A program made the translations under genes and the position numbers. From positions 3,787,501 to 3,851,500 of the forward strand of contig OZ038467.1 in NCBI GenBank assembly GCA_964036295.1: a stretch of 64,000 nucleotides of DNA, written 5' to 3'. This document shows, in pieces, positions 1 through 64,000 of the stretch. This DNA comes from Plumapathes pennacea (taxonomy: Eukaryota; Cnidaria; Anthozoa; Antipatharia; Myriopathidae). The notes beneath the pieces are model-generated. The model saw nothing but the letters and a program-made list of their open reading frames with translations, had not been told where the DNA came from and searched no databases. Position 1 is the first letter of the stretch, and each line of letters starts with the position of its first letter.

Positions 1-1177
1 GGCTTTCAACGGCTCACCCCAAGACAGCACTGGGAAGTAGTTTTAGAATGGTGCTCAGCGTGTAACATGAAAAATTATTCAGGAGTCAAATGGAAGTGTC
101 TGTAATGGAAGTGAAAAGAGTTGCCATGGAAACACTGTAACGCGCACGCAGTGTGGACTTTCACAGTCAAATCCTGACGTGTAGTTACTGCGCATGTGCG
201 ACCCTGAACGATGCCAACATAAGCGAGTGTCACTCTTAGAAAGGACAGAGATGAAGGGGCGATTTAGCGGCGAATTGGCCGCCACCTAGAAAAATCTTTC
301 AACAGTAGTGTTATGTTCAGTTCGCATTTTAAAGTCTATTAAATTTGGCTCCCTTGGGGGGACTGGGAGCCAGTCCTGGGTTCCAGGCCTTCCTTCAGGC
401 AGCGCCGCCCGCATGGAGATTTGGGTGAGCGCGCTACAATCCCTCAAAACGAGATCACCGAAGTTTCGCCTCGCTTAGGGAGGTTAGGTTAAGGTTTAGA
501 GTTAGGATTACGTTAGGGTTAGGGTTAGGGTTAGGATTAGGGTTAGGTTATGGTCATGGTTAGGTTATCTAACCGCCATGAGCACAGCGAAACCTCTGTG
601 ATCTCGTTTTGAGGGATTGCGAAGCGTGCGCACCGGAGATTTGAGCGAGGCCCTCTGGCTTCCTTCTATTTTCTCTGTCTGTCTTTCGCGTTTCAATTTA
701 TCCCCTGTCTCCGTTTCTCCATTTCTCTGTACTTCGTATCCAATTTTACGGTTTTCAATTAGCGTGCGCTTTACAGCGCACCTCAGGCATCAACAACCGT
801 CATTTCCGGTTTCGAGACATCGTGGCTAAAATACATCACACTCATACTCAAATTAATTGAATGGGAATACAGAATACTTTACTAACATTATTCTGAATTT
901 ATCAATTGGTTAGCCACGGGTAAATTGGCACCGAGCAACGCACTACATTTAAAAATCGATCGTTATATAAAGTCTTGCATAAACTGACACAAGTTACGCA
1001 GAATTGATATCTTTCCCCCAACAGTCTTCTCCTATCTTGAGTGATCGTTCACTACAAACCATTAAAAGCTCTACACTATAGAATCCGAATAAATGCTTAA
1101 ACACATGCAAATTAGCCCAGTCAGAAAATAAATCACAAACACGTTTTAAAATATGCCGAGTCGAACTGTAAACATAC
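1..1177. other. Non-coding flank with no gene recognised except repeat arms
   Basis: Apart from an inverted repeat around a telomere-like tract (429-630), nothing here reads as a coding exon. Short open frames on both strands lack similarity to any family I recognise and have no convincing splice sites. The stretch lies downstream of the CARD exon on the minus strand, so it is at least partly the first intron of that gene, whose remaining exons must lie beyond the left edge or be too short to see. Confidence 0.5.
429..630. repeat. Telomere-like TTAGGG tract enclosed by an inverted repeat
   Basis: From about 478 to 570 the plus strand reads as degenerate tandem copies of GGTTAG, GGTTAGGG and GGATTAGGG. 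The tract is flanked by inverted arms that share the core CAATCCCTCAAAACGAGATC (about 437-458 on plus, and its reverse complement about 600-620). The arms continue with GTTTCGC-like sequence toward the tract. TTAGGG is the usual animal telomere unit. The symmetric arms suggest a small mobile element carrying the tract rather than a healed break. No target-site duplication was identified with certainty. Confidence 0.7.
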
Positions 1178-1451
1178 CTTGATCAGACATGAGAATTTGC
1201 CGTAGATGGGGCTGTATCTCCTTCAGAACTTCGCAGAAGACATCGAAAGCATCAGGTCCTTTCTTTACCAATATATCCAGCAGAAGCCCGTTCCTCTCGA
1301 ACGATGAACCAGGTCTGTTGGCAACGGCCTCTTTGTCATCCTCATCAAAAATATATTTGGCATACAAATGAGATAACGCTTTCGCAGTTTCAAGATCTTT
1401 GCACAAGGCCACTCGATGCCGCCTGAGTAGGTCGCGGTACTTCGTTGACAT
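1178..1451 (-). CDS. CARD-domain protein, first coding exon (partial gene)
   Basis: Reading from an ATG at 1451 on the minus strand, residues about 5-90 form a death-fold domain of the CARD family. Visible signatures are an N-terminal helix with LLRRHRVALCKDL, the central LLLDILVKKGPDAFDVFCEVL (the CARD helix 4-5 region usually written LLDxLxxKGPxAFxxF), and a final QPHLRQIL helix. CARD domains recruit partners by homotypic contact in caspase activation and innate signalling. The exon ends at a clean donor (AAG then GTATGT), phase 1. Everything after the CARD lies outside the window, so I cannot tell an initiator caspase from a CRADD-type adaptor or another CARD protein. An ATG-proximal CARD with an immediate intron fits a caspase-type gene, but this is inference. 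Confidence 0.82.
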
Positions 1452-3316
1452 TTCAGCGGAAGATGAAGTCGCTGCAAGTGACGTGTATTTATAGCTCTGC
1501 AGTTCTGTACGCGGCGGGGAACCCCCACATTTCCGCTTTTATTTCGGTCACGCGCGGGCTCGTTCGGGGACTCCCATAAACTTGCTTAGTCACGCCGAAT
1601 GAGTCATTTGATCAAATGAAGTGTGCGGGACAGTGTTTACACTGATTCGCCAAACGTTTTTTTTACTGCTCTGGCTTCCGGAACTGAGCGGTGCAAAGTC
1701 TGATACGCTGCAACCGCGACCTGAGGAGGCAACGGTAGTATTATTTGCTATTTTTAAATTATTTTTCAAAACATATTTTGAATAGTTCTTTTTTTTTTCT
1801 TATTCATTTCTTATTTAATACTTATGTTTAAAATAATTCTTATTTACAAAATATATAAAACAAAACAATAGTACCACAGTCCTCACTCCCTCACCCCCCC
1901 CCCAGGTGGCCAACTCCCTCGTGCCCAACCACGAGACACGAGTATAAACAATGCTTCACTCCCTCACCCCCCCCCCCCCACCCCCTCCCCACGAGACACG
2001 AGTATAAACAATGCTTGTCATTGCTCTTTAGGTGGCCAATACATATGCTTTTCTCCCTCGTGAGGCCGTGTCCTACTACCTGATGAGCTGCAGCACTTGC
2101 AAGCTAAGGATTCAGCGCTGCAACTCAATTCTCCTCAAACATGGCCGACCCTTGTCACCAGGCTCCTCGTCCGACATGGTGAGTCAGTGATTCAGATTTT
2201 TTTTAGCCTGCGTAGCAAGCGTTTCCCCTCGATACGAAGAGCCGTACGACGACCTTTTTTATTTCGGCAGCGCGAAAAATGGGGCGCGCGCAAAAATGCA
2301 CGAGATGAACTATGAGAGAATTCGACAAGTTCATCAAAATGGTTGGCTCATGTTGGCCCGGAGCATTTTACTGGGTGATTTGCGATTTTGTGCAACAAGC
2401 GATTTTTCCACGAAAACTCCAATATTCTCTCAATATGATCTCTCCGTGGTTTTCCCTTTGTATCCGTATGCGGGAGAATTAAGCGTAAGCACAAGAACTA
2501 AGCAAGATTGACCCGGGTTTTCACTGTAAAATACGGAACCCTTGTGCTTGCTCTTGAGAGCATGAGGTGATATAGAAGAACACCGAAAGTGACAAATCAC
2601 CGGTGCATGAGTAAGAACATTGCCACAGCTGCTGCTTCCATGGCGGACAATCGGCTCGCTTTCCATGACAACGAAACTGACGCGCTCGTTGTAAGAAAAC
2701 AGTGAGTGCTTCTCTTGTATGATACCTCAGAGCAGATGGCATACAACAATATAAAAATTGATATAAAATCCTAAACTGACACTATAGGATATATTTTGGG
2801 GGCTTCCTTCCGGCTTCTCTCTCATCGAAATACGCCGTTTGTCGCCGGGCGTTCAGTTTTACTTTATGGCAAATAACAACTTGCCCGTACTGAATTAAAA
2901 AAAAATATTTGTTTTGACTAGCTCAGCCTTATCCTGGTTGTGTGGGCGTTGCGCTTCTTCATGAAGGGAGGGGTCGGATATTCTGCTATTCAGTTTCTTG
3001 GCTTTTTTGCATTCCGAGCTGACACAAAATTCGAGTCTCTGAATACCACAATCTCTTGTCGATCGTGGGGTACGTGGTTACGGATAACACTCGATTTTTC
3101 AGTGATTTATGTACGGAACTTTCACAGGTAGGAAAGCGTTCCGAGCTCGCTGAGATGACACAGAGTGAGACCAGTTACGCTTGAGCAGATATCCATTCAT
3201 TAATTTGTGATGGAAATTCAGACTCTCCTGTGGCGATCGGAAAAATTACATGGCCTAGATCTCACAGCAGATTATTTTTGTCGAAGTTTTTCTTTGCAAA
3301 AAAGAAAAAAAAAAAG

Positions 3317-3347
<31 letters not shown>

Positions 3348-3500
3348 AAAAAGTAAAAGAAAAGAAAAAAGAGATCACCATGAAGTGGCCAGGTCAGTGA
3401 GCAAGCGCAACACACCTGGCCACGTGACCATGGCTTACGCTATCAGCTGCGAGTCTGACAACAAAGGCCAAAATTTGCACACTCCAAAATCGGGTCCATT
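1452..3500. other. Intergenic region between the divergent CARD and NOL4-like genes
   Basis: The two genes are head to head, so this region should hold both promoters. No TATA box stands out. It contains a C-rich tandem duplication (1883-2016), scattered short open frames without recognisable domains, and a purine tract of A-runs broken by single G bases (about 3296-3370). No coding exon could be supported. Confidence 0.5.
1883..2016. repeat. Two-copy tandem duplication with poly-C
   Basis: Two neighbouring units each begin CACTCCCTCA followed by a C-run, and each ends with the same 26-base stretch beginning ACGAGACACGAGTATAAACA (1931-1956 and 1991-2016). The units differ mainly in length and composition of the C-rich middle. 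This is a recent local duplication. Confidence 0.8.
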
Positions 3501-3723
3501 ATTTTCGTGTCACTGGTTTTAGATTTTGTGCTCGGTGCTTCGCTTCAAGGTGCCTGTCGACGCATTTGCCGTTCTGGATCAGTTTGAAGGCAAATCGAAG
3601 GCATATTTCGCCTGTTTTTATTGATTTCGTTTCAAGGAAGTCGCTGGCGTAGTGTGCGATTTGGGGTGCGGTGAATTTAAGCCTTGTTGTACCCCCTCGT
3701 CTTTCCCTGTCTCGCCTTTCAAG

Positions 3724-6700
3724 ATGTCCAAAGCACTTGCGGCCATCGCCAAGGCAAAGTCGGATCAAATTCTGAAGGTAAATATGCATTGCAATAGTTC
3801 TAGCTAGTTTGCCGTTGAAGCTTCGTCGGTTTGAACGGATTTGTCGACACAAAGTGAAAGGAAGTCTGGTCACCGCGCCGGCTTTGTTGTTCGCCAATAT
3901 GAAGGGGGAACCGAAATCTGCATTTGTTCTGGGATGAGCCTTCGGTTCTCTAGATGGTCTATGGATTATAGTGTTTTAGTGTGTCGGGTATCTTTGTCAT
4001 ATGTTTGACTTATATAGTCCTTCGATGCTGGGGAAGAGAGAATCATCCAGCTTAACGATATTTCGGCAGATGACACCCCTTCCCTTTGAACTGGCAGGAG
4101 AAACAATGAGGAGGAATACGCTCTAATTTGCAGAGCATCTGGTTTCTTGTGTTTTAAGGGTAAATTTTGAAGGATTTCTTTTGATATTTTGTGGAACTTT
4201 TATTGTGATCCGCTCTCGTTTCCCCGATCCGCGAACGTCGATCGAGGCAGTTTATATTTGGGCCGTGTGTCCCTGACAAGGGAGACATGAAATATTCATA
4301 ATGACATATTGCTGAAGTAAGGTAATTAGCCGATTCACTGTCGCTGCAAGGTAGATCTTTCGTTTGAGAAATGTACGATTTCACGGCAGAATGCCAGTGC
4401 TATAATTTCCTTGGTTGCTTCTGACGCGCAGAACACGTATAAATCCACAGCTCGGGAAACTTTAAGGCCATAGTGTATAGTCTGCAGGAAAAACCACGAC
4501 AGACTTAGAAACCAAGATTAAGTAATCTCCATTTTGTATCTGTGGCCACAGACTAATGCTGGGACCTTCTTATTTTAGTCTCTTCTTGAAAATTTTGTAA
4601 AACGCAAATAGAAGTCGAGCTGCGGGAGACCGGGTGTGAGAGAACCAAAAGGGCTAAAATGTTCTAGCGGAACACATCTCCAAGGGCTTCTTCGGGGTTT
4701 CACTTCACCTGGACGTTGCTCAGAAGAGAGAGAGAGATAGAGCTGTTCAGATTGATCTCTCGCCACAAAAAAAATATAGTCTCACGAATTTCTATAGCTG
4801 CAGGTATATTTGTATAAATTTTCAAGGATGTAACTGCTCTTTCGTTGTTGTTTTTTTTTTTTTTATTTTTATTTTTATTTTTTTTCTACCTTTGGACAAG
4901 TTGGTGTAAATGTTTCGGGCATGTAGTACGTATGTGTAAATTAAAACGGCTAAATTTAGTTGCACTTATGTATGTAGAAATAATTCTGCCAATTTGACAT
5001 GGGCTTGCACTGGGCACAGCTGCAGTCATGACTGGAGAACAAGCCCTTATTTTCTTGAAGGCAAATGAGTGTATGAATATTCCGAAATGAAGGAAGGTGT
5101 TATTAATGTAATGATTACCAGAAACGTGTCTTCCTGTCTTGGTCCAATATTCCAAAAATTAATTTATATATCACAGGCACATATTTTAAAGACTCACAGT
5201 TTATGCATGGGTGCCCTTTTGATAGTACTGTATAATAATGCCTGACTGCAATACTTCTGGATCATGATCAACATTTACTTCATGAACCTAGAATTCTCAA
5301 GACAAATTAACTCATAATTATATGAATTAGTGTAAGGAGTGCCCATACAGACTGTTCTAAATCATATGCCAGACATGGTTTATTATTTAAAAGCTTGTCT
5401 ATATCCTGCTCATTGTTATAGGACAATTAATGAATAACTGTTTTTGTTTTTCATTAGTCAGCAATGTAAGCAAAAATAAAGCTTGCTTTTTCTGCACCAT
5501 GTAGAAATAATTGTGACACAGATTTCGGTCATGTCTACCTTGCATCAGAACCAATTGCTCTCTTAACACTGCAGCTTTCTATAACACCCCAGTCTGTTTT
5601 CTTTCACAGATATGAATAGGACATATACTGTACATGTACATGCAGTAGGACATGACCTTTGCATTGCTTGAGATATATACCGGATAGTGCACTGCATCCA
5701 TATTTTTATCACTAGATACGATGTCTTGAATTTCCCATGAGATGGCTAGGAAAATATTTGTATTGTGAATTCAGGAATAGTTGAACTCTCTATTCTGACT
5801 CACACATACTGTAATCCTTAGGTCCAATTGCAGGATTTAGCATTCTGATGCAGTATGTGGGGATTAAAATACATTGTAGTGGCTATTATCCCTAAAAAAT
5901 GACCACCTTTCTAAGGGTTAATTCTCCCAGCCTGCCCTGACCAAAATGTACAGTACATGTACGAGTAAGTATCGGGAGAATATTGCCAGCCTGCTTTTTT
6001 CTTAACACTCAGCTACAATCTACATGTACTATATGCAGTTGACATTGCCCTGAAAGGGAAGCTCTTCCATTCAGATTGATGGGGTACTTGTTGTTATTTG
6101 TTTTGGCTTTGGCTGATATTGGCTACTTGTTTTTCTTTCAGGAATCTGATGCTGAAGCTTCAATTTCCAGTCATGATTCTGAAGATGAAGCCCCCAGAAT
6201 CAAAAGAATTAAGAAAGAACCTGATAACACTTATGAAGTTGAAAATGGTGCCAAAGGAAGTGCCGGATCTTCACCCAATGGAATGGGGTCACCTCGTGAA
6301 TTAGGACTGGAGAATTCACTGAATGGGAATCATGGCGAATCGCCTAAAGGTGGGACAAGCTCTTTCTTTCTCTGTATCTTTCATGCACTTTTATTATTAG
6401 TGGAGCAAGAAATTTAAAAGACCTACAATAACATATAGCTTGCTAGACAGAAGTTCTGAGTAGAAAGGGAGCAGCCATTTTTTAGGTAGTAATAACAGGA
6501 CAATATTGGTTCATCTGCATAGGGTAGAAACAAATGTTTAGGCAATGTTTGTAATACATATAGTGAAATGCCTAATTATAATTTGATGTTCATATGGAAA
6601 TTTGATTTTTTACACAAAGGAAACTCTTGGTTTCTATGGAAACATTTTTGCACCTACAAACTAAGTGCTTGTCCATTATAGATGGTGATTATTATTTTCC

Positions 6701-9700
6701 TTTTAAGCATGTCATTGAACTTTTCACTTATGCATTGCTATAGAGACAGGTTTATTTAATGGTTAAGGACAGTCTTTTCAGAATGAGTTTCTTTCTAATA
6801 TTGCTGTAGCTTGCAACAATGATAAAGCACCTCATGAGTCCGCAACATTTTGACCATGTGATTATGTAAATTTATTGTGGTAAATAAGAGTCCGCACCAT
6901 GGCAAACCAGTGGAAATTTGTTTTTTACCACAATATTTAGAAATATGTGAGAAAGGTTTGTTGTACTTCATCGCAAAGTGTGACATCTGGCATCAGCTGA
7001 TATCAGCATCGTTGTCTGGACTCTTATTTACCATGGTAATTTGACCAGTCAGAGAGCATGAATGTAAATTGACCAATCAGAGAGCATGAATCTACAGTAG
7101 TCAGTTGTGGTAAAAATGTGTATGCAAAATGTGTAATACACTGTGAGAACAGAAACAGATCAGTGAATGGACAAATTTGAATGTGTAGTTTACCAAATAC
7201 AATATCTACAGATTGATAATTTAGTAGATGTGTTCCTTATAAAGTAGTTCCGAAAAAAGTAGTGATGGCCACAAACCACTGAAGAACAACATCTAAGGAT
7301 CAGAGAGTAGACTCACTGATTTTCTGTACTTCATACATGTATGCCCCAACTCTAGGCTGACAACAAGCCCACCTCTTCTTCATTCATAGCGTTTGTTTCA
7401 GGATTGCCACTTGCAGAAGAAGCTTTAGCAAAAAGCCTTTTAGCTGGTTATCACACTTACTCACCCGACCAAAAGCAAGAAGTTGTACTTTATGCGAGAG
7501 AGACGACTGTCCGTGAGGCGGCTCGCAAATATAATGTCCCACGTTCAACTGTCCAAGTCTGGTGTAAGCATGGTGGACAGTTGAAGAGAGAGAAACGATG
7601 TCCAGGTGTCGGGGGACGGCGTCTCAGCTACTCCAATGAGACTGATGAGAAACTCCTGCAGTGGGTTCTGAAGCAGCAAGAACTTGGGACACCTGTGACA
7701 CGAGATGGCATCCAGGCACAGGCCAGGTTTTTGATTCGTGACGAGTGTCCAGAATTTAAGGCATCTAGTGGCTGGGTGGAGAAATTCCTAGCAAGACACA
7801 GCCTCACCATTGCAACAAAGATGTCTTCTACAAATCCTAATGGTGGGTGTTTGCTAAAACTTATCATAAAAATTAAAATTGCTACAAGTTCTTCCAACCA
7901 TTCAGTAAGAAAATATATACTGTAGGTTATGTGGTGAAAATTGTTCAATGAACTTTGTCTACATTGTAAGTAAGATATCAAATTCATTCTAATTTACTGG
8001 GTAGGAGTCAGGATTTCTAAGGATATTCCATTTCTGCAGTTGTTGTTGCCACTTTGGTTACCAGTCTTGTTGCACATGCTTTTTTTTTTTTAGTATAATG
8101 TACATTTTGGTGTTACATGTAGCTACTTCTAACCAGTGTTTTGTTTTGTCCCAAGAAGCAGTCCCTATTTCCTACGTGGTTCCAATTTCTTCAGTCATGG
8201 CGATTCCAAGCCCAGGTAGTGCAGGGCATGGAGCAAATAGTCCCAGAGCTGATGGGAGAAGTTTCACCAGTGAGGAGACACGGAGTGACAGTGGGAAGAG
8301 CGAAGACGACGACGATATGGATGATGCTACACCAAACATGGAGACTATAACAAATATTGGTGGACAGCCACTTATAAGAGTAAGAACATAAAACTTGAGT
8401 AGAGATACTGTACTCTTGTGTACGTTTCTGAACAGAGTTTTGTTTTCAAAACAACCTGTTTTTGGAGCTGAAGTGCAATCAAACTTGCACTGTATGGGAA
8501 GTACATTCCTAACTCAATTCCTAAACAACAGCACAGACTTGCTGTGGAGTATCCTACAATAAAGCCCCAATCCACAACTAGTGTACACCGTGCTTAACAA
8601 ACAGTATTTCTCTGTCGACTTAATCATGTCAAATGTACCTTGTTTGAGCAATGAGCTCTAGTTGGGGAAGTTTTTAGAAGTTAACTCAGTTGGGTGGGGT
8701 TAGTTAGTACATATGGGGAGGCCCAGTGTGTGTATGTATGTATGTATGTATGTATGTATGTTTTATTTTGTTTGTATGTTTGTATTACCTACAGTACACT
8801 ATTCCTTTAACACCCTTATCCTGTCCTTTCCCAAGGAACCACCAAATCTGAGTGAATTCCTAAAGCCGCTTCAAAATGCTAGTTCTCCAGCTTCAACGTC
8901 ACTAAGAGACGATGACGAAGACGATGGGGAGGGGGAGGATGGAGAGGCAGAAACTGAAAAAGCAGAGCCAGCTAACATTAACCCTGAGAGACTTAAAGCT
9001 TTTAATGTAAGTACTGTAAGAGTCATTTATACTTTATGTTGTTGCTGACCATTGGTTGTGCTATCTTACATACAGTACAATCCTAGACTACAAAAGAATC
9101 CTGCCTCTTCTTCCATCCCACATGCAACTCTTGAATCTCACTCACTCCAGTCCTGGGGCACTGGTCAGAAAAGAAATCTAGTAGAATCCTAGCCTGTGAA
9201 CAGGCTGTTTCAGTTGGAATGAGATGCAGGGGAGGGGGAAGAGTGCCTGAGAAAACAGTCACCTCACATCGAATGAACCTTGTGAGTGTGCCACAGCTGT
9301 TTTTGCAGGATCCTTCCACGTCTCCCCAACTGCTACCTCAGAGATGGTTTTCAGCACTGATCAGAAAAGAAAGGATTACTTTGCACAGGGAGAATCCTAA
9401 TACAGTAGTTGATGTCATCAGGGGTTTGAGGGACATTGTCCTACGATGGTATTAGAAAATATTATTTTACCACAACACACTAGTTTCTCACTCTCTGATT
9501 GGTCGATTTACCGTGGTAAATAAGAGTCTAGACAATGAAGCTGATGCCAACATGTCACATTTTGCAGCGAAATACAACGAAACGTTTCTGTATATTTCTA
9601 GATATTGTGGTAAAAAACAAATTTCCACTGGTTTGCTGTGGTGTGGACTCTTATTTACCATGATTTATGTCATCACATGATCAAAATTAGTTGTGGACTC

Positions 9701-11571
9701 ACTCGGCGAAGCGCCATGATAAATAAGAGTCCACACCACAGCAAACCAGTGGAAATTTATTAATTAGCTTGGCTTTAAGTTATGGGGATTCTTGTGTACT
9801 TTTAGTCTGCATGATGATACTGCATAAGTCTTGCAGAATTACAGTAAACTAAACCTCTTCTCTCAAATTCTAGATGTTTGTTCGACTATTTGTGGATGAG
9901 AATCTTGATAGACTTGTACCCATCTCCAAACAACCCAAAGACAAGATCATGGCAATTATACACTCGTGCCAAAGACAGTTCCCAGAATTCAGAGACAGAG
10001 CACGCAAGCGAATCAGAACCTACCTCAAGTCATGTCGGCGACTAAAGAAACTTAAAGAACCCCTGAAAAGAGCAGCAGATCAAATGGTAAGCAAGAAAGT
10101 CATTTTTCTACAATGTATTCCCAGTGTTTACAAAATCCCTTAAGCTCCAAAATGTACGCCTGGATACTTTTATCCTGTCCTAAACAAGACCTATCAGTGG
10201 CAGTGGGAGAACTGACTCTGTATTAAATTTCCCCCAACTGAGCACACAGCTGCACAGCTCGTTTTATTATTTGCCATAATTGGGAGGGTTATTGGGTGAA
10301 TAAAACTTACTAATACTGTGAATGACAAATCTAAACCATTGGAAATAAACCTCTCTACCACCCAAGACAAAAGCTCTGATCTAGGGGGTGGCAATAATTA
10401 TCTAAACCCGATCAACTAAAAACGTGTTGAAATGTTAAATCCCTTTTGACAGGTTCATACGTACATTGTACAGTACTTCTGGTCATACTCTTAGGTAAAA
10501 CAAACTGTATCTATTGTGTTCTTACGATTATTTTTCTTAAATTTTGTTTTCAGAACACTAATCCTAACATGTCCGCTGCACAAATGGCTGAGGTGAATGT
10601 AAGTTTGTGTCTTAATTAGCGCCGTCGTTAGTTTTAGTGTTTTCAAGTCAACCCTCGTGGTAACGCACTCTATCTTCAATAGTGCAAGTCGATCCTTTCT
10701 GATGACTGAAGTCAGCTTTTGATTCCATTAATTTATCAATCCCTTAATTCCGATCATTTACTCTTCCTTACAACTTTCAGCAGATTTATGCAGATATGGT
10801 ACTGTATGGAGAAAATGAGATCATGCATCTTGATCAGACAACAGCAAATCTAACGTCGAATCCCCAAAACACCATCATAACTCATTTTCCGATTTGATCA
10901 GGACAACGAATGGACACCTGAGACATTTGGAAGAAATTGTAACTGATCCAAATTTTCATATTGCTTTTACAGAACATCTTAGCTTCTGCATGTGCAAGTG
11001 AAGCGGAAAACGTAAAGAAACCAAAGCTTGATGATGACGTTTGTCCGACCTCGGCTGTCCTGTCTAACGTGAGTCCCGTCACAGCGACAGCTGTATCTGC
11101 AACTGCACGATACAAGGACCGAATAACAGGTGGGTCAGGCTTGATTTCCTTTGGAGGGAAGGAATGGGGAACAGAGTTGGGAGGGAGGAAAGATAGAAGG
11201 AAGGATGAGAGAAATGAAAGAATGTGGAGAGGGAGAAGGGAGTGACAGACAGACAGATGGAAAGAGGTAGGTTTAGCAGAGCTCTGTCGGTCGTGTAACT
11301 TAATCGTGATTTGTGTTCAAAGCATTCACAGACTATTACTTCAGACTTTATAGATACGATGTTGTTGTCGGAACGTTCATAGTTTGAGCTAAAATTTCAT
11401 CCCACAGAGAATGGTGGCCTGCCAAGTGCAAAGCCAAAGATTCTGAGTCAGTGCCAGATCAGCCCTAGCGAGGTCCAGGCAATCCGGCAACTCATCGCCG
11501 GCTACAGAGAATCCGCCGCCTTTCTGTACCGGTCAGCGGACGAGTTAGAGGCCCTGTTGCCACCTGTGTGA
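3724..11571 (+). CDS. nol4: NOL4-like nucleolar protein with an added CENP-B/pogo-type DNA-binding domain
   Basis: Nine coding exons join in frame: 3724-3777, 6142-6349, 7402-7842, 8156-8379, 8836-9006, 9874-10086, 10554-10598, 10973-11129, 11408-11571, giving 558 residues. Three blocks match the NOL4/NOL4L family: residues about 362-425 ([20 protein letters not shown] through [13 protein letters not shown]), 453-465 ([10 protein letters not shown]), and the C-terminus ([20 protein letters not shown]). Residues 89-234 form a bipartite helix-turn-helix absent from human NOL4 as I know it. Acidic Ser/Asp tracts lie at residues 19-70 and 240-350. The protein is presumably nuclear; its biochemical role is not established. 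The 8156 acceptor is followed by a second in-frame AG at 8161, and donors at 10592/10599 are alternatives. The start is the first ATG of a 5' exon that begins with a long untranslated leader. Confidence 0.92.
6832..7110 (+). repeat. Dispersed repeat, copy A (NOL4 intron 2)
   Basis: The copy contains GTGGTAAATAAGAGTCCGCA, GCAAACCAGTGGAAATTTGT, TTTACCACAATATTTAG, GGACTCTTATTTACCATGG and AGAGAGCATGAAT. The AAATAAGAGTC motif appears in both orientations, so the element is itself partly palindromic. Its inverted partner lies in intron 5 (9460-9770). Confidence 0.8.
7402..7842 (+). other. Single exon encoding a bipartite HTH (psq-like plus CENP-B-type)
   Basis: This is exon 3 of the NOL4-like gene. 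Its first half reads [13 protein letters not shown], then [20 protein letters not shown], a pipsqueak/Brinker-type helix-turn-helix. After a basic linker ([16 protein letters not shown]) the second half reads [20 protein letters not shown], then [20 protein letters not shown], the second DNA-contact domain of CENP-B and pogo-superfamily transposases. There is no DDE catalytic domain, so only the DNA-binding part is present. Both flanking introns are phase 1, which would let the exon be skipped or inserted without a frameshift (441 nt, a multiple of three). Confidence 0.85.
8727..8762. repeat. (TATG)n microsatellite
   Basis: Tandem TGTATG/TATG units lie in intron 4 of the NOL4-like gene, just upstream of exon 5. 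This is a simple repeat with no coding role. Confidence 0.9.
9460..9770 (-). repeat. Dispersed repeat, copy B, inverted relative to copy A (NOL4 intron 5)
   Basis: Reading the reverse complement reproduces copy A from intron 2: the GGACTCTTATTTACC, ACAAATTTCCACTGGTTTGC and TTTACCACAA blocks appear in the same order on the opposite strand. From about 9710 a second partial copy of the terminal block (CATGATAAATAAGAGTCCAC, then GCAAACCAGTGGAAATTT) follows, a local partial duplication. Copies A and B bracket exons 3-5. Confidence 0.8.
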
Positions 11572-14740
<3,169 letters not shown>

Positions 14741-14744
14741 GCCC

Positions 14745-14965
14745 GAGAGTGAAACAAGTTCAACAGCATTCTTGGCCAAGAGCAAAAGCAAAATCTGATT
14801 ACGATATGCTCACGCAAGAAGCGATGGCGTGTTCTCGCACTTCAGATTGATTTTTTCTTCAAAGTAAAAACAAACTCAGATTACTTTTACTTGGCTTCCG
14901 ATTGGTTAAATTGTTTCTTACAGCCTCTATACTCGGCGGCTTGGCGGTCTCGCTTGCCAGTGTAC
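14745..14965 (+). repeat. Dispersed repeat family 1, copy 1
   Basis: Contains the family blocks CAACAGCATTCTTGGCCAAG, GAAGCGATGGCGTGTTCTCG and TTGGCTTCCGATTGGTTAAA. The same blocks occur in five other copies in this window (45140-45480, 52785-53150, 54305-54710, 56195-56455, 59085-59165). This copy lacks clear ends. Confidence 0.7.
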
Positions 14966-15106
14966 ATATTTATTACGTCACAAAAGCCTGGCTCCCGAGT
15001 TATATGTGCGCCAACGGATCAGCTGTCGGGCAACCACGCGGATGGCCCTGGGGACGAGGTTGTTCGTACGCGGGAAATTGGCGCGGCTGCACAGGCTAAA
15101 GAAATT

Positions 15107-15194
15107 ATGGCGGACAGAAAGACCGGGAAGGTCTTACTCGATCGATCACCGAGGCCGTGTCAAGAGGGATGCCTTGCAAGCCTCTCTACCTCAG
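15107..15194 (+). CDS. Possible first coding exon of an unknown gene (weak)
   Basis: In a local CpG-rich stretch, an ATGGCGGAC start opens a frame of 29 codons that ends at a plausible donor (TCAG then GTAGGT, phase 1). No downstream exon in the same frame was found and the peptide matches no family I know. It could be the edge of a gene carried or broken by the neighbouring repeat complex, or chance. Confidence 0.18.
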
Positions 15195-16096
15195 GTAGGT
15201 TAAGAGATGAACCGGACAGATCACTTGTCTTTCGCGAATCATGAAGACGTCGCTCGACGAAGGAATTAATATAAACAGATTTCAAGTCGGCCAGCTTATC
15301 AAAGAACAAATAAATAAACCTCTAGTGACCATAGAGACTTTCTTCCTAAACCCATGTGATCACGGGGAGTATCAGTTTAACTCGAAAAGCATCTTTTAGC
15401 AGAGCACTATTTAAGCTCATGTCCTTCCATGAAGGAGGGGGGGGGGGATGTCCTCTCATGAAGGGTAGGGGGGGGGGTCTGCATAACAGTGAACAGTAAA
15501 ATTTTAGGCCATTTCACAGCTAACAGTAAATTTTCGCCTTAACATTAAAAAGATGAAGCCCCACAAAATGACAAAATAATGGTACTTTTAGAAATTACTT
15601 TTATTCCAAAACTGTGTTATGAAACAAGAATCTTGCAGAGTTTGTTCATTTCTTTCTGGAATTATTTCGAGTTAAGTATATCATGACTGACATGACTCTC
15701 TGTCTCCAAGTCAATGGTACTCCGACTGTTCCCTCACACATGCACTGGGAGGAAGGATTCCACCTTATCCTTTGTAGTTTCACTCCTCACAGTGCGTTGG
15801 CGCACTGGCCAGAATGGTTCCACCCAGTCTCCCATAAGCTGTTGGCTCTCTTTGGCCATCTCCACTAATGGAAGGGGTGCCATGTACACCACATCATATA
15901 CCTGCCAGCTCTCACGCCTGCGGGTCGAAAACTTCGATCTCACGCCTGCGGACCAATTTCTCACGCCTGGCTGGCTATTACAAAAAAAAAAAAAAGAAAA
16001 AACGATTTAAACCGCTTAAATTTGGCTAAAACTACCATGAAAATGAAGGAAATGCCATTTCAGGGGGACTAGGGGCGCTTTCCATTTGACCATCGG

Positions 16097-16643
16097 TCAT
16101 TCCGAAATTTTCGAAAAAAGAGGACAACCTCGCAGGTTTTCTACCACGGTGGTTAGAAGAGTTGAGAGATCAAGATCATATCCAGGGTGCCCTTTAAATA
16201 CATCCTCTGGTGCTTCCAAGCCTTCCTTCAGAATTTCAAGAAGTTCTGAGTCTGGTTTGAGACAGTTCCCTTGGGACCATTAGTTGCTTTGCCTTCAAGA
16301 TTATGAGTGTCCCTCACTCACCATTGAACTCAGAATACTCATCGGATAAGAGCATGGGAACTTCCATTAGCCACTGTTGATCTGTTAAAACGTTGTAGTT
16401 CTCCACCTTCCTGCTTATACTGCGACACAATCTGTATAACTGTAGATCATAGTTTGGCATGTCTAACTTTTTGCTCATTTCACTTAGACCTAAAAACTCG
16501 ATTACCAATCTTCTAAATGCAGACAGATTGTCTACTTTCGTAGCGTCCTGAGGTTCTCTGCTTCTTTGCCTTTCAAAAGCACTCTCTTCGTCACTGCGAT
16601 AGAAACTCACAAGTACTTTGATCACACCAACGGAAGTCGCCAT
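16097..16643 (-). CDS. Hypothetical two-exon protein within the repeat complex
   Basis: Exon A (16643 down to 16322) starts ATGGCGACT and ends at a good donor (AATG then GTGAGT), phase 1. Exon B (16269 down to 16097) starts after CCCAAG and restores the frame, ending at a TGA. Together they give 164 residues. The product is mixed alpha-helical and charged, with segments such as VIKVLVSFYRSDEESAFERQ, AFRRLVIEFLGLSEMSKKLD and DSELLEILKEGLEAPEDVF. I recognise no domain. A further minus-strand frame at 15734-15883 (starts MAPLPLVEMAKESQQLMGDW, ends VESFLPVHV) may be another exon if the real splice leaves exon B at 16129 rather than reading to the TGA, but that donor is poor. The gene may be cargo of the surrounding repeat, or the repeat may have inserted around it. 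Confidence 0.45.
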
Positions 16644-17519
16644 GTTTCCTCTTCCAGAATCTCGCCTCAGTCTCCCGCCACTGATTCGCGTGCGCGAGCC
16701 ACCTTGATACCCAGAAAACACCGCAAAAATATCGGTTTGGGGGGCATTCAGACTGAAAATTTCATCATTGCTTTTTACAACAGACTTTTACATCTAGTCC
16801 TGTAACACTTAACTGTATTTTTTTACATAACATTTAACATTAATTTTTTTGGCTTCATAACACTTAACAGTAAAAACTTTAGGGCCATAACACTTGACAG
16901 TAAACCCCATCTAGGCCCTCTTCCATACTCAAAATGAAAACAGAAAAGGACAAAACACTTACTTGCAAATAATACAGTGTAACATAGATATTTATTCCTG
17001 TTTCGCAGTGACACACTGCAGTGTTTGACAACCTACAACCGGAGACCCGCCAACTAGGTATGTTTATTATTTATTTATTTTATTTATTATTTTCTTTGCC
17101 ACTTAGAATGATAATATATACATATATACGTAGATATACATTAAGAAATTACATAAAAAAATTCCATGTGCTAAATAGTGGCGAGGAAGCCTCAAGAAAC
17201 CATTGGGCTTATAGTGAAGAGGCCTCCTCACAATCTTACAAGATGCAAGAAGCACTTTTAGGCCAAAAATGTCACTGATAACAGTATTTGTGTACTACAT
17301 ATGGTGTATGAGAGAGTTTATTTTTTTGTAATATTTGATAAATATCATTACTTTAATACGATGCAAGAAGCACTTTTAGGCAAAAAAAATCATCTCCACA
17401 CGGCACCTTGCCCCCTTTGAACACCATTTACCAAGGTTTCCGTCAATAAACTCCTGATTGTATGAGTGCCCCTTTCCCAGGGGATACTGTTATATATAAG
17501 CCATCCTGCTGCTACAAAG

Positions 17520-17745
17520 GTATCATTTTCAGCGTTCTTAGTCTGAAATAGGGTATCGATTTTGAGTCTTTGGTCTGCTGGAGATTCAGTGATATTTGGT
17601 CTGAAATAGGGTCGAAAATCGGAAATTTTAGTCTTAAACACGGTCCAAAATCTCACATTTTGGTCTGAAAAACGGTCGAAGATTGAATATTTTGGTCTCA
17701 AATATAGGGTAAGGGTTTTCAGTCCTGGGCGGCACACTCCCACTC
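17520..17745. repeat. Degenerate minisatellite, unit near TTTTGGTCTGAAATAGGGT
   Basis: Roughly 30-base units recur: AGTCTGAAATAGGGTATCGA, TTGGTCTGAAATAGGGTCGA, TTAGTCTTAAACACGGTCCA, TTGGTCTGAAAAACGGTCGA and TTGGTCTCAAATATAGGGTA. The array ends at CCTGGGCGGCACACTCCCAC. On the minus strand it reads as a repeated peptide of the type F-R-P-K/N-x-x-x-F-D, which explains the open frame there. A related array sits at 49190-49365. Confidence 0.75.
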
Positions 17746-18749
17746 AAAATTAGGAGGAGTAACCCTCTTCCCTTCCCGGGGTGTTTTTTGCGCTCCAGGT
17801 GTGTTGTTTCTCAGATGGTCTTTTACATATTATGTAACAGTACAAATGTGTTGACCACTCGTCACCGGCAGCTGATTATATAGATTTTGGCATTTCTTTT
17901 CATAAATAAGCTTTGTTAGATTAAGCATTCAGTTCCTGTACCAAGCCACGAGTTGTTTTCAAATCTTGTTTATTCTAGCATACGTGTGCACCTTATAGAC
18001 CTCGTGATTTTTAAACACGTGCGGGGGATCAACTTCTAATCTCTTTAAATCCCCCATTAATAAACTCAAGCTCAAAGAACATGAAAGGATTGTAAAAAGA
18101 TGGCCAACTCTTTTGTGTGAGAAGTGATTTTCCTGTTTGCATCGTCTAAGAGTTAGTCAGCAAAGTTTAGTTTGGGCCATTTTCTCACAAGCGCACGACC
18201 GCGCACGAATCAAGTTGATCACGGTGACGCATGTATCATACAGAAGCAAACAGTGTTTTGCAGGTACAGACCTGTAAGTCTGTTTTGAACCCCCAATCAA
18301 TCGTTTAATCGCGTTTAATTCAGTTGCAATGCTTTAGTGGGGCTGTTGTTCAGTTATTTTAAGAATGGTCGAGCATACGACTGACGTTTAGGCACACAGT
18401 GTTAACACTGTATCATCATTACCTCTCCCCGCAAGGGATATCACACCGGCCCTAGTGCCTGTAACAGTCAGTTTGCCATACAATGTTTCAAACCTGTACC
18501 CCAACTATTGGTATGAGGGCCTATATGGGGTTTTCTGTTAAGTGTTATGGGCCTGAGTTTTTTTACTGTTAAGCGTTATGAAGCCAAAAAAATTGATGTT
18601 AAGTGTTATGTAAAAAGATACAGTTAAGTGTTACAAGACTAATATTAAATAAAACAAGACAAGAGGGCCTAGATGGGGTTTACTGATAAGTGTTATGGGC
18701 CTGAATTTTTTTGTTATGCAGATCCCCCCCATCTAGGCCCTCTGGTATC

Positions 18750-21700
18750 CTAAAGTATGAAAATCTATCCTAGACCTAAAAGACAAAATCTATACCCTTG
18801 CTCGAAACAATACCCCGGTGGCTTGCCAGGATGAACCAAAGTCCCCTAACAGTGCAAAAAAGGTTTGTTCGTAGTCGCTCGCCATCCTCGGGGACCAATG
18901 AGAAATTCGTAAGGCGATGGACAAAACCACGACAGGGCTTTCTTCACCCTCCCCTCCCCCGCTGCTGCATTTTGTCCCCCACCCCATGTTATTTTGGCAA
19001 CTACTGTGACCAGTTGTTAGCGTCTGTCATTACCGTACACGAATCTCTGCCAACACGCTCTGCGGTATTTTTTCTACGTTTGTTTTCCAAGGTTAAAAGT
19101 TACGTAACCCATGAACATTATTTCACTCAGAACCGTAAATTAACAATACAATGTATTATTACTGATCCATTGTTTTCCTTCCACTTTGGTATGAGATTCT
19201 AAACGCGTCAGTATAAAACCATTTATCTCTTCCAGTACCAAAGCATATCACGTTCTGTCTGCGAAACCTTGCTGTGTTCAGCCTCAGAAAAACGGCTGGA
19301 CTTTGACCAAGTAGTGCACAAGAGGTGTGAAGTGTGAAAACTGTAATCACAAGGGAACGGTGTTGTACAAAGTTCAAGTTTTAAAATTATGAACCATGTC
19401 TCAGTTTTCTGGACACCGTTTGAGGGAAGAACGAAAATTTATCGTTTACTCATTGAGTTTGATATCTGGACTGGATGCAAAAACTAATTTACCTTGAGGT
19501 TACGTAACGAACATCTTTTAGTAAAACAAAGAGATTTTGTTTCAAAGAATGTGGGTCAAGTAATTACAGATATCGCTCATACTTGAATGGAATATACTAA
19601 CGTAACTTTATGATATTCATTATACACTCGCACTGGAGTCAGAGGAATCCAGAGACCTGTCACAGTTTTTCACACTGAATGATGGTGCCCCAGGGGGGAT
19701 TGATAGCGATCGAGCTGTGCAACGCCCGCGGTGAATTTATGAACCAAGGACTATAATCGGTTATCGGCCAAGGTCGGCTCCAATCCTAATTTAAGATTGA
19801 TCTTAGAAACTGTTAAAAACTTGTAGTCCGAACAAATGTTACATTTGAGAGTCGTTTGGTTTTCAGAGCGTCTCAGGAGGAAAGGGGGAGGGGTCGGAGG
19901 GGGCCTTCGTTTATAGCAGGTATAAAATCCGGCAATGACAGAAGGAAAAGCCGCACCGGTAAAGAGAGAGAGAGTCGAAGAGTCTAGTTCGCAGAAGCTT
20001 CTGGAGTCATAATGGAGTTACCGCATCCGTTGTATACCGAGTGGCGCCACACAAGTGCTGTCTAATGCGATATGCTGTTATGCACCGCTTTGTCACCGAA
20101 ACGACCTCAAGTGCCGGCCGTTATCTTTTCAGATATATTGACTCTGGTGATTGTGGACGATGCGTAGTTTGTCGAGAGTCGAGGTCTGCACAAACTAGTT
20201 ACTATCTTAGAAAGGCGAACTAAAATCGAGATTGATTATCCCAGCGTAATAAATATTCAAGCTAAACAGACATTTAGATTGTTTGGAACGCGATGTACAA
20301 TACAGCAGAATCCCGGGAGCAGAACACGCTGATTAATTCAATGCCCATTCATTCAGAAACTCACTCAAGTTGAGCGCTGAAGTATAAATGCTCAAAACAC
20401 TTTTCTTTACACAATTACAACAAGAATTTGCCGAATGACTTGGTGCATATTATCATACGGTTAGTTTATCTGGTAGTGGGTTAGGAATTAAGGATTAGTC
20501 TTTACTCGCGCGTCGTTGTCCGTGGCAGCTGCGGCAAGCCAGCAGACGATGTAAAACCCTTGCTTGTTTATCGGTTTAACGTACTTTTTTCCCATGACGA
20601 AATATGAATTGCTTTTACTCCAGCTGTGTTAGGAGTATTGTTTTCTTGGAAGGAACAATTTGCCTAAAGTGCCACACAATAATAACTTGACCGCAAACAA
20701 CGTTCTTGAACACAAGCAGACATAATACCTGCACTTTCAACTTGAACTTGTAACTTCAGATGTTTCGACATTAAGAAAGATCTGGTGAAATTTACCAGAA
20801 CCTGTTTGACATTGTTTAGGTAGAGTAGAAGCTCAAAAAACCACAAAGCTGCTTGTTATAAGTGTGTGGTTTACAACGAACCGCCTTCTGATTTTTTTCC
20901 CCCACTGCGCTCCCACGTTTGTTTACGGCATCTTTCAAATTTATTGCGAAACTTGACGAAGAATGTAAACTTGCGGCTTTTTGTAGAGAGTTATTTTCGC
21001 TCCAAACTGTAAACAAACTCGGTGCAGAGTACTGACGCACGAAGCGCATTGTCCAGGAAACAATTCTCTCTTCGGGTGTTCTTGCTTGCAGGGCTGAGTC
21101 GGCGTTGTTAGGATTGCGTTTTTTTTCCGCATACAGCAAGGCATTACCTAAATTAGACCATTTTTTAAAAAACACTGTCTTTCCCAAGTGACTTAGCTAC
21201 CTTGCAAGTTGTAGCACTTTCCAAGAGTTTATCGTTTGGGCTGATTAACCTACACCAAACGATGCAAATAAGACCGTGAGACGGTTTGGTGCGGATTTTG
21301 TTACAGAAGAATATAGGCTTGACAATGGATGAAGGTCATACAAACAAGGAAATAATATTAAAAAGGCCATGTCATTCAGGTTTGACGCAAATGGCATTCT
21401 CAAATGCTTTCAACTCTCAGATATTTATCACTGTGTCAGGGCCCGTGACTGTTTTCTTTCGATGTTGTTCACGAAGGCGGAAGACTTGAGTTTTTCCCAT
21501 ATTAGATCTCAAAACAATTATGAATCATGGAAACTAAGGTTTTCAATTAATTTATCAGTTAAGTCATTTTAAGTTCCATTTTCAAGTTATTATGTGGTTG
21601 GGCAAGAAGAAACTGATTGGCGTTTCGTTGCTTTCGACTCATGTTCGTGATCGTATCTGACCAGTTTTTCCGGTGGCTTTGATATCGGTTGCAATAGTCA

Positions 21701-24400
21701 CAGCTATTACTTGTGTGGAAAGAGGGTGATTTTATCTTCAAAGGGTGTGTGTGGTGTATTCTTTTAGCCACAGAAATAGAAATAAAAGATTCATCACAGG
21801 GCTGGTTTTGAGTGTTCGAATACCGTGATCTGCGGCGAAGAAAATAATCGATCAAATAGAACTAAATAAGAGTCTTTTTCCACCCGACTATAAACTTTAG
21901 TTCGGAACCAGTTGAGCATTTTCGAGAGTATTAATGCATAACTGTAAAAGCTTCTCTATCATATCATGATCAACATATGTAGCATTTTAAAATGAAAATA
22001 ACAAAAAGTTAAACGTTAATTAAATTATACGCATTCCTTGCACGCGCGCTTCATGCCAGGGTGAAAACATCGAAACTTTGAATGATTCAAGAGGTCGTGG
22101 GAATTTTTTTTTTAACCAGCTGGTGGCTGAATGTACGGTTGACTTCTGAGTGGAACAAGACATTACTCCTGCTGCGAAGGAGAGTAAGTTTGCTGTAGTC
22201 GATGTAGCATGTGTGTTGTCAAAGACCACCCTCCAACCGGAAGTGGCGTTTACGTCAAGTAAAAACTATGCTTTCGGCTTGAAATAAACGATGACTGTCA
22301 CATAAACACGACTTCTTCTCATTTAATCTATAATGGTTTCCTGTTTTAGTCACGATCTTTCGTACTTTAAAATACTACATATTTTGAGCTGGTATTGCGA
22401 GATCTTAACTCATAAGTCAACAAAGTCTTTTCGGCACCAGCTCAGCTTCTTTTCATTGAACCGGAGCTCTGCTTGTTTAGAGCTTCCGTTTTTCCAGAAA
22501 GCCGAGAGCAAATATTGCCGGACAAAGACACGCACAACAATCAAAACTAGCCTGCACCGCATAGAACTGATTGATTTGTTGGTTCGCTTCAGATTCTGAA
22601 CTGATTTTTTTCCGAGAGTAAAATAATGTAGTTGAAGTGACACTGGTCCCACCCATGGTTGTTGAGCTCATCGTTTGCTGATCTATTCAATGAGCCCAAA
22701 GAATTCAACACAATAGGAAAGAGATAGAAGTATGCGTAAATATTGTTGAAGTGCAGGAATAGCTTTCCCCGTGTGTTTTGTGCTTTCCTTGTGCACTTCT
22801 GGCATAGTTTAAACGCCCGCGACCAAATTTTCAGACTGTTAATATCATTTATCAGCTTGAAACATCCTTGATCACGTCACGAAGCTTACTCGAGCCGGCA
22901 GTATTCGCGGAAAAACCGGAAATGTGTAAGTACTTCGGAATGTGACGATGCGCTTTTATCGGCCTCGAGCTATTTTCCCACGGTTCTATTTGAAAGCGAT
23001 CCTATTGCAAAGTGCGTGTTTAACTCTTGTTTTCGTAGCAGGGAAACTGCTCTCTTTATTTACATACTGTTTGCGGGAGCGAAGGATGTGCTGAGTCATA
23101 TACATTTCAGTGCATGACAACGAAAATTTTCATCAGGAAATAGCTAGACAAAATAATGCGGTCATAAAAAAAAACTAACCAAGCAATCTTGCCATTTCCG
23201 GTTCCTACCGTTTGGACTTCGAAACGTGAAATGTTTTTATTTCATTCAGAATCAATGACCTGTCTCTGTTTAAATTAAAGTTCGCTAAAGCCAAGTCACG
23301 AGATAAATCCATGCTTGTTCGTGCGAATAGCTCTTAATCACTAATTATTGTCGCGCGTTCAGCCAGCCTTCACACAATAGAGTGCAGACTTGACAGAGCT
23401 TATTATGAAGTGGTCCCCTGTAGTTTTGCTATTAAACAGGAATCCCAAGGCTGTGATGAACATTAATAACGCTTAAACTAATATAAAGCACAAAAATCAC
23501 ATCTCGTCACAATCCATGTTTATTGCCATATCAGTGTTTGAGAGGCTATATATATTTCCTTCACTCTACAAAATATTTTCGAACGATATTCTTAGCTCAA
23601 ACAAAAGGAACAGTATATACAGTAAAGTATCAAAATATTGGGGAGATATAAAATCGGCAAAGCGGTTGTGTAATCATAAACCAATTCCGGAGGGAAACTG
23701 ATTTTTTTTAGTTTCGCACCTCCTAAACAATCGGTCAATCTGTCTGAAGGAACCGCTATTTGTCATTTCTCTACTAAACACACGTTGTGTGCAAACTCTT
23801 TGTGTATTATGCTAATTTCAAACCTTTTAGACCTCATCAAAAATGACAAACTTTCGACTTGCCAAAAATTCCCCCAGAGCCAACTGGCTCAACCACCGTT
23901 TTACACAGTAAAAATGTTATTTGTGAACCTCGGTGAAGCAAAACTTATGATTTGTAACGATCAATAACCTACCGTCTTTTGAACTAACGGTCATAACAGG
24001 GCAATGAATTACTTTCACACTTTCGCGCGTTTGACGTAATTTATGAAAATAATACCCATAAATTAAACGATGTCGAGACAAAAATAGACAGCCCGCGGTG
24101 AAGCGAATCTATCCATTCTACACCTTACTTTCGAAAGAAAGCGACTATTTGTACCCAAATGCAATGGGGTAAAGTCAAATCATTGGTTACGCAGCAAACT
24201 GAAAATTTATACAACCATTGGCTGGCTAAAATTTCAAAACTAAGGTATTTCACAATGCCTAAAGATCATTCACTTGGAGTGCATCAGTCCAATACAGTGA
24301 ATTTGTTGCAAAATATAAATGGGGTCCTGGCTTCAAAAATATTTTCTCTCTAGGGTATATTTACAATCTGGAGGATATAATTCACTTTAGTCTAGTTTTC
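18750..24400. other. Intergenic region downstream of MYC, no gene recognised
   Basis: About 5.6 kb without a supportable coding exon. A possible TATA-like sequence (GGTATAAAATCC, 19919-19930) sits about 80 bases ahead of an ATG at 20011 that opens only 17 codons before a stop. This could be the start of a non-coding transcript, but evidence is weak. The remainder is AT-rich, non-repetitive by eye, and lacks family motifs. On the MYC strand this is the 3' side of MYC. Confidence 0.45.
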
Positions 24401-24414
24401 TTTACAACACCCTC

Positions 24415-25551
24415 TCACTTTCGTTTTTGTCCCAGTAAATAGAATTTGTCTTGTAGCTTCTTGTTTCGATCCTTCTCTTTTTCCAACTCACCGAGTAAGA
24501 TCGCTTCTTCGTTGACCAGTTTCTTAATGTGATCCTTGGCCTTTTTAAGAATAAGTACTTTCGGCGCTCGTTCGTTGTCCTTGATTTCAGGAACTTCGTC
24601 GCGAAGTGAGTGAAAGCTGGTCTTCAAATCATTGCGTCGTTTTCTCTCGAGAACATTGTGCGTTGCCCTTTTGTCGCTGTCCTCCTCGTCTGACCCCGAA
24701 TGTGTAGAGGAGGCTGTGCTGACTTGCCTCTTGATAATTTTTGCCGTGACAGGCGGAGGAGATGGCTTTCCTTTCGTTACTGCGAGTCTTAATCGCTTGG
24801 CTGGTACTACTTGTTCACTCGCTTCTGAACAGCTTCGCTTCCTGGGTTTTTCAATCGTAACCACGTCTATCTCTTCTTCTGTGAGGACAGAAATAGGACA
24901 GTTTTAGTATTATGCAAACACGATAACATTCTTTACGTCCCAACGATTAACAACGTTGCTTTTACAAACAGAAAATAAAAATTTACTAAGCATAAAAATC
25001 TTACCCGAGTCGCTGCACTGCTGAGATCCACAAATTTGCGTATCATTCATGGGGTATGGAAACACATTGGATGGATCCACACATTCTGAACTAACGTATT
25101 CCACTGGCGGAGGAGTAGAACAGGGGGTATCGTAGTAGTCTTCAATCGCTGGGGCACTGATATCACCAGACTCGTACGATGAACCGTTCCACATACAATC
25201 TTGAATGAGCTTCGATTTCAAACTGCGCGTTGATATCGCACCCTCGGACATAGCAACGAGCATTGTAGTTTGGCTTGGGTCGTCTGCAATTTCAGTGACC
25301 ATCTCCAGTGTATCGGTAACTGCGTCCAATTCAATCTCCAAGTCGAACGGAATCGGAGAATCCGGCTCCGATCTTGAAGGAGAACGCGGTGGTGTTGGAA
25401 GGAACTCGAACTTCTTCCAAATGTCAAACGTTGGCACTGTGGTGCTGAAATGCTCCCGGCTCTGTTCCTCTTCTTTGTCCGAGTGAAAGAAACAGGTTTC
25501 CTGCACGGGGAATCGCTCGAACGGCTTCAACGCAAAGTCTACTGCCGCCAT
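24415..25551 (-). CDS. myc: MYC proto-oncogene orthologue (bHLH-leucine zipper transcription factor)
   Basis: Two coding exons, 25551-25005 and 24878-24415, join in phase 1 to give 336 residues. Myc box I is at residues about 42-60 (FDIWKKFEFLPTPPRSPSR), with the TP/SP phosphodegron pair that in vertebrates controls turnover. Myc box II is at about 113-124 (SKLIQDCMWNGS), the co-activator contact. An acidic EEEIDVV block starts exon 2, PAKRLRL (about 208-214) matches the vertebrate nuclear-localisation motif, the bHLH spans about 252-303 with the E-box-reading H, E and R of THNVLERKRR, and a leucine zipper reaches the C-terminus. The protein should act as a MAX heterodimer on CACGTG sites in growth and stem-cell control. 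The intron lies just before the acidic block, the position I recall for vertebrate MYC genes. Length is somewhat shorter than human MYC (about 440). Confidence 0.97.
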
Positions 25552-25552
25552 C

Positions 25553-25651
25553 CTAAAAAGTTAGAACAGAAGTCTCAGTGAAAAGCCGGTAAAGTTTACT
25601 ACGAGTTGTAGCCTTCCTGTTGCGTAAAAGAAAAAACAAAGCACAACTTAC
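25553..25651 (-). other. Probable 5' UTR intron of MYC
   Basis: On the minus strand the MYC ATG is preceded by a canonical acceptor one base upstream (TTCTAACTTTTTAG then G-ATG). A matching donor (GTAAGT) lies at 25651-25646, giving a 99-base intron and a non-coding first exon upstream, as in vertebrate MYC. The donor is my choice among several; a GTACGG donor near 25828 is an alternative. Transcript evidence would settle it. Confidence 0.5.
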
Positions 25652-28600
25652 TAAACTGCTTGGAAATACGCCTAACAAATCCACATAAACAGCACAAGCC
25701 GAGGAGAGCTTTTACTTCTAAATCCAGTTGACCATTTAAATTCTGTAATTTATTCCGTTTCTTTCAGCGACAGAATGAATGAAAAATGCTCAGACAGCCA
25801 CCAAAACAAATCGAACAGTGCATCGACAGAGAAAACCGTACCTCAAAAATGTTTTGAAGAGCTGCAAAGCTGCAGTCGTAAAGCCTGCCGAAGTTCTTCT
25901 CTGCGGCTTCGATCGAGTGCAACGTCCCCGAGTTTCTGCAGGATGAAAAGAACGGGGCGGTGCGAGTAAGGAAATTTCAATTCTGGTGTTTCATCGCACT
26001 GCATAACTTGTAAAAAATATCCACCAATCAGATGTATGGGCACATTGATCGCCATAGCAACGTCATCCCCAAGGGAAGTTTGCACGTGACTATATTGCAG
26101 TCCCAAAATATTTTTGACACACTGTAATCATACTCTGAAGAAAAAGGTTAAGAGTTCACATTGTTCAGTTTCAAGGATTGCTTATTTCACTTCAAAATAG
26201 CTGCGATGTCAAATTACCCCTGCGGTTCGATCTGTCGAAAGTTTTTCTAACAGATTACAAGCTCATTTAAATTAATTATGAGCGTGCATTGTTCTGGTGG
26301 ATTTACACCTCGGAGAAAACATCAGACAATCATTCGCAGAAGGTGCGAAACATTGCAAAACTCTGGAAATTAGTTCGGTTGAGAAACATCTTTAACTAAT
26401 CCAGGTATTTATTTGCAAAAATGTAGATAACTGCGGAACTTCGGTCTTCAAAATTTGGGTTTATTAACGTAACACAGCTGCAATATCATTCCTGAAGATG
26501 TCTAACATTTGTTGACACTGCAGTACAATTGATTTGAAGTGAAGCTTACGGCCAGTTACATTAAATACGACCAGCCGTGGCAGATCAAGCTGCATTCAAG
26601 CCTGCAGGCAGCTGGTTTTCAGCTGTTTGCAATGCAACGCTTACCCCGGCGGTATTTTGCACTGCAGATTAGAACAATAAAATGTGGAATAACAAACAAA
26701 AAACAGGGCCAATTTATTTTTGCATAATAGCCCAGCCGGAAACCAGGTGATTAGAGGCATTTTTTCAAGGTATTGGTCGGTTGAAAAGACGCACAGAAAA
26801 AGCATTCCGTTTACATTGTGAAGCCATCTTAATCCGACCGGGACCACTGTTTTGTCTTGCAACACTGGAGTGCATTTAGAAAATATAAACACAAACACTC
26901 GTACCGTGGAATCCTGGGTAAAGAAATTTAATTCTTGGTGCCCAAAATGTGCAAAAATACAAAAAGTCTCATATAGTTTCCTCTCTCTCAGCATTTGAAC
27001 TGGAACCGGATGTTCTGGCTTTCGTAAAAACATCTAGCCAACCGTTCCGTTTGAAGTGCCGCTCCAAGAGGTCACCCGGGCCAAGCACGAGCTTTATTCG
27101 ACGTTAATCGTGCGAGCAAATAAACAAAGACAAATTAGGACTAGATAAACCAGATGACAGCCAGCAAGTCAGCAAGATTTATAATTTCAAATTTATTTAC
27201 ACGAATCGCAAGAAAATTCCGGTTTACGTGTCCTCCGCTCTTTTGCTGAATCTGTCGAGAAGTTTGCGACTCAGGATTTATGGATTGATCTAATACTGTT
27301 GTGTGTTTGATATTGAAATTAGAGAGCAATGCTTGATGAAATTAGAGATTACAACCGGCCACCCACGGCTAAAAAGACGGCTGAAATGTTTTGACAGTGA
27401 CAAACAGTTGTGTTACTTCATACTTATGTCAACTATTACAAATTTATGTCATCGGTAAAAAACAAAAACGGAAATAAAATTTCATGCGAGATGCGATCAT
27501 GTTGTTTACAGAAATGTGCCGCTTGTCAAGACTCCACCTCGCTTGTATGCATTGCCGGATATTACCGATATGCAAGGATGTACACTCTTGCCACTTGAGC
27601 TTTTGTGTTTTCGTTTCGGTTTTATAGATATTGAGTCAAGTGCCGCAAAGTTTATGTGGATATTTTTTCTCCCTCTTCGAAGTTCGCTTGCAGTGGGTGT
27701 GCAAAATTCTTATCACCTCTAACCATGTTGTTATCTCTTTGTAGTTTCATTTCCTGACTGAAGCGGAACCCCATGGAAAGCTAGTTGTGTTTGTAATTAT
27801 CTTAATTCAGTCTCCTGTCTCCTACAATTCAAAGTGAAAACAGGAAAAATATAGAGAGCATTTAGCTGAATATGTAGCCCTCAACAGAACTGCCTGGAAT
27901 TTGATAATAAAAAAAAACATTGTGGAGAAACTGTTTCAAGCAAAGAAATTATTGAGAAGAAAAAGAAAAAAGAGAAAAGAAAAAGAAAGAAGGAGAAAGA
28001 GAACAAAAAACACGACAGTGTGCCAAAGCAAACCAGTATAGCAACATCATAGTCCGCTTCTCGAGTTTCACTTTGTGTAGACTGACATAAGAATCAAAAA
28101 GTTTCGAAAACGAACCGCTTTCGAAACGGCACGTTTTTTTCTACCGAATCCAAACATAGTCTAAACGATCGAAAAAAACGCACGCTTATCGAACTGAAAT
28201 CGCAACTTGTAATCAGGTATCCACGGTTTTGAACCCTTCAGATACTACAGACAGTTTGCAAGTTTATAAAATATTAACAGTCTGCTTGTTAAAGGCTTGC
28301 GTGTTTTTACCCACCAGGTGTTCCATTTTTGTCAGTGATTTGAAGCTCAGGCGGAATCGGAAACTGGTAAAAAATTGTCCGGGTGCAGAACAAAACATTT
28401 CGACAATGAACGACAGCTCATCCTGTTAGTATAAACATTACCATTTTCTCCGCTTCGCCGACTTCAAATGTAAAACTTCACCTGTTTTGGTTCGGTTTCA
28501 AAGACACTTTCAACCGTAAACACTCGGCTAGATAACGAAATCGGCCATAAGTGAAACCGAACCGACAGCTTTCATACATTCTTGAATTGCGTGCAGTGGA

Positions 28601-31600
28601 CGGTCGACCCCGCTCGCACTTTCGTCATAAAAGTAATCAAAAACTTCCTTTCTGTTTGGGGAAACCTAATATTTGACCTTTACAATTTATAAATACCCGC
28701 ACCACAAGGGGCCTGGCAGCTGACTGCACTGTCTGAAAAATAAAATGTTTGGGACTTCGAGGAGCTTTGAGTTCTCTCTCGCCCTGGAGCTTTCATTGGC
28801 AGGATGTTAACGCAGACTCCCAAGGTGTGAAGAGTGGTTGAATTTGCGGCGGCTATCGGACAAGCACGTGAAGGGTTTCTGTTCACTGATTTTCCCGCCA
28901 AATATTTTATGACAGCTGATACTCAAGGTCGTGGTAGAATGAAATCACTGCACGTACAGCTGAAGTCTTTTTCAGTTTCGAAAGTTCTGAGGAACATTTT
29001 CTAATTTTCTACTTCCTTATTGTCACGTGAACCCATTTGAAAGTAGCTGACTGAATCAGAAGAGAATATAAACGGTCAAAATTTAACTTCGCTTTCGAAC
29101 AGTCTATTGCTGATCAATATTCAAGTACTGCACAAACGGCGTTGTCACACTTTTGATTGATTTTGTGGTTTGTAAAATGTAATGGTGTATTGGTTCGCGT
29201 GGGAACTGGGCTGTCACGCGGAACGAGTTTGAGGCCTTAGAGCACAAACAAATGTCTCTTACATTGGTCCGTCGTACCGAACAAAATGGCGATGCCAACC
29301 TATCCGGCAGTCAAGTCTGGTGGTGATGGTTCAATCAAGCTTGGTAAAATATAAGACAAAGACTGCTGGGAGGCATACATAATACAGTGGCAGTTCAAGG
29401 TTGGCACACTTAACACACAAGGCCAATGTCTCTGTCTGTGTTGTGAAGTGTAAAGTTGGTAAACACAGCTACCCGTTATCTAAAATATAGTCATGGTCCC
29501 GCTTAGTTTTTCGTAGCACAATAAAAATGGCGTCACAAACCTGTCAGTGAAACAGAGAGTTTCTTTCGAAGCTGTAATCTGGAACTCACTCAAATGGCAT
29601 GAACAGTTTTATAGTTCACTCCGGAACTGCGACATTCGCCTTTCAAGAGCCTCTGAGGTTACGTGACAGATAATCAGTTCAGATTGTCCCGCCGAGCCAA
29701 TAGGCAAATCAGTCCACATATTTGATGATACCCAGGACAGCGCATAACGGCTTTACTGTAATCACTTTCAGACTAATTCACGATTAATATAAACATGAAT
29801 ATTATCCCCCTGGATGTCGGTCTTTGACATGGACTTCATTAAAAAAAAAAAAAAAAAAAAAAAACGTGAGCACTGCTTTATACGGTTGAGGTAACGCGGT
29901 GACTGCCGACGGTTGAACTGAGAAAGTTTCTCACCTATTACTGCTACTGGGCGACCGAACTGGGGTTGACTTGACAACAACTTGACAGCGCAGTGTTCTT
30001 GTGAATTTAGCAAAACAAAGTAGAAATAAAGCTTGTTTATTAAACCAGCATGACTGTACGACTTAGGAATGAATTTAGGGCCCTTCAACGATCAGAGTTC
30101 AAGGTTAAGAAGCCGAAATAAATGACGTGCCATCCGCAACTCGAAATTTCTGCCACCTATAAATAAGACTGGAATGTGAGCTTAAAGTATCAGTCAGTTG
30201 AGCCGATATCCGACGGTCCTTATGGTCCCTCAGTGTCTATCTTTTCCCAGTCTCTTTTTCTGTCGTTTGTCTCAAGTGCACTGAATGTCTCGGTCACTGT
30301 CTAACTCACGGAATCCGACATTTTGGCCGAAATGTACGGCCGGACAAAAAAATGGGCAGCTCAGATTGCTACACCGAGGCCTAACCCTGAACCTTTTTAA
30401 TAGCCTTTTGTCCGGTTTCCTCACTTGCGGACCGGGCAGTATTACATGCAAAGCTGAGCTTTAATTATAGTTAGTGGCACTGCTTTCCTGCTGTAAAAAT
30501 TCAGCTCATTATGAAAGTGAGAGAAAAAAATGAGTACTTTCTTCCCTCTGACGGACCGCAAACGAGCTCAGCGGATCATGAAATGTGAACACACTTCGCT
30601 GCCAGTTAACGATCCGATATCTGCAGATATAGTATCGGCTGAAGGAAGTCAGCAACACAAACCCAGTTTTCCACATATCACTAATGCCGTACCCATTTCA
30701 ATGTTTATGAAACTAAAGAATACGACTGGCTTATCGTAAACTCACTCACAGGAACTACAGCGAGTTCATAATCGAAAATTGTCCTCATAGCTCAGACATG
30801 ACTCGGTCTTGAAAGTGAGCGACTTCTGTAAAAGGCCGTGGAGTGACCACTTGTGTTTCATTTTTGGATTACTATGCGCGTTGAATGATTAAACGGTATT
30901 GCTCAGTGACATGATTGCTGTCGACACTGGTCAGTGAATCCTACAACGGTGAATCCGCCCCGATTCAATAAGCCGCTCTGTCTGTTGTAAATGGTTGTAA
31001 ATGTAATAAGGCCGATTTAAACGGTGCATGCAACCTTCTTTGTACTGTGTAATCAAACGAGAAGGGATTTGACTGGGCGTCACTGAAATTGAGCCAGTTA
31101 CGACAACTAAATCAGTGTGGTGTTGTATGTTGTTGATCAAGACTGGAAAATAATGCTGATACTACACTCTATCTACATGGGAGGGCCAGGTTGGTTTCCA
31201 CAGACAACTTCACTGATTTAGTTCTGTTTTGCTGCGTATAGCTGGAAAAGCGCGGGAACCACAGCCAACTTGCAGTTTCCACTACTCAGCACTCGAGAGA
31301 TAACTGTTAGTTGCCTTTTCAGGATGTCAATAATTTTGTCTGGATATTTGAGGCCGAACAAGTAAAAGTATAGAAAACTGAGGCCGTTTGCAAATAAACT
31401 TTCATAATTTACTCCTGTCCGGACTGTGTGAATGAATTACACAACTCCTTAAAGCTCGTAGTCTGGCAACATTGTTCAGACATATCTTGTTATGAGCGGA
31501 GTTAGTGTTTCGCATTTTTATAAATATCGGTGAAGGATATGAAATACATGCTATGTCGCCCAAAATGTCAAGTGCGTCTTGGCGGGCCTCTCGCTAATCC

Positions 31601-32099
31601 TAAAAATACACTGAGTTTATGAGTTCGATGCAGTCGGCCAAAATTATGCAGAAGGAACCGCCAAATTGGTCAGGGGAGACAAAGCAAAAATATCAGAAAT
31701 CTAACGGTGACAATAAGACATGTGACGACCACCATAGTTTCCATATTTCTTATCCCGTTTACAAGTGGTCTTGGTTTCTGAAAATAGCTCACCAACGAGT
31801 AATTTTAAGATGTCTAAAAGGTCTCTTTAACGGCCCAACTCACGCAAAATATTAATAGCGAGTATTGAGGGGTTGCAAAGTCAAAATAACTTTCCGCTGG
31901 TTTGGCTGGTGAATTTCATGCCCTTCCTTCGTCTGCAAGGCAGATGCTGGATGTGTTAAAACTCTCTACTAGTTGATATGGACGGCCAGCCCTGAGTTTT
32001 GATACTAAACCAGCTGTGCCTAGCCCTGTAGTGCAAGGACTTTTAATGGGCCCAATATTACTAAAGTTGTCTCAGGGCCGAAAATCTCAGCCGATAGCG

Positions 32100-32375
32100 A
32101 AATTGACAAAACCCAGAAAATTCCCAACTCATGAACTGTCAAAAGCAACCTCAGCGAAGGGTCTCTGTGCGGAGTACATTTATAAATGACAGTGTTCAGT
32201 TCCAACTCCTGAACTGTTAAATGAAAATTCAAGGTGGGACCACTCAAATAAAGCTCTCAACGAGCACATTCTAATAGCAGTGTTCACTTCCAACTCCTGA
32301 ACTGTCAAATAGAAATAAAGGTGTGACCACTCAAAGAATGCTCTCGACGAGTACATTTGGAGCGGTGTTCACAGT
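32100..32375. repeat. Three-unit minisatellite (unit about 85-95 bases)
   Basis: Diverged units share CCAACTCCTGAACTGT (variant CCAACTCATGAACTGTC in the first), GACCACTCAAA and CTCT(C/G)xxCGAG-TACATT segments, at about 32110, 32205 and 32290. The two right-hand units are most alike. Confidence 0.7.
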
Positions 32376-34247
32376 TTTTGCATTTTTAAGTTCGTAAACT
32401 TTTTGTTTTAGCTTCAATATTTAATAATGCGGAAACCGTTGAGCCATTTTCCCACAGACGATTTATATACGTCTATAACTAAAGGGATATACGCCAATGT
32501 ATTCTACAGTTGTTTAGACATTTTGATTATTGTTAACTTCTCTTGCTGTTAGTTTAAATATTCCCACTAGTAACTTTATTGCGTTAATCGCTTCCTTCAG
32601 AGAATGTTAATCCGTACAGCTTGGCCCTAGTGATGAAATAAACTTTGATCGACTATTTCATATTTGAGAAAAATGTTGTTGTTTGAAAATTATGTCATAC
32701 CGAAAGGGTTATTATTGGATAATGTCATAAAGTCAACACAGTTTAGATGAAACATTCGAACACCGTTGTCGCAACTAGGCAACTGAGAGTGAAAAATGCG
32801 CGAAGTAGCTGGTGTTCCCGCAGTAATTTCTTGGCAACTAGTGTTGCGACTCCTCAGCTGGAAATTCCGGCTTTCACAACTGGGCCTGAAAGGCTTTACA
32901 GCTTTAAATGAAGCAGGCAACTGAGCTGCAATTCCATCCGCCGACCACTTTAAAATAATCCGCTTTTTAACACTAATAAATACAAGATTATGCTTTCAGT
33001 TGTATGATTGTGATCACGACATCATGAACAACCGTTTCAAGGGGCGGAGAAAATCAGAGCTCAACTGAAACGTGAACATTTACATCGGCACGGCTTGAGT
33101 GTCACACCCTCGGGTTTTGTTTGACGTTGAGGTTCAGAAGTTAGAAGTATTATTGGGTCAAGTCAAAATGGCCTTCAATGGCGGGCTATATAGACTTACC
33201 GTCTTCGCCGTACCAAAACCATCCGAAAACAGTGATAGTATCGAGACCTGATGATGATGATGGTAACTTTATTTTAACTCGGGTTGTTGGGGCTTATAGG
33301 CCTCTTGCAAAAGAATGCTAATATACCGAGTAAAGAAGGTGTTACATGTAATATATATAATGACTAATTTTTGTGTTGACGTTTGGCAGTCGGCAGTGGC
33401 GGCTACTTATTCGTGAAATACTTAAAGCGATTAAGTTGAAACAGTCGGCTGAGTTATTATAGTCTGCAGGCATGCTGAGCCACTTGAGGACTGAATAGCG
33501 TTTCGCAAATGTTCAGCTGAAATAGCTAAACAGCGTCGGAGTTTTACTAAACTGGAAGAAGAAAGAAAACTCATACACGACTGATATGAATGAGCTGAAT
33601 CTTGGAACTCTTCACGCTGAACTGCAGCTCTTTCTGCCCCCTTTTTAATAATGTCGTTAAAGTCAGTATGCCAGTCAGTTGGCTTCTCTGGGTTGAGGGA
33701 GAAGTCGACTGATACTCTAGGTATCAACTGTGTGTTGATGAGGGTAATGGAACGCCGTGAAAGAGGCAATAGCTGACGTTTCGAGCGCTAGCAGAGCGAA
33801 AGGCTAATTGGAGTGCAACAGGCATTGGAGTAAAATAAAACCACGTAACCAGCCGATTTTTTTTTTTCGCTCTCACTCGGCCTTCACTAACTCCGGCCTC
33901 ACTCCGCAAAAATAAATACTCACGGGAGTGATGTTTTCGGTGTTCAAACCTGGCTGCTGAGTCCTCCACTGTAAGACTGTAGCGTGTGCGTCAAATCAGT
34001 GTTGGCCGTTGGCCTGTTCTTCTTATATACGATTTAACTTTGAGAGAGCTGGTAACAAATTCTGTCATGGGGCTCTTCAACTCACACGGAAAAGGCGCTC
34101 AAGAACGCGACAGACCGTCCGACTCAGTAGTGATTATAGTTTATCGATCCTGCCATTAGTTGGTTTTAACTGCCGGTTGAATCCCTCGTAACACCCCGAA
34201 CCTGGCACCGAGTCCGGCGGACCGTCTTGAAAAATCAGATTGAAACA

Positions 34248-34419
34248 CAGTAGACTGCCCGCTATCTCGAACCTTCAAGTGAAGCGAGAAATAGTTCGAG
34301 ATAGCAAAGGAATCGACATAGCGAGGTGCTACAAAGGGGAATTTCTGCCAAGTTCAATTCCAAGGGAAATCGAATTCTGTTCCAGATAGCGGGGAGTTGG
34401 AGATAGTGGGGCTCTACTG
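34248..34419. mobile_element. Small terminal-inverted-repeat element (MITE), possibly pogo/Tigger-like
   Basis: The left end reads CAGTAGACTGCCCGCTATCT and the reverse complement of the right end reads CAGTAGAGCCCCACTATCTC. Internal sequence repeats the theme (TTCGAGATAGC, CCAGATAGCGGGGAGTTGG). The length is about 172 bases with no transposase. CAGT-type ends with CTATCTC sequence resemble pogo/Tigger-type elements; flanking TA duplication is not clear here. Confidence 0.6.
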
Positions 34420-37400
34420 TAGTATATTTATAGTAGTAGAAGCTAGAAGACCGGTTCGATAGACACACGGTCCTGAGTGAAAATAGTGAAGGAGTTTGAC
34501 AGAGTGAATAGAATTGACAAGATCGTTTAAACTTACTCAATGAGAGTAAGAAAGAAAAACAATCTTTCGGACATGATGGTTAGAAGTGTGCCGGATTCGC
34601 AAAAGAATTCGCACATACGTTCCACAACACCTTCTGATGTAGCTTGCACTATGCTTTATATTCCGGTAACTTTTATTTTCATTACACTGATTTGGAACTG
34701 TTTAGTCGGTAAACTATTCTTTTTTCCGGCCTTAATTCCTTAATAGCCACTCAAGACTCTGAAGAGCCAAAATTGGATTCCTCGCCGCAATGCATCGGAT
34801 CTTTCGTCTCCCTTTATACTTCACTGTACCGTCTTCCTGTTTCAATTGAGTCGGGTTGTATGACAATCATAAATCCGGATGTGACGGTGAAGTGCAACTT
34901 CCTGAGATTGCAAGCAAAGATAAGGAACATTGTGTTGGGAAAAGCCGCTGGAATTTTGCAATTGTTTGCTTTAAAACGGACCTTTACCCCCCAAGTTTAA
35001 TTCCGTCAACAATAGTAAAACCAGGGTGTGTCCGGCTGTTTCGTCGCGGGTTGCGTGCCGTAATGTTTGTTTTATGTCAGTTTGTTGGATCAAGTTTGGT
35101 TTCCGTAGATCACACTCCGCGTCTCACACAACCAAAATAATTGAACTTTACCGAAATCATACCAATCATTCAAAATTACTATACACAAGCTTTTCCTAAA
35201 TGTGTCACCACGATGGTAAAGATGATCAGAGGAGAGCTGTACATTTTAAACTATTTTTAAGAAAAAGAAAAAAAATCTTGTTTTGTAGTCACTCTAGTGC
35301 TATTTTTTCAGAAGAAACGTTTTTCGCCGTTTTTCGTATTAAAATTTGTTCAGTCCACTGCGTTCAATGTTGGCTTTATTGTGTGGCTGCAGAGTTTAGC
35401 ATTTAATGACTGTGATGTTTGTCAGCTGATAATTTTAGTTATCAACCGAACGTAGTAAGACTCAATAGAAAAAGACGATATGGGAGGTATTACTCACAGC
35501 AATGAAAAAAAATGAACGCCCAAACTAGCAACAACAACAAAAAACAAACAAACGATCATCTTGTGCACGGAAAGCTAGACAGACAAACACAGACACCAAG
35601 CTGGACAAACAACAACCTCAAAGATCAGACCACACCGACGCACTCACACAGAGCATAATCACGGGCGGCTTGGAATACACTATCTGTAAACAATCTCTCT
35701 TCAGCACCTCATTGCTTGGAAACTAAAAGAATTAAGAATATGCTGCCAGTTTACTGTATCAAAACGAAGATCACTTACAATGAAAACAATCTCAGTTTAG
35801 ATAGATCTTTTTTAAGCTTGATTACGAGGCCAAAATTTGAATCGATGTGTGGCTTTACCTCAGCTGGTCAAGCGCGACACTAGATAAACACACACCGAAC
35901 GAGTTCCTAAGTTTCTATGTGCGTGATGTTTGCTATTTGTTTACACAGAACTGAAGGTGTGCACGACTTGAGCAAGTCGACCTACGGCTGGGAAACCGAG
36001 ACTACAAAATCTTCATTTAGTCACTAAACGTTGAAAGACAGGAAAGGCTAAGGCCAAGGCTAAAGGGCGAATCATTCGTATCGACAAAGGGGACCACCTG
36101 TTTCCAATGCACGAAGTTTGTGTGCAGCTTTCAGTAAAACCAAATATCTAAAGGGCTTTCTTCAAGGCACAGCCAGTGTGAAAAATATTCTGTACAGCAC
36201 GAACCTATGAAAACAATGGTTTAAAGGTTCCCTTATGCAACTTTCTTATGACTGACTGTACCAGATACACCGATGGGGTCGACAGGAAGCAAAACCACTC
36301 AAGTCTAGACACAAACACATGCTTGCAATTTGCTCGACAACCGTAACGACAAAAATCCGAAAGTTGAAAAGCCGAAAATTGCTGACAAGGACACAAAATC
36401 AGTCAGTATTTGGTTTCAGGCTGCTTGGAGAAAAGGGTGATTAATCTTGATCTAGGCAAACGCTTTGCACTAAGCATAGCGTGACAAAAGAACAGAAAGG
36501 ATGACTGTTTCGTTGTTCGGTACACGGATCACTATGGTAAAATATTAAGGCGGCAAGGAAGTCCGCGGCACTTCAGTTCTTGTGCCAAGAGTGTCACCAT
36601 TTCTAATTAAACGAAAAATCAAACGAAAACATCCATAGGCTATTCTAAAAACAGAAAAATATTTAAAACATATCTTAGAAGGCAGTCAACCTGCAGTTTA
36701 GAGCCGCTTTCTCTTTTTCAGCCGACCGCGCAAACATTGGGGGAATGGGTCAAATTTCCCTCTCACCCCAGGCCCCCCTCCGACATTTTTATGCCGGGGT
36801 ATTCTGTAGTTTAGCAACCAATTTCTCAAGCCAAAATATGCTACCGCTTCAGTCTGTCATAAGAAATTCAGAAACATTTCAATACGTTTATACTGAGAGT
36901 GAAACCATCCTCTTCCCCAGGCTTTTCTCCTACCCCGCCCACGTTGCCCGAGGGGCAAGGTAGGGAAAAGAGCTTGGAAACGAAGTTATTACGTGTACTG
37001 TAAGCGAGACACGCGTTCCCTTTTCATTTGCAAAGTGCTTTTTTAATCTTTATGGCAGAATTTTAAGATAGTCCGACAAGAGGATTATCACAATATTTTA
37101 CCTCGAATTATAAGAAGTTAGATGGTAGTGGGAATGAATGCTGACCAGCGGAAGTGACGTCAAGAACGTATCTCCACGGTGTTGGTATCCCTGGAGTGAT
37201 CAACTTCAAACTTCTCCTTCAGTCTCTCACTATATATATATACATAATGCAAAATGGAGAATTTGGTATTTTATAGCTTGCTCAGATAACCACTGAGTGA
37301 ACAACTAACTCTCGCTTCATCACACAGTTGTTTTTAAGTCACTGGGAGAATTTATATCAAGCATTGAACACATAACAATGCATAATATTACAAAACAATT

Positions 37401-37871
37401 GTCAATCACAGCCCTACATGAAGGGTGATGGGAACAGGGATTTCACATTTGATAAAATGGCATACAGTAGTCTCGTTCCCCAGAACTTACTCCCTTTTAC
37501 CTGATGAGAGGGACTGGGGATATGAGAATTCCTAATCCATGATGTCACAGGCTGATAAAAACTGTGGGATCTGAGAATGAGACTTTAAGTTTCTCTTGTG
37601 TATCTGCTACCTATTGCCTATTATCAATACAAAACTATTGGTGTTCTAAAAATTTTCACAGGAGCCTGGGTGCCTATATTTTCACACTCCAGACTGACGG
37701 AAAAATACAAATCACTGAATTTTTAAATAGGGCACTAGGTTGAGTGAATCTCACTGGACAAGAAGGGCACGGACATTCTTTGGTGTAGACTCATCATTTA
37801 AATGTTTCGTGGTATACCTGATGTGGGAATAAGAAAGAAGGTATTATTGCTGTGCACAAATATGTCTCGCT

Positions 37872-37873
37872 CT

Positions 37874-37909
<36 letters not shown>

Positions 37910-38175
37910 GTCAGTCAGTCAGTCAGTCAATCAATCAATTGGTCAGTCAGTCAGTCAATTGGTCGATTATTGATTGGTCAATCAGTTATTCAATCAATCA
38001 ATCAATCAATCAGTGAGTCAATCAATCAATCAGTCAGCCAGCCAGCCAAACAGTCAGTCAGGCAAGCAATCATTCATTTATTCATTCATTCATAAATTTA
38101 TTCAATCAATCAGTTAATCAATCAGTTAATCAATAAATCAATCAGTAAGTCAATCAGACATTAAATCAGTCAGTC
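37872..38175. repeat. (CAAT)n/(CAGT)n microsatellite
   Basis: Tetranucleotide ATCA/GTCA units run for about 300 bases with decay toward the right. The open frame rich in Ser-Ile-Asn-Gln across it is an artefact of the repeat. Confidence 0.95.
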
Positions 38176-38323
38176 ACTTGATCAGTTAATGTCAATTAGT
38201 TAATCAATGAGTTAGTGAGTGGTCAGCAAATCAGTTACTGAGTGAGAGAGAGAGAGAGAGACTGAGTGAGTATAACAGTCCAATCAGTTTGCTTATCTGT
38301 GCATATTTCTGAAGCCAAAGTAG

Positions 38324-38338
38324 TTTATTGTCTTTATT
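38324..38338 (-). terminator. Candidate polyadenylation signals of CYRI
   Basis: On the minus strand two AATAAA hexamers (38338-38333 and 38329-38324) lie within 20 bases after the proposed CYRI stop codon. Their position supports the choice of terminal exon but implies a very short 3' UTR. Confidence 0.5.
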
Positions 38339-38343
38339 ATCCT

Positions 38344-41300
38344 TCAAATATTTCCTCTTGCAGCGCAAATAATGGCGTGGAAACTGTGAAGCTTTTTAGT
38401 GCTTTCTGGAACTGCTTTTTTGACCAATAAATTGATGTCCTCCTCAGTAGTCATCTTGTAATGATTTTTGTGACTAAATAAATAGAACTGTGTTCGGATA
38501 TTGTCAATAAAAAGCGTTAGTTTTCCAGGCGGGGGTTATTCACTGATAACGTCCGCTCACGAGCGAGACGTTATTTGGTCACGTGTTACGATTCTACCAA
38601 TCACGTGCGGGAGGAAATATTTGATGGGTCATAAAGTACTCATAGTTGTAATAAGTAACAGATGTGACTTGTGACTTACCGTAATGCATTTAGAAGGCCA
38701 TCTACACTTCCCTGTGGCTGTTCTTTTAACACTTTTATGGACCCTTTCATCTGCAAGAACACAAAAGCAAATTCATCAGAGGGCATGCATAGATGTTTAT
38801 GGATATTAGAGTATGACAAATAAACGGTAATTGTGAACAAGTTGAACTGTCGGTAAGTGGTCGGTATACGATTTACCGACCACATGCCGACCACGCGATT
38901 GACTTTACCGACCACATACCGACCACTCAAAAACTTTTACCGACCACTTACCGACCACACTTTTTGCTACGTATTTTTTTCCGTTCTCTTTTCTTTTTTA
39001 AGAATTGAAAGCAAGAAAGACCGTTTGATTTATTCGCGATGTGATTTGCACGTGTGCTGTAATCGATGTGCGTGAGCAAAATCAGTCTGGTTGTCGAAGT
39101 GAAGTTGTCATTGACTTTTATTGAACTTGGTGGCATACCAACACTGTCGAAGGCCTCTGGAGTGCTGTGAAGCGAAAGCTGAAGCGGATGAACGGCACTC
39201 GCTACGATCGCATCCCAGAGTACCTTGACGAGTTCATGTGGAAACGGCAATTCAATCAAGACCGGTTCCTTTCAATCATCGAAGACATCGCCGCAGGCTA
39301 CTAATGGCTTGCAACTCATAACAACGGCTCTTTTAAGAGCCACCACGTTAATAAAAGTGAATGATTCATCTAGCGCTTCAATTGAACGTTATCCGAAATG
39401 AAAAACGCTACCGACCACTTACCGACCAAACCTTTCACTTTACCGACCACATCATAAATCTTACCGACCACATACCAACCACTTACCGACCATGTTACCG
39501 ACCACGCTACCGACCACGTTACCGACCACATACCGACCACATACCGACCACATACCGACCACTTACCGACCACATACCGACCACGTTTACCGACCACATA
39601 CCGACAGTTCAACTTGTTCACAATTACCCAAATAAACAGACAAACTAACAAAACTGTTATGCTCTGTAACCCCACTCTACATTATTTTACTAACTTACAT
39701 CTATGGTCGATGTTTTTACGAAGGCTCCAACTGGGTGAACATGGTCATAAAGAATTATGACGCCAACCTAAGAAAAACAACTAGTAGTTTGTCAAATGGA
39801 AATGAATGAAAGAATGAATCAAACAAACAAACTAAACTACAAAAGCTTTGTAGCTCAGGAAGTTCCAATATGGGATTACTGTCTGGAAGTTGTATACACA
39901 CCAAATTTTGTGATCGCATAGGTCGACTACATCTGTCAGCTGCTTTCATTAGCAAACACTGACAGCAAATAAGAAATGATGTAAAACTGTCTAAATATAG
40001 TAACAGAAAATGTGTGATCACATAATAACTCACCATTACTCGGAGGCAGAACAAAATCGTTTCCTCGTTTTTAAACCTTGTCTTAAAATCCCTGGATGTG
40101 AGGAGGCAAAAACAAAAAAAAAAAAAAAAAAAAAAAAGAAAAAAAGAGAGGTCTGCATAAGACTGCTAGCTATGACTGTATATATTCTATAGCTACATAG
40201 TGAGAGTTCCAGCAATACTTCATTTCATTAATTTTTTTAAGAACAAAGTGAGACCATTTCATACGAAAGTAGTCTTTCTGTACACTGTATACATTAGACA
40301 ATCAAGCCTGGCTTTCACAATACCCTCCTACAACGTGTACAATGAAAACAAACAAAGATGAACACTTACGGATTTTCTATCATTGCTTTGCAGAGAGTTG
40401 CTAAAGTACTAAGGCAGTCTGTTGTATTCTCTAATGGAATACTTTTGTTCTGCAAAGTGAGGAATGCGTATTGGTAAGTAAACAATAACATGTCACCTTT
40501 GCATGACCCCAATCACATCAAGAAGCCCTGGAGCTTGTTATGATAATAGTAACACAGAAACTAATTTCTGGCCATTGGTAAACTTACATTTATGTGTATT
40601 TAAATGGGAACTTACCTCTGTCACAAACTTTGTCGTAGCATCACTTAGAGTTTTGAGCAAAGGGGTTGGGTAGGCATAGAAGAGTGACATCTTATTGGCC
40701 ATTTCATTTGAAACCTGCATCCCACATTTATCATCATCCTGCAATACAAACAACATGGTTGATGAGGTTTAGTGGTACAGTGAACTCCCTCTGAGATGGA
40801 CGACACCATCGGGACCATCTATAACTGTCTGTTTTAGAGGTGTCTATCTCAGTTAGAGTAATAATGACAAGAAACAGTAGGGAATGCTCCTATCAGGTGT
40901 CCATCTTAAAGTGTCCATCTTACAGGGGTGTCCATTTAGAGGGAGCTGACTGTACTTTTTTAACAAACAAATAAACTACAGCATGTCAACCAAAGTGATT
41001 ACCCATACGAAATGTTTTTTTTTTTTTAAATTTGGAAACAAGGTATTAATTTAAGTGACCGTACAGCGTATTTCATCCACTTGAGTAAAAGTTGTGGTAT
41101 GCAGTATTTGGGGATGCTTTCTGAACAAAGTATGGGGTAAATGAAACATTTACCAATTAAAGCCATGTTGAAAACATGGTTCCTTTATCAAGCATGCATA
41201 TCTGAATGTAGGTAATATTATGTTCACTTTACAATGCACAAAAAGTCAGATTATTAACAGCACTGTACTAAACTCACAACGTTAGCCATTTTTCTTCTGC

Positions 41301-43840
41301 TTAATGTCCTCCTGTAGTAACTGAAGTCATTTTGAATAGCAGGATTTGTCATCTGAAATCAATAAAATTAATTTAATTCTGGACCTGTTATAAATTTTGA
41401 TTACTTCAAAGAAGTGTACATTTTAGGAGCACAGTTGACCAATTTCCACACAAGTATCCCAAATATCTACTACAGTAAAAGCTGGAACTGGATACACAAT
41501 AATTGAATATTGCATAACATAAAACAAGATGTAAATAAAAGACCAAAATAAATTATTACCTTGAGGTCATCAAACTTGAGTGTGAAATGAAGAATTTCAG
41601 CGAATTGTTTTGCTAATGCCTAAAACACAAAATACAAAGGAATAATTTTACTAATGCAGATATACATTTTGGTACCAAAAAGTGGTACATTGTTAGATAT
41701 ATTAATAGGGACAATTGAAGGGCTTGGTGTGAGAAGGACCTACTGTACTCACATCTACAAGTTACTGTTCCTTTTAAGAAATCTCAGGGACAATTGTTGT
41801 GTTTTCAGGATGCAGTTTTTCTGGCTTAACATTCCTCATGCCAATTTGTCTACCAACCTGAGTAAGTGACTTAACCAATTTGGGTGTTTTTATGAGCAGA
41901 CGAGTGATATTTGATCCAAGTAATTTATGCATCTGAACTGAAAACACATCAATGATGGCAGACAATGGAGAAGCTTACAAGTATATTGCTCTTGTGTTCA
42001 TTGCTGTTTTATCGCGCTTACTCTTTATTCGATGGAGGAAGAACTTTCAGTGAAGGCTTAGGTTGCTTACCATGAGAAAGAGAATTGAAGCTTCTCTCTT
42101 AGAATGACTTCAGTCGAAAAGGCAGTTATCGTGGGTCGAAGGAGAAAAACAGTGTGGGTTCTTGACAGACCGCAATTTTGGCTTGAGCACATGGTACTAA
42201 CCAGTACGAAAATGGCATATGGCGCGAGCATTTTCGAGACAAACCTTTCGCTTTCTCTGCAATCTAGTTGTGCCGCATTTGATTCGTCGGGATACAAACA
42301 TACGGCAAGCAAAGAAACCACAAGAGTCAAATTTCCGATTTGACAGCTCCCGTCAAAAGTTTTAGTTCAATAGACTCTCATTGGTGGAAATTAATTTCCG
42401 ACAAGCACGACCTCGTTTGGTGGCTTAAATATTTTCGCTTTTTACATCAAATCTCTACCCGCTTAACTTTAAGCGAGTTGGAGAGGCAGCTGTTTTCATG
42501 AGATTTCCGGAGATCACTCGCTAGGCGACTAAAAAAATCGCTCATGAAAACACAGCCAATGTACAATATGTTGAAATGCACTTTACAACAATTAGCAGGT
42601 ATGAGATTGAGCCTGAAAGCATTGAAGGTGCCTCTGGCTTGAGCTACAGGTATATGGTTCATGTATGACTGATTCTCAGCTTCTGAAAATGCCCAATCTT
42701 AAAAAATCTTAAAAAAAAATTTATCCAGAGTCTTGTGTCTTTGGTGATCACACATTTGGAAACCAGTCAGTTTTGCTGGATCCGCCCTTGTAAGGTATTT
42801 GGTAGAGGACGGGATCCAACCAACAGAGAGATCCCCCTACTATTTTTTAATTGTGTGAGTTCTGTGATCTGGTTTAGTGAAGGGGTAATGTCAATCCCAC
42901 CCAATTAGTGCATCCCCAGCCAAGAATAAATTGAACACAGGCCGTATTGATGGGAGACCAGTGTCTCAAAATTAAATCATCATCATCATCTCGCCATCTG
43001 AGCACCTCTAAATATTGTCACTTAGGATTTTACTCTTTCATTCCAAAGCTCAGAATAAAATTCTCCTAATCATTTGATAGGAAAGTGTATAAGTGATGTT
43101 CTGGGAACAGTTATATTTTAGAGCAAGCTATCAAATGCCAAGTTCTCCTTGCTGTATGATACATAGAGATTACTTCATGGAAAGTGCGCGCGTACGGTTT
43201 TTATTCACGAGTTGTGAAGTATCATAAAACGAACGAGCGAGGCTTTGCGAGCGAGTGAGTTTTATGATACGAAACAACGAGTGGATAAAAACTGTACAAA
43301 GCACTTTCCATGATGTTTTCTGTTTATTATATACATACTGAGACATTTATGATGGGACCGGGAAACCCTTTAAAAGTAGTGAAAAATCGTCGTTCGCAGC
43401 TTGTGATTGGACGAACGATTTTTTTCACGTGTGAAAAGCGTTGTTCGCGGCCTCTCATTGGCTAGAACTCATTTGCGTACGAAATTTTACGATATGGCTT
43501 TTTCGTGAGTATGTCTCAGTATGTATATAATAAAGTACTGTACAGTATATATATTGCTTGACAAGTAAAAAACTGAAAGAGAAATCTGAAGTTAGTCACA
43601 CTGGGAGTGAAACGGTTAATACCCCAAATGGAACCTTGTTTCATAGACAGCAGTTTACCTGTTGTCTCTCCAGGTGTTCAATAGGTGCTTCTGACCCTGA
43701 ACAGAGAGCGTATAGTAACTGTGGAAGGACCGTTTCTGTAAAGGTAAACAGACAAGCAGCTGTTTAGGTTATTCCTAACAGGTTGGCAAGTAGAGGACAA
43801 TAACAATAATAATAAAAATAATAATAGTAATAGTAATAAC

Positions 43841-43914
<74 letters not shown>

Positions 43915-45567
43915 TAACAATAATAACAACAATAATAAGCTGCATTGCTATATGGAGTGTCATCACAAGAAGCAACTTTGCCTTGCCTGGACATCTACGC
44001 ACCCATCACACTAAATAAGTCAGTGGAAGAAACAGCATTTTCAGATAACTTTCACAAAACTAAAACCAAACTTGAATTACTGTAATTACAGTGTGAATCA
44101 TGTAAGAAAATACTTCAAGTATTGATTGAAAGTGTCCATATCCTCACCTAGTTCCTGAGCATATTCATAGAATTTCTTCAACTTTCCCACAAGAGGTAGA
44201 ACTGCTCTCCATGCAAGATCTTGAAGAGCTTCATCCGAGGGATTGGAGATTGCCTGCAGTGAGGTAACACAATGTCAGCCTTCTCATGGCTGAGCTGAAC
44301 ATAGCTTTCCACTACTAGTGCAGTATCCCATGAAGGCCATGTGAGAACCCTGTGAATGTTTGTAGCATTTTCATAGCCTTTCCATATGAAGACCCCATGA
44401 AAGTGAAAATGTTTAGGATATGGAGAAAGCAAATCCATAGATTGCCTAACTAGTGCTATCAACTTATAACACCTTCACCACTCCTCGTCAGAATTCAATA
44501 GGGTTAAACCCAAGATATCACCTGTCTAATCTCTTGGTTGGCTCCAGGATAACTTGCTAACTCTTCAAGGATTGCTGGTGTGTTATCAAGGACTCCACTG
44601 ACAACATCAAAAACCTCCCTTTCTGAATCTGTTGGAGCAGCATCTGTTTAAAACAATATTGGGAATGCACCATAAATGCATTTAGCATTGAAACTGGGAA
44701 GACCTGGTTACCTCACAAGAAATCAGATCACTCTCTAATATGCATACATGAAACCCTTTCACATCCAAAGCTTATAATATAAATTCTAACAACCATATAA
44801 GAAGAAAATACAGTAAATGAGTGGTGGGATAGTGAGAACTAATTGTTCAATCAGCTTTTGAACCTACACTGCATCTAATATCAAATTCTCCATAATATTA
44901 CACATCTAGTGAGTGACTAAAAGAGAAAAATAACTGAAGTTGATCACTCTGGAGTGGAAGGATTGAGTTATTGAGTATATTATGCCACATTATTATTGCC
45001 TGATTGCTTACTTTTGTTTGGCATTTCTTATGCATGTCTTTTGATTGGTTGAGGTGAATTCTGTAGCATTTTCAAGCCAATCCAAAGTAAAAGCAACAAT
45101 TTTGTGACATTTTGTTGATGGTTGGTAATATTACTCATCTTGTTATAGCACTGTTCGAATGACTGTTGAAAACCAAAACCAAAGCAATCACAGAGCCAAT
45201 CAATGAAGCGAGCAAAAAACACATCAGACCAATATTAGAAGTCCGAGCAAAACCAAAACCAAGTAATTGCAATTTGGTTTTACAAACCAATCAGCAGTGT
45301 GAGAACACGCCATCGCGAATTGCTTTCTTGTGTGAGGATATCACAACCACGTTTTGCTTTTGCTCTTAATTGGCCAAGAATGTTGCTAAAGTTGTTAGGA
45401 TCAATCAGAAAGCATAGCAAATGCAAAACCAAAGCAATCACATGATTACTTTCAACAGTCATCCGAAAACGGCTCTATGCGTCAAACTTACTTTCAAAAT
45501 CTAAATACAGATCTAGCCTGGAAGCCTCATCTCCCTCTCTGCTCAGCAATTTAAGAAGATTTCCCAT
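38344..45567 (-). CDS. cyri: CYRI (FAM49) orthologue, Rac1-binding inhibitor of the WAVE complex
   Basis: Twelve exons join in frame: 45567-45492, 44643-44522, 44253-44148, 43735-43659, 41619-41560, 41352-41278, 40738-40616, 40449-40370, 40091-40034, 39767-39699, 38750-38680, 38473-38344, giving 348 residues. The start MGNLLKLL keeps the N-myristoylation Gly2. Family blocks include [90 protein letters not shown] and [19 protein letters not shown]. The Arg pair at about 161-162 corresponds to the Rac1-contact RR of mammalian CYRI-B. The protein should sit at the plasma membrane and limit Scar/WAVE-driven actin protrusion. The last exon (42 residues) is the least certain: it resembles the usual short tail only loosely and is about twice as long. 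A Merlin element sits in intron 10. Confidence 0.95.
38826..39628. mobile_element. Merlin-type DNA transposon, non-autonomous copy with 9-bp target duplication
   Basis: The 803-base element is bounded by the same 9 bases, CAAATAAAC (38817-38825 and 39629-39637). Its 30-base ends are perfect inverted repeats beginning GGTAATTGTGAACAAGTTGA. About twenty TACCGACCAC-type subterminal repeats lie inside both ends (38855-38960 and 39410-39600), inverted relative to each other. The centre encodes the C-terminal part of an IS1016/Merlin-class transposase. Merlin elements have 8-9 bp target duplications, so ends, duplication and coding remnant agree. It lies in intron 10 of CYRI. Confidence 0.88.
39125..39304 (+). 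pseudogene. C-terminal fragment of a Merlin/ISXO2-type transposase
   Basis: Fifty-nine codons and a stop read [18 protein letters not shown], then [11 protein letters not shown], the end of the DDE domain in the IS1016/Merlin family. The Glu of HTNTVEGLW is probably the third acidic catalytic residue. Upstream, the frame is closed by a TGA and the first two catalytic aspartates are missing, so the element cannot make its own transposase. Confidence 0.85.
40778..40952. mobile_element. Tigger/pogo-like MITE in CYRI intron 6
   Basis: The left end reads CAGTGAACTCCCTCTGAGAT and the reverse complement of the right end CAGTCAGCTCCCTCTAAATG, flanked on both sides by TA. Internal copies of GTCCATCTTA/GTCCATTTA repeat the end theme. 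At 175 bases it has no coding capacity. TA target sites with CAGT...CTCCCTCT ends are typical of Tigger-like elements. Confidence 0.75.
43174..43316. mobile_element. Inverted-repeat element in CYRI intron 4
   Basis: The left arm reads CATGGAAAGTGCGCGCGTAC then TTTTTATTCACGAG. The reverse complement of the right arm reads CATGGAAAGTGCTTTGTACA then TTTTTATCCACTCG. The middle holds facing ATCATAAAAC copies around GAGCGAGGC. It abuts a second element at 43321. Confidence 0.7.
43321..43535. mobile_element. MITE with TTTATTATATACATACTGAG ends
   Basis: Near-perfect inverted ends of about 24 bases (TTTATTATATACATACTGAG at left, the same reverse-complemented at 43511-43535) enclose about 165 bases that also contain facing CGTTCGC/TTGTTCGCGG segments. 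There is no coding capacity. It inserted within or beside the adjacent inverted-repeat element. Confidence 0.75.
43798..43937. repeat. (AAT)n microsatellite
   Basis: About 140 bases of AAT/AAC trinucleotide lie in intron 3 of CYRI. On the minus strand it reads as poly-Leu, poly-Tyr or poly-Ile depending on frame; none is real protein. Confidence 0.97.
45140..45480 (-). repeat. Dispersed repeat family 1, copy 2 (best-preserved)
   Basis: Read on the minus strand the copy starts GCCGTTTTCGGATGACTGTT, continues with GATTGCTTTGGTTTTGC and AACATTCTTGGCCAATTAAG, GCGATGGCGTGTTCTCACAC, and ends TTTGGTTTTGGTTTTCAACA then GTCATTCGAACAGTGC. The two ends share GAATGACTGTTGAAA/GGATGACTGTTGAAA as an inverted repeat, so the family looks like a non-autonomous DNA element of about 330 bases. 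It lies in CYRI intron 1. Confidence 0.75.
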
Positions 45568-45584
45568 TACACTTTGTCCGTCAT
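45567..45584 (-). promoter_or_regulatory. Upstream open reading frame ending on the CYRI start codon
   Basis: On the minus strand a five-codon frame (M-T-D-K-V) begins at 45584 and its stop overlaps the CYRI start as TAATG. The leader exon begins at 45587, right after a good acceptor (TTTTTATTTCAG), so this uORF would be in every transcript that uses that junction. TAATG overlap geometry can permit termination-reinitiation and may tune CYRI translation; this is inference. Confidence 0.55.
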
Positions 45585-45587
45585 GAA

Positions 45588-48500
45588 CTGAAATAAAAAT
45601 GGCACAGGTTAGATACTGCATCACAATCCAATACCGTACTGTGTTATTGGCATTATGGAGAACATACCACGCTGTATACTATACTGGGCAGTGAGTTGTT
45701 AAGGCCTTGTCCACACTAGTCTGGAAAGTTTTGAAAGCACATTTTTTCCTGTTTTGGTCTTCCGTCCACACTATGCAGGCATTTTCATATTGTGAACGAC
45801 CAGAAGCAAATCTGATTGGTGTGGATGGATAAATTTTTGTAAACAGAAAAAAAAAATCACGTTTTAAAAAAATTGTATGGACAAGGCCTTAGTAGGTAGT
45901 TTGAATAAGGCATTTTCCATCTCAAGTGTATAAAGGTACCAATAGATTAATATTATCATATCATGGCATACAGGTACCTAAAGTAGTACATCGGGATGGT
46001 ACAGCTACAGCAATGTTTGCGTTAGCTTTATATAATTATAGCAGAATAAGCGATGGAACCATAGTCCTCTGCCTGGTCAACTTGGAAGGAGCCAAAAATG
46101 AATGTGGAATACATGTGCTATGATATGTATGGTCCTATGAGTACAACGTTGTCTTTTCCTAGCTAATATATGATTTCATTTAAGTGTGTTGACCTCAAAG
46201 TTAACTATATAATGGAAAAGCCAAATATATTAACTAGCAAGACTACTGGAGAATCTTCTCTACCGATATGTTAAAAAATAAGAGTTAGTGGTTTATGTTT
46301 TGCTGCTATCAGTGTTGCCAAACAAATTGCAACATCCCATTGTCAATCCAAACCTGAGAGTCACGTTTGAACTGGAAAACCAGCTTGCGTCTGTACGCAG
46401 TGATTTCATTATAAAATTACAATACAGTGGAAGATAGAACAGTGATAATAATTTCCAAAGTCTCATGTTTAAACACTTGATCTTGAAGGGTGTATATATA
46501 TTTTTTCTTTTCTGATTTTGACCATGCCGTATATGTTCTAACCTGATCATACAATTTCCATAAATTAAAGTTGATTTAAAGAAGAAAAGTGAAAAATCAC
46601 TTTTAGCTAAGTGAAGCAGTCAAGGATTTTACTTTGCTGATAAAGTTACAGAAATCAGTGAAATGTCAAGGAAGTTCCTTGAAAATTCCAAAACATCTAG
46701 GCATCCTTCCTTATGAGCAGGTGATTCTAAATAAAATGCTCAAATGAAACAACAAACAGGTAAAGGATAAAAACAAAGGGGAGTAAACAACAGCTGAAAG
46801 GTGTTAACAGCCGTAAATGCTTCTGTAATTAAAAATACTTGATAAACGTACTTAGAATATTGGATATTAGCTTACTTCCTGCTCCCAGCTTGTCAAGTTG
46901 GAAGCCTAAATGTTTCTATGTAAAATAATTACAAAACTATGTCATTGCTTTTGAACAAACGACAGTAAACGAGACTTTGACGAGAGAGTTGTTGTTGCTA
47001 TAGCGCATGTTTTAAAAATACCTGTAGTTAAGAAACTTAACACCTTATTTGGTTGCGGGATGGATTCATTGGGTTTTCGTTTCAAGATCTCACAGAAACG
47101 AAATGGTCGCAAGTAGGTTTAGGTAAACTTCAATCTCGGGGAGAATACGCATTGTTACAGATCATTAATTTTATCCAACAATCGTTCATGTGAGAATCAG
47201 GGTATACAGTATATATACTAAATGTACAAATACGATCGAGACAAATCGAAGGCAAATATCAACTAAGACACAGGGAAAACAGCTTGGAGGTAATTTTCAC
47301 ACGCATATTATGCAGTGGAGTAATAAAAAGGCCACCTCCTTAAAATATAATATCTCAGGTCCTGTTCAGACCGGTTTCCTGATTACGTTTCTCTTCGCCA
47401 TGTATTGCAGCAGTCACCTGCTGACTACAGAATCGAAGGCAAATTTACGTTTCATGTAATTTACGTATCTACCAGGAAGTAGAACGTACGCTAGATTTTC
47501 GCTATCGGTATGTGCAAACAGCGTGCGACATACACCGTAATTTCAAAAGTGAAACGTCGAAATACGGAAGGCGTTGCTGAATACTATAAAAACAGCAAGT
47601 TTGTGCGAAACATTTCTTTCGAGGTATCACTGACCAGAGATAGATTTGTGCTGGCTAAAAATCTTATCGATGTTCTAATTTAATAACTTAATAACAACAT
47701 GCATACTCTCATCTCTTGATGGCGCAAAAATTCACGCAGAAACCGATACACGGCGAGATTTCAATACTTCGTCGGTTTTAACGGCCGCTTCTCTCCAGGA
47801 TTTAGCAACTCTGTTTGAGTTAGAGTGTGTCACACAGGCACACCACACAGTGAATGAGATCGAACATTACAGCCAGAAGGAAATTCTGTCACCGTGCGGC
47901 TTCACTTTCAACAGAAGCGACTTACCTCGGGAAACCGGAAAAGCAACGTCGGTTTCTGCTGCGACACAGCCACCGTGAAAGGGCGATCGGAAATCAGTGC
48001 CCGCTCGCTGGCTTGGAAATGCTATTTCTTGCGAGCTCGAAGATAACTGGTGTGATCGACACTTACTAACTGACCCCACTCCTCTTCTGCTGTTTCACTG
48101 GAGGAACCTCCTTTCGAAACAATCTCGTCTCCAAATAAGCGCCCTTCCACGCCCTCCTAGCCCATAATAAGGGTTTCCCGAGCTTTATGGCGTGGCTACA
48201 TATTCAGCACGTTATGCCAGGCCTCGAGTTTTATGATCCTTAACAGAAAAGAAAGACTCTAGTAATTTTATTTTTGAAAATCACAGGTTATGGGCACAAA
48301 TCCAACGCCTGGGAAAGGGTCAACTTTTTTCCAACCGTTTGTCCGGATGCCTGTGTGCGCGTCTGCGTGAGCGCCCTTTTTGTGTAGATTAATGGCAAAA
48401 TTGTTTTAATAATCAATTGCCGCATTGCCAATACTACTAATAGACAGGCTTTGCGTCGTTTCCAATGCATATTAATCCAAAATAAGAAAAGATGCTTTTT

Positions 48501-48715
48501 ATTGTTCTTGACTTTTACCATCAAAGGGCCCAAGGGACTAAATGTAGACCACAGAATAGCACTCCAAATATGGCAAAGTGCCCGGTGGCGCGAACTACAA
48601 ACTTGCACCGCGGGTCCTGAGCTCTTGATGCCGCTGTGAAGTTTTGAATGGCGTGTCGTTTCGCATTTACAAGCACTGAAGGACAGCGATAATTTCTCGG
48701 AGGGTTAATTTACAC
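45588..48715. other. Region between CYRI and SYCP2-like start codons (divergent promoters, CYRI 5' UTR intron)
   Basis: Because CYRI has an acceptor at 45588, a non-coding leader exon must lie upstream. A possible donor for it is GTAAGT at 48066-48061 on the minus strand (exon end 48067), which would give an intron of about 2.5 kb. No coding exon was seen. Both genes are transcribed outward, so the GC-richer part near 47.8-48.7 kb is the likely shared promoter region. Confidence 0.4.
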
Positions 48716-51700
48716 ATGAGAAAGATGCCTGACACGAACGAGGTAAGGAATGCTGCAGTGTTTGAGCTCATGTGTGCTTCAATGAGCGTGCACGTTTTCA
48801 TGTTCATTTCAGTCGTTCTCATTTCTTCATTTTGGAAGGTTGTGAGATTGCGAAGTAGTATTCTTTGATATTTCGTGTATATTGTTTCAAAGGTTCAGAA
48901 AATTGACTGTGATTTTCGGTGTTGAAAGCTTTTTCGGTCGACATTTATACGGTTGTTTGACACTGGAGCATCTGCAGCAGCTTGAAATGCCTTTCCTCGT
49001 GCCAAATTTTATCAATGGCTTTATTTCTGAGTTTAGACTGAATGACATACTAGCCTCTCTGCTATATTATAGGGGGCACACACAAACAAGTGTCAAAACA
49101 TGCAACATTTCCCCCAGCACATTTCACGTTATTATGCGTTCAGAATAATTATTATTATGATTTTGAGCTGCATGCATGCTGACCACATTTCAGGCCAAAA
49201 TATACAATTTTCTATGGATTTTTTAGACCCATTACCCAAAATATGTAGCCTTAGTACATCCTTGTCAAAATCATACACTATCCCAGGCCAAAACGACAAA
49301 ATCTATTGCCCAATTTGAGACTAAAAGCTTCAAAGCCATACCTTTGGGGCAGCACAAAACCTATATGCTGTAACATGTTTATGGAGGGATATGCCTGTGG
49401 TAATAGTAACAGTCAGATTGAGAAGGATGCATACATTGTATTTGTTTCAATCTTTTTTGCATCCGATCCTTTGGCTATAATAATTTTATGATGTTTATCT
49501 CCATTTGTGGACATTAGTATATGGTACAACTGCACTACACAACAGATTTGATCAACATATTAATGCTTGATTTGACAGCCATTGGAAACTGCCTTCTATA
49601 AGGAGCTTTTTCTGCATCCAAGAGAGTTAGGAAAAAGACTTGTGAGAGCATTTCAAAAGGTAGAGTACATGTATCTATATATTTAATTTTTGTGAGCAGA
49701 TTTAAAAGTACACAACTATACAAACAGAGCAAAAATAATCTGGGACTAGGCCCAGTTGTTCAATAAATTAAAAACAATGGAAGTGCTTGTTCTAATGGTC
49801 ATCATACATTTGCAATATATTTGAAATTTGGCTGCTCAGCATGTTCTATCACATTTTAACACCCCCACCCTAATAATATTATTCCAGCCTTATATGTCCC
49901 CTTTCAAAATCTTTAAACGTCCTGAAAAAAAAAAAAAAAAAAAAAGACTAATATTTTGACCTCACCAGTCACATGGAGTCACATCTTTCTTACAGGTTAT
50001 TCAGGATGGCGAAATTACCCAAAGCTGCTCAATGCTACAGAACTTGAATCAAGCTATAGAAGAGACTGACCACAAACAGAATATTGTGATTGTGCTGAGA
50101 GATCATGGACTATTGGCAATGATACCATTCTTTGGGCATTTGAGAGAGAGAGTGAGGGAGGGGGTTGGGGGTTGGGGGTAGAATGGATGATAGGAGAGAG
50201 AGACAGGGAACAATTAAGACAGACAGACAGACAGACACAGAGAATATGTGAGTATGAAAATGACTGTAAGGATCAAGTTTACTTCTTATTCTGCTTTCTG
50301 GTCCATATAAATGTCACAGCTTCCTGACCGTGGACGGACAAACAGACAGACAGAAGAGTGTGTGTGCGTGTGTGACTAAAATAGACAATGAGATTTGGAT
50401 GACTTGAGCTATTTCTTGTCTCTCTCCACCTTTTCAAAGTTTTCAGGGCTTTGCTTGCTTCTCAGAGAATTCCAGCTGCAACAGAAGCACTTCTCCCTTT
50501 TGTGGACATATTAGCTGTGAGTACAGGAATATCTTTGATGTACATTTACTAATGGCCAAGAATACTTCTTTCAAGCAATGATCCAAACAATATTAGTTTT
50601 TCTGGTGCACTGTATATTGATCTTCTCTTTCTTTCTAATTCTTATTAATCTTGCTCCAGCCAGAAATATTGTACACAATGTATCTTCCGTTGACTCACAA
50701 CTGTGTACATACCATACATACCATACATACCATATGGTACATACCATAACATACCATGTTGGAGGCAGCGTGGCCGAGTGGTTAGGGCGCCGGACTTGAA
50801 ATCCGGAGGTCCCAGGTTGAAGTCCCGCTCTGAGCACTAACTGAATTTGTAACACGGTAGCCCCGCGTTCAAATTCTCGGCCACGTTATGTAAATAGCCA
50901 ACTTGTTAGCCTTCGACCAGTTGGGGTTTTTAACAGATTTACGTTGAGTTTAAAAAGCACGGCCCCACCAGCTCTGCTGAATTACTTACCGTGTATAAAT
51001 AAAGATACTTTACTTTTTTAACATTTGTGCTTTTTTTCTAGAATATTTCAAAGGCTGCACTGTTGGGTAAGTGTTACTTGAGTGCCTGGGGGTCACTTTA
51101 CCACACGAAAAGCGAGACAATTTTTGTAAGGAAGTATGCTGAAAACTTCGAGTTTCTGTTCTTAATATTTATTTTAGATGGACGACTGCAAACTCAGCAA
51201 GATAATAAGGATACCATGTGTAAAGCTGGGCTGATCTTTGTCTGGTGTGCTTTTTTTGTGGTCGTGTTGAAAAAGTGGACATTATTTTTGAGAACTGAAA
51301 CAGTCGTTTTGCTCGGCAAGAGACGGTGAACGCAATTGAAAATTTGTGCCAAATTGAGCAACCGAAGAAAGGATATGGTCACAAAACGCAAGGATATTTT
51401 ATTGCCTCTTCACGTTACCTCCGCCGTCAGTTAAATGAGCCGCTGAGAACGCTAATAATCATGGTTTGGCTTTTCCGTTGCATCCTTATAAACACAGTTT
51501 ATTTTCTCTGTGCAGATAAAGAAGAGCTTAAAATATTTGTCCCTGACATGATACAGTCTGTTGTAGCAGAGAAAGAGATGGAATTCTCACTTAGACTCGA
51601 GGTATGTACGGGGATGACTGTGTCACTCAAACCAAAATATCAGTTGCATTATCCTAAGGTTGGTATCTCTGTACAGCGATGTCGATCGTCCGGATCATTC

Positions 51701-54700
51701 CCAGATCAATTTCATAACTTTGTTTGGGATGTCCAGGCCAATCGATCGGATCTCGATTTTTTTCCCACTGGGTGGACATTTAAGCCAGCCACTTTCACAA
51801 TCGTGCGTAGTTGAAAAAAGTACTTTTTACTAGTGCTCGTAAAAACGAGTGTCTGTCATGTAATTTTCTCTGCTGAGCTTGATTTTGTTTCTCCGCTCCC
51901 CACCCCAACTGCACATGATTGTGAGAGTGGCTTTGCTTTTTTGATAATTTCTGTAGCATATTTAGAAGGTCTGCAAGTCCCTGGTCATGAACTAATGTAG
52001 CAAGCAACTATTGTTTTTACGTACTGTAGTCTCGTCACGCAATCAAAGTCACTAGTCTTCATCTTTATGAATCACACTGAGTTGATGTTGTATCTGAGTT
52101 CAGCATCATGGTTCAGCTAATGACGAGAACAAGTCTGTAGTCACCGTCTGTTTCCTAACTTTGTTCCACAGGCCGTCAGATGGGTGAATTTGTATTTGCG
52201 TGGATTTAAGTTTAAGAGTGATGACGAGGATGCATCCGCAGTCTGTCGTGCCTTTTCAGAAATGTAAGGTTATGAACTAAACCTTGGCACTAGCGCGCGT
52301 ACTAAATACCATTTATTGCCATCTTGGCCTCACACCTGTAACTTCAAAAAGTGATGATGATAGGCAGCGGGATTATTAGATTCATTTGGGCTGTTTATAT
52401 GGAGAAAAGTTGTTCCCCGAGTCACCCTGATCATACATTTCTATATAATCACTGTCCTTGCCTCCAAGTTCCCCCTGAAATGTACAAATAATTGGCACGC
52501 CAGGGTGATTTATTGGAGAGGGTGTCTCTGGTCCCCGGTAAGAACTTTCACCACATAAATGGGGCTTAATTCTTAAAGCACATAATGCGACTGGAAGATG
52601 ATATTACACATATTTTGGTGAGCCATGATCAATTCATTATGTTTTTTAACAGCAAAGGGGACAGCCGCCACCTTCTCGCCACTGCTGGAGGTGAGATTTT
52701 ACTTTCAGTACATTTCTGAATATTCTGCTTCTCCATTGTTTTTTGTTCACTTGTTTGTTGAGGGGTTTATGCCATTTAGAGCGGTTTTCATATGCCTTTC
52801 ATAAAACCAAAAACCAAAAACCAAAACCTAGTAATGGCAGTGCCAATCGAATATGTTGTAAGAAGAACTTTTCAACCATCGTGAAACCAAAGTAATTTGC
52901 AACTGGTTTTATTTTGAGGAAAAGACCAATCAGTAGTGCGAAGAACGTCATCGTCACGAGCGTGCGTGCGTGCGCGCGCAGGTTGCAATCAGGTTGTCCC
53001 CGTAAGATGAATTTGTTTTCACCAATTCAAAAGAGTAGAGCCGTTTTCGGCTGACAAACTCGTGTGGACCAATCCGAAAGCGAAGCAAACGCAAAACCAA
53101 AAGCAATTACACGATTACGTCCGATAGTTATCCGAAAATCGATTGTTTACCTTTATAACCCTTTCTGTTATTTTTTCAGATTATGAGCTGCAAAATGGCA
53201 TATTGGAGATGATTTTCCGGTTGACACCTGCACAAGAAAGAAAATCCTTTGCTACTGCCAGCTTTACCGCTAACTCTGAAGTCCAGATGTTTGTAGATAT
53301 TAATGAGGGAGAATTTGAAGCTGTAAGTAACCCTTATACACAACCGTAACGAGCGAGCCAAAGCAGACAACAGTAATACCCAACTAGCGTGCAATGCAGT
53401 CGTTTCCGTTCGTTTTAGGCTGAAATATGATTCGGGAGACGGGGACCCCGCGGAAATGCGTCTTTTAGCCGTGTGGTCATCTTGCTTTTGAGTCAGCGGT
53501 TATTACACAAAATCGTGGATTCAAATGCAGATTTTATAGTTAATTAGCCAAGAAAACTCAAGTTACACCTTTATTCCTCCCTTGATGCAGGGATGCCGAC
53601 ATTTCCTCAACACTTTGAACGGGAACCAATCTACAAGCAACAGAAGGTAACATGGCAAATGGTTTGAACAGTAGGTTGCTTGTGGTCATCTTGGTGAGAG
53701 TAGCCCGTTCAGGAAGGCTGTTCTTGGTGGCTGACGTTTTTCAGCCAAATGATGGTATTTATCTTTCCGGTTGTTGATGTGATTGGCCTGCTTTGTCGTG
53801 ATACTTTTTTGGTCGAGAAGACTCGGGTGTGTTTCGTGATTGGTCAGTTCTTGTTCGTTTGTCCTATCGATCCATCTATTGTTCGTTCATTTGCGTTTGG
53901 ATTCTATTAATCGTTCGTATCGTGCAGGATAGTGTTGTTGGATCTGTCGAGAGGTTTTGTGTACCAACTTTCGTGTGCTCTCTCTGATCATTACCGAAAG
54001 TTTGGTTGACATTAGACGGGCGGATGAGGTGTTTTTACCGGACAAACAAGCGCACACTCCAAGATATATTAACACAGTTTTGGTTGTCATTGTATGTAGC
54101 ACTGGGTGTGTAATATTTGACTGTTTCCATCCATTCATTCTTTCGCTTTTTCTCTTCTCTTCTGTCCTTCTCCACATTTTGTCTGTTTTTCTTCCTAGTG
54201 TACATTCCTTTCCCTGTAAGAATGCCTTCTTCGGTAAATCCCAGGTGGGTTTTCATTAAACGTAAGGTTGAAGAGGAATACTATAATTTGTCTTATCGTA
54301 ATGTTTCCGGAGCCGTTTCGGACGACTGTCGAAATTAATCCATGTGATTGTTCTGCCTTTTGCGTTTTCTGCGCTTTCCAATGTTGGTCCAAACAAGTTT
54401 AGCAGCATTCTGGGCCAATCAAACCCTGCTTGGTTGCGATATTCTCACGGCAAGAAAGCATCCAAGTGGTGATGGCGTGTTCTCGCCCTGCTGATTGGTT
54501 TCTTTTTCAAAGTAAATCAAACGCGGATTATTTTGGCTTCCAATTGGTTGAAAATGTTTCTCACATGTAGCCTCTGTGATTGGCAGTGTACTTGCTTTGG
54601 TTTTGGTTTTCATCAGTCATTACCCTGCGAGCAGAACCATCTTTCTCTCCCTCGCTTCTTTGGGGGAGAGAAAGGTGGTTCTGCTCGCAGGGTAGACAGT

Positions 54701-57700
54701 CATCTGAAAATCCTATTCATCTGGAAACCTTTAGAGAGCCCCCTGACGTGGTACGGTCATCACGAGACAATTTCGGGTGCATTTCACGTCATGAATTTCT
54801 GTTTTGACTCTTTTATTGGGCTTTGCCTGTAGGCCTGTGAGGTATTAGGATCTGAAACTCCCTCAATGACCATACAAAATCTATTGTCTTCACCGTGAAT
54901 GGTCTTCACAGTCTATGGTCAATGTTTCGTATACAATTCCAGGCTTCACTCGCAAGTCAGCCTTCACTGTGTTGATGTTTCTGGTGTGTTTGATTCCTAT
55001 CTCAAGGTCCAGCAGCCAAAATACCAAGGCCTGAAGGAATTCTGGGTGGACTTCAATTTAGGATCCAAATCAATCACGTGTTTTGTTTTGGATGAGAGCG
55101 AGGCAGTTGAAAAGGTAACTTTGTCCGCCTTGTTTTTAAGGTCGCCCACGAAGTGGGGCGAGCTTAAAGGAGTCGCGATGTCCCTCCAGCCTTCTGTGTG
55201 AACGATGAACTTCCAGATAAGGATTTTGTCAATTCCAAATTTGGGCATGATCGTGTTACGCGTTATAATAGCAGTTCTCCAAGTAGGTTTTGTGCGGGAG
55301 CTTTTCTGGAACTCGTTTTCATTCTGGTGGTCAAGCATTCAAAGTTTGTTTGGTCACTGAGCCTAAAAGTTTCCGCGAATGTAGATTACATTGTGATTAT
55401 TAAGGCACGAACATATAACGCCGCTGAGCGCGGACGCTGAAGACACTGAAATTAATAGTCAAAATGGTGTGGTCGATTCCTTAGTGTTACACTCTGGTTG
55501 TCGTTTAATTTCTAGGAGAGCCAATGGGAGACAGTTATCATCCCTGCGAAAAGTGTACTGGCCTATCGCTTCAAAGGTATTATCATTCTGCTCTGTCTTT
55601 TTAACTGTTTTGTTTGTTTTCGTGCTACTTTCACAATCATGCACGGTTCGCGAGGCTGAGGTATATTTTTGTGCGCCACGTGATGACAAAACTTGGCGGG
55701 AAAATGCAGAACTACTTCTTTGGTCACAGTGTAATTATGTAGAAACAAAACCAAGGTCAGTAGAGAAGTGTAAGCATTGATACAGCGCACGATTGTGAAA
55801 GTGGCTCTTATTGCCATTTAATATTTGGCTTTTAATTTCTTGTTTTTGTTTTTGTTTTTGTTTTTGTTTTTTTTTTTACCGTGAAAATTCTCAGTTTATG
55901 GCACGAGAATAGATCTGATAATTTCAAGGTCCATCTCTCCAACATTTATTACTACGGTTGACTTTCCCCTGTTTTCTATTTTTATTTTTTGTTTCCTCAA
56001 AGAAACCGATGAAGAAGTGTTTATTTTGCTGAAACTGGACAAGCCAGTTTCTGAGATAATCGACTTCCTACCTGAAAACCAGGAGCATTACGTCAAGTTG
56101 TGTTTTGAGAAATCACGTATCCTTTAGCATTTCCAGTGAGTTTCCCTCCTTTCGCTCCGTTTTCGGATGGGAGTAGGGGACCTGACTAAAATTAAGAGCT
56201 GCACCCGCTTTTTGATGACTTTTGTAACACCAAACCCAAAGTAAGTACAACTCTGATCACAAAGGCTACACACTTTTAACCAGAAGAAATTTACGAAGAA
56301 GAGACCGCCACATGCTTGCGTAAGCAGGGTTTTGCTCTTGTTCCTGTATTGTTCCAAGAATATTAATGCTTTCAAACTTGTTTGGACCAATCGCAACGCG
56401 TAGCTAACACAAAAACCAAAACTTTTGACAAGTAATACGAAAACGGCTCGAGAACCAATCCTTAACTGTTGAAAGACATTCCGTCAGTAGTCACTGAGCA
56501 GATTCTTGGTCCCATTAAGAAGAAATCTGGAGTCAGCAAGAGTGACGGTGAAGCAGGCAGTACTCTAACAAAAGCATCGGTCGCCATTAATTCCATTCAC
56601 CTCGGTAGTCGAGCCTCAGGCGTGACTAAAGTCGTGCCCACTGCAAATGTTGAGGTAGGCAAAGGACATCTTTCTGTTTTGGTGCATGTTGTTGTTGTTG
56701 CTGTTGTTGTTGTTGTGGTATCCGAGAGTTTTTTTTTGCTGACACGCCACCGTCAAAAATTAGACAAAAATGTTCTCGTTTGAGTTTCCAAATCTGTTGT
56801 TTTTGTGTAGGAAATCTAGTCAAGATGAACTTTAAAGCATTCAAAATAGTTTTCAAGTGTAAACGGGGCCATAGCCTAATTTTGAACAGTCGGATTTTTT
56901 TAGGTTCGAATGCGTCAAACTTGTTTTTGGTAGTGAAAGAGATGGATGTGAATTTTGTTTGATGTATTGGCGTCCTAACATTTGTTTTTGTGTGTAAATT
57001 GAACCGATCTTTCTGCGTCATTGTGCATTACTCGCATCATTTCAGCTTCCACCATTGCCGATAACGCCAGAGGTTAGCGAAGAGGACAGCTCTGAAACAC
57101 TTTCCCAGGAATTCAGTGGTACCAAGGACATTTCCCAGAAGAAGAGTTGTATTGAAGAGGACACAGCAGTGAATCATGAAGATGGCGGAGGAGAAGAAGA
57201 GGAAGTGACAGATTTCAAAGAGACAGACGGAGTGCAGGGCGTCCAAGGCAAGTCAGATGGGTGTGGTGAGGATGAAAACGGAACACCAGACGACAAGAAC
57301 GAGACTGAAGTCCATCAAGAGAATGCTCGGATTCTGCCGATTGTCGTAACCGGGCTCCAGCCGTCTGCAAACAGAGCGTCAGTTGTGTGGAATGATCAGG
57401 CGCAGCTTAGACGATCGATACGGCTCAGCTCGAGAAATGAATCACGCCGCGAAGCAAAGACAACAGGACAGTGTGGGGACGAAGCAAGTACATTCAGAGA
57501 ACGGTCTCCGCATGGAACAAACAGAAACGTCACGCCCAAAGTAACAGACGCTGCTGTTGCTGACGGAAGCGCGGAAGGCGTGAAGTCGGCATTAGCACCA
57601 TCCAACTCTTGCGCTAAGTCTGCTGGAAGGGTCGAACGAGACCATTTATCGTCTTCTGATGAAGGCAAGGAAGATCAGTGTGCAGGAGATGAATCTGGTA

Positions 57701-60700
57701 GGAACGAAGAGTCAGCAGATGAGCACGGGAAGGCATGTCGAACAGCAAAGAGGGCAAAGTCGCCTCTTCATTTCATTACTAAAGTGAGTTGAGTTAGCAT
57801 CAATGGAGTATTTGTCCCCCTCAATTTGCGCCTTGCGTTTATGCCGCTAGACAATTCCTTTGCAAAGTTCTGAAAACAGTTTTAACGAAACTCGAACATG
57901 CCGTGTTTGCTTAACACCTCTCAGCGTGCCTTTCGGAAAGTGTGGATCGAACATTTTGCCCTGCTCAGCCACGATTAACCCTTTCTCTCCCAATAGTGAT
58001 CCCCTTCGATTTTCTCCTTCAGTTTCTCATCAGAAACATATGATACGGTAGGGAGAACTTGGCCTTTGATACCTTGCCAAGATGAAAGCTGATTAAACTA
58101 TCAATTCTCACTACATTACTCATAAATTTTACTCTTAAAAGGTTGGGAGAATCTGCATTTTGAGCTTGGGAATGAAGGGGTTAACAACAGACTATGTGAA
58201 GTCCTCTTAGTTTATTTTATCCCTGTTTTGTTTAACATGTTTCTTGATCAAGTTTATCAGCAAACGTATTTCATCGTACTGAGATCGGGGCGAATTTATG
58301 TTACCAGACTGATGGGGTCTGTTGGAAAGGGTGGACTTATAATGTGGCATTAGTTACAGTGTTTCGTCTGACCGCAGGGCCCTCGGAAGGATAGCAGTAG
58401 CACCTCGGAGGAGGAGGAGACACAAAGAAAGTATCCTTCCGCTTTTAATGTTGGGCAGAGGCTAGAGGCAGCGAGGCGACGCAGGTCGAGTAGTGATGTC
58501 AGCGATTCCGAACGTCAAGCGAGAAAAGTTTTAAAGGAGAAGGTCTTTTCACATGGACCATCACCAACTTCCCCCGTGAGGGTGACTGAGGTACAGTTAG
58601 GTGCAAATTCCTCGTTTTCTTTAAGTCTTTCCAAGAAGTATCTCGGCTTTTACAAGGTCAGAATATTTCCTAAAACTATACACTGGACTTTAGTTCAAGA
58701 TATTTTTCTGAGTTACACAGTTTTTGAAAAGTTCCGCGCTGGCCTACCTCGACACAGTAAACAGTGCAATGCCTGCTGAGGCCGAAATGGCGACAGTTGT
58801 GCGATTCCTTTTTCATCGCTGCAGAACCCAAAGAAGAAGACGGATGGCAAATTTGATTCCTTGAGCCTAGCGCCTAAAGCGCGCTCCAGCCCCAAACGTG
58901 GCAAGAAAAGAGCGTTGACACCATCGAAACCATTGCCACCACGAGGAAAGAAGTACAGACACAAGCAACGTGAAGAAAACCCGGAAAACGAGCGCGCGTC
59001 TGCTGTGGAAAGGACTGAGGAAGATGACATTGAAGTAATGCAAGACTCTTACGAGGTAATGACCAAAACATATTCGATTGTGATTGTAGACCGTTTTCGG
59101 ATGACTGTCGAAAGTCCCCCATTGTGTGGTTTTGCGTTACTTGCTTTACTCCTTCTCTGATGCCCGAGTTAATCGGGCCCTCATCCAATCCAGCGTTATT
59201 GTTTACAAGGCTGGTTTTGGTTCCCAATAGGAAGACAAACAAATAAACAAAAAAATCGATCGCAAAATAGGTAATAAGCCACTTTCACAATCATGTTCAG
59301 TAGAGAGATTTATTTAACAGACACTCGTTTATGTGGGCAGTAAAAAGTGTTATTTGCTACTGAGCATGTGAAAGTGGCTTATTATCATTTGAGCCGTCAG
59401 CCCAAAGAAAACTAATAATATTTTCAAACGAATCTGATGGAAACATTTTTAATTACCAATATTGCTTTCGAAAATTGCTTTGAAAATGGATTGCGGAATG
59501 GGCGCGCAAAGGATTGTAGTTAACTGTTCCTTGACGCCGCGCGGCAAGTGGAAAGCTGCGGCAGGTTGCGCTTTATTTTTGAATGGTCCGATCTCAGCAG
59601 GAGCCTGCACGTTTGTCAACCATTCCCGAGGGGACGGAAAAGAGTTTTGGGGATGAAGAAGGTGACGTGGCCGAGAAGTCCAGAACACGAAGACAACAAA
59701 GGAAAGCAGCTGACAGGAGAGGTCTTCAACAGAGCAACCCAGGAACAACCAAACAGAAAAACACAGAGGTATTTACTTGTGAAATGTTTCAAAAAGCAAT
59801 GTGCCTTTTCATGCTTTATGCCTCAGTCATTCAAGAGGAGGCTGAGTGCGAAAGTCAACATGCACAAAAATGCTTTGATTTGCTTTGATTTGCATGAAAA
59901 TCTCGTTTCATACAAAAGGCAGCCACTCGGAGACCCGTCGTGTTACTCGTTCGTAGAAAGGCAGCCACTCGAAGACCCGTCGTGTTACTCGTTTCGTAGA
60001 AAGCAGCCATTTGGAGACCCGCCGTGTTACTCATAACAAATGTTTTTATTTTTTATGGTGGCTTGCATGACTTTTGTCAGTAAGACTGTAACTAACGATG
60101 CTTTATTTTCTCTAGCAATCTTTACACTGAGTTTACTAACCTATCTGTTGTATTATTATCCTAAGGCGCCTCAAAGAGAGAAAGGCAAGCCGCGGCTCGC
60201 TTCGAAGGCTTCGGTGAGTCCCGGATTGAGTGTTATTGCGGAGGAGGACGCTGTCACAGTAATGTTAACGCCAGGTGAGACAAAGCCTACAGGTTGTTCA
60301 CTGTTCCACAGCTTTGTACAAATCTTGAGCACTAGGTGACGACGTATGAGTTTCAGCTAGAAGAAGCTTTTGAGTTGGTTCTGATTAGATAAAATCTCCG
60401 TAGAGGTTAAGAGAAACGATTTGGTTAATCGAGATTTGAACAACCGTCCTTTTTGCTGGCCTTTCAGGTCAGGCGATTTACTCGGATATGATCGCGGACG
60501 GCACTTGGGACCCAGACATTGACATGCGTTATGTTTTAGACCTACACAAACCACGGGACAGTGTTGTCAGAACGCGTGGAAGCGCAGAAACGTCTATGAG
60601 CCGTAAGAACAAGGACGCTGATGAACAAGATGAAGAGGAACAGATTAACGAAGATTTACGAGAAACGAAGCTTTACAAGAGCGGGTATGTTACCTTTTCA

Positions 60701-63700
60701 CTACCATGTTTATAATGCAAATTCTTCCAACCAACTCACTTGTTGCAGCCCAGCTAGATTAGCCATAAACTTGTTCTTATTAAGTTTGATTTCCTTGCTT
60801 TGAGTCCTAGAACGAGTTCTTTTAGGACTATTTCGTCTATTCCTTTTCCGGAATAGACGGTAATCGTGTTCTTTTGGGAACTATTCTGATTCCGGAATGA
60901 ACAGAATAGTATTCCGTCCATTCTGCTCCCGATAGCAGAATTGACGGAATAGCGGTTTATTCGGAATGGACAGAATAGCTTGTAATCGTGTTCTTTTGGT
61001 ATTTTTTGCCGTATACTGTCACGTCACTTCTGTTTTTGGAATGGCGCAAAGTTTGTTCTTTTGGGTACTGGTATCCTGTGTATAAAGAGGTTATTACACG
61101 GGAAGGAGTGCAATACGGCGGAGTAATTTTACGAGTCGGTTTTAATATTTCGAGCCTGCTTCAGGCGAGAAAAAGTATAAAACTGACGAGTAAAAATACA
61201 GCCGTATTGCACGATTGTTTGTGTAATAAATTGTTTATTATACTACAAACGAAGCAGGGCAAAACGTTCTCGCCGCGCGCAAAATGGAACAAAAATTGAC
61301 GCGTTCATAAAGTTTGCTTGCTTTGCTTTATCTGGTTCCTGACGAGTGCAATATATACGCTCCCATCTTTGCACTCGTTTTGGTCCTTATTTGCACTCGA
61401 AAATGTGAAGTCGTGTAATAAACTGTGTTATTCCTGTAAACGGAATAGTCCCAAAAGAATACACCCCTAGTCGTATCATGAGGATGATTTGTCGATCTTA
61501 CACATTTAGGGAACGGGAAGACGATACCTCCGAAGAATCGGGACCAAGTGGCAATTCAGAGAGGAACAGTGGGAACAAACGGAGAAAGCGCAAGAAGCCT
61601 TCTTCCAACAGGCGACCGAAGGCGGGGCAAGAGAACGACGACCCAAATAAGAGGAGATCAGTTCAGGGAAACGAGACAGACGAAACAGAGGACGTAGGCG
61701 ACAGCGACGACGAGACAGTATCATATGCAGAAGAAACTGGTGCTCTTGCAGAGATGATGAAGAGACACAGAGTGGAGGTGGCTTCTCTCGAAATTGAGGA
61801 CCTCGAAGAAATTCAAGACAGTGGTGAAAAAGGAAACGAGGAAAAAGAAGACGAAAAAGAAGAAGATGGTGATGACGAGGAAAGGGTTGAGGGCCGTGGC
61901 GCCGAAGAAAAGGAAGCGGTGCTTTATTCACGCGCTCGCAAGGTGCCCGAACGCTCATCTAACTCGCTACAAGTGTATTCTCGAAAGAAAAAAGATGCTC
62001 CTGCGGGTTTGTGCTCCGTGAGAGAGGCGCACAGACGTACTGAACCTGCGGACAACTCGAATGATGTTCACCAGGTTAGTTTCGTGTGGCAGTGAGCGTG
62101 TTTTTATCTCGGGGGTAGGCGTATGAATTGTCTAATATAAGAAGAGAAGGACTTTAATCCTGGTTAATTCTGACTGCGTGCGCAGTCCACCATTTCCCTG
62201 CAAGATCGTGTAAGCGAGCGCAGAAAGGTCAGGACGCTCGTAGAATGGCCTGCTTTTCTTCTGACCCTTCCATGCTCGCAACGTTGGCGCTTGCTTACAC
62301 GGTCTTGGGGGGGGGGGGGGGGGGGGGGGGGGTGGAGGACTGCTCGTTGCTTAAGGTAATCCTGGATTAGCTTATCCGTGCAGCATTGTCCCAGAACATT
62401 GAGCCTCCACTTATTGCCACCCTCAGGGGTTTTCTAAAGGGAAGCAGGCCGCAGTAACCAGGGAAGCTGATCACGAAACGAGACAACAGTCTCGGCGGTG
62501 TGCTGAAGACGACATATGTCACACGAGAGATGACTTGGACGAGTCCGGCTATGAAAGACTGGGAACGACTGCCTTCACCCCACCATATACTCATCAACGC
62601 AAGACGACACACGCTGGCTCACTGGTAATTCAATTGCACTAGAGGGATCCTACACTGAAGTTAATATGTGCATTCAAACGCTCCTTGTTCATGCTTATTA
62701 CTCATTTGAATTGCCCGCCCATCGCCATCATATGTGTGTGACGTCATAGGTCCAAGTTGGAGGGGGGGGGGTGCAAGGATTGTTTAATAAAACAGGCGGA
62801 AAGCTAATGTGTGAATTTTGTCAGTTTGTCCATGCGCACGCGGGCCTGTATTATGTATCGTATGTATGAATGAATGTGTGTTCTCTTATGTGTCATTTAT
62901 GACTGTGGGAATTTGCTAACATTTGAACTTTCTTTTGGCAGGATGTGCGTTTTGGGAAGCTTCGAAGTTCATCTTCGAAAAGAGAGGGTGCCTCCAAGAG
63001 GTCTGTTGCTCTTCTGGACGACTCAGGTACGAAGAATACTTTTAAGCGCTCTCGCAATTTTAGCACTGTCTTTCTATGTGTCGTCTATTCATCTGTCTGT
63101 TCATTTCTGAAGTGTGGCAGTCATCGAAAATTGAAGGGAACACACTTATGCACCCTTCCCACCCCTCTTGTTTTGTTATTCGGTCGAAGGCCTCGGAACT
63201 ACACCGGCGTCTGAGAAGCCCAAACGCCGACGGTCTGTTGTGGCTTTGGAAGATGCGACGACGCCACCGAAGAGGCGACGTGTACGTGGAACGCTTGCAA
63301 TTACCATAACCAAGACGCCGTCAGGTTCTGACGTATCGCCATCCGGTACGTTCCGCCAAGGTGTGCGTACAAAGTTGGGCAAAGTGCGCTAACAACTTTC
63401 TTTATAATCCTTCTTTCATCTTTGGCTCCATGCTCGTCCGAGTTAAAACTGTGAGTTGTTGTTGTTTATTGTTTGTTGTTGTTGTTTTTGTTACAGACCC
63501 GGAGGAGTCCGACGAAGAGGAAGTAAGTACTCAGAGTCGATCATATGAACTCTTTGTCGACTCACTGAGGCCCCGGTCGCGCTTGTGACTTAACGCAAAC
63601 ATTGTCGATATTTTCCACATTTTAAAGTGCAAACGGTGCTTTGTCGCTAACAAATGCGTCGGTGAGTTGCTCCCAAGAAGCCGTCGTACTGCTCTTGATG

Positions 63701-63852
63701 CTGAGTTATTATATCAACTATATTCTAGTGTACACAGCTATGACTATGTGTTGCCTCTTGGCTTTCATTACATCGATATTTGTTTGCATATCCGTTGTTT
63801 CTTCAGGAAATTGACGAAAGAGGACACCAATTCGTGGACTGGTCAAAATCTG
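48716..63852 (+). CDS. sycp2: SYCP2-like synaptonemal-complex axial-element protein (3' end beyond window)
   Basis: Exons: 48716-48742, 49579-49659, 49996 to an unresolved donor (50151-50177), 50447-50516, 51042-51066, 51516-51601, 52172-52263, 52653-52690, 53180-53322, 53591-53646, 54943-55114, 55516-55576, 56003-56116, 56476-56654, 57046-57783, 58378-58590, 58825-59055, 59601-59768, 60166-60274, 60468-60684, 61510-62074, 62427-62624, 62942-63026, 63190-63345, 63497-63522, 63807-63852. Phases agree from exon 4 onward. SYCP2 signatures are GDYELQNGILEMIFRLTP (end of the armadillo-like domain), then LKEFWVDFNLGSKSI and QWETVIIPAKSVLAY (Spt16M-like domain). Downstream lies a long, low-complexity Ser/Glu/Lys/Arg-rich region, as in the family. 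The family's C-terminal coiled coil, which binds SYCP3, is not reached. The protein organises meiotic chromosome axes. The start is the first ATG of exon 1; a second ATG follows three codons later. Confidence 0.92.
49190..49365. repeat. Second copy of the degenerate CAAAAT-type minisatellite
   Basis: In SYCP2 intron 1, loose units (GGCCAAAATATACAATTTTC, TTACCCAAAATATGTAGCC, CGACAAAATCTATTGCCC) are followed by CCTTTGGGGCAGCACAAA, resembling the array end GGGCGGCACAC at 17735. The similarity to the 17.5-kb array is in organisation and end motif rather than base by base. Confidence 0.45.
50755..51018 (+). mobile_element. tRNA-derived SINE (tRNA-Ser(UGA)-like head)
   Basis: The head (50761-50838) has an A-box-like TGGCCGAGTGG, an anticodon arm CCGGA-CTTGAAA-TCCGG with a TGA anticodon, and a B-box-like GGTTGAAGTCC. 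It is followed by an unrelated body (CCTTCGACCAGTTGGGGTTT, GCACGGCCCCACCAGCTCTG) and a tail of ATAAAGATACTTTACTTTTTT. The long 3' body and lack of a proper variable arm rule out a functional tRNA gene. It lies in intron 4 of the SYCP2-like gene. Confidence 0.75.
51787..51932. mobile_element. MITE family 2, copy 1 (AGCCACTTTCACAATC ends)
   Basis: Left end AGCCACTTTCACAATCGTGC and right end reverse complement AGCCACTCTCACAATCATGT. It has no coding capacity and lies in SYCP2 intron 6. Two related copies occur at 55624 and 59277. Confidence 0.8.
52785..53150 (-). repeat. Dispersed repeat family 1, copy 3
   Basis: On the minus strand it begins near CGATTTTCGGATAACTATCG and carries GCTTTTGGTTTTGCGTTTGC and ACTGATTGGTC, ending in repeated TTTGGTTTTTGG. 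It lies in intron 8 of the SYCP2-like gene. Confidence 0.65.
54305..54710 (+). repeat. Dispersed repeat family 1, copy 4, interrupted by a hairpin insertion
   Basis: Starts GAGCCGTTTCGGACGACTGT, with GCAGCATTCTGGGCCAATCA, GGTGATGGCGTGTTCTCGCC and TTGCTTTGGTTTTGGTTTTC. The expected end sequence (CAGTCAT) appears both before and after the hairpin at 54621-54694, consistent with a later insertion at the family's 3' end. Confidence 0.7.
54621..54694. mobile_element. Near-perfect 74-base hairpin (palindromic insert)
   Basis: The left arm 54621-54651 begins TACCCTGCGAGCAGAACCAT and the right arm 54664-54694 is its reverse complement with one mismatch over 31 bases. The loop is 12 bases. It lies in intron 10 of the SYCP2-like gene, so it would fold into a stable RNA stem in the pre-mRNA. 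Confidence 0.85.
55624..55806. mobile_element. MITE family 2, copy 2
   Basis: Left end CTACTTTCACAATCATGCAC and right end reverse complement AGCCACTTTCACAATCGTGC. It lies in intron 12 of the SYCP2-like gene. The left end has lost a base or two relative to copy 1. Confidence 0.75.
56195..56455 (-). repeat. Dispersed repeat family 1, copy 5
   Basis: On the minus strand it begins AGCCGTTTTCGTATTACTTG then TTTTGGTTTTTGTG, with GATTGGTCC and a run matching CCAAGAATA reversed, and ends TACTTTGGGTTTGG. It is diverged and lies in intron 13 of the SYCP2-like gene. Confidence 0.6.
59085..59165 (+). repeat. Dispersed repeat family 1, copy 6 (5' fragment)
   Basis: Starts GACCGTTTTCGGATGACTGT and continues CGAAAGT...GTGTGGTTTTGCGTTACT, after which similarity stops. 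It lies in intron 17. Confidence 0.65.
59277..59379. mobile_element. MITE family 2, copy 3
   Basis: Left end AGCCACTTTCACAATCATGT and right end reverse complement AGCCACTTTCACATGCTCAG. The flanks AATA and TATT suggest a short TA-type target duplication. It lies in intron 17 of the SYCP2-like gene. Confidence 0.8.
59914..60033. repeat. Three-copy tandem repeat of about 42 bases
   Basis: Three units carry GGCAGCCACTCGGAGACCCG, GGCAGCCACTCGAAGACCCG and AGCAGCCATTTGGAGACCCG, each followed by TCGTGTTACTCGT or close variants. They sit in intron 18. The unit is not a whole number of codons across all copies and no splice site leads into it, so it is not treated as coding. Confidence 0.8.
60803..61472. 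mobile_element. Inverted-repeat element with a second element nested inside (SYCP2 intron 20)
   Basis: Outer ends: AGTCCTAGAACGAGTTCTTT then TAGGACTATT at left, and reverse complement GACTAGGGGTGTATTCTTTT then GGGACTATTCC at right. Inside the left part are several facing GGAATAGACGG/CCGGAATGAACAGAATAG blocks. From about 61087 to 61420 a second pair, GAGGTTATTACACG and CGTGTAATAAACTG, encloses a separate insert with TGCAATACGG and CCGTATTGCACG. No coding capacity was recognised. Confidence 0.6.
62201..62332. mobile_element. Small inverted-repeat element adjoining a poly-G run (SYCP2 intron 21)
   Basis: The left arm CAAGATCGTGTAAGCGAGCG and the reverse complement of the right arm CAAGACCGTGTAAGCAAGCG differ at two positions. 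The arms enclose about 65 bases with facing GGTCAG and CTGACC. The right arm runs straight into about 26 G bases (62307-62332), which read with the left arm's end may be part of the element. Confidence 0.65.
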
Positions 63853-64000
63853 GTAAGTTTGTTGAAGTTTATATATAGTGGACTCGCTCGTACGAAACTA
63901 ACATCGTACTAAACCATCTAGCCAAGCCAAGGCTAAACCAACAGAACAGCCTGTTAACCCATCCAACTTTAACCACTGCTGTATTGGCGAGGAAATCAGA

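What the first reader, a model, noticed from the sequence alone, without database searches (positions are those of the whole stretch)
24415..45567. MYC and CYRI are direct neighbours, mirroring the vertebrate MYC-CYRIB and MYCN-CYRIA linkages
MYC (24.4-25.55 kb) and CYRI (38.3-45.6 kb) are adjacent with no coding gene between them. In human, CYRIB (FAM49B) lies in 8q24.21 with MYC, and CYRIA (FAM49A) lies in 2p24 near MYCN. Two independent paralogue pairs plus this single-copy pair suggest the linkage predates the vertebrate genome duplications and possibly the cnidarian-bilaterian split. Gene orientation differs: tandem here, facing in human as I recall. A coding-poor gap separates the pair in both. 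A long-kept linkage across a gap can mean that MYC enhancers reside in or near CYRI.
Basis: partly seen in the sequence, partly recalled or inferred. Interest (0 to 1): 0.85.

Follow-up and report, generated by a model that had tools for sequence, protein, structure and literature searches.

The report
Cancer gene MYC beside CYRI
In this invertebrate chromosome an intact MYC gene sits directly next to an intact CYRI gene, the same two genes that are neighbours in vertebrates, which suggests a very old pairing although no third animal group could be checked here.

Summary
Both point the same way, CYRI first, with 12.2 kb between them and no recognisable coding gene. A profile search found CYRI only here in the 290-Mb assembly. 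MYC is not single copy: a second gene with Myc boxes and three more diverged MYC-like genes lie on another chromosome. The vertebrate neighbourhood is documented in passages seen here (Myc, Gsdmc, Fam49b, Asap1; DDX1-MYCN-FAM49A). New: four other human-8q families (ASAP, KCNQ, TRAPPC9, TPD52; human places recalled) lie on contig C10, while MYC and CYRI lie on C6. So a shared ancestral chromosome alone does not explain the pair, and no wider synteny backs it. Random adjacency is about 1.6e-4 for an assumed 25,000 genes, before allowing for post-hoc choice. I judge ancestral linkage likely (0.78), resting on two lineages only. The enhancer reading is untested: motif counts in the gap give no support, and the gap is not unusual for this window.

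The parts
25005..25551 (-). MYC first coding exon with Myc box I (EFLPTPPRSPSR), box II (LIQDCMWNG) and a box IIIa-like stretch (ECVDPSNVFPYPMND)
   Evidence: Pfam Myc_N E 2.4e-23, sequence; box names recalled
24879..25004 (-). MYC intron, 126 bases, GT-AG; the splice joins SDS|EEEIDVV
   Evidence: same place as the vertebrate MYC exon 2/3 junction, as recalled
24415..24878 (-). MYC last coding exon with bHLH-leucine zipper and stop
   Evidence: HLH E 1e-13; MYC chains are the best solved relatives
25553..25564 (-). Possible splice acceptor (CTAACTTTTTAG) one base before the MYC ATG, suggesting a non-coding first exon in the gap
   Evidence: sequence; inferred, no transcript data
25552..37750 (.). 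Interval between MYC and CYRI, 12,199 bases
   Evidence: Pfam scan of 138 segments; motif counts; repeats
37751..45567 (-). CYRI (FAM49) gene, 12 coding exons: 45567-45492, 44643-44522, 44253-44148, 43735-43659, 41619-41560, 41352-41278, 40738-40616, 40449-40370, 40091-40034, 39767-39699, 38750-38680, 37817-37751
7356..11568 (+). NOL4-like gene, left neighbour (limits approximate)
   Evidence: NOL4 helical domain at 9874-10140, PF23079 E 1.4e-32; HTH exon 7404-7925; the 11383-11568 exon had no Pfam match and is assigned by eye, recalled
51299..57789 (+). SYCP2-like gene, right neighbour (limits approximate)
   Evidence: SYCP2_SLD PF18584 E 2.1e-9 at 54899-55198; other exons had no Pfam match and are assigned by eye, recalled
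32172..32372 (.). Copy of a dispersed tandem repeat (87-base unit) within the gap
   Evidence: 122 scored matches in the assembly

Best explanation
MYC and CYRI were neighbours in a common ancestor of this animal and vertebrates, and this window keeps that pair. Shown: two complete adjacent genes, with CYRI found at one locus only. Inferred: ancestry, because vertebrates have the same pair as neighbours while the other tested 8q24 neighbours lie on another chromosome here. Why it was kept is inferred and untested. On present evidence plain slow decay of an old two-gene block is slightly the likelier reason (about 0.42). Shared control DNA is close behind (about 0.36): MYC's regulatory elements would be spread over the interval and perhaps the CYRI introns, so that breaks between the genes were selected against and CYRI is a bystander or border gene, as in a genomic regulatory block. 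The confidence given is for ancestral linkage, both reasons together.
For: Intact genes and adjacency. CYRI matched only at this locus. Random adjacency of one CYRI to either of two MYC loci is 1.3e-4 to 2.2e-4 for 18,000-30,000 genes, numbers assumed. Vertebrate neighbourhood: Myc, Fam49b and Asap1 named as neighbours in a synteny analysis whose legend speaks of 18 vertebrates, the figure itself not seen; Myc, Gsdmc, Fam49b, Asap1 listed in mouse; DDX1 to FAM49A around MYCN. ASAP and KCNQ exons lie 70 kb apart on C10, TRAPPC9 and TPD52 also on C10, so MYC-CYRI behaves as a unit of its own. For the control-DNA reading: in a sponge 43 of 60 confirmed conserved gene pairs hold enhancer-like signatures (PMC5429095, passages); Nematostella has 166 loops, and non-looping enhancers in four animals including Nematostella lie a median 5.6 kb from promoters (PMC12221973, abstract and section 7).
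Against: Two lineages only; no other invertebrate checked. Orientation differs from the convergent human arrangement (recalled), so at least one inversion. MYC is multi-copy here, and bHLHZ identity does not single out the C6 gene (39, 39 and 38 of 79 to the MYC chain for C6, L017, L020). None of ASAP, KCNQ, TRAPPC9, TPD52, EFR3, NBAS lies on C6, so no wider block supports the pair. Seven motif classes counted in the gap show no convincing excess; TCF sites are fewer than expected, 9 against 14.8. Sea anemones show poor microsynteny and no clear TADs (PMC10719294, passages). The gap is of ordinary size for this window.
Confidence: 0.78

Rival explanations
1. Ancestral linkage kept without selection: the pair is old, but no shared control DNA holds it; two-gene blocks simply decay slowly. 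(This and the control-DNA reading are the two halves of the best explanation.)
For: Blocks of two genes did not differ in number between clades, only longer ones were reduced in cnidarians (PMC10719294, passages). No motif enrichment in the gap. The changed orientation (human side recalled) and the ordinary gap size argue against a rigid architecture.
Against: The pair stayed together while ASAP, KCNQ, TRAPPC9 and TPD52 lie on another chromosome, and vertebrates keep it across a gene desert (recalled).
Confidence: 0.42
2. Coincidence: MYC and CYRI became neighbours independently here and in the vertebrate ancestor.
For: One species only; the pair was noticed after the fact in a genome scan; none of ASAP, KCNQ, TRAPPC9, TPD52, EFR3 and NBAS lies on C6, so no wider synteny backs it.
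Against: Chance of about 1.6e-4 for this named pair at an assumed 25,000 genes, and CYRI has one locus only.
Confidence: 0.18
3. Assembly artefact joining two loci.
For: None found; no read data were available to test it.
Against: No N in the window; both genes lie inside a 23.4-Mb contig.
Confidence: 0.01

Closest known systems
Vertebrate MYC-CYRIB (8q24.21) and MYCN-CYRIA (2p24) neighbourhoods
   Same: Same two gene families as neighbours with few coding genes between (passages).
   Different: Tandem here, convergent in human (recalled); 12.2 kb here against about 2 Mb and 0.6 Mb in human (recalled); ASAP is not next to CYRI here but on C10; Gsdmc is listed between them in mouse.
Ancient metazoan microsyntenic pairs (Irimia and others 2012; e.g. 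Isl-Scaper)
   Same: A regulator beside an unrelated gene, shared by distant animals.
   Different: Shown here in one invertebrate only; no enhancer evidence; the Irimia paper is not held, so whether it lists this pair is unknown.
Genomic regulatory block with bystander gene (e.g. wnt7-atxn10, PMC8851819 passages)
   Same: Possible architecture: regulator MYC, bystander CYRI.
   Different: Conserved non-coding elements and chromatin could not be tested.

Membership tests
MYC transcription factor | Myc N-terminal region and bHLH-leucine zipper in one gene | tested here: met
   Myc_N E 2.4e-23, HLH E 1e-13; MYC chains beat MAX and MAD among solved structures
CYRI (FAM49) | Full-length CYRIA/B Rac1-binding domain with N-terminal MGNLL | tested here: met
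   301 of 301 profile positions, E 1.5e-142; 216 of 323 aligned residues identical to CYRI-B
Ancient conserved microsyntenic pair | Adjacent in one lineage and neighbours in a distant one | tested here: met
   Adjacent here; vertebrate neighbourhood from paper passages
Ancient conserved microsyntenic pair | Also linked in further independent phyla | not testable with these tools
   No other animal genomes in the collections; bacterial genome contigs scanned with CYRI and viral contigs with MYC gave no relative
Ancient conserved microsyntenic pair | More than a by-product of a shared ancestral chromosome | tested here: inconclusive
   ASAP, KCNQ, TRAPPC9, TPD52 on C10, EFR3 on C3, NBAS on C7, none on C6; 1 of 8 LRAT matches on C6, about 5.7 Mb away
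Genomic regulatory block | Enhancers of the regulator lie in or across the bystander | not testable with these tools
   Only motif counts possible; seven classes in the gap, no convincing excess
Genomic regulatory block | Conserved non-coding elements across the interval | not testable with these tools
   No related animal genome to align

The most novel reading that the evidence does not exclude
The MYC gene-desert architecture is older than vertebrates: a MYC-CYRI unit, with MYC control DNA reaching towards CYRI, existed in the ancestor shared by this animal and vertebrates and changed chromosomes as a unit, while the rest of human 8q24 (ASAP-KCNQ and others) came from a different ancestral chromosome.
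Probability: 0.35. Interest if true: 0.8.

Novelty: new member of a known kind. Interest (0 to 1): 0.52.

Why it matters
MYC in mammals is controlled by many far-off elements in a gene desert that ends near CYRIB (recalled). If the MYC-CYRI pair is older than vertebrates, that layout would have a much older root, and a compact 12-kb version would be open to direct test in an animal with short intergenic distances. The split of human-8q24 families between two chromosomes here also gives a testable history: a MYC-CYRI unit and an ASAP-KCNQ unit joined in the line to vertebrates, or separated in this line.

Tried and rejected
Tried without result. Scanning bacterial genome contigs with CYRI (29 pattern stretches, no relative) and viral contigs with MYC (8 pattern stretches, no relative) for stray animal sequence. 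Motif counts for seven factor classes in the gap against 200 first-order resamples: no convincing excess; CREB 1 against 0.17 and ETS 6 against 3.7 are within what several tests give. Bacterial-type promoter scan: not informative for an animal. Rfam at gathering scores: a histone 3'UTR stem-loop in a CYRI intron and a weak tRNA at 50.8 kb, nothing in the gap. Ten paper searches, several with capped lists: no listed title or opening of an abstract concerns MYC-CYRI/FAM49 linkage outside vertebrates. That is a statement about these searches of an open-licence library only. Irimia 2012 is not held. Term searches of the main text of four synteny or chromatin papers found no Myc and no Fam49; their supplements could not be read. 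A YTHDF family search (PF04146) met a busy machine once and was dropped.

Considered and rejected: assembly join (no N, deep inside a contig); MYC really being MAX or MXD (Myc_N present, MYC best among solved structures); the two vertebrate pairs as independent evidence. Choice of markers: NBAS, TRAPPC9, EFR3 and ASAP were chosen first as 8q24/2p24 genes; TPD52 and KCNQ were added after three of these had come out off C6, LRAT last; all seven are reported. Of 69 HLH matches only the window's, the four on C2 and one at C6:4.76 Mb (not MYC-like by eye) were looked at, so further MYC-like genes are not excluded. Low-complexity segments and segments under 42 aa were dropped before the gap scan. 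Human gene distances, strands and chromosome places are recalled.
Full report
What is there. The window is G000:C6:3787501-3851500 of a 290-Mb assembly in 24 contigs; it holds no N. MYC is encoded on the minus strand in two coding exons, 25551-25005 and 24878-24415, joined across a 126-base GT-AG intron. The 336-aa product has Myc_N (E 2.4e-23) and HLH (E 1e-13), and the bHLHZ exon matches solved MYC chains better than MAX or MAD. The splice joins SDS|EEEIDVV, the place of the vertebrate exon 2/3 junction as I recall it. An acceptor-like CTAACTTTTTAG ends one base before the ATG, which would fit a non-coding first exon as in vertebrate MYC (inferred).

CYRI is encoded on the minus strand in 12 coding exons from 45567 to 37751, all 11 introns GT-AG. 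The 327-aa product covers the whole CYRIA/B Rac1-binding profile (E 1.5e-142) and is identical to CYRI-B chain 7ajk at 216 of 323 aligned residues. Exon 4 was one of three candidates with the top splice score; it was chosen for its resemblance to CYRI, and the protein then aligns through it without a gap.

Both genes point the same way, CYRI first. The interval is 12,199 bases. Of 138 stop-free segments of at least 42 aa overlapping it, one gave a weak Pfam match of the kind chance gives. It holds a copy of a dispersed 87-base tandem repeat with 122 scored matches in the assembly; only 39 of 4606 first-look candidates were scored in that search, so nothing follows about the rest of the gap. 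A gap of this size is not special here: from the last NOL4 exon seen (11568, assigned by eye) to MYC is 12.8 kb, with one unassigned 135-aa open frame in it. Neighbours are a NOL4-like gene (PF23079 E 1.4e-32) and an SYCP2-like gene (PF18584 E 2.1e-9).

Copy number. A CYRI profile search of the whole assembly gave five matches, all exons of this locus, from 12 scored candidates. Myc_N gave three matches at two loci, this one and C2:34.949 Mb. The C2 gene has Myc_N (E 8e-13) and an HLH exon, and three further bHLHZ genes whose best solved relatives are MYC chains lie within 34.93-34.99 Mb of C2; two of them match weakly (34.6 and 35.2 bits). In a 79-residue bHLHZ stretch the C6 gene and two C2 genes are equally close to the MYC chain (39, 39, 38 identical); the C6 gene scores best in the N-terminal region (83.9 against 49.3 bits). 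So MYC is not single copy, and which copy is the direct counterpart of vertebrate MYC is not settled.

Vertebrate side, from papers. [quoted passage not shown] its legend speaks of 18 vertebrates (PMC9403048, passages, figure not seen). Mouse list Myc, Gsdmc, Fam49b, Asap1 (PMC5774710, table passage). FAM84B, GSDMC, FAM49B and ASAP1 are listed as 8q24.21 genes (PMC7865353, passages). The region around MYCN is described as from DDX1 to FAM49A (PMC3879166, one passage). Human distances and strands in this report are recalled.

Wider synteny, a new result. I placed seven further families in the assembly. ASAP: C10:5.340 Mb, its three best solved relatives being PYK2-associated protein beta, UPLC1 and ASAP3, which I recall as ASAP-type ArfGAPs. 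KCNQ: C10:5.410 Mb. TRAPPC9: C10:13.29 and 13.46 Mb. TPD52: C10:1.85 Mb. EFR3: C3. NBAS: C7. LRAT domain: 8 matches, 1 on C6, about 5.7 Mb from MYC (whether it is an LRATD gene was not tested). Of 10 ArfGap matches three lie on C6, but by eye they are SMAP, ARFGAP1 and GIT types. Human places of these families are recalled. So four human-8q families share C10, 5.8% of the assembly, with the ASAP and KCNQ exons 70 kb apart, while MYC and CYRI share C6. This speaks against the pair being a mere by-product of a shared ancestral chromosome, and it also means that no wider conserved block supports it.

Chance. For one CYRI and two MYC loci among 18,000-30,000 genes (assumed numbers), random adjacency is 1.3e-4 to 2.2e-4. 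The pair was noticed after the fact in a scan, so this is not a P value for the finding. Set against it, deeply conserved gene pairs are a documented phenomenon: 80 were reported and 60 confirmed in one sponge (PMC5429095, passages). My judgement, not a computed result, is that a pair with this property is more probably old than accidental.

How it may work. In vertebrates MYC is controlled by distant elements between it and CYRIB (recalled). Here the MYC promoter faces the CYRI 3' end over 12.2 kb, not far beyond the usual reach: non-looping enhancers in four animals including Nematostella lie a median 5.6 kb from promoters, loop-forming ones 31 kb, and Nematostella has 166 loops (PMC12221973, section 7), though another study found no clear TADs and poor microsynteny in sea anemones (PMC10719294, passages). 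Motif counts in the gap gave no support. I therefore hold ancestral linkage as likely (0.78); plain retention (0.42) is slightly ahead of control-DNA constraint (0.36) as the reason.

Limits. No other animal genome could be searched. Expression and chromatin data are not available.

Noticed in passing
G000:C2:34.93-34.99 Mb (L021 257-2263 +, L017 6878-8194 +, L020 3378-5296 +, L024 4885-6090 -): Cluster of four MYC-like bHLHZ genes on another chromosome; L017 carries Myc boxes like the window's MYC, L021 and L024 are far more diverged.
   Followed up: partly
G000:C10:5.340 and 5.410 Mb (L037, L036, L038): ASAP and KCNQ exons lie 70 kb apart; both are human 8q24 genes (recalled), so this is a second candidate ancient linkage.
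   Followed up: partly
window 39321-39366 +: Histone 3'UTR stem-loop (RF00032, 37.1 bits) in a CYRI intron, on the opposite strand; no search for a histone gene beside it was made.
   Followed up: no
window 38872-38958 and 39409-39605: Two arrays of an 11-base TACCGACCACT-type repeat in CYRI introns.
   Followed up: no
window 32172-32372: Copy of a dispersed 87-base minisatellite family found on many contigs.
   Followed up: partly
window 1149-1538 -: CARD-domain exon (PF00619 E 6.2e-19) at the left end.
   Followed up: no
window 7356-7922 +: Tc5/Psq-type helix-turn-helix exon (HTH_Tnp_Tc5 E 3e-14) on the same strand as the NOL4 domain exon; possibly its N-terminal part.
   Followed up: no
window 16314-16721 -: 135-aa open frame between NOL4 and MYC with no Pfam match.
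   Followed up: no
L026 (G000:C2:34971801-34980599): Open frames that by eye resemble reverse transcriptase and recombinase of a retroelement, inside the MYC-like cluster.
   Followed up: no
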